Of a stretch of 45,968 nt of DNA, positions 1 through 45,968 are shown one piece after another. Both the position numbers and the translations under genes were made by a program. Each line of letters begins with the position of its first letter. Position 1 is the stretch's first letter. The stretch spans positions 1 to 45,968 of the IMG/VR virus record IMGVR_UViG_3300011432_000011, one strand, 5' to 3'. Source of the DNA: a virus. Below the pieces are notes generated by a model that had not been told where the DNA came from, did no database searches, and was given only the letters and a program-made list of their open reading frames with translations.

Positions 1-103
1 ACCTCTCGACCTCGGCAAAGCCAACGGGCGTCCAGCCCAGCGGGTGCCACGCAACCGTGGCCGCCTCGATGCCGGAACAGACCGAGAGATAAGTGGCAGT
101 CAT
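1..103 (-). CDS. C5-cytosine DNA methyltransferase, N-terminal fragment (duplicate of the right-end gene)
   Basis: This is the partial second copy of the methyltransferase start, created by the terminal repeat. It carries the ATG and motif I (CSGIEAATVAW) and then runs off the contig. On the circular molecule it is the same gene as 44668-45948. A purine-rich GGGGA lies 8-9 bases upstream of the ATG as a possible ribosome binding site. Confidence 0.85.
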   Translation of the reverse strand, partial: MTATYLSVCSGIEAATVAWHPLGWTPVGFAEVER

Positions 104-123
104 GGGCGTATCCCCACGACGCC
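1..123. repeat. Terminal direct repeat, left copy
   Basis: These 123 bases are identical to 45846-45968 at the other end. This shows that the sequence closes on itself. It may be an assembler overlap of a circular or circularly permuted genome, or a true short terminal redundancy. The length is typical of a k-mer overlap, so I favour the assembly explanation. The repeat contains the first 34 codons of the minus-strand methyltransferase (start at 103 in this copy); the complete gene is at the right end. Confidence 0.95.
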
Positions 124-654
124 AATAACTGCCGTATGCGGTTCCGATGACGGATGACCTTCAATGATTTCAACGGCCCGTGGCTTATGCATTATGAGTG
201 GCCGGACGCGGATCGGCAGAATCAGCGCCCGGCCCACGCGGACCCACTGGGGGGTGGGGTGTCCCGCGCGATTTGGTTCACGATAGAGCGAGTGTCGGAG
301 TCCCGTCAGTGCGGTCACCGAACAGCCGAACGGACGGCGAACAAAGTGGACAGTTTTCGACGAGTCGTCGTTGACCCGTTCCGACTGTGTTCTAACCGTT
401 GTTAACCGATGTTCTCCGCGCCGTGCGCGAAAAGCCCCGTAAAATGGTGCTGCCGCACAGGATTGAACTGTGGACCTCTCCCTTACCAAGGGAGTTTCGT
501 GCAAATGATTACAATGGGTTAGCATTGCTCGACACCTGTTTGGGCAGTTTTTGAACTTCGTCTATTGCTTGTTTGGAGTTCGTGTTTGCGTCGCAGGAAT
601 TGAGCATGGCGACAAACACCATCACATAAAGCCCCGGACGTGATACGGGCTCGC
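104..654. other. Gene-free attP/promoter region between methyltransferase and integrase
   Basis: About 550 bases carry no convincing gene; the frames open here lack ribosome binding sites and family resemblance. The segment lies upstream of the leftward methyltransferase (start at 103), so it should hold that promoter, and downstream of the integrase stop. It contains the tRNA-Thr 3' fragment at 445-494 that marks attP. A short direct repeat TAACCG occurs twice around 389-408 (TAACCGTTGTTAACCG) and may be an integrase arm site. I see no intrinsic terminator behind the integrase. Confidence 0.6.
445..494 (-). other. attP: attP core: 3' half of a tRNA-Thr(GGT) gene
   Basis: Read on the minus strand, this stretch has an anticodon arm (CTCCC, loop TTGGTAA with anticodon GGT, GGGAG), a T arm (CACAG, loop TTCAATC, CTGTG), the 3' acceptor strand CGGCAGC, a discriminator A and an encoded CCA. 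The 5' half of the tRNA (D arm and 5' acceptor strand) is absent. Integrating phages commonly carry such a fragment as the crossover core, so that integration rebuilds an intact tRNA gene. It lies 160 bases from the integrase stop, the usual place for attP. The predicted bacterial site is therefore the 3' end of a tRNA-Thr(GGT) gene. The exact crossover point cannot be seen. Confidence 0.85.
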
Positions 655-1629
655 TCATCCCTTCCTCCCTGTCGGTAGCAACTCAGCCCGCCGCGCTTCC
701 TCGTTGATGATCGTGTGCGTGTATCTTGCAACCGATTTCTTGTCCTTCCACGCCCCTGTCGCGATCAGGCTTTGCTCGTCGGCCCCGGCATATCGTCGCA
801 TCCAAGTTGCGTAGGTGTGGCGGAAGATGTGGAAGGCTGACCGTTCGGATAGGTTAACCCCGGCCTTGAACGCCGCCACTCGAAGAAGATGATAGAGATG
901 GCCGCCCTTGGCGTATCGATACACCTTGGACTTCCCACGTCTGTCCAGTGTCGCCATCGCATCCACGGCCACTTGTGGGAGAAAGACAGGACGTGGGTCG
1001 TCGTTCTTTGTGTCCGGTAAATAAGCATAACCGTCCTTTAGCCTCACGTTTTCCCAAGTCAGGTTCAAAGCTTCACTCAACCTCATCCCCGTGTAGCAGA
1101 GCGTGACGAGGAGCGCCCGGAACTCCGGGTCGAGCTTTTCCGCTTCCGCGAAGATCGCTTCGGCTTGTTCGGGCCAGAGCCAGGCAGTTTGACTGTTACC
1201 GCTAGACCGTCGAGGTCTACGTAGGTTAAGTCGATGTCCGCCATGAGACACAATCGCGCTAATTGGCGTGTAGACTTGTCGATTGCGCGTTGCGTCGCTG
1301 GCGAGGGGGTAGAGTTTGGCGGCCATATCGTCGATGGCCGTTTGATTGATTTGCGAGATGGGCCTGTCACCGAAATGCTCCAATAGCTTTTTGAGGAACC
1401 GTCTATCCCCGCCCGCCTTCATGTAGGCCGCCGCTGCCCCGGCAAAGGTAAGCTCTCCCGGCTGGCTAAACTCCCCCCGCTCAATCTCTCTCTCCCATTT
1501 CGCAACGACCCGGAGGGCAATCGCTCGCTTGCTAGCCTTAGTGCTTCGGTTAATGAACTGTCCGAGGTACGTCCCACGACCACGGAAGAACGGCGTATAA
1601 CGGTTCGGCGCGAGTAATTTGATGGGCAT
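655..1629 (-). CDS. int: Tyrosine recombinase / phage integrase
   Basis: This 324-aa protein catalyses site-specific recombination between attP and the host chromosome. The N-terminal part (about 1-90) is a SAM-like core-binding domain. The catalytic domain shows the first arginine in YTGMRLSEALNLTW (about 182-195), the H-x-x-R box in FHIFRHTYATWM (about 267-278) and the nucleophilic tyrosine in VARYTHT (about 302-308), so it looks active. It is the last gene of the leftward early operon and lies next to the tRNA-Thr attP core. The ATG at 1629 lies inside the preceding HTH gene, giving a 211-base overlap in another frame. Confidence 0.95.
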   Translation of the reverse strand: MPIKLLAPNRYTPFFRGRGTYLGQFINRSTKASKRAIALRVVAKWEREIERGEFSQPGELTFAGAAAAYMKAGGDRRFLKKLLEHFGDRPISQINQTAIDDMAAKLYPLASDATRNRQVYTPISAIVSHGGHRLNLRRPRRSSGNSQTAWLWPEQAEAIFAEAEKLDPEFRALLVTLCYTGMRLSEALNLTWENVRLKDGYAYLPDTKNDDPRPVFLPQVAVDAMATLDRRGKSKVYRYAKGGHLYHLLRVAAFKAGVNLSERSAFHIFRHTYATWMRRYAGADEQSLIATGAWKDKKSVARYTHTIINEEARRAELLPTGRKG

Positions 1630-1790
1630 TTTGCTGCCTCGTCGATGAGCCGTTGAATGTCGGCATCCGTAAACAGCTTCCTACGTCCGAACGAGCGATA
1701 AAAGGGGTTATCGCGTATCAGTTTCTTGAACGTGCTGCGGCCCATTCTAAGCTTGGCGGCAACCTCGTCCATTGTGTGTAGAGCCGTCAT
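1419..1790 (-). CDS. Helix-turn-helix DNA-binding protein, excisionase-like
   Basis: This 123-aa ORF begins with a compact MerR/excisionase-type HTH: MDEVAAKLRMGRSTFKKLI followed by a FGRRKLFTDADIQRLI wing (residues 7-51). Small proteins of this type sit just upstream of integrases in many alphaproteobacterial prophages and are likely recombination directionality factors or integrase partners. Homologous proteins as I know them stop soon after a CPS motif, here KCPSN at about 54-58. The remaining roughly 65 Arg/Ser-rich residues overprint the integrase N-terminus and may be incidental. The start is the ATG at 1790, just after the stop of the upstream gene at 1797. Confidence 0.75.
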   Translation of the reverse strand: MTALHTMDEVAAKLRMGRSTFKKLIRDNPFYRSFGRRKLFTDADIQRLIDEAAKCPSNYSRRTVIRRSSVVVGRTSDSSLTEALRLASERLPSGSLRNGRERLSGGSLASRESLPLPGQRRPT

Positions 1791-1796
1791 TGTCCG

Positions 1797-2012
1797 CTAT
1801 CGTCCATGCTCACTATTCGAAAGTGTCTTGAGGGCCGCCCGCATCGCGTGGCGGTAATCGTTCCGTTCTCGCTCATCCATGCATTGCCAATACACGCCAG
1901 CACAGTCCCAAAACTCCGAATAGAACTCGGCGGCAGCACGGTCGATTTCCTCGAATGTCGGCTCTTGGCCGATCTTTTGGCCGATGTTGCCCACCTTGTG
2001 CTTCTCAATCAT
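1797..2012 (-). CDS. Hypothetical protein, 71 aa
   Basis: I do not recognise the family. It is a soluble, mixed-charge protein rich in aromatic and acidic residues (FYSEFWDCAGVYWQCMDERE). It starts with ATG in a TAATG overlap with the stop of the HNH gene upstream and ends 7 bases before the HTH gene, so it is embedded in the leftward operon. A 73-aa frame on the same strand (1787-2008) is Arg/Ser-rich and looks like its shadow. Confidence 0.6.
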   Translation of the reverse strand: MIEKHKVGNIGQKIGQEPTFEEIDRAAAEFYSEFWDCAGVYWQCMDERERNDYRHAMRAALKTLSNSEHGR

Positions 2013-2362
2013 TACGGTCGGTTAGCTTCCACGATCCGCGTTCCCGCTTCGTGGTCGCCAGATTTCAAGTAAAGCGCAGCGGCGCAGCGAAGCGGGTCGA
2101 TTGCGTTGAATGAATGTGTCCACCACCACTCTTGTTCATTGCCGCAATCGTGTTGGTCGCGGTGACATTTGCCGCACAGGGGAACGACCGCCCAATCATC
2201 TGCTTTTTCACCTAAACCTCTTGATCGTTTGTCGTACTTTGGATCAGCGTAGGAGACATGAGCGGCTTCCGTCTGAATGTCGTTTCCACAAACAAGACAC
2301 GGAAGCTGCCTGATGAATTTCAGGTGTGCGGCGTCCTTTATGCGGGGTCGGCGCTGTGTCAT
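2012..2362 (-). CDS. HNH-like zinc nuclease protein (DUF968/Ref-like)
   Basis: This 116-aa protein contains CLVCG (about 21-25), an AH-x-SYAD motif (about 34-39) and PLCGKCHRDQHD (about 61-72). The cysteine pairs and histidines are the pattern of DUF968/Ref-type HNH proteins, which are small zinc-binding nucleases coded in phage recombination modules. It starts with an ATGA overlap with NinB downstream of it on the map (upstream in transcription), and the operon order fits a recombination module. By analogy it may cut DNA together with host RecA; that activity is not visible here. Confidence 0.75.
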   Translation of the reverse strand: MTQRRPRIKDAAHLKFIRQLPCLVCGNDIQTEAAHVSYADPKYDKRSRGLGEKADDWAVVPLCGKCHRDQHDCGNEQEWWWTHSFNAIDPLRCAAALYLKSGDHEAGTRIVEANRP

Positions 2363-2748
2363 GCCGCCTCCCGATCATGGAACGTGACGCCGTTGCTCAC
2401 GCCCCACGACATCATTAATTCGATCATGTCCGACATTTCAGACTTGGACAGATCGGACGACGACTGAAGCGGAATGAATGTCTTTTCATCCAGTGACGGG
2501 ACGAACTCAGCCTCTCGGCCCAGTGCGTGCAGGAAGATCACCTTCCACTGGTCGGGCGTGTATTTCCGCGCGCAGTGTTTCTTCTGTTGTGCGATGTCGG
2601 TTAGCATGGCCCACATTCTGTCGTTCTGTGGTAGCGTGCGCTTGCTTGCCTTGAACTCGACGCGCGTTCCGTCTGGCGATTTCCACACATAGACCTCGGC
2701 CCGCAGCCGGTCGGCTTCATTGTTGATTGTGATTAGATGGCGACTCAA
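2359..2748 (-). CDS. ninB: NinB-like recombination protein
   Basis: This 129-aa protein matches the NinB (Orf) family in length and motifs. It has a short beta-rich N-terminus, the segment SKRTLPQNDRMWAMLTDIA (about 34-52), YTPDQWKVIFLHALG (about 63-77) and a serine-rich segment before a C-terminal amphipathic helix. NinB proteins modulate phage recombination and bind DNA or SSB. The start is TTG at 2748 in a TTGA overlap with the stop of the SSB-like gene, so the two are translationally coupled. That coupling supports a joint recombination function. Confidence 0.85.
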   Translation of the reverse strand: MSRHLITINNEADRLRAEVYVWKSPDGTRVEFKASKRTLPQNDRMWAMLTDIAQQKKHCARKYTPDQWKVIFLHALGREAEFVPSLDEKTFIPLQSSSDLSKSEMSDMIELMMSWGVSNGVTFHDREAA

Positions 2749-2996
2749 AACGGAATCTCGTCGTCCATATCAGCGGATGCGGGGCGGGCAACTCTGGGGG
2801 CCGCGCGTGGTTCTTCCTTCGGCTTGTATTTGAACGACATGTAAGTCTTGCCGTTCTTGTCCTTGTTCAGCCAAACGCTCTGATAGTAAACGACGCCGCC
2901 GATCATGCAGGTGCCGTTGTAGTCGGGGTGCTTGTCGGTTTCCTTGCGGTCGTTCTTGAACAGCGAGCCGGTCATATCCTTCTGTTCGTATGCCAT
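2745..2996 (-). CDS. Small ssDNA-binding-like protein with an SSB-type acidic tail
   Basis: This roughly 83-aa protein has a beta-rich core (GSLFKNDRKETDKHPDY, then VVYYQSVWLNKDKNGKTYMS), a basic Pro/Ala linker and the C-terminal end DMDDEIPF. That end closely resembles the acidic DDDIPF tip that bacterial SSB proteins use to bind partner proteins. It lies directly between NinB and a possible annealing protein. I infer an ssDNA-binding or SSB-mimicking role; I cannot confirm an OB fold by eye. The start is the ATG at 2996 in a TGATG overlap with the upstream stop; an in-frame GTG lies 3 bases earlier. Confidence 0.65.
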   Translation of the reverse strand: MAYEQKDMTGSLFKNDRKETDKHPDYNGTCMIGGVVYYQSVWLNKDKNGKTYMSFKYKPKEEPRAAPRVARPASADMDDEIPF

Positions 2997-3694
2997 CACT
3001 CTGCCGCCTCTGTTCGGGGTTGACGCAAGCTCTCACGGTGTTCGACGAACAGCCCGCGCATGATGTCCTGATAGTCTGTGTGCAGGGTCGCTACCCGGTT
3101 GGCGTTCTTTTTGCCCCACGCCTCTAGGGCTGACAGCGACGAGACTTTGTAGAGCTCGGCCTGTAGCTCCGCGAAATGCGGGTTGGACTTGGCCTTGGGC
3201 ATTCTCGCGATGCCGTCATCCCCGAGCGGGATGTTGTCGATAGGCTCGCCGTGTTCGTTGTATTCAACATCTGGAACGATGTCGGCGGCGCGGGTGACGT
3301 GCGGGTTGGGGCGCTGGGTAAACTCGTCGGCCTCGGCCTCGGAGTAGAGAACGCCGTGCGAGTTGAGTAGTTTCAGGATGCAGCGGTCTTTCGCGCGCTT
3401 CTCAGCCATCGCGTAGCAATAGGCGTTCTTGTTGTTCGCTGGCGAAGCTTCACCGATTGACCACTCGGAACGCTCGCCCATGTGAGCCACAACCATCAGG
3501 GCGACGATCTTGTTAAGGCTGTCTTTCTCCGCGAACTGCGGAACGTCGAAGCTGATCTTCTGCTCAGCGGCCACGCGCTCCAAGGCGCTATGCTTGATGG
3601 CCCAGGCCCCTCCGGTTCGGACCTCCCATATCTCGTCGTGGTCGATCTTGAACTTCGCCATGAACTCTTGAAGGCGCGGCGACGGCTTACCCAT
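2996..3694 (-). CDS. Possible recombination/annealing protein, 232 aa
   Basis: I chose the ATG at 3694 because AGGAGCG lies just upstream; the frame is open for 32 more codons but that extension overlaps the upstream gene. The protein has KHSALERVA (after an IWEVRTGG segment) and then a conserved-looking block with MAEKRAKDRCILKLL and HGVLYSEAEADEF. The AE-RA-DR-L-L pattern recalls phage single-strand annealing or nutrient-poor Rad52-like recombination proteins. Its place beside SSB-like, NinB and HNH genes supports that. This is an inference from context; a structure prediction would be decisive. Confidence 0.6.
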   Translation of the reverse strand: MGKPSPRLQEFMAKFKIDHDEIWEVRTGGAWAIKHSALERVAAEQKISFDVPQFAEKDSLNKIVALMVVAHMGERSEWSIGEASPANNKNAYCYAMAEKRAKDRCILKLLNSHGVLYSEAEADEFTQRPNPHVTRAADIVPDVEYNEHGEPIDNIPLGDDGIARMPKAKSNPHFAELQAELYKVSSLSALEAWGKKNANRVATLHTDYQDIMRGLFVEHRESLRQPRTEAAE

Positions 3695-3977
3695 TGTTCG
3701 CTCCTGTAGCTTTGGCGATTGCAGCTCTCGCGGCCTCTGCTTGGGCGTGCGGACGCCCAGGCCACGGCTGGCTCCATCGCTGCGTTTCAACGATTTTGAG
3801 AAGCTCTGTAAGGGCCGCTAAAAGGTCCGGCGCGGCGGCAATTAACCTAGCGTCCGCTATATCTGTTTCAGTGGGGCAACCAGACTGATCCACGGCGCAG
3901 ATGTATTCTTCCCCCGCGCGAATCCATGTGTCGTGGTCGGGGATTGTCTCGATTGTCCACGGTCCAGGCGTATTCAT
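3687..3977 (-). CDS. Hypothetical phage protein with ADARLIAAAPDLL motif
   Basis: The ATG at 3977 has GGGAGAG upstream and gives a 96-aa protein that opens with NTPGPWTIETIPDHDTW. It contains the motif ADARLIAAAPDLLAAL, which is widespread in small phage proteins of proteobacterial phages whose function is unknown. The C-terminal half is helical and alanine-rich. The stop overlaps the start of the next gene by 8 bases, consistent with coupling within the leftward operon. Confidence 0.75.
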   Translation of the reverse strand: MNTPGPWTIETIPDHDTWIRAGEEYICAVDQSGCPTETDIADARLIAAAPDLLAALTELLKIVETQRWSQPWPGRPHAQAEAARAAIAKATGANNG

Positions 3978-4228
3978 GTTCCACTCTCCCGTTCGATCTG
4001 CAACCGAAGCACGCCGACCACCAGCATCAATTCGCAGGCGGCGGTTTCCAGGCAGCACAATTCCGACGTTACGTCCTCGCCCGACCGCATCAGGTCGTTG
4101 ATAAAATCAACCGCCTTCTCGGAGTCGTCGCGAAGGTGCTTCAGTTTGTGCCCGAAGCACTCTCTGCGGATGTCAGCCATTTGCTGACGCCGGTCGAGTG
4201 TGCCGTTGGTGACGAATGCGAGGCTCAT
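3974..4228 (-). CDS. Hypothetical protein, 84 aa
   Basis: No family recognised. The protein is helical, with the segment ADIRRECFGHKLKHLRDD followed by CCLETAACELMLVVGVLRL near the C-terminus. It begins at an ATGA overlap with the tiny 26-aa gene and ends in an ATGA overlap with the next gene, so it depends on translational coupling; there is no clear ribosome binding site of its own. Confidence 0.6.
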   Translation of the reverse strand: MSLAFVTNGTLDRRQQMADIRRECFGHKLKHLRDDSEKAVDFINDLMRSGEDVTSELCCLETAACELMLVVGVLRLQIERESGT

Positions 4229-4305
4229 GGCAGCACCAACGCTGCGAGGGCGAACACCATCAGAAGCGCGATGGCACTGAGATAGTTGCTGGCTTCAACG
4301 TTCAT
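4225..4305 (-). CDS. Tiny membrane peptide, 26 aa
   Basis: A short ORF coding MNVEASNYLSAIALLM and then VFALAALVLP has a very good ribosome binding site (GAGGAG, 7 bases before the ATG). It overlaps the upstream gene by 11 bases and the downstream start by ATGA. Nearly the whole peptide after residue 7 is one hydrophobic segment, so it would sit in the inner membrane. Start signal, coupling at both ends and a clean hydrophobic composition support a real gene; the function is unknown. Confidence 0.6.
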   Translation of the reverse strand: MNVEASNYLSAIALLMVFALAALVLP

Positions 4306-4579
4306 GGTTCACTCCTCGAAGCGCGGCGATCTTCTCGGACAGATTGTCTAGCTCGCACTCAAACCACGCCGCCTCCTTGACCTTTACGCGGGCCATAGAG
4401 CCGGCGCCGTAGATGTGAACCTCGATCCCGTCTGCGCTGCGATAGTATTTGTCCGACCAGTTCCATTCCGAGAAACCAAGGTGGCGCATCAGGTCGTAAA
4501 CTGGCTGGCGTGGGCCGCCGACTGGATATTGTTGGCGCGGTGGTGGGTTGTCGCGAAATGCTTCTGCTGTCTTGTTCAT
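4295..4579 (-). CDS. Hypothetical protein, 94 aa
   Basis: This soluble protein has a proline-rich N-terminus (DNPPPRQQYPVGGPRQP) followed by a compact segment with MRHLGFSEWNWSDKYYRS and an acidic C-terminal helix. No family recognised. The ATG at 4579 is preceded by AAGGAG in the leader AGGCAAGGAGTGAAC, which recurs almost unchanged before the next gene upstream (4769-4784). Confidence 0.7.
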   Translation of the reverse strand: MNKTAEAFRDNPPPRQQYPVGGPRQPVYDLMRHLGFSEWNWSDKYYRSADGIEVHIYGAGSMARVKVKEAAWFECELDNLSEKIAALRGVNHER

Positions 4580-4580
4580 G

Positions 4581-4596
4581 GTTCACTCCTTGCCTA
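4581..4596 (-). promoter_or_regulatory. Repeated ribosome-binding leader (copy 1 of 2)
   Basis: The 16 bases TAGGCAAGGAGTGAAC (minus strand) occur here and again at 4769-4784, and the core AGGAGTGAAC appears a third time at 4307-4316. In every case they supply the Shine-Dalgarno sequence for the next small gene (starts at 4579, 4764 and 4305). This looks like duplication of a translation-start cassette. Confidence 0.6.
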
Positions 4597-4764
4597 GCGC
4601 GTGATTTCGTTGGGGCACATTTCTAGCGCGGCTTTAGTCTCTCGCAGTTCCTTCCGTAGCCGTTTGATTTCCGTCGCGGCGTTGAGCATCAAATGCTTGT
4701 CGCCGTCGAACTCGCTTTTCATGCGCGCGATCCGCTCTAATGCCGCCAGGATGTTCTCGGCCAC
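4594..4764 (-). CDS. Small coiled-coil protein, 56 aa, GTG start
   Basis: The GTG at 4764 has AAGGAG about 10 bases upstream and opens a 56-aa frame: AENILAALERIARMKSEF, then a helical heptad-like stretch EIKRLRKELRETKAALEM. It ends with TAG 14 bases before the next start. The protein is a likely coiled coil of unknown role. Confidence 0.6.
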   Translation of the reverse strand: MAENILAALERIARMKSEFDGDKHLMLNAATEIKRLRKELRETKAALEMCPNEITR

Positions 4765-4768
4765 GTTC

Positions 4769-4784
4769 GTTCACTCCTTGCCTA
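4769..4784 (-). promoter_or_regulatory. Repeated ribosome-binding leader (copy 2 of 2)
   Basis: This is the exact copy of the 16-base leader at 4581-4596. It sets the GTG start at 4764 of the 56-aa gene. Confidence 0.6.
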
Positions 4785-4833
4785 ACTGTGCGGTCAATCG
4801 TGCGTAGCCTGTGGTCGCGGTTGTCTCTGAAAA

Positions 4834-5100
4834 CTATCGGTTGATAATCGCCATCGCGCGGACCAACCCGCTGCGACAGGTGCATTTGTCGTCTCCGAGA
4901 TCGCAGTTGTTATTGACGCTGCGCTCCGGACATCCGTGTTCGATGGCATTGGCCATGACGGCCTCGTGCAATCTGTCCTCGGGCTCGACTTCGTTCGCTG
5001 CGCTGTCGCCCTCGGAGCAACCGGGGCGAGGCATGAACGCCCGCCGGATCATCGCGTCTAGTTCCGCTTGGATGCCGTGCATCGGATCGAGTTTGGTCAT
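4834..5100 (-). CDS. Hypothetical cysteine-containing protein, 88 aa
   Basis: The likely start is the ATG at 5100, one base after the upstream stop; a longer frame exists but its extra 40 residues overlie the upstream gene. The protein opens TKLDPMHGIQAELDAMIRR and has a C-terminal cysteine cluster (NNNCDLGDDKCTCRSG) that could bind a metal. Family not recognised. Confidence 0.6.
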   Translation of the reverse strand: MTKLDPMHGIQAELDAMIRRAFMPRPGCSEGDSAANEVEPEDRLHEAVMANAIEHGCPERSVNNNCDLGDDKCTCRSGLVRAMAIINR

Positions 5101-5101
5101 G

Positions 5102-5314
5102 TCAGTAACCCGAAGCCTTTGCTGCCTTCCGAACTGCGGGGGCGGCCTTCGTCCATTCGCCCTTGGCGGCGTAAACAATGCCCTCCGCCCAGATCGCGAT
5201 GGCGGAGGCCTCAAGCTCAACCTCGTCGCGGATCATTGCGGCTTCGAGATCGCCGTCGCTGACCTGTGCCCCGCAGGACCGGATCGCTGAGAAGATTTCG
5301 TTGAGGTTGGTCAT
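5102..5314 (-). CDS. First gene of the leftward operon, hypothetical, 70 aa
   Basis: The ATG at 5314 has GGAGAG 6 bases upstream and is the first start after the leftward promoter/operator region at 5342-5393. The product is acidic and helical (NEIFSAIRSCGAQVSDGD, then AIAIWAEGIVYAAKGEW). Its position matches that of an early regulator such as lambda N, but it has no arginine-rich motif, so I assign no function. Confidence 0.6.
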   Translation of the reverse strand: MTNLNEIFSAIRSCGAQVSDGDLEAAMIRDEVELEASAIAIWAEGIVYAAKGEWTKAAPAVRKAAKASGY

Positions 5315-5324
5315 TTGCGCTCTC

Positions 5325-5374
5325 CGTTGTTCGTGAGAGCACGTTACCATAATGGAAACCCAATGCAAGTGCTA
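5325..5374 (-). promoter_or_regulatory. Candidate leftward early promoter (PL-like)
   Basis: On the minus strand, TTGCAT (about 5363-5368) is followed after 16 bases by TAACGT. The operator at 5342-5360 fills the spacer. The same geometry, with the operator lying between the -35 and -10 positions, is found for the rightward promoter at 5849. That parallel is the main support. The -10 hexamer is a poor match to the textbook sequence. Confidence 0.45.
5342..5360. promoter_or_regulatory. Operator OL1-like, 19-bp palindrome
   Basis: The sequence CGTTACCATAATGGAAACC matches the 19-bp operator at 5858-5876 (reverse complement) at 17 of 19 positions. The half-site is GGTTKCCAT. It is paired with a second site 33 bp away (centre to centre) and overlaps the candidate leftward promoter. 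Confidence 0.75.
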
Positions 5375-5393
5375 AGTTGCCTTTTTGGAAACT
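5375..5393. promoter_or_regulatory. Operator OL2-like, 19-bp palindrome
   Basis: AGTTGCCTTTTTGGAAACT is a weaker version of the palindrome, with intact TTGCC and GGAAAC arms. Its centre lies 33 bp from the operator at 5342-5360, exactly the spacing of the rightward pair. Confidence 0.65.
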
Positions 5394-5433
5394 ATTTTAG
5401 TACGGCAATGCCTTCAACGGCTTACGGGGATGG

Positions 5434-5787
5434 TCAACGTTTGGCGCGGCGTTTGGCCAGGGCGCTGACGAAATCAATGGTGGCCTGCCGGGAAACTTCG
5501 TCCATCTGGTCCGCTATCGCGTCCAGGCTCGGCTCAGCTGGCTTATCCTTGGCCGGAGGAAGGTGGAACAGGTCCGCCACCGGGCGGTCCACAGCCTCAG
5601 CATAGGCCGCCAGAACCCCTAGGGTGAGTTCCCATGGCTTAGATTTGTTTTCCCACTTGGATACCGTGCCCTTTGAAACGGGCGGCTCTATGCGGTTCCC
5701 AAGCCCGCTCTGGGACAAGCCCTTCCAAGCCCGCCATTGGGCGAGAAACACCCGAACAGGCCGTCTGGGTCCGATTCGATCCGGCAT
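5434..5787 (-). CDS. Phage repressor, XRE-family HTH (CI-like)
   Basis: This 117-aa protein has a Cro/CI-type HTH in residues 12-66 (FLAQWRAWKGLSQSGLGNRI, then VSKGTVSKWENKSKP). A linker (LPPAKDKPAEP) and a C-terminal helix (about 90-117) could support dimerisation. It has no LexA-type peptidase domain, so it is not expected to self-cleave in the SOS response. It lies leftward between two operator pairs and divergent from a Cro-like gene, the arrangement of lambda immunity. I infer that it represses both early promoters and, through a degenerate site at 5788-5806, possibly itself. Confidence 0.85.
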   Translation of the reverse strand: MPDRIGPRRPVRVFLAQWRAWKGLSQSGLGNRIEPPVSKGTVSKWENKSKPWELTLGVLAAYAEAVDRPVADLFHLPPAKDKPAEPSLDAIADQMDEVSRQATIDFVSALAKRRAKR

Positions 5788-5806
5788 GGATGCCGATACG
5801 GTAACG
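5788..5806. promoter_or_regulatory. Degenerate third operator at the repressor start
   Basis: GGATGCCGATACGGTAACG keeps the TRCC/GGYA arms of the operator palindrome and matches the consensus at about 14 of 19 positions. It lies immediately before the repressor ATG (5787), about 37 bp from the next operator. It could serve repressor autoregulation; the match is weak. Confidence 0.35.
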
Positions 5807-5824
5807 CCAACGGAATGAAAAATA

Positions 5825-5843
5825 GCCTACCAAAATGGAAACC
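5825..5843. promoter_or_regulatory. Operator OR2-like, 19-bp palindrome
   Basis: GCCTACCAAAATGGAAACC matches the operator consensus, with one strong half-site (ATGGAAACC) and one weak half-site. Its centre is 33 bp from the strong operator at 5858-5876. Confidence 0.65.
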
Positions 5844-5848
5844 GCCTA

Positions 5849-5884
5849 TTGACACACGGTTTCCATTATGGCAACCATGCGTCA
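5849..5884 (+). promoter_or_regulatory. Candidate rightward early promoter (PR-like)
   Basis: A perfect -35 hexamer TTGACA is at 5849-5854. With a 17-base spacer the -10 position reads CAACCA at 5872-5877, which is poor. The strong operator at 5858-5876 fills the spacer, so repressor binding would block polymerase. A start point near 5884 would fall on or next to the Cro ATG. Confidence 0.5.
5858..5876. promoter_or_regulatory. Operator OR1-like, 19-bp palindrome (best site)
   Basis: GGTTTCCATTATGGCAACC is a near-perfect palindrome with half-sites GGTTKCCAT. It is the best of the operator copies found between the repressor and its two flanking operons and lies between the -35 and -10 positions of the rightward promoter. 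Confidence 0.8.
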
Positions 5885-6108
5885 TGGACAATAGTATCCA
5901 CCCGCTCAAAGTCTGGCGTCAAGGGCTTGGTCTTAGCCAAAAGACAGCAGCCGAAATGCTCGGCCTTAGCGAGCCCACCCTGTCGAGATACGAAACTGGC
6001 GACCGCGCGCCATCGCTTTCTCAAGCTGCAAAGCTGAGCGACAAGACCGGCATTCCAATCGAACAATTCGTTAAGCAACCCGAGGCCGCAGATGCGCCCG
6101 GCACCTAA
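5884..6108 (+). CDS. Cro-like XRE-family regulator, 74 aa
   Basis: This small HTH protein (residues 7-60: VWRQGLGLSQKTAAEMLGLS, then EPTLSRYETGDRAPSL) is divergent from the repressor and is the first gene of the rightward operon, the position of Cro. I chose the ATG at 5884; the frame is open further upstream, but that would run through the operators. There is no Shine-Dalgarno sequence before this ATG, and the inferred transcription start lies close to it, so translation may be leaderless. A role in the lysis-lysogeny decision is inferred from position. Confidence 0.8.
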   Translation: MDNSIHPLKVWRQGLGLSQKTAAEMLGLSEPTLSRYETGDRAPSLSQAAKLSDKTGIPIEQFVKQPEAADAPGT

Positions 6109-6385
6109 ATCCCCGCGCTCGGACTGAAGCATGTGCAATCACGCACAACAAACGAAAGGCTTCGGAGGGAATCCGAGCGCGGGTACTATTTCGCGGTCGC
6201 CAGCGAAAATGCGCTGTCGGTACAAGTCTCACCATCGGATCATGGACGCAGGTGAAAAGCCTGTCTGTGCAAAACAGACCACTTTTGGAATTTAGTTTTC
6301 GTTGAGTAGCTGGGAAGTGTCGGGGGTCCGTCAATCCCAACATTGTGAGCGTGAGTGCTTGTGCTGTCTCCAACGGGAGGAAGGC
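6109..6385 (+). other. Untranslated, strongly structured segment of the early-right transcript
   Basis: No credible gene lies in these 277 bases. On the transcript there is a long imperfect hairpin at 6112-6183, then hairpins at 6201-6216 (CAGCG/CGCTG), 6249-6263 (CAGG/CCTG) and 6263-6279 (GTCTGT/ACAGAC). None is followed by a good uridine run, so I do not call a terminator. A structured segment right after the first early gene could be an antitermination (put- or nut-like) or attenuation element. Confidence 0.45.
6112..6183 (+). ncRNA. Long imperfect hairpin (candidate regulatory RNA element)
   Basis: A perfect 12-base inverted repeat (CCCGCGCTCGGA at 6112-6123 and its complement at 6172-6183) encloses a second stem, GAAGC/GCTTC (6126-6130 with 6159-6163), and a third, TGTGC/GCACA (6132-6136 with 6143-6147). 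Stacked together these give about 22 base pairs with asymmetric internal loops. The right-hand strand of one loop contains GGAGGGAA. It lies directly behind the Cro-like stop. The function is unknown. Confidence 0.5.
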
Positions 6386-6619
6386 ATGGGAAGCCGCGCG
6401 CTGCTCGATCACTACGGGAAGTTAATCGCGTTCATCGACGACAGAGAGGGAGTGCCAAATGCTTCAGGAGTTGTCACGCCAGCACCAAGCCCACAGGGAA
6501 CGCAGAGCCAGACTGTTCCCCAAGCAAGTCCCGATTGTTCAGCGCGACAAGCCCTCCCCAGTTCCGATCCGGCGCGACCCGCTAGCCTCTGCAATCGAGT
6601 TCTTCAACATGCTCGGTAA
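6386..6619 (+). CDS. Possible small protein overlapping the DnaA-domain gene
   Basis: The ATG at 6386 has an excellent GGGAGGAAGG ribosome binding site and encodes GSRALLDHYGKLIAFIDDRE before continuing into a Ser/Pro/Gln-rich tail. That tail overlaps the next gene's N-terminus (6459-6619) in another frame. Either a 77-aa protein is made, or only its first 24 codons matter as a coupling leader. I cannot tell which; the N-terminal helix looks real and the tail does not. Confidence 0.35.
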   Translation: MGSRALLDHYGKLIAFIDDREGVPNASGVVTPAPSPQGTQSQTVPQASPDCSARQALPSSDPARPASLCNRVLQHAR

Positions 6620-7037
6620 GCCGCTCCAACCCATGCTCGGGGTCCGCATCGCAACGACCTATGCCAGAACAACGTGGCCGTATGTCGTGGCCGGCGAAAA
6701 GCCGCCAGTTGAGAAAACTGTGAGCGTTCCCGAAATCGTCAATGCCGCCGCCCGGTTCTATGAGAGGACAACCAACGAAATCATGTCGGATCGGCGATCC
6801 ACTGAGATCGTCAGGGCCAGACATGTCGCGATGTACCTTGCCAAACTCTTGACGCGGCTTTCGCTTCCCGAGATCGGGCGGCAGTTCGGCGGGCGGGATC
6901 ACACCACGCCGATGCACGCAGTCCGCAAAATTCAGCACTTGATGGGATTTGACCTACGATTGGTTGATGAGGTTGAGGCCCTCCGGCTGGAGTTGGTCGC
7001 GTTGCAGGAATGCAAAAACCGCACGGTGCAATCATGA
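6459..7037 (+). CDS. DnaA C-terminal-domain (domain IV) replication protein
   Basis: This 192-aa protein starts at an ATG with GAGGGAG 6 bases upstream. Its C-terminal half has the DnaA domain IV fold: ARHVAMYLAKLLTRLSLPEI followed by GRDHTTPMHAVRKIQ (about 120-165), the helix and signature that bind DnaA boxes. It lacks the AAA+ ATPase domain of DnaA, so it is a DNA-binding protein only. It opens the phage replication module. A likely role is to bind DnaA-box-like sites in the phage origin or to control host DnaA sites; an inverted pair of such sites lies at 8244-8268. Confidence 0.8.
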   Translation: MLQELSRQHQAHRERRARLFPKQVPIVQRDKPSPVPIRRDPLASAIEFFNMLGKPLQPMLGVRIATTYARTTWPYVVAGEKPPVEKTVSVPEIVNAAARFYERTTNEIMSDRRSTEIVRARHVAMYLAKLLTRLSLPEIGRQFGGRDHTTPMHAVRKIQHLMGFDLRLVDEVEALRLELVALQECKNRTVQS

Positions 7038-7690
7038 GCGACACCTGGGGATTTACCTGGACGCAGCCACAAGTGGACATGCTTAACGAAATATACGGCT
7101 ATGTTCCCAATAACGAAATTGCCGAGATCATCAACGCGGCAACCGGATCGAGATTCGACGGCTACCGTGTCAAATGCAAATTCAACAAACTCAAACAGCC
7201 CAAAGCCCCCGCTGTTATCCGCGAACTCGTCTGGACTGCCGAACTAATCGCTATGCTTCGCAAGCATGCGGAGGACGGTTTAAGTTTTGGTGCCATCGCC
7301 GTTGAGATCAACAAAGCCGCGGGGACATCGTTCACCAGGAGCGCGATTGCTGGTGCGATGCTGAGGTGGGGCGTTCCAAAACCCAAAAGGGCCGTCAACC
7401 GATTGCAAGCCGCCCGTGCCGCCGACAATAGACAGCGTATCGCGAAGAAACTGAAACCTCACGAGCCTCAAACGTACTCGAAAAGCCTCGACATCCTGTT
7501 CTTGGATCGGGAGCCTAACCAATGTGCGTTCCCGACCAGCGGTGAGGGTCTGAGCATGTTGGTGTGCGGTAACGTTACCGCTGACAGCTCCTATTGCGGC
7601 TGGCATTGCTCGATTGCCTATCAGCCATACAAGCGGACAGAGCGGTCGTCATTCCGTGCCGGTCACATGATGCGGTCGTTCGGCGCATGA
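7034..7690 (+). CDS. GcrA-like regulator with two N-terminal HTH segments
   Basis: This 218-aa protein starts in an ATGA overlap with the DnaA-domain gene. The C-terminus carries the GcrA signature: ILFLDREPNQCAFP (about 156-169), a central VCG, and YCGWHCSIAYQP (about 188-199) with paired Cys/His. The N-terminus has two successive HTH-like segments: TWTQPQVDMLNEIYGYVPNN (about 8-27) and VWTAELIAMLRKHAEDGLSF (about 65-84), the second followed by FTRSAIAGAMLRWGV. Host GcrA has one such HTH and works with sigma70 at promoters carrying CcrM-methylated GANTC sites. A phage copy could redirect host or late phage transcription. GcrA is confined to Alphaproteobacteria, so it also points to the host. 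Confidence 0.8.
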   Translation: MSDTWGFTWTQPQVDMLNEIYGYVPNNEIAEIINAATGSRFDGYRVKCKFNKLKQPKAPAVIRELVWTAELIAMLRKHAEDGLSFGAIAVEINKAAGTSFTRSAIAGAMLRWGVPKPKRAVNRLQAARAADNRQRIAKKLKPHEPQTYSKSLDILFLDREPNQCAFPTSGEGLSMLVCGNVTADSSYCGWHCSIAYQPYKRTERSSFRAGHMMRSFGA

Positions 7691-8016
7691 CGGAATTTCA
7701 TCTCCCATTCCCGCCGTCCGTAAACGACATGTACGTCAAGGGGCGTATCATCTCGGACGATTATCGGGCGTGGCTCAATGAAGCTGGCTACAGACTCAAC
7801 CGCCAGAAGCCACAACTGTTCCAGCCTCGAGCTGTCGTGACGATTGACCTCGACATGAAACGGAAGGGCGACTGCGACAACCGAGCTAAGCCCGTTCTGG
7901 ACCTCCTTGTGAAGGGCGGCGTCCTGAAGAACGATTCCAAGAAATACGTCCAGCGGGTGTCGATTGGCTGGGAGCCAATCCTGGACGGATGCCGGGTGAG
8001 GATCGAGGCCGCATGA
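7687..8016 (+). CDS. rusA: RusA-family Holliday junction resolvase
   Basis: This 109-aa protein starts in an ATGA overlap with the GcrA-like gene. It has the RusA pattern: FHLPFPPSVNDMY at the N-terminus, the metal-binding MKRKGDCDNRAKPVLDLLV (about 57-75) with two conserved Asp, and a GVLKNDSKKYVQRVSIGWEP strand and helix (about 77-96). RusA dimers cut four-way DNA junctions formed in phage replication and recombination, preparing DNA for packaging. Confidence 0.9.
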   Translation: MTEFHLPFPPSVNDMYVKGRIISDDYRAWLNEAGYRLNRQKPQLFQPRAVVTIDLDMKRKGDCDNRAKPVLDLLVKGGVLKNDSKKYVQRVSIGWEPILDGCRVRIEAA

Positions 8017-8579
8017 GATACGCATGGTATCCCTGGAATGTTCAAGATTACCGCCGCGACACCATGCACCTGTCGCTTGCAGAGGATGGAGCCTATCGAC
8101 GACTGATCGACGAATACATGACTATCGAGGGGGCGTTGCCGAACAATGACGCGGCGCTAGCAAGGCTTGTCGGCACAACGATGGATGAATGGTTGGCTGT
8201 TGCGCCAAACGTTCGGGCCTTCTTCAAGCCGTCAAACGACAAACTTGTCCACAAACGCTGTGAACAAGAGCTTCATGCGCAACGCATGCGAAACGCACGC
8301 AGATCGCAGGCCGCAAGTGTTGCGGCAACAGCACGGCACCAAAGAGACAGAGAAAACAAAGAGATAATTGCGACTAGCATGCGCAACGCATCCGGTTCGC
8401 ATGCGTTTGCTATGCGTTTTGATGCCACAAGACAAGACAAAGAAAGAAAGAGGGAAGACGGCTCGCTCGCTACGGCGCTCCCTACGGGCGCGCTTCGCGA
8501 GCCGAAGGGCGCAAGCCAACCATGTCCCGCGTCTGACGCACTTTCCAAGGTCATTCGAGAAAAAGGATGGGCGAGATGA
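8013..8579 (+). CDS. DUF1376 replication-module protein
   Basis: The ATG at 8013 overlaps the RusA stop (ATGA) and gives a 188-aa protein. The first roughly 90 residues are a DUF1376 domain: WYPWNVQDYRRDTMHLSLAE, then EDGAYRRLIDEYMTIEGALP. This domain is common in phage replication genes that resemble initiator or helicase-loader proteins. The remaining residues are highly charged and low in complexity; the DNA encoding that linker contains phased AACGCA repeats and an A-rich stretch. An origin inside the initiator gene is the arrangement of lambda O, so this may be the initiator. Confidence 0.75.
   Translation: MRYAWYPWNVQDYRRDTMHLSLAEDGAYRRLIDEYMTIEGALPNNDAALARLVGTTMDEWLAVAPNVRAFFKPSNDKLVHKRCEQELHAQRMRNARRSQAASVAATARHQRDRENKEIIATSMRNASGSHAFAMRFDATRQDKERKREDGSLATALPTGALREPKGASQPCPASDALSKVIREKGWAR
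8244..8268. promoter_or_regulatory. Inverted pair of DnaA-box-like sequences
   Basis: CTTGTCCACA (8244-8253), a 5-base spacer and TGTGAACAAG (8259-8268) form a palindrome with 9 of 10 arm positions matching. Each arm holds a 9-mer (TTGTCCACA and TTGTTCACA) close to the DnaA box TTATNCACA. It lies 12 bases before the AACGCA repeats and could be bound by the phage DnaA-domain protein or host DnaA. Confidence 0.45.
8281..8420. repeat. Iteron-like AACGCA repeats, candidate replication origin
   Basis: AACGCA occurs directly at 8281, 8292 and 8385, and in inverted form at 8402 and 8413. The two close pairs are each spaced exactly 11 bases, one helical turn, and face each other. Between them (about 8340-8370) lies an A-rich stretch that could melt easily. 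The palindromic DnaA-box-like pair at 8244 borders the set. All of it is inside the DUF1376 gene. This arrangement resembles iteron origins within phage initiator genes. Confidence 0.5.
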
Positions 8580-8800
8580 GCGAATGGCGACCAATCGAGA
8601 CGGCACCGAAAGACGGAGAGTGGATTTTAGTATGGTGCGTCAGTGTCGCGACAGGTGAGTATGCCGCCGTTGTTTACTGGGATTATGTCGATGAGCTGTG
8701 GCACAGCAGAGAGGTTTTTGACGGGGTTAAATCCGTTGATGACATATTCTCCGATGACGACCTATCCCATTGGATGCCCATAAAGGAGCCGCCGCGATGA
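8576..8800 (+). CDS. DUF551-family protein
   Basis: This 74-aa protein starts in an ATGA overlap. It shows both ends of the DUF551 family: EWRPIETAPKDGEWILVW at the N-terminus and HWMPIKEPP at the C-terminus. Such proteins are frequent in tailed phages and their function is unknown. A second member is coded at 43928-44182 in the accessory region. Confidence 0.85.
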   Translation: MSEWRPIETAPKDGEWILVWCVSVATGEYAAVVYWDYVDELWHSREVFDGVKSVDDIFSDDDLSHWMPIKEPPR

Positions 8801-9303
8801 GAGGCCGCAAGCGCAATGTCGTCGTGGTGCGTGAGCGTAACGGTAGAGCCAAGAGAGTAGCGGTAGAACCGAACGAAATCGCCCAAGCCATGCCGCACCG
8901 CAAGGAGGTGGCCCCGGAAATCAGACACGACCCGATGGCGGAAACCAAGCTCGGCAGGCTACGCTTGGTCAACCGGATCACGGTGCCGCAGTACGACGCC
9001 GGGGTTAAATATCGCGACATTGTGGGGCGTTACCGGGCGGCGATCTGTGCCCCTCGAGGAATATCCACACCCAGCCGGGGCGGTGAGATGTCCGACGAGA
9101 TGGCGCTAAAACTCAAGGATAAATACGATGCGGCATTTGAGGCTCTAGAGGATGGCGCTGGCAATCGTGCGGCTAAGGCTGTGGCGCATGTTGCGGTCTA
9201 TGACCGGTCAGATTTCAACATGGATGATCTTCGCCGCGGCCTATCCACACTGGCCAGTCATTTCGGGTTGACACGGGTGCTGAATTTTGCTAGGCGTCAT
9301 TAA
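8797..9303 (+). CDS. Hypothetical basic protein at the end of the early-right operon, 168 aa
   Basis: The ATG at 8797 overlaps the DUF551 stop (ATGA). The N-terminus is strongly basic (RGRKRNVVVVRERNGRAKR), suggesting nucleic-acid binding. A central segment reads ITVPQYDAGVKYRDIVGRYR and the C-terminus is helical (DLRRGLSTLASHFGLTRVL). No family recognised. It is the last early gene, directly before an intrinsic terminator and the late operon, the place where lambdoid phages code the late antiterminator Q. That role is only a positional inference. Confidence 0.65.
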   Translation: MRGRKRNVVVVRERNGRAKRVAVEPNEIAQAMPHRKEVAPEIRHDPMAETKLGRLRLVNRITVPQYDAGVKYRDIVGRYRAAICAPRGISTPSRGGEMSDEMALKLKDKYDAAFEALEDGAGNRAAKAVAHVAVYDRSDFNMDDLRRGLSTLASHFGLTRVLNFARRH

Positions 9304-9322
9304 TAGAAGATGAAGAATTACG

Positions 9323-9350
9323 CCCGCCCGAGCAATCGCGGCGGGTTTTT
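9323..9350 (+). terminator. Intrinsic terminator between early and late operons
   Basis: CCCGCC (9323-9328), an 11-base loop with a possible inner CG/CG pair, and GGCGGG (9340-9345) are followed by five T. It lies 20 bases after the stop of the last early gene. Late transcription must start downstream or pass it by antitermination. Confidence 0.75.
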
Positions 9351-9355
9351 CGTTG

Positions 9356-9385
9356 CGCCCAGCCTTCCCTCCCGTTCGCTGGGCG
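9356..9385. repeat. Inverted repeat in the late-operon leader
   Basis: CGCCCAG (9356-9362) and CTGGGCG (9379-9385) form a perfect 7-bp stem with a 16-base loop, directly after the terminator. There is no T run, so it is not itself a terminator. It could be part of the late leader or a regulator site. Confidence 0.35.
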
Positions 9386-9434
9386 TGGCCCTGCCCTTTC
9401 GGCTTAGCGAATAGCTGCCACGCGAGGGTCGTCT

Positions 9435-9632
9435 GTGAGATCAGCGATAGAGCCACCTAGAACGGCTCAAGGAAAAGGGCCGAAATTCGGGATGCGCAGA
9501 CCTTGGTTTCGCAGCAACGTTCAACCGATTGAGTGGTACTGGCGATGGCACAAGGTTGATCCGTGGAGGAATCTACGCGGCGGCTGGTTTGTGATTTTCG
9601 GGCCGTTTTTATTCCGTTGGAGCGATTGGTAG
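9435..9632 (+). CDS. Hypothetical Trp/Arg-rich protein, 65 aa
   Basis: The first gene after the terminator starts with GTG at 9435 (GAGGG upstream) or at an internal ATG at 9492. The C-terminal half is rich in Trp, Arg and Phe (WYWRWHKVDPWRNL, GGWFVIFGPFLFRW) and ends in a short hydrophobic segment. No family recognised. It ends 13 bases before the next gene. Confidence 0.5.
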   Translation: MRSAIEPPRTAQGKGPKFGMRRPWFRSNVQPIEWYWRWHKVDPWRNLRGGWFVIFGPFLFRWSDW

Positions 9633-9645
9633 GGGTGCAATCTAA

Positions 9646-9864
9646 GTGGCTGAAAACATTACTAAAATCAAATCCCTGGCGCGGGCTTACACCGAAAAGG
9701 CCATTGAAACGCTAGGGGGCATCATGTCTCAGCCGTCATGCCCTGAAAGTGCGCGCGTTGCAGCAGCCCAGGCATTGCTCGACCGCGGCTGGGGCAAGCC
9801 GACTCAACCCCTCAGTGGCGACGAAGATGGTGCCCCCATTGCAATCACTTGGCAGAAAGACTGA
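9646..9864 (+). CDS. Candidate terminase small subunit-like protein, 72 aa
   Basis: This GTG-started protein (AGGGGT upstream) has a conserved-looking block: KSLARAYTEKAIETLGGIM, then ARVAAAQALLDRGWGKPTQP. Short proteins with this block are commonly coded at the head of packaging operons in proteobacterial phages, so a small-terminase or packaging-accessory role is plausible. It is shorter than typical TerS proteins, and no HTH is obvious. If correct, TerS and TerL are separated here by 7.6 kb. Confidence 0.55.
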   Translation: MAENITKIKSLARAYTEKAIETLGGIMSQPSCPESARVAAAQALLDRGWGKPTQPLSGDEDGAPIAITWQKD

Positions 9865-11185
9865 GCCTAAAACTGTATTGGCTCACGGCTGTTTCGATGT
9901 GCTGCACTTGGGACACAAGCGGCACCTCGAAGAAGCCAGAAGCTTAGGCGACCGTCTTGTTGTCTCGATCACGCCTGACCACTTGGTCAACAAGGGGCCG
10001 GGCAGGCCGGTGTTCAACGCGGACGAGCGCCGCGAGATGTTGTTATCGCTTGATTGCGTTGATGAAGTGATTATCGCGCCGGGCCCCACGGCCAAGGCGT
10101 CGATTGAGCTGATTAAGCCTGATGTGTACGTCAAGGGCGTTGATTACGCGGACAGCGACAATATCCACCACATTGACGACATCAGGGCGCAAGAGGCGCT
10201 AGGCGGTACGGTCCACATCACACGGACGGCCAAGTGGTCAAGCTCACGAATCATCAACTCTGAAAGGCTGAGCGACGAAGCCAATGCATATCTTGAACGC
10301 GCTCGTAGTCGTATCGGATTTGGTAATATCAGTGACGCTTTCAATCGCGCTGATGATCTTCGCCTACTCTTTGTGGGCGAGACAATCATCGACGAGTATC
10401 GCCCGGTTACAGCGCTCGCCAAGCCAAGCAAAGAGTTCATCCTCGCGACCGTTGAAGCCAAAGAGCCAGAGCAATTTCTAGGCGGTGTTAGGGCGGCCAG
10501 CCTCCATGCTGACTGGGCAAATGTCCAGGTCATCACCGATGATGGCGAGTCGATCCACAAGACCCGCTATGTCGATGCCGACTTCGGCAAGAAGCTATTC
10601 GAGGTTTACAACAAGACGAGGTTAGAGCTAGGCGCACACCAGCGGCAGTCCTTCATGGACAAACTGGCTGAGGCGCAGGCTGATGTTGTTGTGGTGTTTG
10701 ATTTCGGCCACGGCTTGATTGATGCCGACGCAAGGAAAGACCTGAGAGCGCTGGGCGGGTTTCTAGCAGTCAACGCACAGACCAACGCGGGGAACTATGG
10801 ATTCAATCCGGTTTCAAAGTATCAGGGCGCTGATTTGGCTTGCGTTGATCTGCCTGAAGCTCGGCTATCGGTTGGCGAACAATACGCGGGAGCCGATCAA
10901 CTCGCCGGACAACTTGGATTCGACAGGGTTATCATCACGGCTGGTCGCTATGGATCGTATTGCCCACAGCATGTGCCTGCTTTCGGGAACCGCGGACTGG
11001 ATACGATGGGGGCGGGTGATGCGTTCCTGGCAGTCGCCGCCCCTCTCATCGCCGCTGGACTCGATACCGAGGCGGCTACATTCGTAGGCAACGTGGCCGG
11101 CGCCCTGAAGACCGAGATTGTCGGGCACCGCAGGCATGTCAGGCGGGACGAGCTTCTTCAAGCAGTGGAGGGACTTCTAAAATGA
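9827..11185 (+). CDS. HldE-like bifunctional enzyme: nucleotidyltransferase then PfkB-type sugar kinase
   Basis: Residues about 17-150 form a cytidylyltransferase-fold domain: AHGCFDVLHLGHKRHLEEA with the HxGH motif, a central YVKGVDY, and a WSSSRIINS motif. Residues about 185-452 form a ribokinase/PfkB domain: LLFVGETIIDEYRP, LGGVRAASLHADW, and the ATP/anion-hole motif DTMGAGDAFLA near the end. The same two domains make HldE (RfaE), which phosphorylates heptose-7-phosphate and adenylylates heptose-1-phosphate, but there the kinase comes first. The start is uncertain: ATG at 9827 overlaps the previous gene by 38 bases and has no good ribosome binding site. A GmhA-like isomerase two genes on supports heptose chemistry. 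Confidence 0.8.
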   Translation: MVPPLQSLGRKTEPKTVLAHGCFDVLHLGHKRHLEEARSLGDRLVVSITPDHLVNKGPGRPVFNADERREMLLSLDCVDEVIIAPGPTAKASIELIKPDVYVKGVDYADSDNIHHIDDIRAQEALGGTVHITRTAKWSSSRIINSERLSDEANAYLERARSRIGFGNISDAFNRADDLRLLFVGETIIDEYRPVTALAKPSKEFILATVEAKEPEQFLGGVRAASLHADWANVQVITDDGESIHKTRYVDADFGKKLFEVYNKTRLELGAHQRQSFMDKLAEAQADVVVVFDFGHGLIDADARKDLRALGGFLAVNAQTNAGNYGFNPVSKYQGADLACVDLPEARLSVGEQYAGADQLAGQLGFDRVIITAGRYGSYCPQHVPAFGNRGLDTMGAGDAFLAVAAPLIAAGLDTEAATFVGNVAGALKTEIVGHRRHVRRDELLQAVEGLLK

Positions 11186-11346
11186 CGGAAAACTTTGACT
11201 GTTGGCCGCACATCAGCCCGCAGCTTGCCGATCCAAACACGCCATGGAAGAGGATTGAACTGGAGCGCCGGGCAAAAATGCACCGCCTCATGGCCGAACA
11301 GAGGGCGGCTAGGCTTGGCGAAGAGTTGTATGCCCGAGCCGCATGA
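11182..11346 (+). CDS. Small helical protein in the sugar cluster, 54 aa
   Basis: The ATG at 11182 overlaps the upstream stop (ATGA), and the stop overlaps the next start (ATGA), so it is coupled at both ends. The sequence opens TENFDCWPHISPQLADPNTP and continues in an Arg/Glu/Ala-rich helix. No family recognised. The placement between the kinase fusion and the isomerase suggests a partner in the pathway. Confidence 0.6.
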   Translation: MTENFDCWPHISPQLADPNTPWKRIELERRAKMHRLMAEQRAARLGEELYARAA

Positions 11347-11837
11347 TCGACGACGAAGACTTCCCTGATGTCCTCCGCGCGGTCGAACTCTGCAACGGGG
11401 CCAAGCACGATAAGCGCCGGTTCTTCTTCATCGGCAATGGCGGATCAGCAGCCATCGCTAGTCACATGGCCGCGGACTGGCTGAAGAACGGCAACGTTGC
11501 CGCTCAGTGCTTCAACGACCCGGCGCTGATGAGCTGCATAGCCAACGACCTTGGCTATGAGAACGTGTTCGCCAAGCCGCTGTCCTTGCATGGCGGGCAG
11601 CGAGATGTGCTATTCGCCATATCCAGCTCAGGGCAGTCCAAGAGCATAACCCGCGCCGTCTGGGTTGCCAGCGGGCTACGCATGAAGGTGATAACCCTGT
11701 CGGGGTTCAAGCCTGACAATCCGCTGCGGAAGATGGGCGAGATAAACTTCTATGTGCCGTCAGATCGCTACGGCGAGGTTGAGATTGCACACCACACGAT
11801 CTGCCACGGAATACTGGACCGGGTGATAAACATTTGA
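11343..11837 (+). CDS. gmhA: GmhA-like phosphoheptose isomerase (SIS domain)
   Basis: This 164-aa protein is one SIS domain. It shows FFFIGNGGSAAIASHMAADW (about 27-46), the phosphate-binding SSSGQSKS (about 92-99) and a C-terminal EIAHHTICHGILD helix. GmhA converts sedoheptulose-7-phosphate to D-glycero-D-manno-heptose-7-phosphate, the first step to ADP- or GDP-heptose. It is somewhat shorter than chromosomal GmhA (about 190 aa), mainly at the N-terminus. It starts with an ATGA overlap. Another sugar-phosphate isomerase specificity is possible. Confidence 0.85.
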   Translation: MIDDEDFPDVLRAVELCNGAKHDKRRFFFIGNGGSAAIASHMAADWLKNGNVAAQCFNDPALMSCIANDLGYENVFAKPLSLHGGQRDVLFAISSSGQSKSITRAVWVASGLRMKVITLSGFKPDNPLRKMGEINFYVPSDRYGEVEIAHHTICHGILDRVINI

Positions 11838-12059
11838 GTTGCGAAACCAAAGTTCGGCGAGGGGGAAGCCCCGCTACTGCACGAACCGCCCATGCAAGCG
11901 GGCTCAGTAAGCAGCGCTGGTCTTTGGGGTGGTGCCGGCTGGAGTACAAGGCCACACGCCGCGAAAGCGGAACAGACCCCGCGATCAAAAGTGGGGAGGA
12001 TGGGGGACGGAAAGCCCGTCCCGGTCGGCACCACTTCGCATTTGATAAGGACCGGGTGA
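11838..12059 (+). ncRNA. Candidate structured RNA inside the sugar cluster
   Basis: An outer helix pairs GTGGTGCCG (11929-11937) with CGGCACCAC (12026-12034) and can extend with wobbles. It encloses three hairpins: CCGC-GAAA-GCGG (11959-11970, a GNRA-type tetraloop), CCCCGC/GTGGGG (11977-11996) and GGGACGG/CCGTCCC with a 5-base loop (12004-12022). Upstream are GGGG-GAAG-CCCC (11861-11872) and a GCCC/GGGC hairpin. No reading frame here is convincing. One, with TTG at 11834 (TTGA overlap), gives 79 Arg/Gly-rich residues; another continues the isomerase frame past its stop without a start codon. I favour RNA, but a small coding gene is not excluded. Confidence 0.4.
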
Positions 12060-12062
12060 TTG

Positions 12063-12263
12063 ATGGACGATAAGGCCCTTCACGTCACCGTAAGCTTTGG
12101 CCCCGGCATCCCCCACAGCCTTCAAGGCCCAGCGCTGTTGGAGTTCGAGCGCACTCTACGCAAGCTATCGGATGGCCTCTGGGTAGAAGTCTTCAAGCAA
12201 TTGAAGGGCGACGACAGCAAGCTGCGGAACATGATGACGGCGGCAGAAAGGGCGAAGCTGTGA
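12063..12263 (+). CDS. Hypothetical protein in the sugar cluster, 66 aa
   Basis: The ATG at 12063 (a TTG lies 3 bases upstream) opens a soluble protein with HVTVSFGPGIPHSLQGPALL followed by a helix LEFERTLRKLSDGLWVEVFK. No family recognised. Its stop overlaps the GTG start of the cupin gene (GTGA), so it is coupled to it. Confidence 0.6.
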   Translation: MDDKALHVTVSFGPGIPHSLQGPALLEFERTLRKLSDGLWVEVFKQLKGDDSKLRNMMTAAERAKL

Positions 12264-12766
12264 AGCATTACGCCAAGACGCCAGACGATGACGCCGCGAT
12301 GGTTGGCAAGGCCATCCCCAAGCCAACCGATCAGCCGCTCGATTACACCGGCTTGATGGTCAAGAAGCCCTGGGGCTTTGAGTTCCAGGTGTTTGATAAC
12401 GGGGTTTGCTCGATCTGGGTTGCCTGTCTAAAGCCCGGTCAGGCGGTGTCGATGCACTGCCACATGACCAAGAAGGCAATGTTTGTTCCCCTCAGTCCTG
12501 GCGTGACATTCCGAACATTACAGGGGGCAGAACCCCTGAACGACACGTTCTCGGTTGATCGCGGTGTCATCCACAGCCAGGAGAACAACACCGACCAAGA
12601 CGCTTACTTCCTCGAATACGAATGGCCCAGCAACAAGGCCGATCTGGTTCGACATTCCGACCGCTATGGCAGAGAAGCCAAGGGCTATGAGGGCGCTACT
12701 GAGATGGTCCCGATGACCACGGCGATCCCTGAGATTTTCATGGACATGATCCGGAAGGTGGCCTGA
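12260..12766 (+). CDS. Cupin-fold protein, sugar-phosphate isomerase-like
   Basis: This 168-aa protein (GTG start in a GTGA overlap) is a single cupin. VKKPWGFEFQVFDNG (about 34-48) recalls the KPWG(Y/H)E motif of mannose-6-phosphate isomerases. LKPGQAVSMHCHMTKKAMFV (about 56-75) supplies a metal-binding H-x-H, and VIHSQENN (about 101-108) supplies a further His. This makes sugar binding or isomerisation likely. The substrate is not visible; its neighbours act on sugar phosphates or nucleotide sugars. Confidence 0.7.
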   Translation: MKHYAKTPDDDAAMVGKAIPKPTDQPLDYTGLMVKKPWGFEFQVFDNGVCSIWVACLKPGQAVSMHCHMTKKAMFVPLSPGVTFRTLQGAEPLNDTFSVDRGVIHSQENNTDQDAYFLEYEWPSNKADLVRHSDRYGREAKGYEGATEMVPMTTAIPEIFMDMIRKVA

Positions 12767-13113
12767 TGGCAAAGGGCTACTGGATCGCGCGCCTGGATGT
12801 GTCCGACGTTGAACAATACAAATCATACGTTAAGGCCAATGCTGAAGCCTTCGCCAAATACGGCGCGAAGTTCCTGACCAGGGGCGGCCCGTTCGTATCT
12901 GTTGAGGGTAAGCCTCGAGAGCGCAACGTCATTCTAGAGTTTGAAAGCCTCGAGCAGTGCAAGGCCTGTTACTTCTCTGAAGAATATCAGAGGGCCTTGA
13001 AGATGCGGGAAGGCATTGCGCTCTCGGACATTGTCTTGATGGAGGGCTATGACGGCCCGCAACCGCCAGAACAGCCAGAGGAAGCAGCACGGGTGAATAG
13101 TGGATTTCATTGA
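12766..13113 (+). CDS. DUF1330-family protein
   Basis: This 115-aa protein matches the ferredoxin-like DUF1330 pattern: AKGYWIARLDVSDVEQYKSY at the N-terminus, AKYGAKFLTRGGPFVSVEG in the middle and VILEFESLEQCKACYFSEEY. DUF1330 proteins are small dimeric alpha-beta proteins of unknown or enzyme-assisting function. It starts in a TGATG overlap with the cupin and overlaps the radical SAM gene by 14 bases, so it belongs to the same translation unit. Confidence 0.8.
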   Translation: MAKGYWIARLDVSDVEQYKSYVKANAEAFAKYGAKFLTRGGPFVSVEGKPRERNVILEFESLEQCKACYFSEEYQRALKMREGIALSDIVLMEGYDGPQPPEQPEEAARVNSGFH

Positions 13114-14245
13114 CCACGTTTCCGAGGCGCCGGTTGGCGGTTCGGTTTATGACTTGCTGCTCGATCACACCAAGATCAGTTGGTATCGCGACAGGGTTGA
13201 GGCTTGGAGGCGCGGTGAACGTATCGCCCCAGTTACAATGGACGTGGCATGGACGCGTCAGTGTAACGCGGCCTGTGTGTTCTGCGCTGCTACCACGCAA
13301 GCCTCGGATGGTGGCGGCAAGATCACACAGAAGATCGCTTATGAATATCTGGAGGACGCAGCCGAGATCGGCGTCAAAGGCATTAGCCTTATCAGCGACG
13401 GTGAATCCACGGTCGTCCCCTGGTACGAGGAATCCATAGAATACGCCGCCAAGCTCGGCATCAAGATCGGCATTGGCACCAACGGCGTTCGGCTCAAACG
13501 AAAGGTGCTCGAGCGCATCCTTCCACACGTCTCATATCTGCGATTCAACTTCTCCGGTGGAGAACGCGAGCGCTACAAGCAGATCATGGGGCTGAAGGAT
13601 CGCGACTTCGATCAGGTTATCCAGAACGTCAAGGACGCGATGGAAATCAAGCGGGCGAATAATCTGTCCGTGAACGTGAATATCCAAATGGTCTTGATGC
13701 CCGACATGGGCGACCAGATCATGCCGTTTGCTCAGCTCGGCAAGGAGCTTCGCCCAGACTATGCCATCATCAAGCACACGGCAGACTCCAAGGACGCCGG
13801 GCTTGGTGTGGACTATAAGAAATACGATGCACTCTACGATACCCTGAAGGAAGCTGAGCAGCTAAGCGACGAGGGCTATCGCGTTGTAGTTAAGTGGGCG
13901 CGGTTGAAAGACGAAGGCAAGCGCGACTATCAGCGCTGCTATGGTCCGCAGTTCCTTTTGCAGGTTTCTGGCAATGGATTGGTTGCCCCGTGCGGCCAGT
14001 TATTTCAGGAGAAATACAAGAAGTTCCACGTCGGGAACATCTGCACCGAGCGGTTCAAGAAGATTTACCAGTCAGACCGTTACCTAGAAGTCATGCAATA
14101 CCTGGGCAGCGATGACTTTGACGCTCAGAAGAACTGCGGGCCGAATTGCTTGCAGACGCTGACGAACTCATGGCTTGATAAATACGTCAAGGGCACCGTG
14201 CAGTTCTCGAATACACCGATGCCCGTTCACGCGGAGTTCCTTTGA
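13100..14245 (+). CDS. Radical SAM enzyme with SPASM-like C-terminal cysteines
   Basis: This 381-aa protein has the iron-sulfur motif C55-x3-C59-x2-C62 (RQCNAACVFCAA) that binds the [4Fe-4S] cluster and SAM, then a TIM-barrel-like body with LISDGESTVVPWYEE and IGIGTNGVRL. The C-terminal third has CYGPQFLLQVSGNGLVAPCG and CGPNCLQ, typical of SPASM or twitch auxiliary clusters. The GTG start at 13100 lies within the DUF1330 gene. Such enzymes carry out radical chemistry on peptides, sugars or cofactors. Here the neighbours suggest a sugar, for example epimerisation or dehydration, but this is inference. Confidence 0.85.
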   Translation: MDFIDHVSEAPVGGSVYDLLLDHTKISWYRDRVEAWRRGERIAPVTMDVAWTRQCNAACVFCAATTQASDGGGKITQKIAYEYLEDAAEIGVKGISLISDGESTVVPWYEESIEYAAKLGIKIGIGTNGVRLKRKVLERILPHVSYLRFNFSGGERERYKQIMGLKDRDFDQVIQNVKDAMEIKRANNLSVNVNIQMVLMPDMGDQIMPFAQLGKELRPDYAIIKHTADSKDAGLGVDYKKYDALYDTLKEAEQLSDEGYRVVVKWARLKDEGKRDYQRCYGPQFLLQVSGNGLVAPCGQLFQEKYKKFHVGNICTERFKKIYQSDRYLEVMQYLGSDDFDAQKNCGPNCLQTLTNSWLDKYVKGTVQFSNTPMPVHAEFL

Positions 14246-15927
14246 ACGTCTCGGAATACATCGCGCAATTCTTTGCCGACAAGCTCGCCCCCTGCCGCGC
14301 TTATGGCGTGTCTGGTGGCGCGGCGATGTATCTCAACGACGCCATTTGCCACCATCCCGGCATCGACTTCACGGCGATGCACCATGAGCAGGCGGCGGCG
14401 TTTGCTGCGGAGGCAGACGCTAGGGTTAGTAATAAGCCGGCTATTGTTCATGTGACGGCTGGGCCTGGCGTTACCAATGCCATGACGGGCGTTGCTTGTG
14501 CATATGCTGACTCTCTGCCGATGATTGTGATTGCGGGGCAGGTGGAAAGCCGGACGCTTAACGAGGGTGGTGTTCGTCAGCTTGGTATAAGTGAAGTTGA
14601 CGGCGTTGCGTTGATGAAGCCCATAACCAAGTTCGCCGTTACAGTGTTGGACCCGGAGGATATTCGTTTCCATCTTGAACAGGCGCTCTACTGGGCGACC
14701 GAGGGTCGCAATGGGCCGGTCTATCTGGAGATCCCGCTGGATGTGCAGCGGGCCGTGGTGCCGGACGATTTAGAGGGCTATCCGTACACGTACAACCGCT
14801 CACTCAAGGGCTATTTTGGCAAGGACGGCGTGCTTGATCTGCTTCATCAATCACAGCGTCCTGTTATTCTGATCGGCAACGGCGTCAGGCTTGCTGGCGC
14901 GGATGTCGAACCACTGACCGAACTCGGCATCCCGATCCTTTGCTCTTGGAGCGGGGCTGACCTGATTTCCACCAAAGAACCGAGCTATATCGGGCGCCCC
15001 GGTCTGATCGGTGATCGGGCCGGGAACTACGCGATCCAGAATGCCGATGTGATCCTCGCGATTGGGACGCGGCTATCAATCCCGCAGATCGGCCACGCCA
15101 CCGAACTGTTTGCTAAGAATGCGAAGCTGATCGTAGTTGACATTGACAAAGCGGAGCTAGCCAAGAAAACCCTCCGCGTTGATGTCCCGATCCATGCCGA
15201 TGCCAAAGAGTTTCTCGACCGCTTCTATAGGCGGGTTAAACGGCAACTCTGGGGTGACTGGCTGGAACTATGCCAGGACATGCGGGATCATTTCCCGGTC
15301 GTAGACCTGAACACCAAACCGGACGGTGTTCAGGTTTATGGCTTTCTAAAAGACTTGGCTGAGGTGATTGACGACGACGCGATCATCGTCACTGACGTAG
15401 GTCAGACGTTTGTTTGTACCCACCAAGCCATGCCGATGACCGGCAGACAACGGATGTTCCACTCGCCAGGTATTGCCCCGATGGGCTACGGCCTGCCTGC
15501 CGCTATCGGGGCCTGCAAGGCTGGCGGGGGCCGACAAGTCATCTGTCTGACCGGCGACGGCGGGACGATGTTCAACCTTCAGGAGTTGCAGACCATCGTT
15601 CACCATAAGCTGCCGATCAAGATATTCATCTATGAGAACGGCGGCTACAAGACGATGCAGACCACGCAGGGCAATCACTTTCATCGTGAAAGCGTATCGA
15701 GCCCCGAGTCCGGCGTTAGTTTTCCCGACTTCCAACTGATCGGAGAGGCTTTCGGGATCATAAGCTATTACAATTTCCATCCTGAATATGTGGGAGACGA
15801 CGGCCCGGCTATATTTTATCTTGAGATCGACCGCAGCCAAGTCATAGCGCCGCTGGTCAAGACCACGATAGAGAATGGAGAGTTTGTGGTCCCGCCGCTC
15901 GATCAGATGTGGCCCAAGGTTGCATGA
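14242..15927 (+). CDS. ThDP-dependent enzyme, acetolactate synthase-like
   Basis: This 561-aa protein has the full three-domain ThDP architecture: the N-terminal PYR domain with the activating Glu49 (MHHEQAAAFAAE), a middle domain (VILIGNGVRLAGAD), and a C-terminal PP domain with the ThDP/Mg motif from GDGGTMFNLQEL to NGGYK (about 438-468). It starts with TTG in a TTGA overlap with the radical SAM gene. Relatives decarboxylate 2-keto acids and transfer the two-carbon unit. In yersiniose synthesis such an enzyme (YerE) adds a two-carbon branch to a keto-sugar. In this cluster a carbon-branching role is attractive but unproven. Confidence 0.85.
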   Translation: MNVSEYIAQFFADKLAPCRAYGVSGGAAMYLNDAICHHPGIDFTAMHHEQAAAFAAEADARVSNKPAIVHVTAGPGVTNAMTGVACAYADSLPMIVIAGQVESRTLNEGGVRQLGISEVDGVALMKPITKFAVTVLDPEDIRFHLEQALYWATEGRNGPVYLEIPLDVQRAVVPDDLEGYPYTYNRSLKGYFGKDGVLDLLHQSQRPVILIGNGVRLAGADVEPLTELGIPILCSWSGADLISTKEPSYIGRPGLIGDRAGNYAIQNADVILAIGTRLSIPQIGHATELFAKNAKLIVVDIDKAELAKKTLRVDVPIHADAKEFLDRFYRRVKRQLWGDWLELCQDMRDHFPVVDLNTKPDGVQVYGFLKDLAEVIDDDAIIVTDVGQTFVCTHQAMPMTGRQRMFHSPGIAPMGYGLPAAIGACKAGGGRQVICLTGDGGTMFNLQELQTIVHHKLPIKIFIYENGGYKTMQTTQGNHFHRESVSSPESGVSFPDFQLIGEAFGIISYYNFHPEYVGDDGPAIFYLEIDRSQVIAPLVKTTIENGEFVVPPLDQMWPKVA

Positions 15928-16577
15928 TTAAGCTGGACACGTCCGAGCGTCACTTCTGGGAACCCGATCCAAGGATTATCAAGGCGCTGTGCGATCTCAT
16001 CCCGCAGGGCGCCAAGGTTCTAGAGATTGGCCCGGGGGCCACTCCATTCCCCCGCGCACAGGTGCTGGTGGACATCAAGGACTTCGGCAAGGGCCTCAAG
16101 ACCGTTAATTGCGACTGCAACACTGAGCGGCTGCCCTTCAAGGACAAGGAATTCGATTTCATCTACGCCCGGCATGTCCTCGAAGACATGTGGAATCCAT
16201 TTAACTTGATGAAGGAAGCGAGCAGGGTTGCTAAGTCCGGTTATTTTGAGACGCCCTCCCCGTTATGTGAGTTCTCAAGGGGCGTTGATGCCGGCGAGAC
16301 GCAATGGCGCGGTTACAATCATCACTTTTGGCTGATCTGGCCGCATAAGGGTGTGCTGAACTTCCTGGGTAAGTTCCCGCTGATCGAGTTTGTCAGCGGC
16401 GCTGAGGAAGACAACCTGAAACTACTCCGGAGCGGGCACCGCATGTGGAACACAAGTTTCCACTGGGTCGGTGAGGCCAAGTTCAAGCATGTGCAGTGCC
16501 CGCAGGATTATCACTTGCCGCATCAATACCCCGGCGCGATTTTGACCGCGATTGAGGAATGGAAGGCCGCTGCTTGA
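15924..16577 (+). CDS. SAM-dependent methyltransferase-like protein
   Basis: This 217-aa protein starts in an ATGA overlap. It has class I methyltransferase motifs: AKVLEIGPGATPFP (motif I, about 30-43), VLVDIKDFGKG (acidic residue, about 48-58), LPFKDKEFDFIYARHVLEDM (about 70-89) and a KEASRVAKSGYFETPSP segment. The C-terminal part, rich in Trp and His (GYNHHFWLIWPHKG), probably shapes the substrate pocket. It most resembles Methyltransf_11 proteins in glycan clusters. The substrate is likely the sugar built by its neighbours. Confidence 0.75.
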   Translation: MIKLDTSERHFWEPDPRIIKALCDLIPQGAKVLEIGPGATPFPRAQVLVDIKDFGKGLKTVNCDCNTERLPFKDKEFDFIYARHVLEDMWNPFNLMKEASRVAKSGYFETPSPLCEFSRGVDAGETQWRGYNHHFWLIWPHKGVLNFLGKFPLIEFVSGAEEDNLKLLRSGHRMWNTSFHWVGEAKFKHVQCPQDYHLPHQYPGAILTAIEEWKAAA

Positions 16578-17524
16578 AGCTTGTCATATCGCTGGCGACA
16601 CGCGGCAGGCCAGAGCAACTAGTAGAGACGGTCACGAAGACGGCTGCCAACCTGGTACTACCGAACACCGAATACATTATCCAGGTTGACGAGGACGACA
16701 AGCCGACAATCGACTTACTGAGCCGGGTTCCGCTAGACAAAAGGGTTAAGGTGAATGTCGGACCAAGAGAAGACACCATCGCCGAAAAGTGGAACCGCGC
16801 CCAAGAAGAAGAAGCCGACGTGTACATGTCGGCAGCAGACGACGACCCCTTCACCACCCACGGATTTGACGGAAAAATTCTCGATGCTGCCAGTCTCTTT
16901 CCAGACGGAATTGGGGTTGTTTATGGGCATCTTGCTAACGCAAGTTTCCCCTGCGCTGCTGGATGGACCCGAAAGTGGGTCGATCAACTAGGCTATATCT
17001 TCCCTGAGTATTTCCCGTATTGGTTTGTCGATCACTGGACCGACGACCTAGCCAGGATCACCGGGCGGATTTCTGTTGCAGACGTTCGCACCGATCAGAG
17101 CAAGGTCGGCAAGACGCAGGAAATGCGCGAGCCGGGCTGGTGGGCATCCTGGTTTGATGCCGCTCACCTGATCAGGCGCAAAGAGGCGTTCAAGATCATT
17201 GACGCGCTGGACGAACCCCAGTGGCGCAAGGAGATGCAGAAAAGCACTCATCCCATCGTTGAGTACCGCTCGAGATGGATCAATGACGGGGTGAGAAGGC
17301 AGAACGAGCAGCTTAGCAATTGGTCGGGCCTTGATAACACCGATCCTCGATATGTGAGATTGCGCGACAAGGCCGTCGCGATGATCCCCGAGCTTCTTGA
17401 TGGGATGGACCCGATAGAAGCGACGAAATACCGGATGCAACTTCTGATCCCGCGCCTGATAGATGGGGCGTGGGACCATGATGAGGATCGAATTAACGCG
17501 GTTCTGAAACAGTGGCCATTGTAA
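16574..17524 (+). CDS. Glycosyltransferase, GT-A fold
   Basis: The TTG at 16574 overlaps the methyltransferase stop (TTGA) and gives a 316-aa protein that opens KLVISLATRGRPEQLVET, the usual start of GT2-like enzymes. Acid-rich motifs IIQVDEDDKPT (about 36-46) and YMSAADDDPF (about 76-85) fit the nucleotide-sugar and metal-binding site. FPYWFVDHWTDDLARITGR (about 142-160) is a plausible acceptor or catalytic region. It is the last gene of the cluster and overlaps the large terminase start by 13 bases. It would transfer the product sugar; the acceptor is unknown. Confidence 0.7.
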   Translation: MKLVISLATRGRPEQLVETVTKTAANLVLPNTEYIIQVDEDDKPTIDLLSRVPLDKRVKVNVGPREDTIAEKWNRAQEEEADVYMSAADDDPFTTHGFDGKILDAASLFPDGIGVVYGHLANASFPCAAGWTRKWVDQLGYIFPEYFPYWFVDHWTDDLARITGRISVADVRTDQSKVGKTQEMREPGWWASWFDAAHLIRRKEAFKIIDALDEPQWRKEMQKSTHPIVEYRSRWINDGVRRQNEQLSNWSGLDNTDPRYVRLRDKAVAMIPELLDGMDPIEATKYRMQLLIPRLIDGAWDHDEDRINAVLKQWPL

Positions 17525-18804
17525 TCCCCTACAAGCCGCGACCGCAGTTCAAGCCGTACCACGAAAGGACCGAACGCTACGCCAAGCTCGTCGCCCACAG
17601 ACGGGCCGGAAAGACCGTTTGCTGCATCAACGACAAGATTAAGCAGGCGCTGACCAATACGCGGGCGTTCCCGCCGCCGAGATATTCCTACATCGGGCCA
17701 ACGCTGGTTCAGGTGAAGGATGTGATGTGGGGTTATCTGAAGCACTACAGCGCACCGATCCCCGGCATCAAGAAACACGAAAGCGAATTGTGGATCGAGT
17801 ACCCCAACGGAGCGCGTATACGCCTCTATGGGGCCGAGAACTATGAGGGGATGCGCGGCGGCTACAACGATGGGGTAACCATCGATGAGCCAGCCGAGAT
17901 TGATCCGCGCGCTTGGCCGGAAGTCATACGCCCGACGCTTTCAGACTATCGGGGCTGGGCAACATTCATTGGCACCCCGAAAGGAAGGAATTGGTTTTAC
18001 CACGTTGACCGGAAGATGGTCGGCGGCAAGCCAACTGATGAACTGGACGATGATTTCTTCCGGCTCACGCTGAAAGCCAGCGAAACCGGGATTCTTGACG
18101 GACATGAATTGGAGGACGCTAAGAAGCGTCTAACCCCAGACCAATACGAGCAGGAATACGAGTGCTCATTCGATGCGGCCATCCTCGGCGCTTACTACGG
18201 CAAGCTGATGGGGGCGGCAGAGAAGGACGGGCGCATTTCCGGCGTTCCGTATGAGCCGACCGCGCGGGTCTGGACGTTCTGGGACTTGGGTATTCGTGAC
18301 GCAACCGCGATCTGGTTCGCGCAAGTGGTCGGCAGGGAAATCCACCTGATCGACTACTACGAAATGACGGGGGCCGATCTTGGCCACTACGTCAAGGAAC
18401 TGAATACAAAGCCCTACGTCTATGCTGGACACATTGTCCCGCATGACGCGCAGGCCAAAGAACTCGGAACTGGAAAAAGTCGTCTTGAGGTTATGGAAAG
18501 CCTTGGGATGCGCAACATCACAGTGGCGACGATGCATCGGGTCGAGGACGGTATCAACGCAGTTCGCACGATCCTCCCGCGATGCTGGTTCGACGCCAAG
18601 AAGTGCGCCAGAGGCATCGACGCGATGAGGCTCTATCGAGCCGAGTATGACGAAAAACTGCAAACATTGCGACCGACACCACGCCACGACTGGGCGAGCC
18701 ACGCCGCCGATGCGTTTCGATACGGTGCAATGATGATAGACGGCACAATGGATCAGGGCGCATTCGGTCGCAACATCAAATATCCCCCAATGGGTTACGC
18801 TTAA
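17512..18804 (+). CDS. terL: Terminase large subunit
   Basis: This 430-aa GTG-started protein is the packaging motor. The N-terminal ATPase has a Walker A variant HRRAGKT (29-35) and a Walker B region DGVTIDEPAEI (about 120-130). The C-terminal RNase H-like nuclease begins with WTFWDLGIRDATAIWF (about 254-269) and includes further acidic residues, ending HDWASHAADAFRYGAM. The start lies within the end of the glycosyltransferase gene, so the packaging gene is coupled to the sugar cluster. The portal follows immediately. Confidence 0.9.
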   Translation: MAIVIPYKPRPQFKPYHERTERYAKLVAHRRAGKTVCCINDKIKQALTNTRAFPPPRYSYIGPTLVQVKDVMWGYLKHYSAPIPGIKKHESELWIEYPNGARIRLYGAENYEGMRGGYNDGVTIDEPAEIDPRAWPEVIRPTLSDYRGWATFIGTPKGRNWFYHVDRKMVGGKPTDELDDDFFRLTLKASETGILDGHELEDAKKRLTPDQYEQEYECSFDAAILGAYYGKLMGAAEKDGRISGVPYEPTARVWTFWDLGIRDATAIWFAQVVGREIHLIDYYEMTGADLGHYVKELNTKPYVYAGHIVPHDAQAKELGTGKSRLEVMESLGMRNITVATMHRVEDGINAVRTILPRCWFDAKKCARGIDAMRLYRAEYDEKLQTLRPTPRHDWASHAADAFRYGAMMIDGTMDQGAFGRNIKYPPMGYA

Positions 18805-21138
18805 ATGGCCAAGATGAAAGATTCCGAGCTGAAGGCACTCCTTCAGGCGGAACGCAGCGCGTCGCTCGGTGGCAACCTTACGTCTGACCTGACCTCCGAG
18901 CGTTCCAAGGCGCTCGACTACTACAACGGCGAAATGGATGACATGCCCGCGTTCGAGGGGCGCTCCGCCGCCGTCTCAACCGACGTGTCAGACACCATCG
19001 AGGGCTTGATGCCAGGCTTGATGGAGATATTCGCGGCTGGCGAGGAAGTGGTCCGCTTTGAGCCGGTGGGACCGGAGGACGAGGAAGCCGCCAAACAGGA
19101 AACCGACTACGTGAACCATGTGTTCATGCAGAAGAACCAAGGCTTTATGATTCTCCAGACATTCATCAAGGATGCACTGCTTTCCAAGAACGGTTTTGTT
19201 AAAGTTTTCTGGGACAAATCGGAAACGGAAACCAAAGAAACCTATTTAGACCAGCCTGACGACGCTTTCATGATGCTGGCGTCCTCTCCCGATACGGAGA
19301 TTGTCGAGCATACCGAACACGCGGACGAGGAAACCGGCCAGCCGCTGCATGATGTGACGCTGGTCAAGCGCAAGAGTTATGGATGCGTCAAGGCGGTTCC
19401 GGTCCCGCCTGAGGAATTTGGTGTTTCCAAGTTTGCCCGGTCCATACAGGACGCGACCTATTGCTTCCATCAGGTGAAGAAGACCGAGGCCGATCTGATC
19501 GCTCAGGGGTATGACGAGGCCCAGGTCAAGAAGCTCCCGACCTATACCGCGCGGAACGAAGAAGAAAACAACGCGCGCAACGTTTTGAACGAGGATCAAT
19601 CGACTTCTAGCAATTTGAACAAATCCTCTCGATTGATCGACACCATCGAACACTATGTTCGGATGGACTACGACGGCGAACCCGGCCTCTATCGTGTGAC
19701 GACAGGTGGAGGACAGCTGGAAATCCTCAAGCGCGACGGCAAGAGTGATGTCGTTGCCGTTGATGAAATCCCATTCGCTACAATGTCGCCGGTCATTATG
19801 TCGCATCAGTTCTTTGGCAAGTCTATTGCCGACCTTGTGATGGACATCCAGAGGATCAAGACCGCGCTTATCCGTGGCTGGCTGGATAACGTCTATCTGA
19901 TCAACAACCAGCGCCTTGAAGTCGCGGAGAGCATGTCGCACGAGCGCACGCTTGACGATCTTCTCGTCAACCGTCCGGGCGCCGTGGTCCGCGTGAAAGT
20001 ACCAGGCGCAGTTACGCCAATCCCGAACCAGCCAATCGGCGACACGCTGCTACCGGCCATCGAATACATGGACGCAACGAGAGAGTGGCGAACCGGCGTT
20101 ACACGACAGGGGCAGGGGCTCGACCCCAACTCGCTACAGAACCAGTCGGCCACTGCCGCGAACCAGATGTTCACGGCGGCGCAAGCCCGAATGAAGCTGA
20201 TTGCGCGGGTGTTCGCCGAGACTGGTATTCGTGACTTGTTTGCCCTGATCCACGGGTGCATTCGAAAGAACGACCGGCAGATCAATACGGTTCGGCTGCG
20301 TAACACCTGGGTTCAAGTTGACCCGCGGAACTGGAAGACCCGCGACGACATGACGATCAATGTCGGGCTGGGGACCGGCTCGCGCGTTGAACAGGTGGCC
20401 AATCTGAACAACCTCCTGAACGTCCAAAAAGAGATCGTATTGAGCAGCCCGACGCAGACGCTTGTGCAGCCGAAGAACATTTACAACACGCTTGAGAAGC
20501 TGATCGAGCGTGTGGGGTTGAAGACCATTGAACCTTATTTCACTGATCCTGAGACGGTACAGGCCCCGCCACCCCCGCCTGATCCGAAGATGGTCGAGCT
20601 TCAAATGAAGCGCGAAGATATGCAGATGAAGGCGCAGCTTGACCAGCAGGCCATGCACCAGAAGGCGCAGATTGAGACGCTACAGGCTAACGCCGACATC
20701 GCCACACAGGACCGCAAGACGCAGGCTGAGCTTGCTCTGGCTGAGAAGAAGTTTGAACTCGACAAGGAACTCAAGCTGATCGACGCCCAACTCAAGCAGA
20801 TGGATCATCAGCAGACCATCACTCAGAAAGACCAGCAGCACCAGCAGTCCATGCAGATCGCGGAGAAGAAGAAGGACGGCCCGGTTGTCCAGATCCAGGG
20901 CACGGATGCGATGAACGAGGTGATGGACAAGCACATGCAGTCCGGCAAGGCGGCGTTCGATCAACTTGGGGAAGCCCTTGCCCAGCTCGGCCAGCAAGTC
21001 GCGGCTGTCTCAGAGGATATGGCGTCACCCGCTGAGATCATTCGCGGCAAGGATGGCAGGGCGCAGGGCATCAAGAGGGGCAAGCGGACCATGACCATAA
21101 CCAGAGGCGCAGACGGTCGCGCCCAAGGGATTCAATAA
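18805..21138 (+). CDS. Portal protein
   Basis: This 777-aa protein has the N-terminal region of Bcep22-like podovirus portals: SERSKALDYYNGEMDDMP, EGRSAAVSTDVSDTIE and GLMPGLMEIFAAGEEVV. It forms the dodecameric ring through which DNA enters the head. The last 200 residues are a long Gln/Lys-rich coiled coil (from about 600), probably the crown or barrel. The very end repeats KDGRAQGIK and ADGRAQGIQ. It begins one base after the terminase stop, the usual packaging order. Confidence 0.9.
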   Translation: MAKMKDSELKALLQAERSASLGGNLTSDLTSERSKALDYYNGEMDDMPAFEGRSAAVSTDVSDTIEGLMPGLMEIFAAGEEVVRFEPVGPEDEEAAKQETDYVNHVFMQKNQGFMILQTFIKDALLSKNGFVKVFWDKSETETKETYLDQPDDAFMMLASSPDTEIVEHTEHADEETGQPLHDVTLVKRKSYGCVKAVPVPPEEFGVSKFARSIQDATYCFHQVKKTEADLIAQGYDEAQVKKLPTYTARNEEENNARNVLNEDQSTSSNLNKSSRLIDTIEHYVRMDYDGEPGLYRVTTGGGQLEILKRDGKSDVVAVDEIPFATMSPVIMSHQFFGKSIADLVMDIQRIKTALIRGWLDNVYLINNQRLEVAESMSHERTLDDLLVNRPGAVVRVKVPGAVTPIPNQPIGDTLLPAIEYMDATREWRTGVTRQGQGLDPNSLQNQSATAANQMFTAAQARMKLIARVFAETGIRDLFALIHGCIRKNDRQINTVRLRNTWVQVDPRNWKTRDDMTINVGLGTGSRVEQVANLNNLLNVQKEIVLSSPTQTLVQPKNIYNTLEKLIERVGLKTIEPYFTDPETVQAPPPPPDPKMVELQMKREDMQMKAQLDQQAMHQKAQIETLQANADIATQDRKTQAELALAEKKFELDKELKLIDAQLKQMDHQQTITQKDQQHQQSMQIAEKKKDGPVVQIQGTDAMNEVMDKHMQSGKAAFDQLGEALAQLGQQVAAVSEDMASPAEIIRGKDGRAQGIKRGKRTMTITRGADGRAQGIQ

Positions 21139-21185
21139 TGACCGTCCGCCGCATGGCCGTCCTCGATGAAAACTGCGCCAAATGA
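21138..21185 (+). CDS. Mini ORF, 15 aa, coupling portal to the next gene
   Basis: The ATG overlaps the portal stop (TAATG) and the stop overlaps the next start (ATGA). It encodes MTVRRMAVLDENCAK. It may serve only to carry ribosomes to the following gene. It is too short to support as a functional peptide. Confidence 0.3.
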   Translation: MTVRRMAVLDENCAK

Positions 21186-21493
21186 GACTTGACATCTGCA
21201 TCGCGACAGGAAACCCAGACACCGGGGCCGTCTCTTTGGGTTCGGTGTTTCTGGCTTTTGACGTGCCAGAAACTCGGCACGGCCTTAGCATCGCATTTCA
21301 GGTCATCAGTTGTTTTCTCTGGGATCACGACGACATCGTGACAATCAAGACGGTGACCAATCTGCCGAATGATATTGCGCTCAGGACGCGCGAGTTATGC
21401 AAGAGGTCAGTGGGGCGCAAGTCGTTAATTCTCGATAACGGCGTTAACTTCAATTCGCTAACGCCGCAGCAGATCGCAGTGAGGATCGGCTGA
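21182..21493 (+). CDS. Hypothetical protein, 103 aa
   Basis: No family recognised. It is a mixed alpha-beta protein (SLGSVFLAFDVPETRHGLSI, then LCKRSVGRKSLILDNGVN). It lies between portal and beta-propeller genes with overlaps at both ends, so it is probably a minor head component or assembly factor. Confidence 0.55.
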   Translation: MRLDICIATGNPDTGAVSLGSVFLAFDVPETRHGLSIAFQVISCFLWDHDDIVTIKTVTNLPNDIALRTRELCKRSVGRKSLILDNGVNFNSLTPQQIAVRIG

Positions 21494-22704
21494 TGGCGCG
21501 AATAGCATCAATGATTGCTAGCACCGGCATTACACAACTAACCGGGGCCGGAACGAACTATTTAGTTATAACTAACGGCGGCGTTCAGTACGCGGTTTTT
21601 GTGAACACTCCAACCGTTAGCACGACAAGGATTGACTTTAGCAAATCAACTGATGGCGGCGTGTCTTGGAGCACTCCTACTGCCGTGTCGTCATTCGGTG
21701 GAATAACGCAATTGTCGATCTGGTATGACCGATGGAGCGGGATTAGCGGCGACCTGATCCATTGCGCCTATGTTGGCACAACAGCCGACGCAACCACATA
21801 CAGGTCAATCGACGCGGCGAACAGCGACACATTGTCCAGTGAAATAACCATTTTTGATGGGGGCTCGACAGCAAACGGTGGTGCGCTTTCTATCACCAGG
21901 GCGCGCGGTGGTAACCTATACGTCAAGACGATGATTGATGCGGGCTCGGAGGGCGGGTTTTTCCGCTCAGTCGATGTCGGCGCGAATTGGACATCCCGCA
22001 CTGACAGTGAGGCGCTTGCGACGACTGACCAGTGGATTTTATTGCCCAGTTGGAACGCTGACGATCAAGACGCAATGATGTTCTTCTGGGATGCGTCGGC
22101 TGACGAGATTAGCCGCTGCCTTTACGATAACAGCGGAGACAGTTGGGCGGAAAGCTCCATAGCGGCAACGATGGTCGATCTGGCCGCCACCACGAATTAC
22201 CCGAACTTTGCTGCGGCGGTCGATACGACGAACAGCCGCAATCTATTGGCTGCATGGTCTGATAACGATATTGCAAACGCCGATCTTCGCGTTTGGCATG
22301 TGACGGAATCGGCGATCACAGAAGTCACCAACGTCATCACCAATTCTACGGACGACCAGGGGCTTTGCGGCATCTCGATAGATACATCCACCGAAGACTG
22401 GTATGTTTTCTATTTTGGCAACCCTGATGGCGGCGAAACCTACGCCACCATATTACAACTTTACTATAAGAAATCAACGGATGACGGCGCTACTTGGGGC
22501 AGCAACACGGCGGTTGACCCGGCTGGATTTAACGGCGCTTCTGGGTTGTTTGTTTGCCCAAGACAGGCCGCGTCGGCGCTTCCTTCTCTGCTGTATCGTG
22601 TAGGACCGGGAAACCTTACTGCCCCGTTGATTTTTAGTGGCGAAAAACCGACCGCCGGTAGTGCAGGCGGCGCTCATATTCTCGGTGGAACGGTGGTGCG
22701 CTGA
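21493..22704 (+). CDS. Asp-box (BNR) beta-propeller protein, sialidase-fold
   Basis: This 403-aa protein contains repeated Asp-box motifs S-x-D-x-G-x-x-W: KSTDGGVSWS (about 51-60), RSVDVGANWTS (about 158-168) and KKSTDDGATWGS (about 326-337). Such motifs mark six-bladed sialidase-like beta-propellers, which often bind or cleave glycans. The catalytic Arg triad of sialidases cannot be assigned by eye. Its place between portal and scaffold is unusual for a receptor-binding protein. It could be a head fibre, a decoration protein or part of the neck. Confidence 0.7.
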   Translation: MARIASMIASTGITQLTGAGTNYLVITNGGVQYAVFVNTPTVSTTRIDFSKSTDGGVSWSTPTAVSSFGGITQLSIWYDRWSGISGDLIHCAYVGTTADATTYRSIDAANSDTLSSEITIFDGGSTANGGALSITRARGGNLYVKTMIDAGSEGGFFRSVDVGANWTSRTDSEALATTDQWILLPSWNADDQDAMMFFWDASADEISRCLYDNSGDSWAESSIAATMVDLAATTNYPNFAAAVDTTNSRNLLAAWSDNDIANADLRVWHVTESAITEVTNVITNSTDDQGLCGISIDTSTEDWYVFYFGNPDGGETYATILQLYYKKSTDDGATWGSNTAVDPAGFNGASGLFVCPRQAASALPSLLYRVGPGNLTAPLIFSGEKPTAGSAGGAHILGGTVVR

Positions 22705-23507
22705 TGGGTGTTCCTTCTGGACCCTTCTATATCGACGACACGATGACCTTCACGGTGACAACGCATCGCTTCGACACTGGCGCTCTGACCGACGCTGACG
22801 CTGTTCCTCCATATCGCATCTATGAGGATGAAACCGGCACGGCGATCCTGACCGGCAACACGGCGAAGCTGGATGACGCCGGTACAACCGGATTCTACTC
22901 GGAACAGATCACGCTAAGCGCCGCTAACGGTTTTGAGGTCGGTAAGAGTTATGCGATTTATGTCACGGCCACCGTCAACTCTGTGGTTGGTGGGCAGTCA
23001 TTCAATTTCAAAGTGATTGCCACTCCGACCACGCCGCCGACTGCGGCTGTGATTGCGGATGCGGTATGGGACGAGGACGCCACCGGACACCAGACCGGAG
23101 GAACGTTCGGGCAAGCCATCGGCGATCCTGGCGCGGATACCACGACAATCTATCAGTCTGTCGTGACCGACGCGGCTGGCACCCATGTTGCGGCGGACAT
23201 TATTGCGATCAAGACGCAGACAGCCGCGATTGAAACCGACACGGCGGAAATCGGCGCGGCTGGTGCTGGTCTGACGAACATAAACTTGCCGAACCAAATT
23301 ATGGACATCGTCGGGAACATCACGGGCAATCTGTCCGGCTCCGTGGGTTCGGTTACCGGGCTAACAGCGTCCGATGTTGGTGCAATCAAGGCAAAGACCG
23401 ACAGCCTGGCATTCACTGTAGCCGGCCAAGTGGACGCGAATATCCAGTATGTCAACGACACCGAGGTAAACGGCGACGGTTCGCCAGGAACCGAATGGGG
23501 GCCGTAA
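22704..23507 (+). CDS. Virion structural protein, beta-rich
   Basis: This 267-aa protein has an N-terminal Ig-like beta domain (about 8-105: YIDDTMTFTVTTHRFDTGA to VGKSYAIYVTATVN). It continues with IADAVWDEDATGHQTGG, a motif common in phage structural proteins, and an Ala/Thr/Ile-rich helical stretch. It starts in a TGATG overlap. I infer a head decoration or head-fibre role from composition and from its place before the scaffold and capsid genes. Confidence 0.65.
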   Translation: MGVPSGPFYIDDTMTFTVTTHRFDTGALTDADAVPPYRIYEDETGTAILTGNTAKLDDAGTTGFYSEQITLSAANGFEVGKSYAIYVTATVNSVVGGQSFNFKVIATPTTPPTAAVIADAVWDEDATGHQTGGTFGQAIGDPGADTTTIYQSVVTDAAGTHVAADIIAIKTQTAAIETDTAEIGAAGAGLTNINLPNQIMDIVGNITGNLSGSVGSVTGLTASDVGAIKAKTDSLAFTVAGQVDANIQYVNDTEVNGDGSPGTEWGP

Positions 23508-23981
23508 GTGGCCTCCACATGGGGTTCATCCTGGGGCACTAGCTGGGCGACTTCGTGGGATCGCTCTGTCGTTATACCGCCCGCGGCGCCATCAGGTGCA
23601 GGCTGGCCGACCAAGCAACGCTACACACGGGAAGAACACGAAGCAATCCGAAAGCGTCAGCGTCCCTTCGGGCGCGAACGCTGGGAGGAAATGAAGGCTG
23701 CTGCTCGCGAGTTAGAGCGGGCAGCAGAGGAAGCCGAAGGCAAGCGTAAGAAAGCACTGGAGCGGGCTTCTAAGGAAGCCTCTGAGGCGATTGAGGCGGC
23801 GCGCGAGAGCGAACCCGCTGCCGACATTGAACGGCTGACCTCGCTGATTGAGTCCGCAAACCGGGCCAGCAAGACGGCAGAAATCATCAAGACCGCGAAC
23901 CTGGTTTCTGCCTTTGCCAAGGCGATGAAGCAACGCTTGGAAGACGACGAGGACGACGAAGTTGTGATGATGCTGCTATGA
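23508..23981 (+). CDS. Structural protein with N-terminal Trp repeats and a coiled coil
   Basis: This 157-aa GTG-started protein opens with short repeats WGSSWGTSWATSW and then a long charged helix (about 45-145, rich in Glu, Arg, Ala and Lys). The tail is acidic (EDDEDDE). Proteins of this layout occur next to capsid genes in podovirus-like operons; a role in head assembly or as a minor capsid component is plausible. Confidence 0.6.
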   Translation: MASTWGSSWGTSWATSWDRSVVIPPAAPSGAGWPTKQRYTREEHEAIRKRQRPFGRERWEEMKAAARELERAAEEAEGKRKKALERASKEASEAIEAARESEPAADIERLTSLIESANRASKTAEIIKTANLVSAFAKAMKQRLEDDEDDEVVMMLL

Positions 23982-24247
23982 ACGATCTACACGAAGACGA
24001 CCGCCGGGGCGTTCACGCCGAAACACTGTTGAATGACGAGCTTCTAAAAAGTGCATTTGAAACCCTCCGCTCCGAGTATCTGAGGGCGTGGGAAGAAAGC
24101 AAATACAACGCCACGGATGACCGTGAGCGTCTTTGGCAGGCCAGGCAGATCGTCGGCAAGGTCGAGACGCATCTAAAAGCAATAATTCAGGACGGGCGGC
24201 TGGCGCGCGCTCAACTGAACAGGGACTTAGCTCCCAAACGCGCCTAA
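23978..24247 (+). CDS. Small head-assembly-region protein, 89 aa
   Basis: An ATGA overlap with the upstream gene sets the start. The protein is helical: NDELLKSAFETLRSEYLRAW, then ERLWQARQIVGKVETHL. Proteins with this pattern lie just before scaffold genes in related operons. The function is unknown. Confidence 0.65.
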   Translation: MNDLHEDDRRGVHAETLLNDELLKSAFETLRSEYLRAWEESKYNATDDRERLWQARQIVGKVETHLKAIIQDGRLARAQLNRDLAPKRA

Positions 24248-24257
24248 GGAAAAATTT

Positions 24258-25373
24258 ATGTCTGAAGAAGCCGCAGCGGCACCAGCCGCTGAGCAATCTG
24301 TCACGCCCGTATCGCCGTCACCAGTGGCCCCCGCTGTAGAAAAGGGGACCAGCGTTGAAGGCGCAGCCAGGGCATTGACCGCCGCGCGTAACAAGGCGCT
24401 GGGCGAACCCGCTGCACCCAAGGATACACAACCGCGCGTCAACGGACGCTTTGCGGGATATGAGAATTCGGCCCTGGAAGGGGCAGAGGCTGGCCCGGAA
24501 ACGGTCCCCAGCGAGACGCAAGAGGACAGTCCGGCAGAAGAACTGCCGCCCATTGATCCTCCGCGCTCATGGTCGAAGGAAGAAAAGGAACTTTTCAACA
24601 GTCTCCCTCGCGAGATGCAAGAACGAACCGCAGAACGCGAGCGGCTAAGGGAAAACGACTTTCTCCAGAGACAGAACGCCGCCGCTGAAAAAACCAAGGC
24701 CCTTGAAGCCAAGGAGAAAGCAGCGGATGAGGCGAGAACGCAGTACGAGCAGGCCGCGCAAAACGCGCTTCAGGTTCTCCAACAGCAGCAGGCTTCCGAG
24801 TTCGCGGACATCAAGACGCAAGCCGATGTCCAGAAACTCGCCACGGAAGACCCATTCCGGTTCGTCCAGTGGCAGGCCCGCCAGCAGTTGATTTCGCATC
24901 AGGTTGCGGAGGTGCAAAACCTCCAAACTCAGCGAGAGCGCGAGAGCCAACAGCGGTTTCAATCGTGGTCGAAAGAGCAGGATTCCACATTCGAAAAGAT
25001 GTTTCCTGAGTTCTCCGACAAGGAAAAGGCACCCGCATTGCGAGCCAGCGTTGCGAAGTACCTGACCGACGAAATCGGCGTTCCTCAGGAAAGCATCTCC
25101 AAGCTTTGGAATACTGACACCTTCCGCGATGCCATGTGGCAGCGCGTCATCTATGACGCATCGCGATTTCACTCTGCACAGCAGAAAGCAAAGTCTGCCG
25201 TGCAGGCACCCAAACCCCCAGTTCAGCGACCGGGCACGTCGGCTCCCAAGGGACAACTGTTCCAGGAGTCGCTCGATGCAGCGCGTGAACGACTACAAGG
25301 CGCGAAGGGCGAGAAGGCAACAGATGCCGCCGTCGCTTGGATACAAGCCAAGCGCAAAGCCGCCTCGCGCTAA
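24258..25373 (+). CDS. Scaffolding protein
   Basis: This 371-aa acidic, Gln/Ala/Glu-rich protein lies directly before the major capsid gene. It has an unstructured Pro/Ala N-terminus and PPRSWSKEEKELFNSLP (about 100-116), a motif common in podovirus scaffolds. A long coiled coil (about 120-240) follows, and a basic C-terminus (AVAWIQAKRKAASR) typical of capsid-binding tails. The start has GGAAAAAT upstream. Confidence 0.85.
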   Translation: MSEEAAAAPAAEQSVTPVSPSPVAPAVEKGTSVEGAARALTAARNKALGEPAAPKDTQPRVNGRFAGYENSALEGAEAGPETVPSETQEDSPAEELPPIDPPRSWSKEEKELFNSLPREMQERTAERERLRENDFLQRQNAAAEKTKALEAKEKAADEARTQYEQAAQNALQVLQQQQASEFADIKTQADVQKLATEDPFRFVQWQARQQLISHQVAEVQNLQTQRERESQQRFQSWSKEQDSTFEKMFPEFSDKEKAPALRASVAKYLTDEIGVPQESISKLWNTDTFRDAMWQRVIYDASRFHSAQQKAKSAVQAPKPPVQRPGTSAPKGQLFQESLDAARERLQGAKGEKATDAAVAWIQAKRKAASR

Positions 25374-25388
25374 GAAAGGACTACGACT

Positions 25389-26345
25389 ATGGCTGTCGAT
25401 GCCGGTACCTTCCTGACGTACTCCGCGATTGGTAATCGCGAAGACCTGGAAGATGTTATCTACAATATCGACCCGACTGACACTCCGTTTGTTTCGGGTG
25501 TTGGCAAGACCAAAACTGCCGCCACACTCCACGAATGGCAGACGCAAGCCCTCGATGCGGTGAACTCTACTAACTCCGTGCTCGAAGGTGACGATGCGGC
25601 GACCGACACGCTGGTTGCGACCGTCCGTCTCGGCAACTACCACCAGATTTCCGACAAGGTAGCTCGCGTTGCGGGCACCCAGCGGGCGGTGGATCATGCT
25701 GGACGCGACGATGAGCTTGACTACCAAGTCGCGCTCAAGGGCAAGGAACTCAAGCGCGATATGGAAACCATCGCGCTGCGTAACCAGGCCCGCAATGCGG
25801 GCGCTCCCGGTACGCCTCGTGCGACTGCTGCGGTGTTGAGCTTTATCTACACCAACACCAGCAAGGGCACCAACGGTGCCGATCCGACCTCCAGCCCTCC
25901 GGGCTCGGGAACCAGAACGGACGGCTCTGCCCGTGCGTTCACCGAAGCTCAACTGAAGACCGTTCTTCAGTCGTGCTGGAACAACGGCGGCGACCCTGAC
26001 ACCATCATGGTCGGCGGCTTCAACAAGCAGCAGTTCTCGACCTTCACGGGTCGCGCTACTCCGATGGAGCAGGCCACCAGCCGCAAGATTGTGGCTGCGG
26101 TCGATTACTACGACTCCGACTTCGGCAAGCTTGAGGTGGTCGCTAACCGCTTCCAGCGTCCGACCGATGTTCTCGTCCTGCAAATGGACATGTGGAAGAT
26201 CGGCACCCTTCCGGGCCGCAACATGGCTTCGCTCCCGCTCGCCAAGACCGGCGACTCGGATCGTCGTCAGTTGCTCACGGAATGGACCGTTGTCGCCGGA
26301 AACCCGAAGGCCAACGGCGGCGTATTCGACGTTACCAGCGCCTAA
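25389..26345 (+). CDS. Major capsid protein, SU10/DUF5309 type
   Basis: This 318-aa protein has the N-terminal motif NREDLEDVIYNIDPTDTPF (about 17-35) and HEWQTQALDAV typical of the DUF5309 (SU10-like) HK97-fold capsid family. Within it lie NYHQISDKVARVAGTQRAV and KGKELKRDMETIALRN. It follows the scaffold by 16 bases with a strong ribosome binding site (AAGGA). A Ser/Pro/Gly-rich loop (about 158-175: ADPTSSPPGSGTRTDGS) may be exposed and is a possible attachment point for sugars. Confidence 0.9.
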   Translation: MAVDAGTFLTYSAIGNREDLEDVIYNIDPTDTPFVSGVGKTKTAATLHEWQTQALDAVNSTNSVLEGDDAATDTLVATVRLGNYHQISDKVARVAGTQRAVDHAGRDDELDYQVALKGKELKRDMETIALRNQARNAGAPGTPRATAAVLSFIYTNTSKGTNGADPTSSPPGSGTRTDGSARAFTEAQLKTVLQSCWNNGGDPDTIMVGGFNKQQFSTFTGRATPMEQATSRKIVAAVDYYDSDFGKLEVVANRFQRPTDVLVLQMDMWKIGTLPGRNMASLPLAKTGDSDRRQLLTEWTVVAGNPKANGGVFDVTSA

Positions 26346-26354
26346 AGGAGACTT

Positions 26355-27239
26355 ATGCCAGATGTGATCCCGACCGCTCTATCAGCGGACGAACTTAATA
26401 AACTCGCCATTGATCAAGGCATCGTTGAGAAGGACGAAGCACCACCAAAGCGACGAATATGCATGGCGGTACTTTCCTACACCGGCCAGCTCTTTATGCG
26501 GACGCACATGTGTCTCATGACTTCGGTCATGCAGTGCGCCGCGCAGGGCTGGGAGGTTAGCTTTGTCCATCGAGACGGTGATTCGATGGTGGCTCGTGGT
26601 CGCAACTATCTGGCATCTCAGTTTCTGGAAAACCCACAACTCGCCACTTCAACCGATCTGGTCTTTATCGACACAGATTTGGCTTGGGATGGAGACGAGT
26701 TTGTGAAGTTGTGTTCGCATCCCGTCGATGTCATCGGTGGGGCCTATCCCTACAAGGATGAAAGCGGAAACTTTCCACTCCGCTGGCCCCCCGATGGCTT
26801 GATGGAAGAAAACGGCCTTTGGCAAGTCGATGCCGTCACTCCTGGGTTCATGCGGGTAACCCGCAGCGCCCTTCAGAAGATGGCCAATCAGATGCCGTGG
26901 CTGCAATACAAAGACGGCCCAGACAAGGACGGCCAGCGAAGCTGGATGTTCTTTGACAATCTGCAACGCACAACTGGCGTTTACGACGAGGGCTATGTCT
27001 TTTGCGAGCGCTGGCGAACGCTTGGCGGGAAAGTCTGGCTCGATCCCGACATGAATATCACCCACATCGGAAACAAGGCGTACAACCACGGAACATTACG
27101 CCAGTGGCTAGACCGAAAATCAGCAACCGTAGACCGGCTGGAATCCGAATTCCCAGGGGTCCCTCCGTTGAAGCTCGTTGCAGCCGCTGTGAGCGGCGAC
27201 ATGAGCGAGCTGGAAGCTGAAAAGGCGTCAGCCGCATAA
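26355..27239 (+). CDS. Glycosyltransferase directly after the capsid gene
   Basis: This 294-aa protein has AVLSYTGQLFMRTHMCLM at the N-terminus (about 37-54), DLVFIDTDLAWDGDEFV (about 100-116) with a DxD motif, a VIGGAYPYKDE segment and a C-terminal DEGYVFCERWRTLGGKVWLD (about 213-232). The order fits a GT-A glycosyltransferase-like fold. It begins 9 bases after the capsid stop with AGGAG upstream, so it is expressed with the capsid. A plausible function is glycosylation of capsid or decoration proteins, as reported for some other phages; the acceptor cannot be read from sequence. Confidence 0.75.
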   Translation: MPDVIPTALSADELNKLAIDQGIVEKDEAPPKRRICMAVLSYTGQLFMRTHMCLMTSVMQCAAQGWEVSFVHRDGDSMVARGRNYLASQFLENPQLATSTDLVFIDTDLAWDGDEFVKLCSHPVDVIGGAYPYKDESGNFPLRWPPDGLMEENGLWQVDAVTPGFMRVTRSALQKMANQMPWLQYKDGPDKDGQRSWMFFDNLQRTTGVYDEGYVFCERWRTLGGKVWLDPDMNITHIGNKAYNHGTLRQWLDRKSATVDRLESEFPGVPPLKLVAAAVSGDMSELEAEKASAA

Positions 27240-27252
27240 GGAGAACAACTAA

Positions 27253-27657
27253 ATGGCCTACACTAAAATCAGTACCCTGACGGATCATGCCGTCGAGGTT
27301 TTCAACCCCGGCGCGGGGTCCGCGGGCGGGACGCACACCTACATCGCGGCCCCCTTCCGGGGGTTCGTGCAGGAGGTTGGCGTTGTGTTCGGAACCACCG
27401 TTACGTCAAACACGACGGTTGCGGCTAATATCGTCAAGTGGACGAGTTCGACGGCTTCGACTCTTACCGAAATCGTTTCCTCTACGCTTGGCGCGTTCAA
27501 CAGCGTCATGCTGTTGGCGGGCAACGTCGCTTCGGTCAGTCCGCCTTCGCCGGCTTATGTTGAGGCGGGCGACGTGGTTCGCATCACGACATCGGGCGCA
27601 GACGGAACGGCAACCAGCAAGGGCGGGACGATCTACACCTTCTTCCGGAAGGGGTAG
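27253..27657 (+). CDS. Small virion protein, beta-rich, 134 aa
   Basis: This Ser/Thr/Val-rich protein (NPGAGSAGGTHTYIAAPFRG, then VASVSPPSPAYVEAGDVVR) looks like a beta-sandwich capsid decoration or tail-surface protein. It lies two genes after the capsid with a good ribosome binding site (AAGGAG). Its many Ser and Thr would suit a glycosylation substrate; that is only a possibility. Confidence 0.65.
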   Translation: MAYTKISTLTDHAVEVFNPGAGSAGGTHTYIAAPFRGFVQEVGVVFGTTVTSNTTVAANIVKWTSSTASTLTEIVSSTLGAFNSVMLLAGNVASVSPPSPAYVEAGDVVRITTSGADGTATSKGGTIYTFFRKG

Positions 27658-27662
27658 ACCAC

Positions 27663-27986
27663 ATGTCCCACCATGAAGTTTACCGCATCGCCACGTCGCG
27701 CTTCCTGGCCGTTAACTCGGCTGGTGGCGCGGCGGCGTCCGTTACTTCGGTCGGCGCGCAGACCTATGCCGTTGATCTGACCTTTGTCACGGTCCCCATC
27801 GCTACTTCGGGGATCAGGTTTGCGATTAGCACCATAGGCGATGCAGCCGTCACTTCTAACACCGGCACATTGCTGCAAGCCAACGTGACGCGGCGCTACA
27901 CATGTACGCCTGGGCAGATTGTCCAGGCGGTTAGTCAAGACGCATCGGCGGTGGGCGTCTTCAATATCGTCGAGTTGACGAAGTGA
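27663..27986 (+). CDS. Small virion protein, beta-rich, 107 aa
   Basis: This protein (HHEVYRIATSRFLAVNSAGG, then ISTIGDAAVTSNTGTLLQAN) is similar in composition to its upstream neighbour and is probably a decoration or head-completion protein. It ends in a GTGA overlap with the next gene. No family recognised. Confidence 0.6.
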   Translation: MSHHEVYRIATSRFLAVNSAGGAAASVTSVGAQTYAVDLTFVTVPIATSGIRFAISTIGDAAVTSNTGTLLQANVTRRYTCTPGQIVQAVSQDASAVGVFNIVELTK

Positions 27987-28294
27987 AGACGGAAATCGTC
28001 AAGCTCTCGGAGAAGCGAAGCATCGCCGTTGTAACAACCGGCGATGTCGAGCCGATCCTAGAGCACAACAAAGTGCTTCGGACCCTTACCCAAAAGAACA
28101 CTGACGGGCTGAAGCATGTTGCGACCGTGCCCAACGAGGTTGCGGTCGGCTGGCTGAATGAAGAATGGAAGCGCGGCAATCAGCTCCGATACCTCTCGCA
28201 AGAGTGGAAGGAGTTGGTTGCCCGCAAACTCAAAGACCCTGACTGGGCACACCTTCGCGTTGATGGGCCGGTCTGGAGATCGGGGTACCGATGA
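27983..28294 (+). CDS. Hypothetical protein before the adaptor, 103 aa
   Basis: GTG start in a GTGA overlap. The sequence has KLSEKRSIAVVTTGDVEPIL and WLNEEWKRGNQLRYLSQEWK. Its conserved operon position between decoration-like genes and the adaptor suggests a minor head or neck role. No family recognised. Confidence 0.6.
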   Translation: MKTEIVKLSEKRSIAVVTTGDVEPILEHNKVLRTLTQKNTDGLKHVATVPNEVAVGWLNEEWKRGNQLRYLSQEWKELVARKLKDPDWAHLRVDGPVWRSGYR

Positions 28295-28932
28295 GCATTA
28301 CAACGTATTCCGAACTTCTTACGGCTGTTGGTTCGTACTTGGCACGTGACGACCTAACCTCCGCTATTCCTGATTTCGTCGTGCTGGCCGAGGCCAAGCT
28401 GAACCGCGATCTGAAATGCCGGCAGATGGAGACGCGCTCCACGACGGTGACGGACCCTGACGACGACGAGCCTGAATATGTTTCGCTCCCAAGCGACTTC
28501 CAGGAGATGCGGCGTATTCGGCTTTCCGATGTGTCTGGTAAACCTCGTCTGGAATATCTCAGCGGCGCACAGGCGGACGAGTATCGCTATGGCAGGGGCA
28601 ACGCTTCCGGCCAGCCGTCTCGCTTTACGATCATGGGCGATGAGCTTGAGCTGATCCCGACCCCAGACGGTGTTTATACAATCGAGATGGTGTACCGGAA
28701 ATATATCCCGGCGCTCGCAAGCAACTCGACAAACTGGCTCCTGACACTCGCTCCAGACGTTTACCTCTACGGCGCCCTCATGGAAGCCGCACCTTATCTG
28801 CACGAGGATTCGCGCATCGCGGTCTGGGGTCAGGGCTTCAGCGGTGCCATCGAACAACTCAACCGCCTTAGCACGATGGCGTCATACAATTCCGGCCCGA
28901 TGGCCGTGACGGTTACGGGGCCGACTCCGTGA
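28291..28932 (+). CDS. Head-tail adaptor protein (gp4-like)
   Basis: This 213-aa protein matches the phage adaptor pattern: TTYSELLTAVGSYLARDDL at the N-terminus, VLAEAKLNRDLKCRQMET, SLPSDFQEMRRIRLSD and a C-terminal YLYGALMEAAPYLHEDSRIA. In P22-like and Bcep22-like phages it forms a ring under the portal. It starts in an ATGA overlap. Confidence 0.85.
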   Translation: MSITTYSELLTAVGSYLARDDLTSAIPDFVVLAEAKLNRDLKCRQMETRSTTVTDPDDDEPEYVSLPSDFQEMRRIRLSDVSGKPRLEYLSGAQADEYRYGRGNASGQPSRFTIMGDELELIPTPDGVYTIEMVYRKYIPALASNSTNWLLTLAPDVYLYGALMEAAPYLHEDSRIAVWGQGFSGAIEQLNRLSTMASYNSGPMAVTVTGPTP

Positions 28933-29708
28933 CGTGGACTGAACGGACCCAACAGTCCGAGGCGTGGACAGAAATTCCCTCACGGACCATCTCTGCTGGC
29001 AATGACTCCTACACAAAGATTTTGCTGCACTTCGACGGGGGGTTTACCGATAGCAATGCAGGCGGCTCGGCACATACTTGGACCGCGATAGGCAACGCCC
29101 AAACAGACACGGCTATCAAGAAGTTCGGCACCGGGGCCGGATTGTTCGACGGCACCGGCGATTGGATTACAACACCGGCTCATGACGATTTTATCGTCGG
29201 TGCTTTAGACTTTACGCTCGAATGCTGGTTCAACTGCACCGGACCTGTCGGCTCATTTATGAATATCTGCGGGCAATCCGAGGGGGAATTTTTGGCCCCC
29301 GATACTTCGGTTTATTTGTACCGCTACAACACCGGAGAAATGGCTGGCGGGGTTGGTCAAGGCAGTTCCTACATTGAAACATATAGCACGACTAAATACT
29401 CGGACGTTCTAAACACGGGTTGGCATCACGCCGCATTTGTTCGTTCCGGCAACAACTTGCTTTTATTTATCGACGGCATTTTGCAGCCGGGAACCGAAAC
29501 AATTGTTGGCTCCGTCAATGCCAGCAATGGCGTTTTTGGAGTGGGCGCCGTTGCCGGTCTGCCCAATGAGTTTCAAGGTTTGGTTGACGAACTTCGGTTT
29601 TCCGTTGGCATCGCACGCTGGACGGAGAATTTTGTCGTACCGACTGCTCCCTATACCCACTGGGGCGAACGAACCAAACAATCTGAAACCTGGACTGTAG
29701 TCAGCTAA
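28929..29708 (+). CDS. LamG/concanavalin-like lectin-domain protein
   Basis: This 259-aa GTG-started protein is essentially one LamG-type jelly roll (about 25-245): KILLHFDGGFTDSNAGG, KKFGTGAGLFDGTGDWI, LDFTLECWFN, GWHHAAFVRSGNNLLLFIDG and VDELRFSVGIARWTENF. A closely related domain is inserted in the next gene, so the two arose by duplication. TERTQQSEAWT at the N-terminus recurs as GERTKQSETWT at the C-terminus. LamG folds bind carbohydrate, so an accessory adhesin on the tail is likely. Confidence 0.75.
   Translation: MTWTERTQQSEAWTEIPSRTISAGNDSYTKILLHFDGGFTDSNAGGSAHTWTAIGNAQTDTAIKKFGTGAGLFDGTGDWITTPAHDDFIVGALDFTLECWFNCTGPVGSFMNICGQSEGEFLAPDTSVYLYRYNTGEMAGGVGQGSSYIETYSTTKYSDVLNTGWHHAAFVRSGNNLLLFIDGILQPGTETIVGSVNASNGVFGVGAVAGLPNEFQGLVDELRFSVGIARWTENFVVPTAPYTHWGERTKQSETWTVVS
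29000..29655 (+). repeat. LamG coding repeat, copy 1
   Basis: The coding sequence for the LamG domain here is homologous over its length to 29854-30500. For example, both encode FGT-x2-GLFDGTGDWIT and DELR(F/L)SVGIARWT. The copies are diverged at third positions, so the duplication is not recent. Confidence 0.75.
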
Positions 29709-31831
29709 TGTTCATCCCGTTCCCTGAATTTCGCCCAGACGTAGACGACTTCCGGGGCGAACACACTCAGGTTCTGTCCGGTGTGCTGCCGAGGGGCGAC
29801 GGCTATGGTCCGTTCCCTTCGTTGCAGAATTATACTGCGGCCCTAGAGAGCGGCAACGATACCTATACAAAAGTTCTGCTGCACTTTGACGGGACAGACG
29901 CAGCAACCACGTTCACGGACAGCAATGCTGGTGGCTCCGCTCATACCTGGACGGCTGCTGGCAACGCGCAGATTGACACCGCAATCAAGAAGTTCGGCAC
30001 GGCTGGCGGGTTGTTCGACGGAACCGGGGACTGGATCACGACAAACGACCACGCTGATTTCGCCCTCGGGACTTCTGACTTTACAATTGACTGCTGGTTT
30101 AACTGCACTGCCGCTACTGGTTCTCAAGAGAATCTAGCTGGCCAGTGCGACAGCGGGGCGGCTGATGCGTCATTCTACATCATCAGAGACACATCTGATT
30201 TTATTGTTTTTGCCTCTGCCGCCGTCAATCTTATAAGTACCACCACCTTTGCGAGCAGTGGCTGGCACCATCTAGCTGTTGTCCGATCCGGCAGCACATT
30301 TACGCTTTATATTGACGGGGTTGCGGAAGATACGGGCACCAGCGCCGTCGCCATGACCAACAGCTCCAGCGCCTTTCGCATCGGGGCTGCTGGCGAGGTA
30401 ACATCAAACCCGTGGACTGGCTCCATTGACGAGTTCCGCCTCTCCGTAGGCATCGCGCGATGGACTGCGGATTTCAATGTCGAGTTGTCGCCATACGCGG
30501 CACCGTCTGCCTGCCGGGGGTATGTAACCGCGCGCAACCCGTCGGACGGCTCGGTTGCCATCTTTGCTGGTTCTGCCTCAAAGCTTTACAAGCTTGATAA
30601 CACAACCCTGAAATGGGAGGACGTTTCCAAGAACGCGACGGCCTACACGACGCTCGCCTCAACAGAACAATGGCAATTCACCCAGTTCGGCAGCGTCGTT
30701 ATTGCGGTCAATTCAAACTCAGTCCCGCAGGCTTTCACGATTGGTTCCTCGACAGCCTTTGCCGATCTGGGCGGTTCGCCCCCGACCTCGCGATATGTTG
30801 CGGTGGTGGGGCGTCAAATCATCCTATCTGGGCAGACCAGCAACGTCCGGCGCATTTCATGGTGCGACGTTGACGGGATTACAACGTGGACGCCGGGGAC
30901 GGGTTTTGCCAATACCTACGACCTCCCGGATGGTGGAGTGGTCCGCGGTGTAGCGGGTGGTGAGTTCGGCCTTGTGTTCCAAGAGAGCGCAATCCGAAGG
31001 CTGACGTATATTCCCGGCGCCACACCCTCGTTCCAGATCGAGCGCATTACAGAGGACAAGGGTCTGCTTGGTCCCTACTCGATTGTCCGTGCTGGTGATC
31101 GTGTCGCGTTCATCTCTCCGCAGGGTATCATGGAATACCGCCCTGGCGCGGGCTTGGTGGCAATTGGCAAGGAACGAGTTGACCGGACGATCCTGGCCGA
31201 CATTGATCGACAGAACTTGCAGCTTTTGATCGGGTCTGCCGATCCTGCCGGGACGCGATACATCTGGGCCTACAAGTCGGCGGCGTCGTCCGATACGACC
31301 GTATTTGATAAGGTCATCGCCTACGATTTTGCTCTTGAGCGGTGGTCACCGGTCATTGAAACGAGCGGCGAATATCTCGCGACGGCCATCAAGCCGGGCA
31401 TTACGCTTGAGGGAATTGACGATCTATATGCGTCCATTGACGACATGGTTGACGTATCTTTCGATTCGTTCCAGTCCGCGCTAACTTCAAGGCTTTCCGC
31501 GTTTACTGACGAACACCAGCTCGGGTTCTTTGATGGTGCCAACCTTGAAGCCGTACTGGAGACGCCGGAACAGGGCGGCGAACGCAGAATGTTTGTGCGT
31601 GGGTTCTTCCCCAGAACCGACGCTGAGACGGTTCACGGCTCGGTGAGATACAGAACCAACGCTCAAGCCAATCTGACGCAGACGAGCGAAACGCTTGTCA
31701 ACGGCGACGGGTTCTGCCCGCAACGTGTCGATACCAAACTCGCAAGGGGCAGGGTTCGCATTCCAGCGGCGGAAAACTGGACCTATTGCATGGGGCTCGA
31801 ACCTGATTTCAGCCAAACGGGAAAGCGGTGA
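29708..31831 (+). CDS. Tail hub/stopper-like protein with an inserted LamG domain
   Basis: This 707-aa protein begins FIPFPEFRPDVDDFRGEHTQ and resumes after the insertion at SACRGYVTARNPSDGSVAIF, two segments I associate with one tail protein family in Bcep22-like phages. Between them (about residues 50-265) lies a LamG jelly roll like that of the preceding gene. The remaining part is beta-propeller-like (KLYKLDNTTLKWEDVSKNA, GVVRGVAGGEFGLVFQESAI) and ends in a beta domain. It probably forms the tail below the adaptor, and the lectin insertion should protrude. Confidence 0.75.
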   Translation: MFIPFPEFRPDVDDFRGEHTQVLSGVLPRGDGYGPFPSLQNYTAALESGNDTYTKVLLHFDGTDAATTFTDSNAGGSAHTWTAAGNAQIDTAIKKFGTAGGLFDGTGDWITTNDHADFALGTSDFTIDCWFNCTAATGSQENLAGQCDSGAADASFYIIRDTSDFIVFASAAVNLISTTTFASSGWHHLAVVRSGSTFTLYIDGVAEDTGTSAVAMTNSSSAFRIGAAGEVTSNPWTGSIDEFRLSVGIARWTADFNVELSPYAAPSACRGYVTARNPSDGSVAIFAGSASKLYKLDNTTLKWEDVSKNATAYTTLASTEQWQFTQFGSVVIAVNSNSVPQAFTIGSSTAFADLGGSPPTSRYVAVVGRQIILSGQTSNVRRISWCDVDGITTWTPGTGFANTYDLPDGGVVRGVAGGEFGLVFQESAIRRLTYIPGATPSFQIERITEDKGLLGPYSIVRAGDRVAFISPQGIMEYRPGAGLVAIGKERVDRTILADIDRQNLQLLIGSADPAGTRYIWAYKSAASSDTTVFDKVIAYDFALERWSPVIETSGEYLATAIKPGITLEGIDDLYASIDDMVDVSFDSFQSALTSRLSAFTDEHQLGFFDGANLEAVLETPEQGGERRMFVRGFFPRTDAETVHGSVRYRTNAQANLTQTSETLVNGDGFCPQRVDTKLARGRVRIPAAENWTYCMGLEPDFSQTGKR
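29854..30500 (+). repeat. LamG coding repeat, copy 2 (inserted)
   Basis: This is the second copy of the lectin-domain coding sequence, located inside the tail hub gene. It has a four-residue insertion (DAAT) relative to copy 1 near the start of the domain. Confidence 0.75.
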
Positions 31832-32211
31832 ATCTGCTTTGTTGCCCGCCTAATCGCACCCAAGAAATATGGCCCATCGCTGAGAGCTACGTTTATTCGG
31901 CGACCGACCGGGGGACATGGTCAAGGAAACGGGTGCGCGACGAGGTGTTTACCGGGGACGCCCTGCTGTGGTTGGCTGTTGAGGACGACAATGTTCACGG
32001 CGCAGGCGTCACGCAACTGGTGGACGGCGTTTGCGAGATTGTCGCGTGGGGCGCCGACGATCTCACTAAGACAGTTCACCTTCTCAACGTGATTGAGGAT
32101 TACGCCCGCGCTGAGAAGTGCAGGGCGGTGCGGTTGATTGGCCGAAAGGGCTGGTCCCGCAAACTACAGGGATATAAGACAATGGCGCTGGTTATGGAAA
32201 GGCCACTCTAA
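31828..32211 (+). CDS. GNAT-like small protein in the tail module
   Basis: This 127-aa protein starts with GTG in a GTGA overlap. The order of strands and helices (ALLWLAVEDDNVHGAGVTQ, CEIVAWGADD, VIEDYARAEKCRAVRLIGRK) resembles a reduced acetyltransferase fold, seen at this place in other podovirus-like operons. Whether it is an enzyme or a structural protein is unknown. Confidence 0.6.
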   Translation: MNLLCCPPNRTQEIWPIAESYVYSATDRGTWSRKRVRDEVFTGDALLWLAVEDDNVHGAGVTQLVDGVCEIVAWGADDLTKTVHLLNVIEDYARAEKCRAVRLIGRKGWSRKLQGYKTMALVMERPL

Positions 32212-33197
32212 TGCAAGGTTCAAAGGGCACATCTCAAACGACCACCGCCCAACAATCCGTTACCAAGCCATACGAGCCTGCGGTTCCGGGCGTCAACTCA
32301 CTGCTTGATGCCGCAACGGCGCAGATTCCTAACGCCGGTCTGACCTCCACAGAGAACACGGCACTAACGGGCATCACCAACAACGCCGCCAACGCGGGGC
32401 AGTACGCGCCGCAGATTAATGCGCTGGCTGGCGATTTGTTTGCTGGCGGCACAGACCGAACCGGAATGGTTCAGAAGGCATATGACCAATATCGTGTCGG
32501 GATGACACCCTACGCGAATATGGACACCAACCCCTATTCAAACGAGGCGTTCACCAAAGCCGCCGGCTATATGTCCGATGACATTCTGAACCGGGTTAAG
32601 TCTCAATATGCCAGCTCTGGATATTCGGGCGCGGGCGTCGGTGACTTCGGCAAGCAAGTGGGCGAGGGCGTTGCAAGAGGTGTCGCCCCGGCTTGGGCGC
32701 AAGCCTACAACGACAACGAGGGCCGCAAGCTCGGCGCTATTAGCGGAATGTATGGGGCGGGCAATACCTCGGCTGGCATTCTGGGGGGTATGGATCAGAC
32801 GGCGCTCGGCAATCGCGCCACTGGCGTTGATGTTTCTAACGCCGCGACCGCCTCGTCTAATGCTTCATATATGAAGATGCTGGAAGCGGAAGCCATGCGG
32901 CGCGGCATTCCGATACAGAACCTTGCCCAAGTCGCGAATCTTATGATCCCGATGGCGAGGCTTGGACAGACCAGCAACACGAACGGAACCTCGATGCAGG
33001 AAATAACCCCGCCAGCACCGTCGCCGTTTCAGACTATCGCAGGGCTTGGAATTGCCGGGATTGGTGCGGCGTCTGGGGCCGGTCCCGCGGCTGGCTTGTT
33101 CGGCAGCGCTGGTGGCCTGTTCGGCGGCGGCAATAAGTCCCCCTACGGAACCAATCCGTTCACGCCTTACGGCACGACCAACCCATACTACGGGTAA
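32211..33197 (+). CDS. Internal virion/DNA-ejection-type protein, 328 aa
   Basis: It is Ala/Gly/Asn-rich and helical in the middle (MVQKAYDQYRVGMTPYANMD, DDILNRVKSQYASSGYSGAG) with a C-terminal Gly/Ala-rich hydrophobic stretch (about 275-310) and a Tyr/Gly-rich end. Low-complexity proteins of this kind follow the tail hub in podoviruses and are ejected into the host with DNA. The assignment is by position and composition. Confidence 0.65.
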   Translation: MQGSKGTSQTTTAQQSVTKPYEPAVPGVNSLLDAATAQIPNAGLTSTENTALTGITNNAANAGQYAPQINALAGDLFAGGTDRTGMVQKAYDQYRVGMTPYANMDTNPYSNEAFTKAAGYMSDDILNRVKSQYASSGYSGAGVGDFGKQVGEGVARGVAPAWAQAYNDNEGRKLGAISGMYGAGNTSAGILGGMDQTALGNRATGVDVSNAATASSNASYMKMLEAEAMRRGIPIQNLAQVANLMIPMARLGQTSNTNGTSMQEITPPAPSPFQTIAGLGIAGIGAASGAGPAAGLFGSAGGLFGGGNKSPYGTNPFTPYGTTNPYYG

Positions 33198-33203
33198 CGC
33201 AAC

Positions 33204-34409
33204 ATGGCTGGAATATTTGACAACATGGGCTACGGCTCCGGATTGATCGGTCAAGAGGGCGGGTTCCTCGGCAACAATCGCAATGCGATGATTGCGGCTG
33301 GGCTTGGCCTCGCGAGCGGAAACAACTGGAGCGAGGGCGCCACGAACGCCTTCAAGGGTTTTCTCGGCGGGCAGACTGCAGACCAGAACCAAGCGGCGCT
33401 TCGCGCGGCGATCCCGCACATTATGTCACGCGAAGACCTCGACCCTGCCGTTAAGGCAGCGATCATGCAAAATCCCAACTTGGCAGTTCCTTATTTGACG
33501 GCGATGGCTAAGCCGCCCGAATATAAGCCGTTCAGCCAAGAACAGTCCTTCGGCAACTTTAATCCGCAGACTGGCAGAACCAATGTTCAGGGGTCTGTGC
33601 CGAAACTGATGGACGTTCAGCCGGGACATCGCATCGACGCGATACAGCCTCCGACACCACAGCCAGCCCAGCCTTCCATGCCTGGGGCGCCGTCTTTCAA
33701 CAATCGTTTTGTAGGGGCGTCAACCCCGATGGCGACAGGCGGGCCAGAGAAGCCGCCAGCCGGGTCGCAGTGGGATAATCCCGCTGCTGGACCCTCTGGT
33801 GGGGCATCGCTGATAAAGGGCACCCCGCAATACCACGAGCACGTCAATAAACTAACCGACGACTTCCGGGCCGATCCGTCCGTGAAGCGATGGCATAAGG
33901 TCGCGCCGATAATGCCATCTATTCGAGAGGCGAGGGATACCGCGGGCGGCGCCGCGGACATCAATATCATCTATGGCATGGCTACGATCATGGACCCGGA
34001 TTCGGTGGTGCGTGAAGCGGAGCAGATCATGGGCCGCAAGTCTGGCGGTCCACTTGAGTCACTTCAGGCTCTTGAGTCGTGGGTTAAGTCCGGTCAGATT
34101 TTAACACCAGAAGTTAGAAACAGACTAATTGACCAGATGGAAAGCCGCGCGAAATATATGCAGAAGGCGAACGACTCGGCAATGAAAAGCTATAATTCGA
34201 GAGCGAAAATCCTTGGGGCCAACCCTAACGATATTTTCTATCTCCCGGAGATGTATGACGGACCTGGCATCGCGCCGCCCCCGAACCCCAATCACAGTAG
34301 AAACTTCGGCGGCGAGATTCTCAGCGTCGCAACAGTGGACGCCGCAAGGAAGCTGCCCAGCGGGTCCAAGTTCCGCGATCCAAACGGCATAGTTAGGCAA
34401 GTGCCGTGA
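33204..34409 (+). CDS. Internal virion/DNA-ejection-type protein, 401 aa
   Basis: The N-terminus (about 1-45) is Gly-rich with a possible membrane-active segment (NAMIAAGLGLASGNNWSEG). A Pro/Gln-rich middle and a helical C-terminal part (about 215-330) follow. It lies between two other proteins of the ejection type. I recognise no catalytic motif. Confidence 0.6.
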   Translation: MAGIFDNMGYGSGLIGQEGGFLGNNRNAMIAAGLGLASGNNWSEGATNAFKGFLGGQTADQNQAALRAAIPHIMSREDLDPAVKAAIMQNPNLAVPYLTAMAKPPEYKPFSQEQSFGNFNPQTGRTNVQGSVPKLMDVQPGHRIDAIQPPTPQPAQPSMPGAPSFNNRFVGASTPMATGGPEKPPAGSQWDNPAAGPSGGASLIKGTPQYHEHVNKLTDDFRADPSVKRWHKVAPIMPSIREARDTAGGAADINIIYGMATIMDPDSVVREAEQIMGRKSGGPLESLQALESWVKSGQILTPEVRNRLIDQMESRAKYMQKANDSAMKSYNSRAKILGANPNDIFYLPEMYDGPGIAPPPNPNHSRNFGGEILSVATVDAARKLPSGSKFRDPNGIVRQVP

Positions 34410-35761
34410 GTGAGTGGGACGCATTTCCGGCTGTCCAGCAGAATGAGTGGGATGCTTTTCCTGCCGTTCAGCAGAGTGCCCTTTCGCAGCCGAAGGAGAA
34501 GTTCGGGTGGGGTGACACATGGCCCGCGAAGATAGCCAAGGGCCTTTTTAGCGGATTTACGCTGCCGGGTGACGTGTTGGCTGGCAAGGCCCAACTCCCA
34601 TCGGCGGGCGGCATTCCAGGCTCCGTGCCATTCGGCGATCCGAATAGCGCGGGCGAGCGTGTTGGCGATCTTGCCGCGATGGCATCTCCTATTAGCCCGG
34701 TATCGCGCGCTGGGGCCGGGTGGGCCGGTGTCGTGCCCCCGCCGAAAGAATTGGCGCGGTTGCCCGCTCCGACTAAGGACAGTCTACTAAAGACCGGAGG
34801 CGCACAGAAAGAGGCGGCGACTGCTGTTCCGCACGAACCCTTCCATCCTGAATTGATGAAGGCGTTTGCGGACAACACCAAACAAGTGATGAACCCCAAG
34901 CGGGAGAGGGTCGCCCCGCAGACGTTTGGAATGGTTGATGACATTGCCAAGGACGGCGCGATTGCTGACCTGAGTGTTACCCGGGAACTGCTCGGTGAAA
35001 TCGCGCAATCCGTGGACCGCAAGGAACGCCGCGCTGCCACCATTGCCATAAAGGAAATCGACAAATTCCTATCGCGCAATGAACCCGCCGCCGCCGGTCT
35101 GCTGGAAAAGGGAAATGCTAATTATGCGGCTGGCAAGCGCTTGCAGCAACTTGAAGAACTAGACGCAATCGGTGGACTGCGGACGGGTCGTGCTAATTCT
35201 GGCGGCAACGAGGTAAACGTTCGACGGCAGTTGGTTTCCCCGATTGTTGAGAAGGCCATCAAAGGAAACAGCAAGGGATATTCCAAGGACGAAATCGCTG
35301 CGCTGAATGGGTTTGTTAAGGGGACGCCCGGCCTGAATACATTACGCACCGCTTCGCAGCTGGCCCCATCGAAGCACGGCCTCACATTCGGTTCGCCGGT
35401 TTCGCTGTTGAGCGGCGGTGCATCGCTTGCAGTCGGTGCCGGGGCAAATAAACTCGCCGCACTCCTGACAAGGAACCAGTACCAGAAAATCATGGACCGT
35501 GTCGCCAAGCGGTCCCCAGCTTACACCGAGGCTCTCAGCAAGGCGACTGATCGTTATCTCGCGGCGGCGCAGGACTTCAGCACTCAACCCACCCCCGCCA
35601 AACTCGCCGGCATGGTCGCCGCCTCCCGCGCTTTGTCCAGCGGACTCAGGCACGACGGCGTGAGCATCAGTTCCGGCGATCTTCTGAGGTCGATACAAGG
35701 CCCAGTAAAGAGCGCCGCCGAAGGCGATGAGCCATCCGTTCCAGGGGGCCCAGGCCAGTAA
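34406..35761 (+). CDS. Large virion protein with EWDAFPAVQQ repeats, 451 aa
   Basis: GTG start in a GTGA overlap. The N-terminus carries two tandem copies of EWDAFPAVQQ, a motif type that in ejection proteins precedes the main chain. A segment SRAGAGWAGVVPPPKELAR follows, then a mainly helical body and a Gly/Ala-rich hydrophobic stretch (SLLSGGASLAVGAGANKLAA, about 334-353). It is probably the third ejection protein. It ends at a strong terminator. Confidence 0.65.
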   Translation: MSEWDAFPAVQQNEWDAFPAVQQSALSQPKEKFGWGDTWPAKIAKGLFSGFTLPGDVLAGKAQLPSAGGIPGSVPFGDPNSAGERVGDLAAMASPISPVSRAGAGWAGVVPPPKELARLPAPTKDSLLKTGGAQKEAATAVPHEPFHPELMKAFADNTKQVMNPKRERVAPQTFGMVDDIAKDGAIADLSVTRELLGEIAQSVDRKERRAATIAIKEIDKFLSRNEPAAAGLLEKGNANYAAGKRLQQLEELDAIGGLRTGRANSGGNEVNVRRQLVSPIVEKAIKGNSKGYSKDEIAALNGFVKGTPGLNTLRTASQLAPSKHGLTFGSPVSLLSGGASLAVGAGANKLAALLTRNQYQKIMDRVAKRSPAYTEALSKATDRYLAAAQDFSTQPTPAKLAGMVAASRALSSGLRHDGVSISSGDLLRSIQGPVKSAAEGDEPSVPGGPGQ

Positions 35762-35819
35762 GAACACCGACGCAAAATAAGCCAATAGCGCCCGCTTCAT
35801 AGCCGAACACTACCACACG

Positions 35820-35843
35820 GCCCCCGCCTGGGGGCTTTTTCTT
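35820..35843 (+). terminator. Strong intrinsic terminator within the late operon
   Basis: GCCCCC (35820-35825), loop GCCT and GGGGGC (35830-35835) are followed by TTTTTCTT. It lies between the virion genes and the tail fibre genes, so the latter need read-through or their own promoter. The fibre gene starts only 10 bases beyond it. Confidence 0.85.
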
Positions 35844-35852
35844 GAGGACACA

Positions 35853-36578
35853 ATGACCCTTTACACATGGTCCCAGACCGCCGCAACCAATGCGACGGCG
35901 GACGCCACGATTAACTGGGCCGAGGGCATGGCGGGGGCCGCCGTGAATAACTCAGCCCGCGCGGAAATGGCCGCAGTCGCCAAATACCGCGACGACCATG
36001 CCGGGACGCTGACCACGGGCGGAAGCTCGACCGCCTACACAGTGACAAGCAACCAGGTGTTTGCATCGCTCGCTGCGATGAACGGCATGTCTCTGCGCGT
36101 CAAGTTCAATGTCGCCAACGGCGCCGCGCCGACCCTCAGCGTTGACGGCCTTGGTGCGAAGGCCATCCAAACGATTGCAGGGTCTGCAATCGGAACCGGG
36201 GTCATCCCGGCAGGCACCGTCCACGATCTTGTTTACGACAACAGCAATTCCGCCTGGGTTCTGGTCGGCCACGTTGGTGCGTCGGCGAAGTGCTGGGCCT
36301 ACGTCACGGTATCGGGTGGAACTCCTACACTACAGGCCAGCGAGAACATAACGTCCATCACCGATACGGACGTTGGACAGTTGACCATCACCATCGCGAC
36401 GGACTTCTCAAGTGTGAACTGGGTCAGCGTTGTGACGTGTTCTGCTACCGACATGATCGGCACTGCTTCATTCGCAAGCAAGGCGACCGGCTCGCAGCTT
36501 CTTGCGGCGCGCGACATTGATACGTCCGCCCTCGCCGATCCCAGCTCTTACAACTTCGTCGGATTTGGAGCGCAATAA
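35853..36578 (+). CDS. Tail fibre-like protein
   Basis: This 241-aa protein starts with LYTWSQTAATNATADATINW and EGMAGAAVNNSARAEMAAVA, a very common N-terminus of phage tail fibre or collar proteins. The rest is beta-rich. The start has TGAGGA upstream, close to the preceding terminator. It probably connects to the tailspike two genes on. Confidence 0.8.
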   Translation: MTLYTWSQTAATNATADATINWAEGMAGAAVNNSARAEMAAVAKYRDDHAGTLTTGGSSTAYTVTSNQVFASLAAMNGMSLRVKFNVANGAAPTLSVDGLGAKAIQTIAGSAIGTGVIPAGTVHDLVYDNSNSAWVLVGHVGASAKCWAYVTVSGGTPTLQASENITSITDTDVGQLTITIATDFSSVNWVSVVTCSATDMIGTASFASKATGSQLLAARDIDTSALADPSSYNFVGFGAQ

Positions 36579-37040
36579 ATGAAGTTACCGAGAACCATCC
36601 CCAGACTCGACGGCGGCGTTGTGAAGTTCTACAGCATCCCAAAACTCGACGGCGGCGTTGCGATTATGCAGACGGCCGGCAACCCGAGCGCAGAAGTGTT
36701 GCGGTGGTCGCAGGATCAGATTGACGCCGTCAACGTCAACGGCATCAAAGAAATCGACAAAAGCGCCATTCCGAATGATCGGACATTCCGCAGCGCGTGG
36801 AAGCCAGACCTTGCGGTTGACATGGACAAGGCGCGGGACATCCATCGGGACAAACTCCGCAAACTCCGCACCACGAAGCTTGAGGCCCTAGATGTTGAAC
36901 TAAGCCGTAACCCGTCCAAGTTTGACGAGATTGACGCCAAGCGGCAGGCGCTTCGCGACGTGACGGCTGATCCGGCCATTGATGCGGCCAAGACACCGGC
37001 TGAACTCAAGGCCGCGATTCCTAGCGTGCTCGCACAATGA
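36579..37040 (+). CDS. Tail-fibre-associated protein, 153 aa
   Basis: It opens with a short internal repeat (RLDGGVVKF, then KLDGGVAIM, coded by a 17-base direct repeat) and has a charged helical C-terminus (RDIHRDKLRKLRTTKLEALD) ending ALRDVTADPAIDAAKTP. That C-terminal pattern is frequent in phage fibre-assembly or fibre-linked proteins. It starts directly after the fibre stop and overlaps the tailspike start by ATGA. Confidence 0.65.
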   Translation: MKLPRTIPRLDGGVVKFYSIPKLDGGVAIMQTAGNPSAEVLRWSQDQIDAVNVNGIKEIDKSAIPNDRTFRSAWKPDLAVDMDKARDIHRDKLRKLRTTKLEALDVELSRNPSKFDEIDAKRQALRDVTADPAIDAAKTPAELKAAIPSVLAQ

Positions 37041-38785
37041 TCCCAGGCTACGTCCCGCCCATTGGGGAGAAAGACCCAGATAAAATATCGCGTGCGGTTC
37101 GCAACCTTTACGAGAACATCCCTGGTCTTCTCACGGACATAGAGAACGACATTGACGCCCTTGAAGCCGAAGTTGCCGCGCTTGCGTCGTCTGAGTATAT
37201 CCCCGACGGGTTTACGCGTGCCGCGATACAGGCCGCAGTGGATGAAGCGGCGGCGGCTGGCGGTGGCATCGTTAAACTTCTTGACGGAGACTATCTTAGC
37301 GACGGCACGCCGGTCATCATTGACGAAGATAATATCTGGATCACCGGGTCAGCCGACACGCGAGTTCTAGCACCAAACGACGCCACGGTGGTTGACGGCG
37401 TGATTAAGGTCGGTATCCCCGCCGCACTCGGCACCGACACGACGCTTGCCTCGAACGCCGCTTTTGGCGACTTGAGCCTCGTCGTCACCAGTGCCGCGGC
37501 CCTCGCCCAAGACGATTACATTCAGATTGCCGTCACGCAAGCCTCGACCGGCAACTCGTACTTTATGATGACGCGCATCGTGTCGCTGTCGGGGACTACG
37601 GTTAATCTGCAAGACGCGCTGGCGTTCAGCATGTTGACGGCAGACACCAGCACGTCGATCCGCAAAATCCCGGTCACCAAAAACAACCGTGTCACGAATA
37701 TCAAGTTTGTCGGGAACAGTAACTCTGGTGCTGGCACCCACCTTCTCGCGGTCTATCAGACCGTTGATTGCACGGTGGACGGCTGTTCGTTCGAGGATCA
37801 CAACCCAGGCGCCGGCGTTCTGTTCAATCGCGGCTATAAAAACCAGGTCGGCTATCTCTATGCTAGAAACTGCGGGAGTGTCCTATACGCTGACCTCTAT
37901 ATTGCCCGCCAAACTCATGCCCACGTGTCTTCGCTGCGTTCCGAAGATGCTTCAGGCTTTGGCCCGCAACTGGAAACGAGTGTTTATTGCCGGATCGACA
38001 GCGTTAGCGACACTCACTCCGGACACGTCGGGGGCGGGCGCGGCTCGAAATACGCGGGCCTTCGGTGCTGCACCATAGGCTCGGTCATCAGTACCAATGC
38101 CGATAGCACGGGCGTTGGTATTACCAGCGGGACCGCTGACTGCCTATTCGACAGTATCATCTCAATCGGCAACCGAGGCGGCTCGGGCGGCAACGACATC
38201 GGCCTCTGGTTCAGCGGCAATAGCAACTCGCGAAACACCATCAACTCGGTGATCGCCTTTAACAACGCCGACGCCGACATAGCGTTCAACACCACCGACA
38301 GCTACAACAAAATACTGAATATCCCCGTTCCCAACCTTGTCGGCGTCGTGATTACCGATGCGGGCGTGGGCAACATGGTGGGGTCGGCGAATTATCCGGC
38401 ATTTCTCATTGGAGGATTCGCACTCAACGTTAATGCAAACTCCGTCGCCGATACCGCGATCCCCATCATAAGCGGCTCGCCTGAGTACAGAATATCCTCG
38501 ATCACCATTCAGAACGTCGGAACGACCGCATCGCTGACGACCGCACAGTTCGGCATCTTTAGCGGGGCGGGCGGCACCGGCTCAACGATCAGCGCGGCGG
38601 GGCAGTCCCTTGCGGCGTTAACGTCCAATGCGCTCAACACCAACGCCGCGGTGATCAACGTCGCGCCAGCGACATCGCCAACCGCGATCTGGAACGTTAA
38701 CCCACTGTATTTCCGCATCACCCAGGCGCAGGGCGCGGCGGCATCGGTCAACGTCTACATCGTTGTCCAGCCGGTCCCGCAATAA
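37037..38785 (+). CDS. Tailspike protein, right-handed beta-helix
   Basis: This 582-aa protein has an N-terminal attachment region (about 1-60: IPGYVPPIGEKDPDKISRAV, a short coiled coil). A pectate-lyase-like parallel beta-helix follows (about 60-430) with repeating rungs rich in Asn, Gly, Ser and Val, such as TVDGCSFEDHNPGAGVLFNR. A C-terminal beta domain (about 450-582) ends it. Such spikes bind and often cut host surface polysaccharide. Catalytic acids cannot be assigned by eye. Confidence 0.8.
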   Translation: MIPGYVPPIGEKDPDKISRAVRNLYENIPGLLTDIENDIDALEAEVAALASSEYIPDGFTRAAIQAAVDEAAAAGGGIVKLLDGDYLSDGTPVIIDEDNIWITGSADTRVLAPNDATVVDGVIKVGIPAALGTDTTLASNAAFGDLSLVVTSAAALAQDDYIQIAVTQASTGNSYFMMTRIVSLSGTTVNLQDALAFSMLTADTSTSIRKIPVTKNNRVTNIKFVGNSNSGAGTHLLAVYQTVDCTVDGCSFEDHNPGAGVLFNRGYKNQVGYLYARNCGSVLYADLYIARQTHAHVSSLRSEDASGFGPQLETSVYCRIDSVSDTHSGHVGGGRGSKYAGLRCCTIGSVISTNADSTGVGITSGTADCLFDSIISIGNRGGSGGNDIGLWFSGNSNSRNTINSVIAFNNADADIAFNTTDSYNKILNIPVPNLVGVVITDAGVGNMVGSANYPAFLIGGFALNVNANSVADTAIPIISGSPEYRISSITIQNVGTTASLTTAQFGIFSGAGGTGSTISAAGQSLAALTSNALNTNAAVINVAPATSPTAIWNVNPLYFRITQAQGAAASVNVYIVVQPVPQ

Positions 38786-39084
38786 TGGTGCGCTGGATCG
38801 CCGGCCTCCTCTACATCGTCCTTGTTGTTGTTCTACTGACGGGGTGGGGGCTGGTCGGGGTCTACGGTCATGGCTGGTACGACCCTGAATGCTGCTCCGA
38901 CCGTGACTGTCAGCCGATAGCTTACGCGCCCAGGCCCCTGCCGGGCGGCTCGTTTCTCTTGGACACAGGCGAAGTGGTTGAGCCGGGCCGCGTGAAGTGG
39001 TCGCGCGACGAACACTATCACCTCTGCCGATCACCAAACACCGGGCAAATCTATTGCCTCTACGTACCGCCATCTTCGTCCTAG
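38785..39084 (+). CDS. Membrane-anchored Cys-rich small protein
   Basis: This 99-aa protein has an N-terminal hydrophobic helix (about 4-28: [20 protein letters not shown]) that may be a signal anchor. An exported Cys-rich domain follows ([29 protein letters not shown]). Similar proteins occur in alphaproteobacterial phages at the start of lysis regions. The four- to five-cysteine pattern suggests disulfides in the periplasm. It starts in a TAATG overlap with the tailspike and converges with the HNH gene, overlapping it by 4 bases. Confidence 0.7.
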
Positions 39085-39722
39085 CGGCGGGCACCCCTGC
39101 GGCGCTCGATGCCACGAGGAAGCGGAGGGGTGGTCAGCGCAAGGGAGTGATTCCAGCCCTTGCGTATTCTTTGTTCGACTAACTTGCGCCGCTGTCCAAG
39201 GCGTTCGGCCCACTCTGCAACCGGCAGGCGTTCGCCGTTGTGTTCAATGAGGACATTACTTCGCTTGTTGCGCCCTTGTTCCTTTGGTGTTGCCCAACGG
39301 CAGTTCTCTGGAGAGTACGGGCCGTTGTTATCAATTCGCTCGATGGTCGAACCATCAAAGTATGCGCGCTCCGTGTCCTCCAGAAATCTCGGAAAGCTCT
39401 GCCATCTGTCGCAAACGGAGATGCCGCGCGCTCCGTAGTTTTTGAATTGATGGTGGGTCGGGCTGTGGCATCTCTCGATCATCACAGACCATCGTTTCCA
39501 GAGCGGGTGTTCGTGTGAATGGCCGCCCTGAGTGTTTCTAAGACAAGAACAAGAACTAGTGTTTCCGTTTCTCAGGTGTCTGCCTTGGACAATGACTGTG
39601 TTTCCGCAGTCGCACTGACACAAAAACCGAGCGCCGTTCTTAAGGCTTGGAGCCGCGCTCATAACGGTCAGGCGACCAAATCGCTCGCCAGCCAAGTGTT
39701 CAATTGGTTTTGCCATGTTCAT
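39081..39722 (-). CDS. HNH-type homing endonuclease-like protein
   Basis: This protein of about 213 aa lies antisense in an otherwise rightward region. The N-terminal part has [17 protein letters not shown] and CQCDCGN with a later SCSC, a zinc-finger-like unit. The second half has [20 protein letters not shown], then [20 protein letters not shown], a signature of phage-borne HNH/AP2-type homing endonuclease families. The most likely start is ATG 39722 or 39716; an in-frame TTG lies further upstream. It is probably a mobile gene that inserted between tailspike and lysis genes. Confidence 0.75.
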
Positions 39723-39769
39723 CCATATGGGGTGAGTGGGACGAATAAGCAATAGCTTAGGAGCTGAAC

Positions 39770-39889
39770 ATGGAATGGTATCTATATCCGATCCACTGGC
39801 ACATGACCGCCACGGAATGGATCGCTAAGAACCCGACAAAGACGCTCTACATCGCGGCTGCTCTCATCGTCGGCGCGCTGGTGTTGTAG
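39770..39889 (+). CDS. Small membrane protein at the head of the lysis operon, 39 aa
   Basis: ATG at 39770 has TAGGAG 6 bases upstream. The peptide reads [19 protein letters not shown], then a basic turn and a hydrophobic C-terminal helix ([14 protein letters not shown]). The stop TAG overlaps the GTG of the endolysin. One membrane segment and this position suggest a pinholin-like or lysis-accessory role, though the evidence is only location and hydrophobicity. Confidence 0.6.
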
Positions 39890-40719
39890 TGCGATCTTCC
39901 CAAGCCGCCTTCGATCTCATCGTCAAAGAGGAAGTATCGAGCGAGGCCGTCTACCGCAAGAAGTACCAGCGGCCTGAATGGCCGGGTGTGAACTCGGGCG
40001 CGACGGTCGGCATCGGGTACGACCTCGGACAAACAAACGCAGCAACCATCCAGAACGATTGGAAGGCATACGTCTCCGGGCCGATGCTCGTTGCAATGGT
40101 CGGTGCCACAGGCAAGACCGGCCAAGCAGGTAAGGCCGCAACCAGTGCCATCCGAAATAAAGTCCTGATCCCTTGGGAGGATGCGATTGCGGTCCATAAG
40201 GAAAGCGTCGTTCCACGCTGGGAGGCCCGGTTAGCTAAGTCTCTGCCGAACACTGACAAGCTGCACCCCGACTGCTTCGGCGCGCTGCTTTCGCTGATCT
40301 TCAATCGCGGGACATCGTTCAACAGCTCTGGCGAACGCTACAAGGAAATGCGCGCGATCAAGGAGCATATGCGCTCCCAGAACTTCGCTGCGATCCCCAC
40401 TGAGTTCCGCCGCATGAAGCGCATTTGGCCCGGCGTTCCCGGTTTGCAGGGTCGCAGAGAGCGCGAGGCCAAACTGTTTGAGAAGGGGCTGAAGGCAAAG
40501 CCCGTGTCTAATCCAGTGCGGGTGCCGGTGCCAGAAAAGCCAGAGACGAAGCCCGCCATCCAGAGCAAGGAAATCTGGGCCACGATTGGCACGATCCTGA
40601 CGACCATCCTCGGCGTCGTGACGGACTGGCGGGTTCTCTCGGTGCTGGTTGTCGGGTTTGGCCTGTTCGCAATTTATTGGCGTTTCAATAAAGACGACAT
40701 CCGGGGGTGGTTCTCATGA
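39889..40719 (+). CDS. Endolysin, lysozyme-like, with C-terminal membrane segments
   Basis: This 276-aa GTG-started protein has a lysozyme-like domain: FDLIVKEEVSSEAVYRKKY with the candidate catalytic Glu (13-14), SGATVGIGYDLGQ (about 37-49) and CFGALLSLIFNRG (about 126-138). A basic Pro-rich linker (about 205-222) leads to two hydrophobic segments at the C-terminus (about 226-263: IWATIGTILTTILG, LSVLVVGFGLFAIYW). A membrane-tethered endolysin is unusual. It starts in a TAGTG overlap and is followed by the holin in an ATGA overlap. Confidence 0.8.
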   Translation: MRSSQAAFDLIVKEEVSSEAVYRKKYQRPEWPGVNSGATVGIGYDLGQTNAATIQNDWKAYVSGPMLVAMVGATGKTGQAGKAATSAIRNKVLIPWEDAIAVHKESVVPRWEARLAKSLPNTDKLHPDCFGALLSLIFNRGTSFNSSGERYKEMRAIKEHMRSQNFAAIPTEFRRMKRIWPGVPGLQGRREREAKLFEKGLKAKPVSNPVRVPVPEKPETKPAIQSKEIWATIGTILTTILGVVTDWRVLSVLVVGFGLFAIYWRFNKDDIRGWFS

Positions 40720-41123
40720 CGTGGCTCGCAGGGCTGTTCTCAGGATTCCCCGACATTCTCAAGTCCATCTTCTCATTGGGTGAGAAGGGCCTGGACTACT
40801 ACATCAAACGCGCGGACGGCGATACGCAGCGCGCTATTGCATTGATGGTTGCCGACCAGGCCCGCATTGCAGCGCAACGTGACATTACCATCGCGGGCAT
40901 GAGCCATCCGATTTGGTGGGCGGCGTGGATCGGCTTCATATTCCCGCTCATCGTCTATTGGAACAAGATCGTCATTTACGACAAGGTTCTAGGCTGGGGT
41001 TCTACCGACGCACTGACCGGCTTTGCTCTTGAATGGGGCGGCTGGATGGTTGGCGGGCTGTTCTGCCTGCAAGTCGGGACCGGCATCGTCGGCGGTATTC
41101 TTAATCGCGTCGTAAAACGATGA
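40716..41123 (+). CDS. Holin
   Basis: This 135-aa protein has an amphipathic N-terminus (TWLAGLFSGFPDILKSIF), a basic region and two strong membrane segments (PIWWAAWIGFIFPLIVYW and WGGWMVGGLFCLQVGTGIVG). Its pattern is that of holins of DUF3154-like type in alphaproteobacterial phages. It sits directly after the endolysin. Confidence 0.75.
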   Translation: MTWLAGLFSGFPDILKSIFSLGEKGLDYYIKRADGDTQRAIALMVADQARIAAQRDITIAGMSHPIWWAAWIGFIFPLIVYWNKIVIYDKVLGWGSTDALTGFALEWGGWMVGGLFCLQVGTGIVGGILNRVVKR

Positions 41124-41443
41124 CAGACGCAATCACATGGGCGGCGCTGATCTCAGGTGTTACGGCCTGCATCGGTCTTGCTAAATTCTGGATGGACTGG
41201 GGCAAGGCAGAAGAAAAGGCTGAAGCGGCTCAGTTGTCCGCACTCGCACTAGGTGCTCGGTTGGAAATCGTCAGCACATCACTAACCGAGTTCAAGGTTG
41301 AAGTGGCAAGAGAGTACGCCACAGGGCGCTCATTGGAAGCCGCTGAGAGGCAAATCACGGAAGCCATGAACGGCGTGCGCGATGAAGTGCGCGGCCTCAA
41401 TCAAAGGCTGGACCGTATTATCGAGGCCATGATTCCAAAGTGA
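41120..41443 (+). CDS. Membrane-anchored coiled-coil protein (Rz-like candidate)
   Basis: This 107-aa protein has one N-terminal hydrophobic segment (WAALISGVTACIGLAKFW), then a long charged helix (about 28-107). That is the architecture of an inner-membrane spanin (Rz), here followed by a small gene that could be its partner. It starts in an ATGA overlap with the holin. Confidence 0.6.
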   Translation: MTDAITWAALISGVTACIGLAKFWMDWGKAEEKAEAAQLSALALGARLEIVSTSLTEFKVEVAREYATGRSLEAAERQITEAMNGVRDEVRGLNQRLDRIIEAMIPK

Positions 41444-41634
41444 ACATTCTTGCGGTTGTCGTCCTCGCGGCGGTGATTGCATTAGCCCTGACACCAACAC
41501 CACAGCCGCCCGAAGAACGTCATCACATCTATTGGTGTTACCTGACCGTGCATGAGAACTGGCAGGGCTATCGCCTGACCCACACTATGTCGCTCCCGTG
41601 CATGTATCGAACTAATTTGCCGGTCGATGCGTAA
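41440..41634 (+). CDS. Small exported or anchored protein (Rz1-like candidate)
   Basis: This 64-aa GTG-started protein (GTGA overlap) has an N-terminal hydrophobic segment (ILAVVVLAAVIALAL) followed by a Pro-rich stretch and two cysteines. Rz1 proteins are lipoproteins with Pro-rich chains, but I see no lipobox Cys here, so the assignment is weak. Confidence 0.5.
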   Translation: MNILAVVVLAAVIALALTPTPQPPEERHHIYWCYLTVHENWQGYRLTHTMSLPCMYRTNLPVDA

Positions 41635-41661
41635 GCCCGCAACTCACAACAGGCGGAGAGC

Positions 41662-42555
41662 TTGAACAGAGAACCCAGGATTCTCTTTCTCGATATTGAA
41701 ACTTCACCAATCATCATGGCCTCATGGTCAATACGTTCGCCCGAAGCGTCTGCGGTGTGGGTCGAACGTGACACGTTCATTCTGATGTTCTCCTACAAGT
41801 GGGCGCACGAGCGGACGGTCAAGACGTGTTGCCTTCCTGACTTCCCTCGCTACAAGACCCACAAGCACGACGACAAGCAGTTATGCGGCGTGTTGCATCG
41901 TCTCATGGACGATGCAGATATAATCTGCGCGCACAACGGCGATGCCTTCGACATCAAAAAGATTAATTCTCGGCTGATAACAAACGGGTTCGCGCCGCCC
42001 AGTCCGTTCAAGACGATCGACACACTGAAGGCTGCGAGACGGGCGTTCAAGTTCGACAGCAACAAACTTGACAACATCGGGCGCTATCTCAACGAGGGGC
42101 GCAAGATACCGAACACCGGGGCGGCTCTGTGGCGGGGCTGCGTCAACGGCGATCCGAAGTCGTGGCGCATCATGCGGCGATACGGCAAGCAGGACACCGA
42201 TCTGCTGGCTAGGGTGTATGAGCGCATCAAGCCTTGGATGCCCAATCATCCGAACCTCAACCTCTACACCGGGCAGAGTAGTCATTGCCCGACCTGTCAA
42301 TCACCCCGCATCAAACGCAGCGGCCTGCACTATCTCAAGACCACCATTCGCCAGCGGTTCAAATGTCAGGACTGCGGCGCGCGGTGGTGTGGAGATATTG
42401 TTAAGGGGAACACATGCGACCCATCGGACGCCTCACAATCCGCAAGCCAACCCCGCGCGACCGCCCGACGAAGGGCTACCACTCGATCCCGCGCGAACCC
42501 TACGACGGCCCGCTCTCGCCCGGCCTCCGCAAAGACCTCAACACGGAAGCGATAG
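41662..42555 (+). CDS. DnaQ/RNase H-like 3'-5' exonuclease with a zinc ribbon
   Basis: This 297-aa protein starts with TTG at 41662 (GGAGAG upstream). The DEDD motifs are LFLDIETSP (Exo I, about 8-16), CAHNGDAFDIKKIN (Exo II, about 89-102) and YGKQDTDLLARVYERI (Exo III, about 174-189). After the nuclease comes a zinc ribbon (CPTCQSPR, then FKCQDCGARWC). The last roughly 45 residues are an Arg/Ser/Ala-rich tail that overprints the next gene and may be incidental. It is a predicted ribonuclease H-like exonuclease of the RNase_H_2 family, probably acting on DNA. Confidence 0.8.
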   Translation: MNREPRILFLDIETSPIIMASWSIRSPEASAVWVERDTFILMFSYKWAHERTVKTCCLPDFPRYKTHKHDDKQLCGVLHRLMDDADIICAHNGDAFDIKKINSRLITNGFAPPSPFKTIDTLKAARRAFKFDSNKLDNIGRYLNEGRKIPNTGAALWRGCVNGDPKSWRIMRRYGKQDTDLLARVYERIKPWMPNHPNLNLYTGQSSHCPTCQSPRIKRSGLHYLKTTIRQRFKCQDCGARWCGDIVKGNTCDPSDASQSASQPRATARRRATTRSRANPTTARSRPASAKTSTRKR

Positions 42556-42611
42556 GCTTCGTCCACCACTTCGACGAATCGGAATACGAGGACGACTATG
42601 ACCGAGCATAA
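42414..42611 (+). CDS. Hypothetical protein overlapping the exonuclease end, 65 aa
   Basis: ATG at 42414 has AAGGGGAA upstream. The product (RPIGRLTIRKPTPRDRPTKG, then an acidic C-terminus FDESEYEDDYDRA) looks more protein-like than the overlapping exonuclease tail. It ends in a 14-base overlap with the next start. No family recognised. Confidence 0.55.
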   Translation: MRPIGRLTIRKPTPRDRPTKGYHSIPREPYDGPLSPGLRKDLNTEAIGFVHHFDESEYEDDYDRA

Positions 42612-42786
42612 GTTCGATAGCGTTATTGCAATGGCACCTCTCACGGATGAAAAAGGTCGGAAGAAGTGGATTATTGTTGCTCGCCGTAATGGCGAAAACG
42701 AAATGCTGATATTACCTTGTGGTGAATTTCAAATGCAGTATGTCGAGATTGACAATGCCGCAGCCCTCGAACTTCCCTGCGCGTGA
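42598..42786 (+). CDS. Hypothetical protein, 62 aa
   Basis: ATG at 42598 within the end of the previous gene. The protein is a small beta-rich chain (TEHKFDSVIAMAPLTDEKGR, WIIVARRNGENEMLILPCGE). No family recognised. It overlaps the next gene by about 32 bases. Confidence 0.5.
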   Translation: MTEHKFDSVIAMAPLTDEKGRKKWIIVARRNGENEMLILPCGEFQMQYVEIDNAAALELPCA

Positions 42787-42958
42787 ATGGTGGACCGCCT
42801 ACGTTCGCATTGAGAACGCCGAGGACTATCTGAAATGCGGATGGGCGACTGGAACGGGGATGGGCCTACAGGAAAGCCCCCACGGAAATTGGAGCGTTCT
42901 AATGGAGCGGCCAGCCTGCGAGTGCGGTCGAGTACCAAACCCACAACGGAAGACCTGA
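42755..42958 (+). CDS. Hypothetical protein, 67 aa
   Basis: The best start is ATG 42755; the frame opens at 42719. The sequence AREWWTAYVRIENAEDYLKC, then GLQESPHGNWSVLMERP and CECGR looks like a folded small protein with a possible metal site. It partly overlaps both neighbours. No family recognised. Confidence 0.45.
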   Translation: MPQPSNFPAREWWTAYVRIENAEDYLKCGWATGTGMGLQESPHGNWSVLMERPACECGRVPNPQRKT

Positions 42959-43038
42959 AGACCTATCAGGGCTATCTAGCCCGAGAGATTGCGCGCCTTC
43001 AGAAGCGCCACGCGGAAATCACGCGGGCGATTGGCTAA
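42835..43038 (+). CDS. Hypothetical protein, 38-67 aa
   Basis: The C-terminal half is a clear helix (TEDLKTYQGYLAREIARLQK). The start is uncertain: ATG at 42835 lies in a large overlap, while GTG at 42922 gives a 38-aa protein. It is the last rightward gene before the convergent minus-strand block. Confidence 0.4.
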   Translation: MRMGDWNGDGPTGKPPRKLERSNGAASLRVRSSTKPTTEDLKTYQGYLAREIARLQKRHAEITRAIG

Positions 43039-43081
43039 CCTCAGAGTGGTGTCTGCACATGAGTTGCAGTAAAGCGTGACT

Positions 43082-43333
43082 TCATTGCGCCTCGTTCATT
43101 TGGACGAGGCATTCTTGCCAGTATTCCATTGCGGCTCTGGCCGCTCGCTCAAATGCTGGCCCCCAATCCGCATCGGCCAGAGTTTCCCTAGCTGTTGCTC
43201 CTGGTGGGCGCTTCAAGCCAATCGCGGCCTCAACCATTCTAACGGCAAGTTCGGCTTCGTCTATTTCCGCAACATATTTGGACGGCTTGTTGCGCCCAAT
43301 CCAGTTCGGAATATCCAGCGGGTGTGAGGTCAT
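43082..43333 (-). CDS. Hypothetical protein, 83 aa
   Basis: ATG at 43333 has GGAG upstream. The product is acidic and helical (SKYVAEIDEAELAVRMVEAA, then FERAARAAMEYWQECLVQMN). It is the last gene of the minus-strand accessory operon. No family recognised. Confidence 0.6.
   Translation of the reverse strand: MTSHPLDIPNWIGRNKPSKYVAEIDEAELAVRMVEAAIGLKRPPGATARETLADADWGPAFERAARAAMEYWQECLVQMNEAQ
43089..43116 (+). terminator. Possible terminator of the rightward late region
   Basis: GCCTCGT (43089-43095), an 8-base loop and ACGAGGC (43104-43110) are followed by ATTCTT. The hairpin lies within the end of the convergent minus-strand gene. The stem is good and the T tract is weak. Confidence 0.4.
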
Positions 43334-43343
43334 CGTGGCTCCA

Positions 43344-43562
43344 TTATGTCTGCGGTTCTGTCTCTAGAGCGGTACGGCAGAACTTAGCCACCATATCAGG
43401 GGCCAAGAGTTCGTTATTCTCGGCTGCTATGGCCACTTCCTCTAGCGCCGCGCGCAGCCGCTCGATCTCTTGGCGGGCTTCCTTGATATTCGAGGCAACT
43501 CCCTTGGAAAACATGGCCTCGCAGCGCGCCTCATCGAAGTGTAGCCGCTCAACTATGTCCAT
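43344..43562 (-). CDS. Hypothetical coiled-coil protein, 72 aa
   Basis: It opens DIVERLHFDEARCEAMFSKG and has EARQEIERLRAALEEVAIAA, a heptad-like helix common in small phage proteins. It starts in a TAATG overlap with the gene upstream, with GGAG before it. Confidence 0.65.
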   Translation of the reverse strand: MDIVERLHFDEARCEAMFSKGVASNIKEARQEIERLRAALEEVAIAAENNELLAPDMVAKFCRTALETEPQT

Positions 43563-43774
43563 TAGTCTTTCTCCGCTTGTGCAGACGACGCCTCACCGAG
43601 AGCGGCCCGCGCCCGATCAATCGTTGCGCCCTCCGGTATCGTGCCCCAGTTGTGGTCGTCACAGTATTGGAGCAGATCGCGCAACGCCGCCCGCAACTGC
43701 TCGACCTCAATGTAGGCCGCTGACAGAGCGGACAACACTTCTTCAAATTGGGTTTTGGCGTTGTCGTCACTCAT
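43562..43774 (-). CDS. Hypothetical coiled-coil protein, 70 aa
   Basis: It has a helical N-terminus (EEVLSALSAAYIEVEQLRAA) and the segment NWGTIPEGATIDRARAALGE. Sequence style matches its two neighbours, which share an E-x2-RLR or EQLR helix, so the three may be distant paralogues. Start in an ATGA overlap. Confidence 0.65.
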   Translation of the reverse strand: MSDDNAKTQFEEVLSALSAAYIEVEQLRAALRDLLQYCDDHNWGTIPEGATIDRARAALGEASSAQAEKD

Positions 43775-43935
43775 TTCTCTTTCTCCGCTTGCTCACCGAG
43801 CGTCCGCAACCGCTCCAGTTCATCGAAAGCTGCGTTCAGCACCTCGCGATGTTCGCGGTGGCCGAACGTGTCGGCAATCCGACGCAGGGTAGCGATGTCT
43901 GCGCTAACCAGCGGTAAGCGGCGGTCGTCAGTCAT
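43771..43935 (-). CDS. Hypothetical helical protein, 54 aa
   Basis: ATG at 43935 (GGAG upstream) within the end of the DUF551 gene. The product reads LPLVSADIATLRRIADTFGH, then VLNAAFDELERLRTLGEQA. No function assigned. The frame is open upstream, but that part overlaps the DUF551 coding region. Confidence 0.6.
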   Translation of the reverse strand: MTDDRRLPLVSADIATLRRIADTFGHREHREVLNAAFDELERLRTLGEQAEKEK

Positions 43936-44182
43936 TAGGTGGCTCCGGTAGTGGCATCCAGTGGGTCGGTTCAAAATCGTATGGCATGGTTCCGTGCTCG
44001 CCTATGTCGATGCCGTCTAGCGCAATATCAAAGCCGCCCGTTCCGGCACCACAGCCATCATATTGCATGATGCGAATGCCGTGGTCCGGATCAAAGCCAA
44101 GCAGCCGCTGCTTTTGGCTCTGATCCTTCGGTGCCGTCTCTATCGGTTGCCACGCGGGCCACTTGTGCGGTTGGTTTGTCAT
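43928..44182 (-). CDS. DUF551-family protein, second copy
   Basis: ATG at 44182 has GGGAGAGG upstream and gives 84 aa. It shows PAWQPIETAPKDQSQKQRLL at the N-terminus and HWMPLPEPPND at the C-terminus, as in the copy at 8576-8800, with an unrelated Gly/Asp-rich middle. Confidence 0.85.
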   Translation of the reverse strand: MTNQPHKWPAWQPIETAPKDQSQKQRLLGFDPDHGIRIMQYDGCGAGTGGFDIALDGIDIGEHGTMPYDFEPTHWMPLPEPPND

Positions 44183-44192
44183 CGTTACTGCC

Positions 44193-44223
44193 TCTCCCAT
44201 CCCATCACATCCCGTCCCATCAT
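44193..44223 (-). repeat. Short degenerate GATGGGA tandem repeat
   Basis: On the minus strand, TGATGGGACGGGATG and TGATGGGATGGGAGAGG follow each other between two small genes. The last unit supplies the ribosome binding site of the DUF551 gene. It is probably simple slippage of a purine-rich leader. Confidence 0.4.
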
Positions 44224-44249
44224 ATTGCGCTGATGCACAAATTGATAAA

Positions 44250-44453
44250 TCAGCGTCTGCGCGATTGCTTGCGGGCCGGGGTGGTCTTAACAACGCCCTC
44301 ACACTCGACCATGCTTTCGAGTCGGTAGATCGCAACCTTCTGCTTGCTGCCGACATCAACCATTCCCTCGATGTCCGCACTCGCGCAGAGGTAATCGGGA
44401 CCAGTGCCGCCGTCCTCAAACTTCACAAAAACGGTATTTGGAAACTTGGCCAT
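44250..44453 (-). CDS. Hypothetical protein, 67 aa
   Basis: ATG at 44453 has AAAGGAGAAGG upstream, the best ribosome binding site of this operon. The product (AKFPNTVFVKFEDGGTGPDY, VAIYRLESMVECEGVVKT) is a small beta-rich chain. It is the first gene downstream of the structured leader at 44512-44594. Confidence 0.65.
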   Translation of the reverse strand: MAKFPNTVFVKFEDGGTGPDYLCASADIEGMVDVGSKQKVAIYRLESMVECEGVVKTTPARKQSRRR

Positions 44454-44667
44454 CGTCCTTCTCCTTTGGTGGTATTTTGATAAACAAGCGGCCTCGCATT
44501 AGACAACGACAGGTGAACCCCACGGGTTGCCCTACCTCACGGCGGGGCCGCTCTCACCGCAGAGGATGAGAAGCTGCAATCTGTGGGGTTCGCCAATCGT
44601 TCGCCACTAGCCTCAAGCCAACTAGCGTGCACCATGTGCTATCCCTTCTGTGATGACAGCGACCGCA
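44454..44667 (-). promoter_or_regulatory. Gene-free leader between methyltransferase and accessory operon
   Basis: This 214-base gap holds a cloverleaf-like inverted repeat (44512-44594). Between that and the gene at 44453 there is a possible promoter on the minus strand: TTGTCT, 17 bases, TTATCA. I see no gene in it. It probably contains the start signals of the small-gene operon. Confidence 0.4.
44512..44594 (-). ncRNA. Cloverleaf-like structured element
   Basis: A 12-base stem (GGTGAACCCCAC with GTGGGGTTCGCC, one G-T wobble) closes 59 bases that can form three short hairpins: GGG/CCC (44524-44532), CGGC/GCCG (44540-44550) and TCTCA/TGAGA (44552-44571). This resembles a four-way junction. 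There is no T-loop or CCA, so it is not a normal tRNA. It lies about 58 bases upstream of the minus-strand gene at 44453 and could be a cis-regulatory leader. Strand and function are uncertain. Confidence 0.45.
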
Positions 44668-45948
44668 CTAGGCGGCCCTGACTAGTTCGATCCGGCGCCC
44701 GAGCCAACGCATCGCGTTCACCGCCATACTATTCCCAAGCGCCTTGTAGCGCGGCCCGTCTGCGGCCGGCTTGTTGCGGATCTGAATGTCGGTGTATCCG
44801 TCAGGGAAGCCCTGTAGCCGCTCGCACTCGACCGGCATCAGGCGGCGCACGGCCCAGCCCTGAAGGGTATAAGGAGCGGCGACCGCCTGCGGCACTGTCC
44901 GCGCCTCTAGCGTGTAGGCTGCGCCATCCGTTCTGATGCCCGCGCCGTCAGGCCCCGCGCTGGGGTTCTCGCAGACGGCGCGTTCCTGAATGGCGATGAT
45001 GTTAACGTCATCCTCTTGCCGCCGCCCGGCATAGCCGCCCTTGCCGGCGCTCTCTGCGCCACGGGTGAGGGATGCGGCAACCACTGGAACGATGGGCGTC
45101 CCGCGCCCCGTGCCGTCCTCGGATGCGTCGAAGCCGTCAGCCTTCAGGCTGTGCGCCACCATCGTCTCGGTTTCATAGTCGATGCGCCCCATGCCGCCGG
45201 CATTGAGGCAATGCGCTATGTCGCCGGTTGATGCGATTAGCCCGCCATCGCAGTCGAAGTCGGTTCCGAGTCCCCCACCGCCTGTAGGGCGTGCGCTAAT
45301 TGTTGGGGCAAGTCCTTCCCCCGTTTGTCGGCGCGGCGCAGAATGCCCTTGCAGGCTTTCGCGCTCAAAAAGTACCGCCGCGGCACGTCGCCAGTCACCA
45401 AGATGTCCGACAACGAAGACACGCCTTCGTCGCTGGGGCACTGCTCTGGCAAGGCCGTCCACTCGGACGTATTGAGCGTCAAGCACTCGCCAGGCCGCAT
45501 GATACCCGAGTTGCTCCAACCCTCCGATGAAGGAACCAAAGTCCCGTCCTCCGCTGGATGACAAGACGCCGGGGACGTTCTCCCAAACCAGCCACTCGGG
45601 CCGATAGCGGTCAGCGATCGCAAGATAGGTAAGGGCGAGGTTCCCCCGTGGGTCATCAAGTCCTTTGCGAAGTCCAGCGACCGAGAAGCTTTGGCACGGG
45701 GTTCCTCCGACGAGAACATCGAAATTTGCATCCGGCCATTCCTTGAAGTTGTTGATGTCGCCAAAGTTCGGAACGCCGTTCGACAACTTCCAAGGCTCGT
45801 CGGGCATGTTTGAACCGTAGTGGTGAGCCAGCACAGCGGAGGGGAACCTCTCGACCTCGGCAAAGCCAACGGGCGTCCAGCCCAGCGGGTGCCACGCAAC
45901 CGTGGCCGCCTCGATGCCGGAACAGACCGAGAGATAAGTGGCAGTCAT
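44668..45948 (-). CDS. C5-cytosine DNA methyltransferase (orphan)
   Basis: This 426-aa protein has all main motifs: I (VCSGIEAATVAW, about 8-19), IV with the catalytic Cys (VGGTPCQSFSVAG, about 80-92), VI (WLVWENVPGVLSS, about 119-131), VIII (QRRRRVFVVG, about 171-180), IX (MPVECERLQGFPDGY, about 378-392) and X (ALGNSMAVNAM, about 406-416). The target recognition part (about 200-370) is long. No restriction enzyme gene is beside it, so it is probably an orphan that protects phage DNA from host restriction or alters gene expression. It runs across the contig junction into the left terminal repeat. Confidence 0.95.
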   Translation of the reverse strand: MTATYLSVCSGIEAATVAWHPLGWTPVGFAEVERFPSAVLAHHYGSNMPDEPWKLSNGVPNFGDINNFKEWPDANFDVLVGGTPCQSFSVAGLRKGLDDPRGNLALTYLAIADRYRPEWLVWENVPGVLSSSGGRDFGSFIGGLEQLGYHAAWRVLDAQYVRVDGLARAVPQRRRRVFVVGHLGDWRRAAAVLFERESLQGHSAPRRQTGEGLAPTISARPTGGGGLGTDFDCDGGLIASTGDIAHCLNAGGMGRIDYETETMVAHSLKADGFDASEDGTGRGTPIVPVVAASLTRGAESAGKGGYAGRRQEDDVNIIAIQERAVCENPSAGPDGAGIRTDGAAYTLEARTVPQAVAAPYTLQGWAVRRLMPVECERLQGFPDGYTDIQIRNKPAADGPRYKALGNSMAVNAMRWLGRRIELVRAA

Positions 45949-45968
45949 GGGCGTATCCCCACGACGCC
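45846..45968. repeat. Terminal direct repeat, right copy
   Basis: Identical to 1-123; see the left copy. One of the two should be removed for a circular map. Confidence 0.95.

Follow-up and report, generated by a model that had tools for sequence, protein, structure and literature searches.

A candidate cassette for making and installing a rare sugar, inserted between the terminase genes of an uncultured tailed phage

The window analysed here is the whole 45,968-nucleotide stretch of virus record IMGVR_UViG_3300011432_000011. At positions 9827–17524 it holds ten plus-strand genes, most of them overlapping, between a 72-aa terminase-small-like gene and the gene for the large terminase subunit (TerL); all features given below lie on the plus strand. 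The left border is the candidate small terminase gene (TerS; 9646–9864, 72 aa; phrog_15261, 7e-11), and the right border is TerL (17512–18804), recognized by tblastn to annotated terminases such as that of Rhodoferax phage P26218 (48%). The small-terminase assignment, made in a first-pass annotation, holds for position and conservation beside TerL, but the family match is weak (phrog_10899, "terminase small subunit", E 0.048). In all 24 related contigs with a detectable small gene, 0–268 bp separate the TerS candidate from the TerL gene that follows it, so the sugar block is an insertion in the window. The eight products named by that annotation are all found here in the reported place and orientation by Pfam and PHROG matches, and the overlaps that join the block are as described (ATGA, GTGA, TTGA and 13–19 nt), the last gene (GT1) overlapping TerL with its 3′ end by 13 nt. 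The block is less continuous than had been thought: a 222-nt gap (11838–12059) interrupts the coupling, and two small genes, encoding 54 and 67 residues, had been overlooked. The overlaps had also been taken to prove late expression; they represent translational coupling and are not evidence of late timing. An Rfam scan of the window gave no matches, and promoter and terminator scans of the window were close to chance level. The window also encodes an integrase, which leaves room for a lysogenic trait.

The first gene of the block (9827–11185) encodes a swapped-order HldE-like protein with an N-terminal nucleotidyltransferase domain (HxGH) and a C-terminal PfkB kinase domain (GAGD). Pfam places CTP_transf_like (PF01467, E 8.6e-18) at residues 19–143 and PfkB (PF00294, E 1.8e-8) at residues 333–430, opposite to the domain order of classical HldE, and positions 336–470 of NF008454 align to residues 10–145. 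The catalytic motifs are intact (HLGH at 27, GAGDAF at 395), and the score of 110 bits lies below the NCBIfam equivalog cut-off of 521 bits (NF008454). A 54-aa ORF of no family (11182–11346), with ATGA overlaps on both sides and a 100% match in contig L082, precedes a GmhA-like sugar-phosphate isomerase (11343–11837; Pfam SIS_2, 5e-11). The isomerase has the SIS fold, its nearest solved structures are phosphoheptose isomerases (1tk9, E 9.5e-17), and its score of 75.6 bits is again below the NCBIfam cut-off (209 bits, TIGR00441). The domains and motifs of these two proteins thus bear out the earlier assignment to heptose or nucleotide-sugar gene families; since both scores fall far below the curated cut-offs, the cassette may make a sugar other than a true heptose. 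No phosphatase or epimerase gene was recognized within the window's cassette. Two accessory genes, encoding a cupin-like protein (12260–12766; Pfam Cupin_2, weak, E 0.076) and a DUF1330 protein (12766–13113; PF07045, 6.3e-32), occur among the cassette loci only in the window, L083 and L106.

The core of the cassette is a radical SAM/SPASM enzyme (13100–14245; Pfam radical SAM 7.1e-17; SPASM 7.3e-7, above the Pfam cut-off), with a CX3CX2C cluster motif that is invariant in 21 phage sequences. A viperin-like defence function was considered and rejected (42 bits against a cut-off of 180). A gene for a 67-aa protein (12060–12263), with the alignment motif GDDSKLRxxMTxEQRxKL, is conserved immediately or almost immediately 5′ of the radical SAM gene. 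The 67-aa profile matches in all scanned cassette phage loci, and it also matches the C-terminus of a 374–389-aa protein encoded just 5′ of the bacterial radical SAM gene. The protein is predicted to form a folded β-α-β domain (pLDDT 83), a Foldseek search with this model returned no significant match, and the protein is probably a partner of the radical SAM enzyme.

The following gene (14242–15927) encodes a single-chain ThDP enzyme with three Pfam domains (about 1e-27 to 1e-29), a GDG..N motif and a candidate catalytic glutamate. Its nearest solved structure is JanthE (8rph, E 5.3e-105), an enzyme that couples aldehydes to ketones (PMC12188165), and the three ThDP domains, the ThDP motif and this closest structure together are those of a YerE-like/JanthE carboligase. 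YerE-like enzymes, which make O-antigen sugars, and alphaKADH2 are the two ThDP families that branch keto-sugars (PMC12247030). The window enzyme matches the single-chain family, and the E1alpha/E1beta pair of other cassettes, in which the phage E1 subunits are short, resembles the second. The two types are interchangeable: among the cassette loci 7 have the single-chain form and 14 the pair, and no locus has both (P = 4.7e-5). The window enzyme is less likely to be a transketolase that forms sedoheptulose phosphate, because its ILVB-type relatives act on 2-oxo acids. A search of phages with the ThDP enzyme gave mainly acetolactate-synthase-like matches of roughly 32% or lower, and many of these belong to bacterial-looking records.

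The block ends with a SAM-dependent methyltransferase (15909–16577; PF08241, 3.6e-8) and the glycosyltransferase GT1 (16559–17524; phrog_14945, 7.9e-9), which has a conserved ADDDP motif in alignments. A second glycosyltransferase, GT2 (26355–27239), is encoded directly after the major capsid gene (25389–26345; phrog_1328, 8e-99), whose product is a candidate acceptor. D106 and D108 of the GT2 DxD motif are invariant in the alignment. By its AlphaFold model (pLDDT 76) GT2 is a GT-A-fold enzyme; the top match is STIV A197 (Z 16.1 over 162 residues), and the model also matches collagen hydroxylysine glycosyltransferases, the PBCV-1 capsid glycosyltransferase and mimivirus glycosyltransferases. 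A single 611-aa ORF of the sister contig L031, directly 3′ of the major capsid gene, is a fusion of GT1 and GT2; L031 and L010 carry GT2 (L031 also GT1) without the cassette in the available stretch of each contig.

The complete set had been regarded as very unusual, but the same cassette is present in about 24 other uncultured-phage contigs, with GT1, swapped-order HldE, GmhA, the 67-aa protein, radical SAM, ThDP enzyme, methyltransferase and GT2 as the shared set; what is particular to the window phage is the placement between TerS and TerL. Elsewhere the cassette lies 5′ of TerS or of TerL, or occupies the interval from the portal gene to the capsid gene. The cassette is directly upstream of TerL in L087, and the ThDP pair is directly upstream of TerS in L034 (major capsid protein 78%). 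Terminase position could be scored in few cassette records, because phrog_2 detected TerL in just 3 of 19. In a second phage lineage the cassette lies between the portal and major capsid genes in 11 of the 11 records where both were found, a position that may reflect common descent within that one lineage. Glycosyltransferases are thus encoded among virion genes as GT2 after the capsid gene, as the L031 fusion and within the portal-to-capsid cassettes. INPHARED isolate phages included none with the full set (five distant matches for the radical SAM enzyme, none for GT1 or the 67-aa protein), and a literature search found no description of the cassette.

The block is best read, with a probability we place somewhat above even, as a phage-resident cassette that makes a rare sugar and installs it on the virus particle. 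Attachment to the particle is the most likely fate of the sugar because the cassette recurs among capsid genes of unrelated phages. The sugar itself is probably activated, C2-branched and heptose-derived. Its chemistry and target, with the substrate order, nucleotide, product, protein acceptor and timing of the pathway, are what we infer. The GmhA-like isomerase would convert sedoheptulose-7-phosphate to heptose-7-phosphate, which the swapped HldE-like enzyme would phosphorylate and activate with a nucleotide, the 7-phosphate being taken off by a host phosphatase. Together with the 67-aa protein, the radical SAM enzyme is predicted to oxidize or otherwise activate one carbon, probably to a ketone, and the ThDP enzyme could then add a C2 unit from pyruvate at this position and produce a branched higher sugar. 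Once capped by the methyltransferase, the sugar would be attached by GT1 and GT2 to a virion protein, either the major capsid protein or another one, as heads assemble.

It is barely credible that the block is an assembly chimera, or a bacterial operon of recent capture that serves no phage function. Homologous enzymes do occur in bacteria of several phyla, Pelagibacter and Azospirillum among them; HldE genes lie near 60 of 80 bacterial homologues and GmhA genes near 33 of 80, a clustering that fits the proposed pathway. The radical SAM tree contradicts recent capture, which had been set beforehand as a refuting outcome, since the phage proteins form one clade (support 100/99) on a long branch from the 79 bacterial ones. 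Further evidence against capture or a chimera comes from L082 and L001, contigs of other metagenomes that are 100% matches to the window over the block, over GT1–TerL and over TerL–portal; from the composition of the block, which equals that of its flanks; and from purifying selection on the cassette genes relative to L083 (dN/dS 0.08–0.35 where unsaturated). The TerS–HldE junction was observed in the window alone.

The main rival, which we judge unlikely but still substantial, is host-surface conversion, in which GT1 and GT2 would add the sugar to host lipopolysaccharide or capsule and mask receptors from competitor or own-progeny phages. The integrase is consistent with this, as are the nearest bacterial radical SAM/HldE/GmhA clusters, which also contain epimerases and DegT aminotransferases, as is typical for surface-polysaccharide loci (no description of their product was found in the literature), and the O-antigen sugars made by YerE-like enzymes (PMC12247030). 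Yet the cassette sits within head-morphogenesis genes in two lineages, not beside integrase or lysis genes, the GT1–GT2 fusion of L031 is directly 3′ of the capsid gene, and the Pfam- and PHROG-annotated cassette products include no flippase, polymerase or membrane-anchored transferase. Radical SAM/SPASM enzymes often modify small proteins encoded next door, and heptose nucleoside antibiotics offer a comparison for heptose-derived metabolites; the conserved 67-aa gene at or near the 5′ side of the radical SAM gene would thus fit a diffusible small molecule or cofactor, either such a metabolite or a modified 67-aa peptide, acting on the host or competitors. We regard this as improbable: two glycosyltransferases accompany the set, no export genes were noticed, and the 67-aa protein, with its predicted fold and its homology to the C-terminal part of a larger protein in bacteria, resembles a partner domain rather than a precursor peptide. 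Phages also glycosylate hydroxymethylated bases, and the block adjoins packaging genes; a sugar placed on phage DNA against restriction is nevertheless very improbable, given that no base-hydroxymethylating enzyme is among the annotated window genes and that GT2 resembles protein glycosyltransferases and adjoins the capsid gene. The first-pass proposal of a virion modification rather than a lysogenic trait survives as the best reading, through the capsid-gene neighbourhood in two lineages and the GT1–GT2 fusion, but its suggestion of DNA as a target is unsupported.

Known systems resemble the proposed virion-modifying cassette in part. The ADP-heptose pathway (GmhA, HldE) shares isomerase, PfkB kinase and nucleotidyltransferase domains with catalytic motifs, whereas the cassette has the swapped domain order, scores far below the cut-offs and no recognized phosphatase or epimerase. 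Compared with known branched-sugar ThDP enzymes, the precursor predicted here derives from a heptose, and the radical SAM enzyme may supply its ketone. Cyanophages such as S-SM2 and P-SSM2 have nucleotidyltransferase/heptose genes with a related nucleotidyltransferase domain, but 21–33% of the query is covered among the matches listed and there is no radical SAM cassette. Mycobacteriophages offer a parallel, in which glycosyltransferases encoded by the phage, in some cases alongside a methyltransferase, modify proteins of the virion, according to Freeman et al. 2023 (doi 10.1016/j.chom.2023.05.028) as cited in PMC13313380. The contrast lies in the donor sugar: such phages draw on nucleotide sugars of the host, and the window phage has, in addition to glycosyltransferases, its own candidate genes for donor synthesis and tailoring. 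Giant viruses (Megavirinae, PBCV-1) are described in the available text of PMC10117803 and PMC4691112 as having their own nucleotide-sugar pathway and glycosyltransferases for autonomous capsid or fibril glycosylation; the cassette likewise clusters such genes in one region, and the GT2 fold resembles PBCV-1 and mimivirus enzymes. The window phage differs in being tailed, with a 46-kb record, and in its heptose-type, radical-SAM and ThDP chemistry, for which that same text offered no giant-virus counterpart.

Few examples of virion glycosylation in phages are known, and it has been linked to antibody recognition. More tentatively, at somewhat less than even probability, we propose that tailed phages own a tailoring pathway, with radical SAM and either ThDP type, for an undescribed C2-branched, methylated higher-carbon sugar that decorates capsids, and that the cassette is a long phage-resident lineage of its own that moves between unrelated phage types. 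If so, this would be a new sugar pathway, acting through radical SAM and ThDP enzymes on a heptose-type precursor and with bacterial counterparts in several phyla, and a phage with a 46-kb record would have a pathway of its own for the donor sugar, much as giant viruses do, and would control its surface chemistry independently of the host.

The window spans an entire IMG/VR record of 45,968 bp. Its plus-strand block at 9827–17524 agrees with the overlapping genes of the first-pass annotation, all eight named products being present: a nucleotidyltransferase-kinase fusion (HldE), a GmhA-like isomerase, a weak cupin, DUF1330, a radical SAM/SPASM enzyme (rSAM), a three-domain ThDP enzyme, a methyltransferase and a glycosyltransferase (GT1, 16559–17524), with the 3′ end of the block reaching 13 nt into TerL (17512–18804). 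A 54-aa ORF (11182–11346) and a conserved 67-aa ORF (12060–12263) were added to the earlier gene list; a 222-nt gap (11838–12059) separating the latter from the GmhA-like gene holds neither a convincing gene nor an Rfam match. Base composition is that of the flanks, and dN/dS of 0.08–0.35 in unsaturated comparisons with contig L083 indicates that the cassette genes are maintained. Because the HldE and GmhA scores lie far under curated cut-offs and the HldE domains are in reversed order, neither was filed as a true HldE or GmhA. None of the genes in the window's cassette was recognised as a phosphatase. The two HldE-like domains are separate genes in contigs L091 and L111, whereas L109 showed the kinase half alone.

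The block is an insertion in the window. Among 80 relatives retrieved from IMG/VR with TerL, the 72-aa TerS-like gene ends 0–268 bp upstream of TerL in all 24 in which it was detectable; in the window, ~7.65 kb lies between the TerS-like gene (9646–9864) and TerL. The block and the GT1-TerL and TerL-portal stretches are not chimeric, since two records from other metagenomes (L082 and L001) are 100% identical to the window there; the left junction is seen in the window only. Four TerL relatives (L035–L038) carry additional, unidentified genes in the TerL-portal interval, a second cargo site of this phage group.

The block is also a recurrent phage cassette, as searches with the rSAM and HldE proteins found the same set in ~24 other phage contigs, the full set being absent from the isolate phages of INPHARED. 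Its core comprises HldE, GmhA, the 67-aa protein and rSAM; GT1, the methyltransferase and a second glycosyltransferase (GT2) are frequent, and the cupin and DUF1330 are confined to the window, L083 and L106. L106 also has an HNH-endonuclease gene within its cassette (12391–13005; PF13392, 1e-15), possibly a homing-type mover. The cassette lies between portal (phrog_1216) and major head protein (phrog_371) in 11/11 records with both found, which may represent one lineage. Its position varies within the window's own lineage, being directly 5′ of TerL in L087 (MCP 48%), and L034 (MCP 78%) has a ThDP enzyme pair directly 5′ of TerS. In the window, residues 176–349 of a 451-aa protein (34406–35761), encoded far from the real capsid gene, match the 'major head protein' family phrog_21712, possibly through a shared surface domain.

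The ThDP step is kept by replacement between enzyme types. A single-chain enzyme is present in 7 and a short E1alpha/E1beta pair (PF00676, PF02779) in 14 of 22 sufficiently complete phage loci, and both in none (P = 4.7e-5 for mutual exclusion, an approximate value as related loci are non-independent); of the bacterial loci, 10 have the single-chain form and 43 the pair, the two overlapping in one. The closest solved structure to the single-chain enzyme is JanthE, which joins aldehydes to ketones (PMC12188165), and a review lists the YerE-like and alphaKADH2 families as keto-sugar-branching enzymes (PMC12247030). From this chemistry and these families, we infer that the cassette sugar would have a C2 branch.

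The rSAM profile matched 286 bacterial stretches, and in the best 80, which were fetched, an HldE-like gene lies within 10 kb of rSAM in 60 and a GmhA-like gene in 33; epimerases and DegT aminotransferases are also nearby in the stretches scanned. As the scan was seeded with phage sequences, it may have missed other bacterial relatives. One of the 80, L113 (CAIZGQ010000073.1), which carries the cassette in full along with portal and major head protein, looks like a phage or prophage contig; its filing under a Rhizobiales MAG points to a possible alphaproteobacterial host. The rSAM tree, built from 101 proteins, places all 22 phage members in a single group (support 100/99), separated by a long branch from the 79 bacterial sequences. 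A 374–389-aa protein of unknown function, encoded just 5′ of bacterial rSAM, is matched at its C-terminus by the 67-aa protein, which on this basis we read as a putative rSAM partner domain.

A phage integrase gene (655–1629, minus strand; PF00589, 3.9e-19) suggests that the phage is probably temperate, so a lysogenic role for the cassette is possible. A C5-cytosine DNA methyltransferase gene (44668–45948, minus strand) occupies the right end of the record. We infer the cassette's substrate, product, target protein and timing alike.

GT2 (26355–27239) lies 9 nt past the window's major capsid gene, and its relatives are placed at the cassette end in other phages. In L031 (MCP 73%, portal 62–67%), GT1 and GT2 form a single 611-aa ORF, its halves matching at 46% and 61%, which begins 61 nt past the capsid gene. 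The DxD motif is invariant in GT2, and its predicted model (pLDDT 76) matches the GT-A enzymes STIV A197 (Z 16.1), lysyl hydroxylase LH3, Mnn9 and mimivirus R699, with the PBCV-1 capsid glycosyltransferase among the Foldseek matches. A GT2 relative also lies past the capsid gene in L010 (16444–17199; a record named after IMG taxon 2617270741), despite the absence of the cassette from the stretch examined. GT1 and GT2 link the cassette to the capsid.
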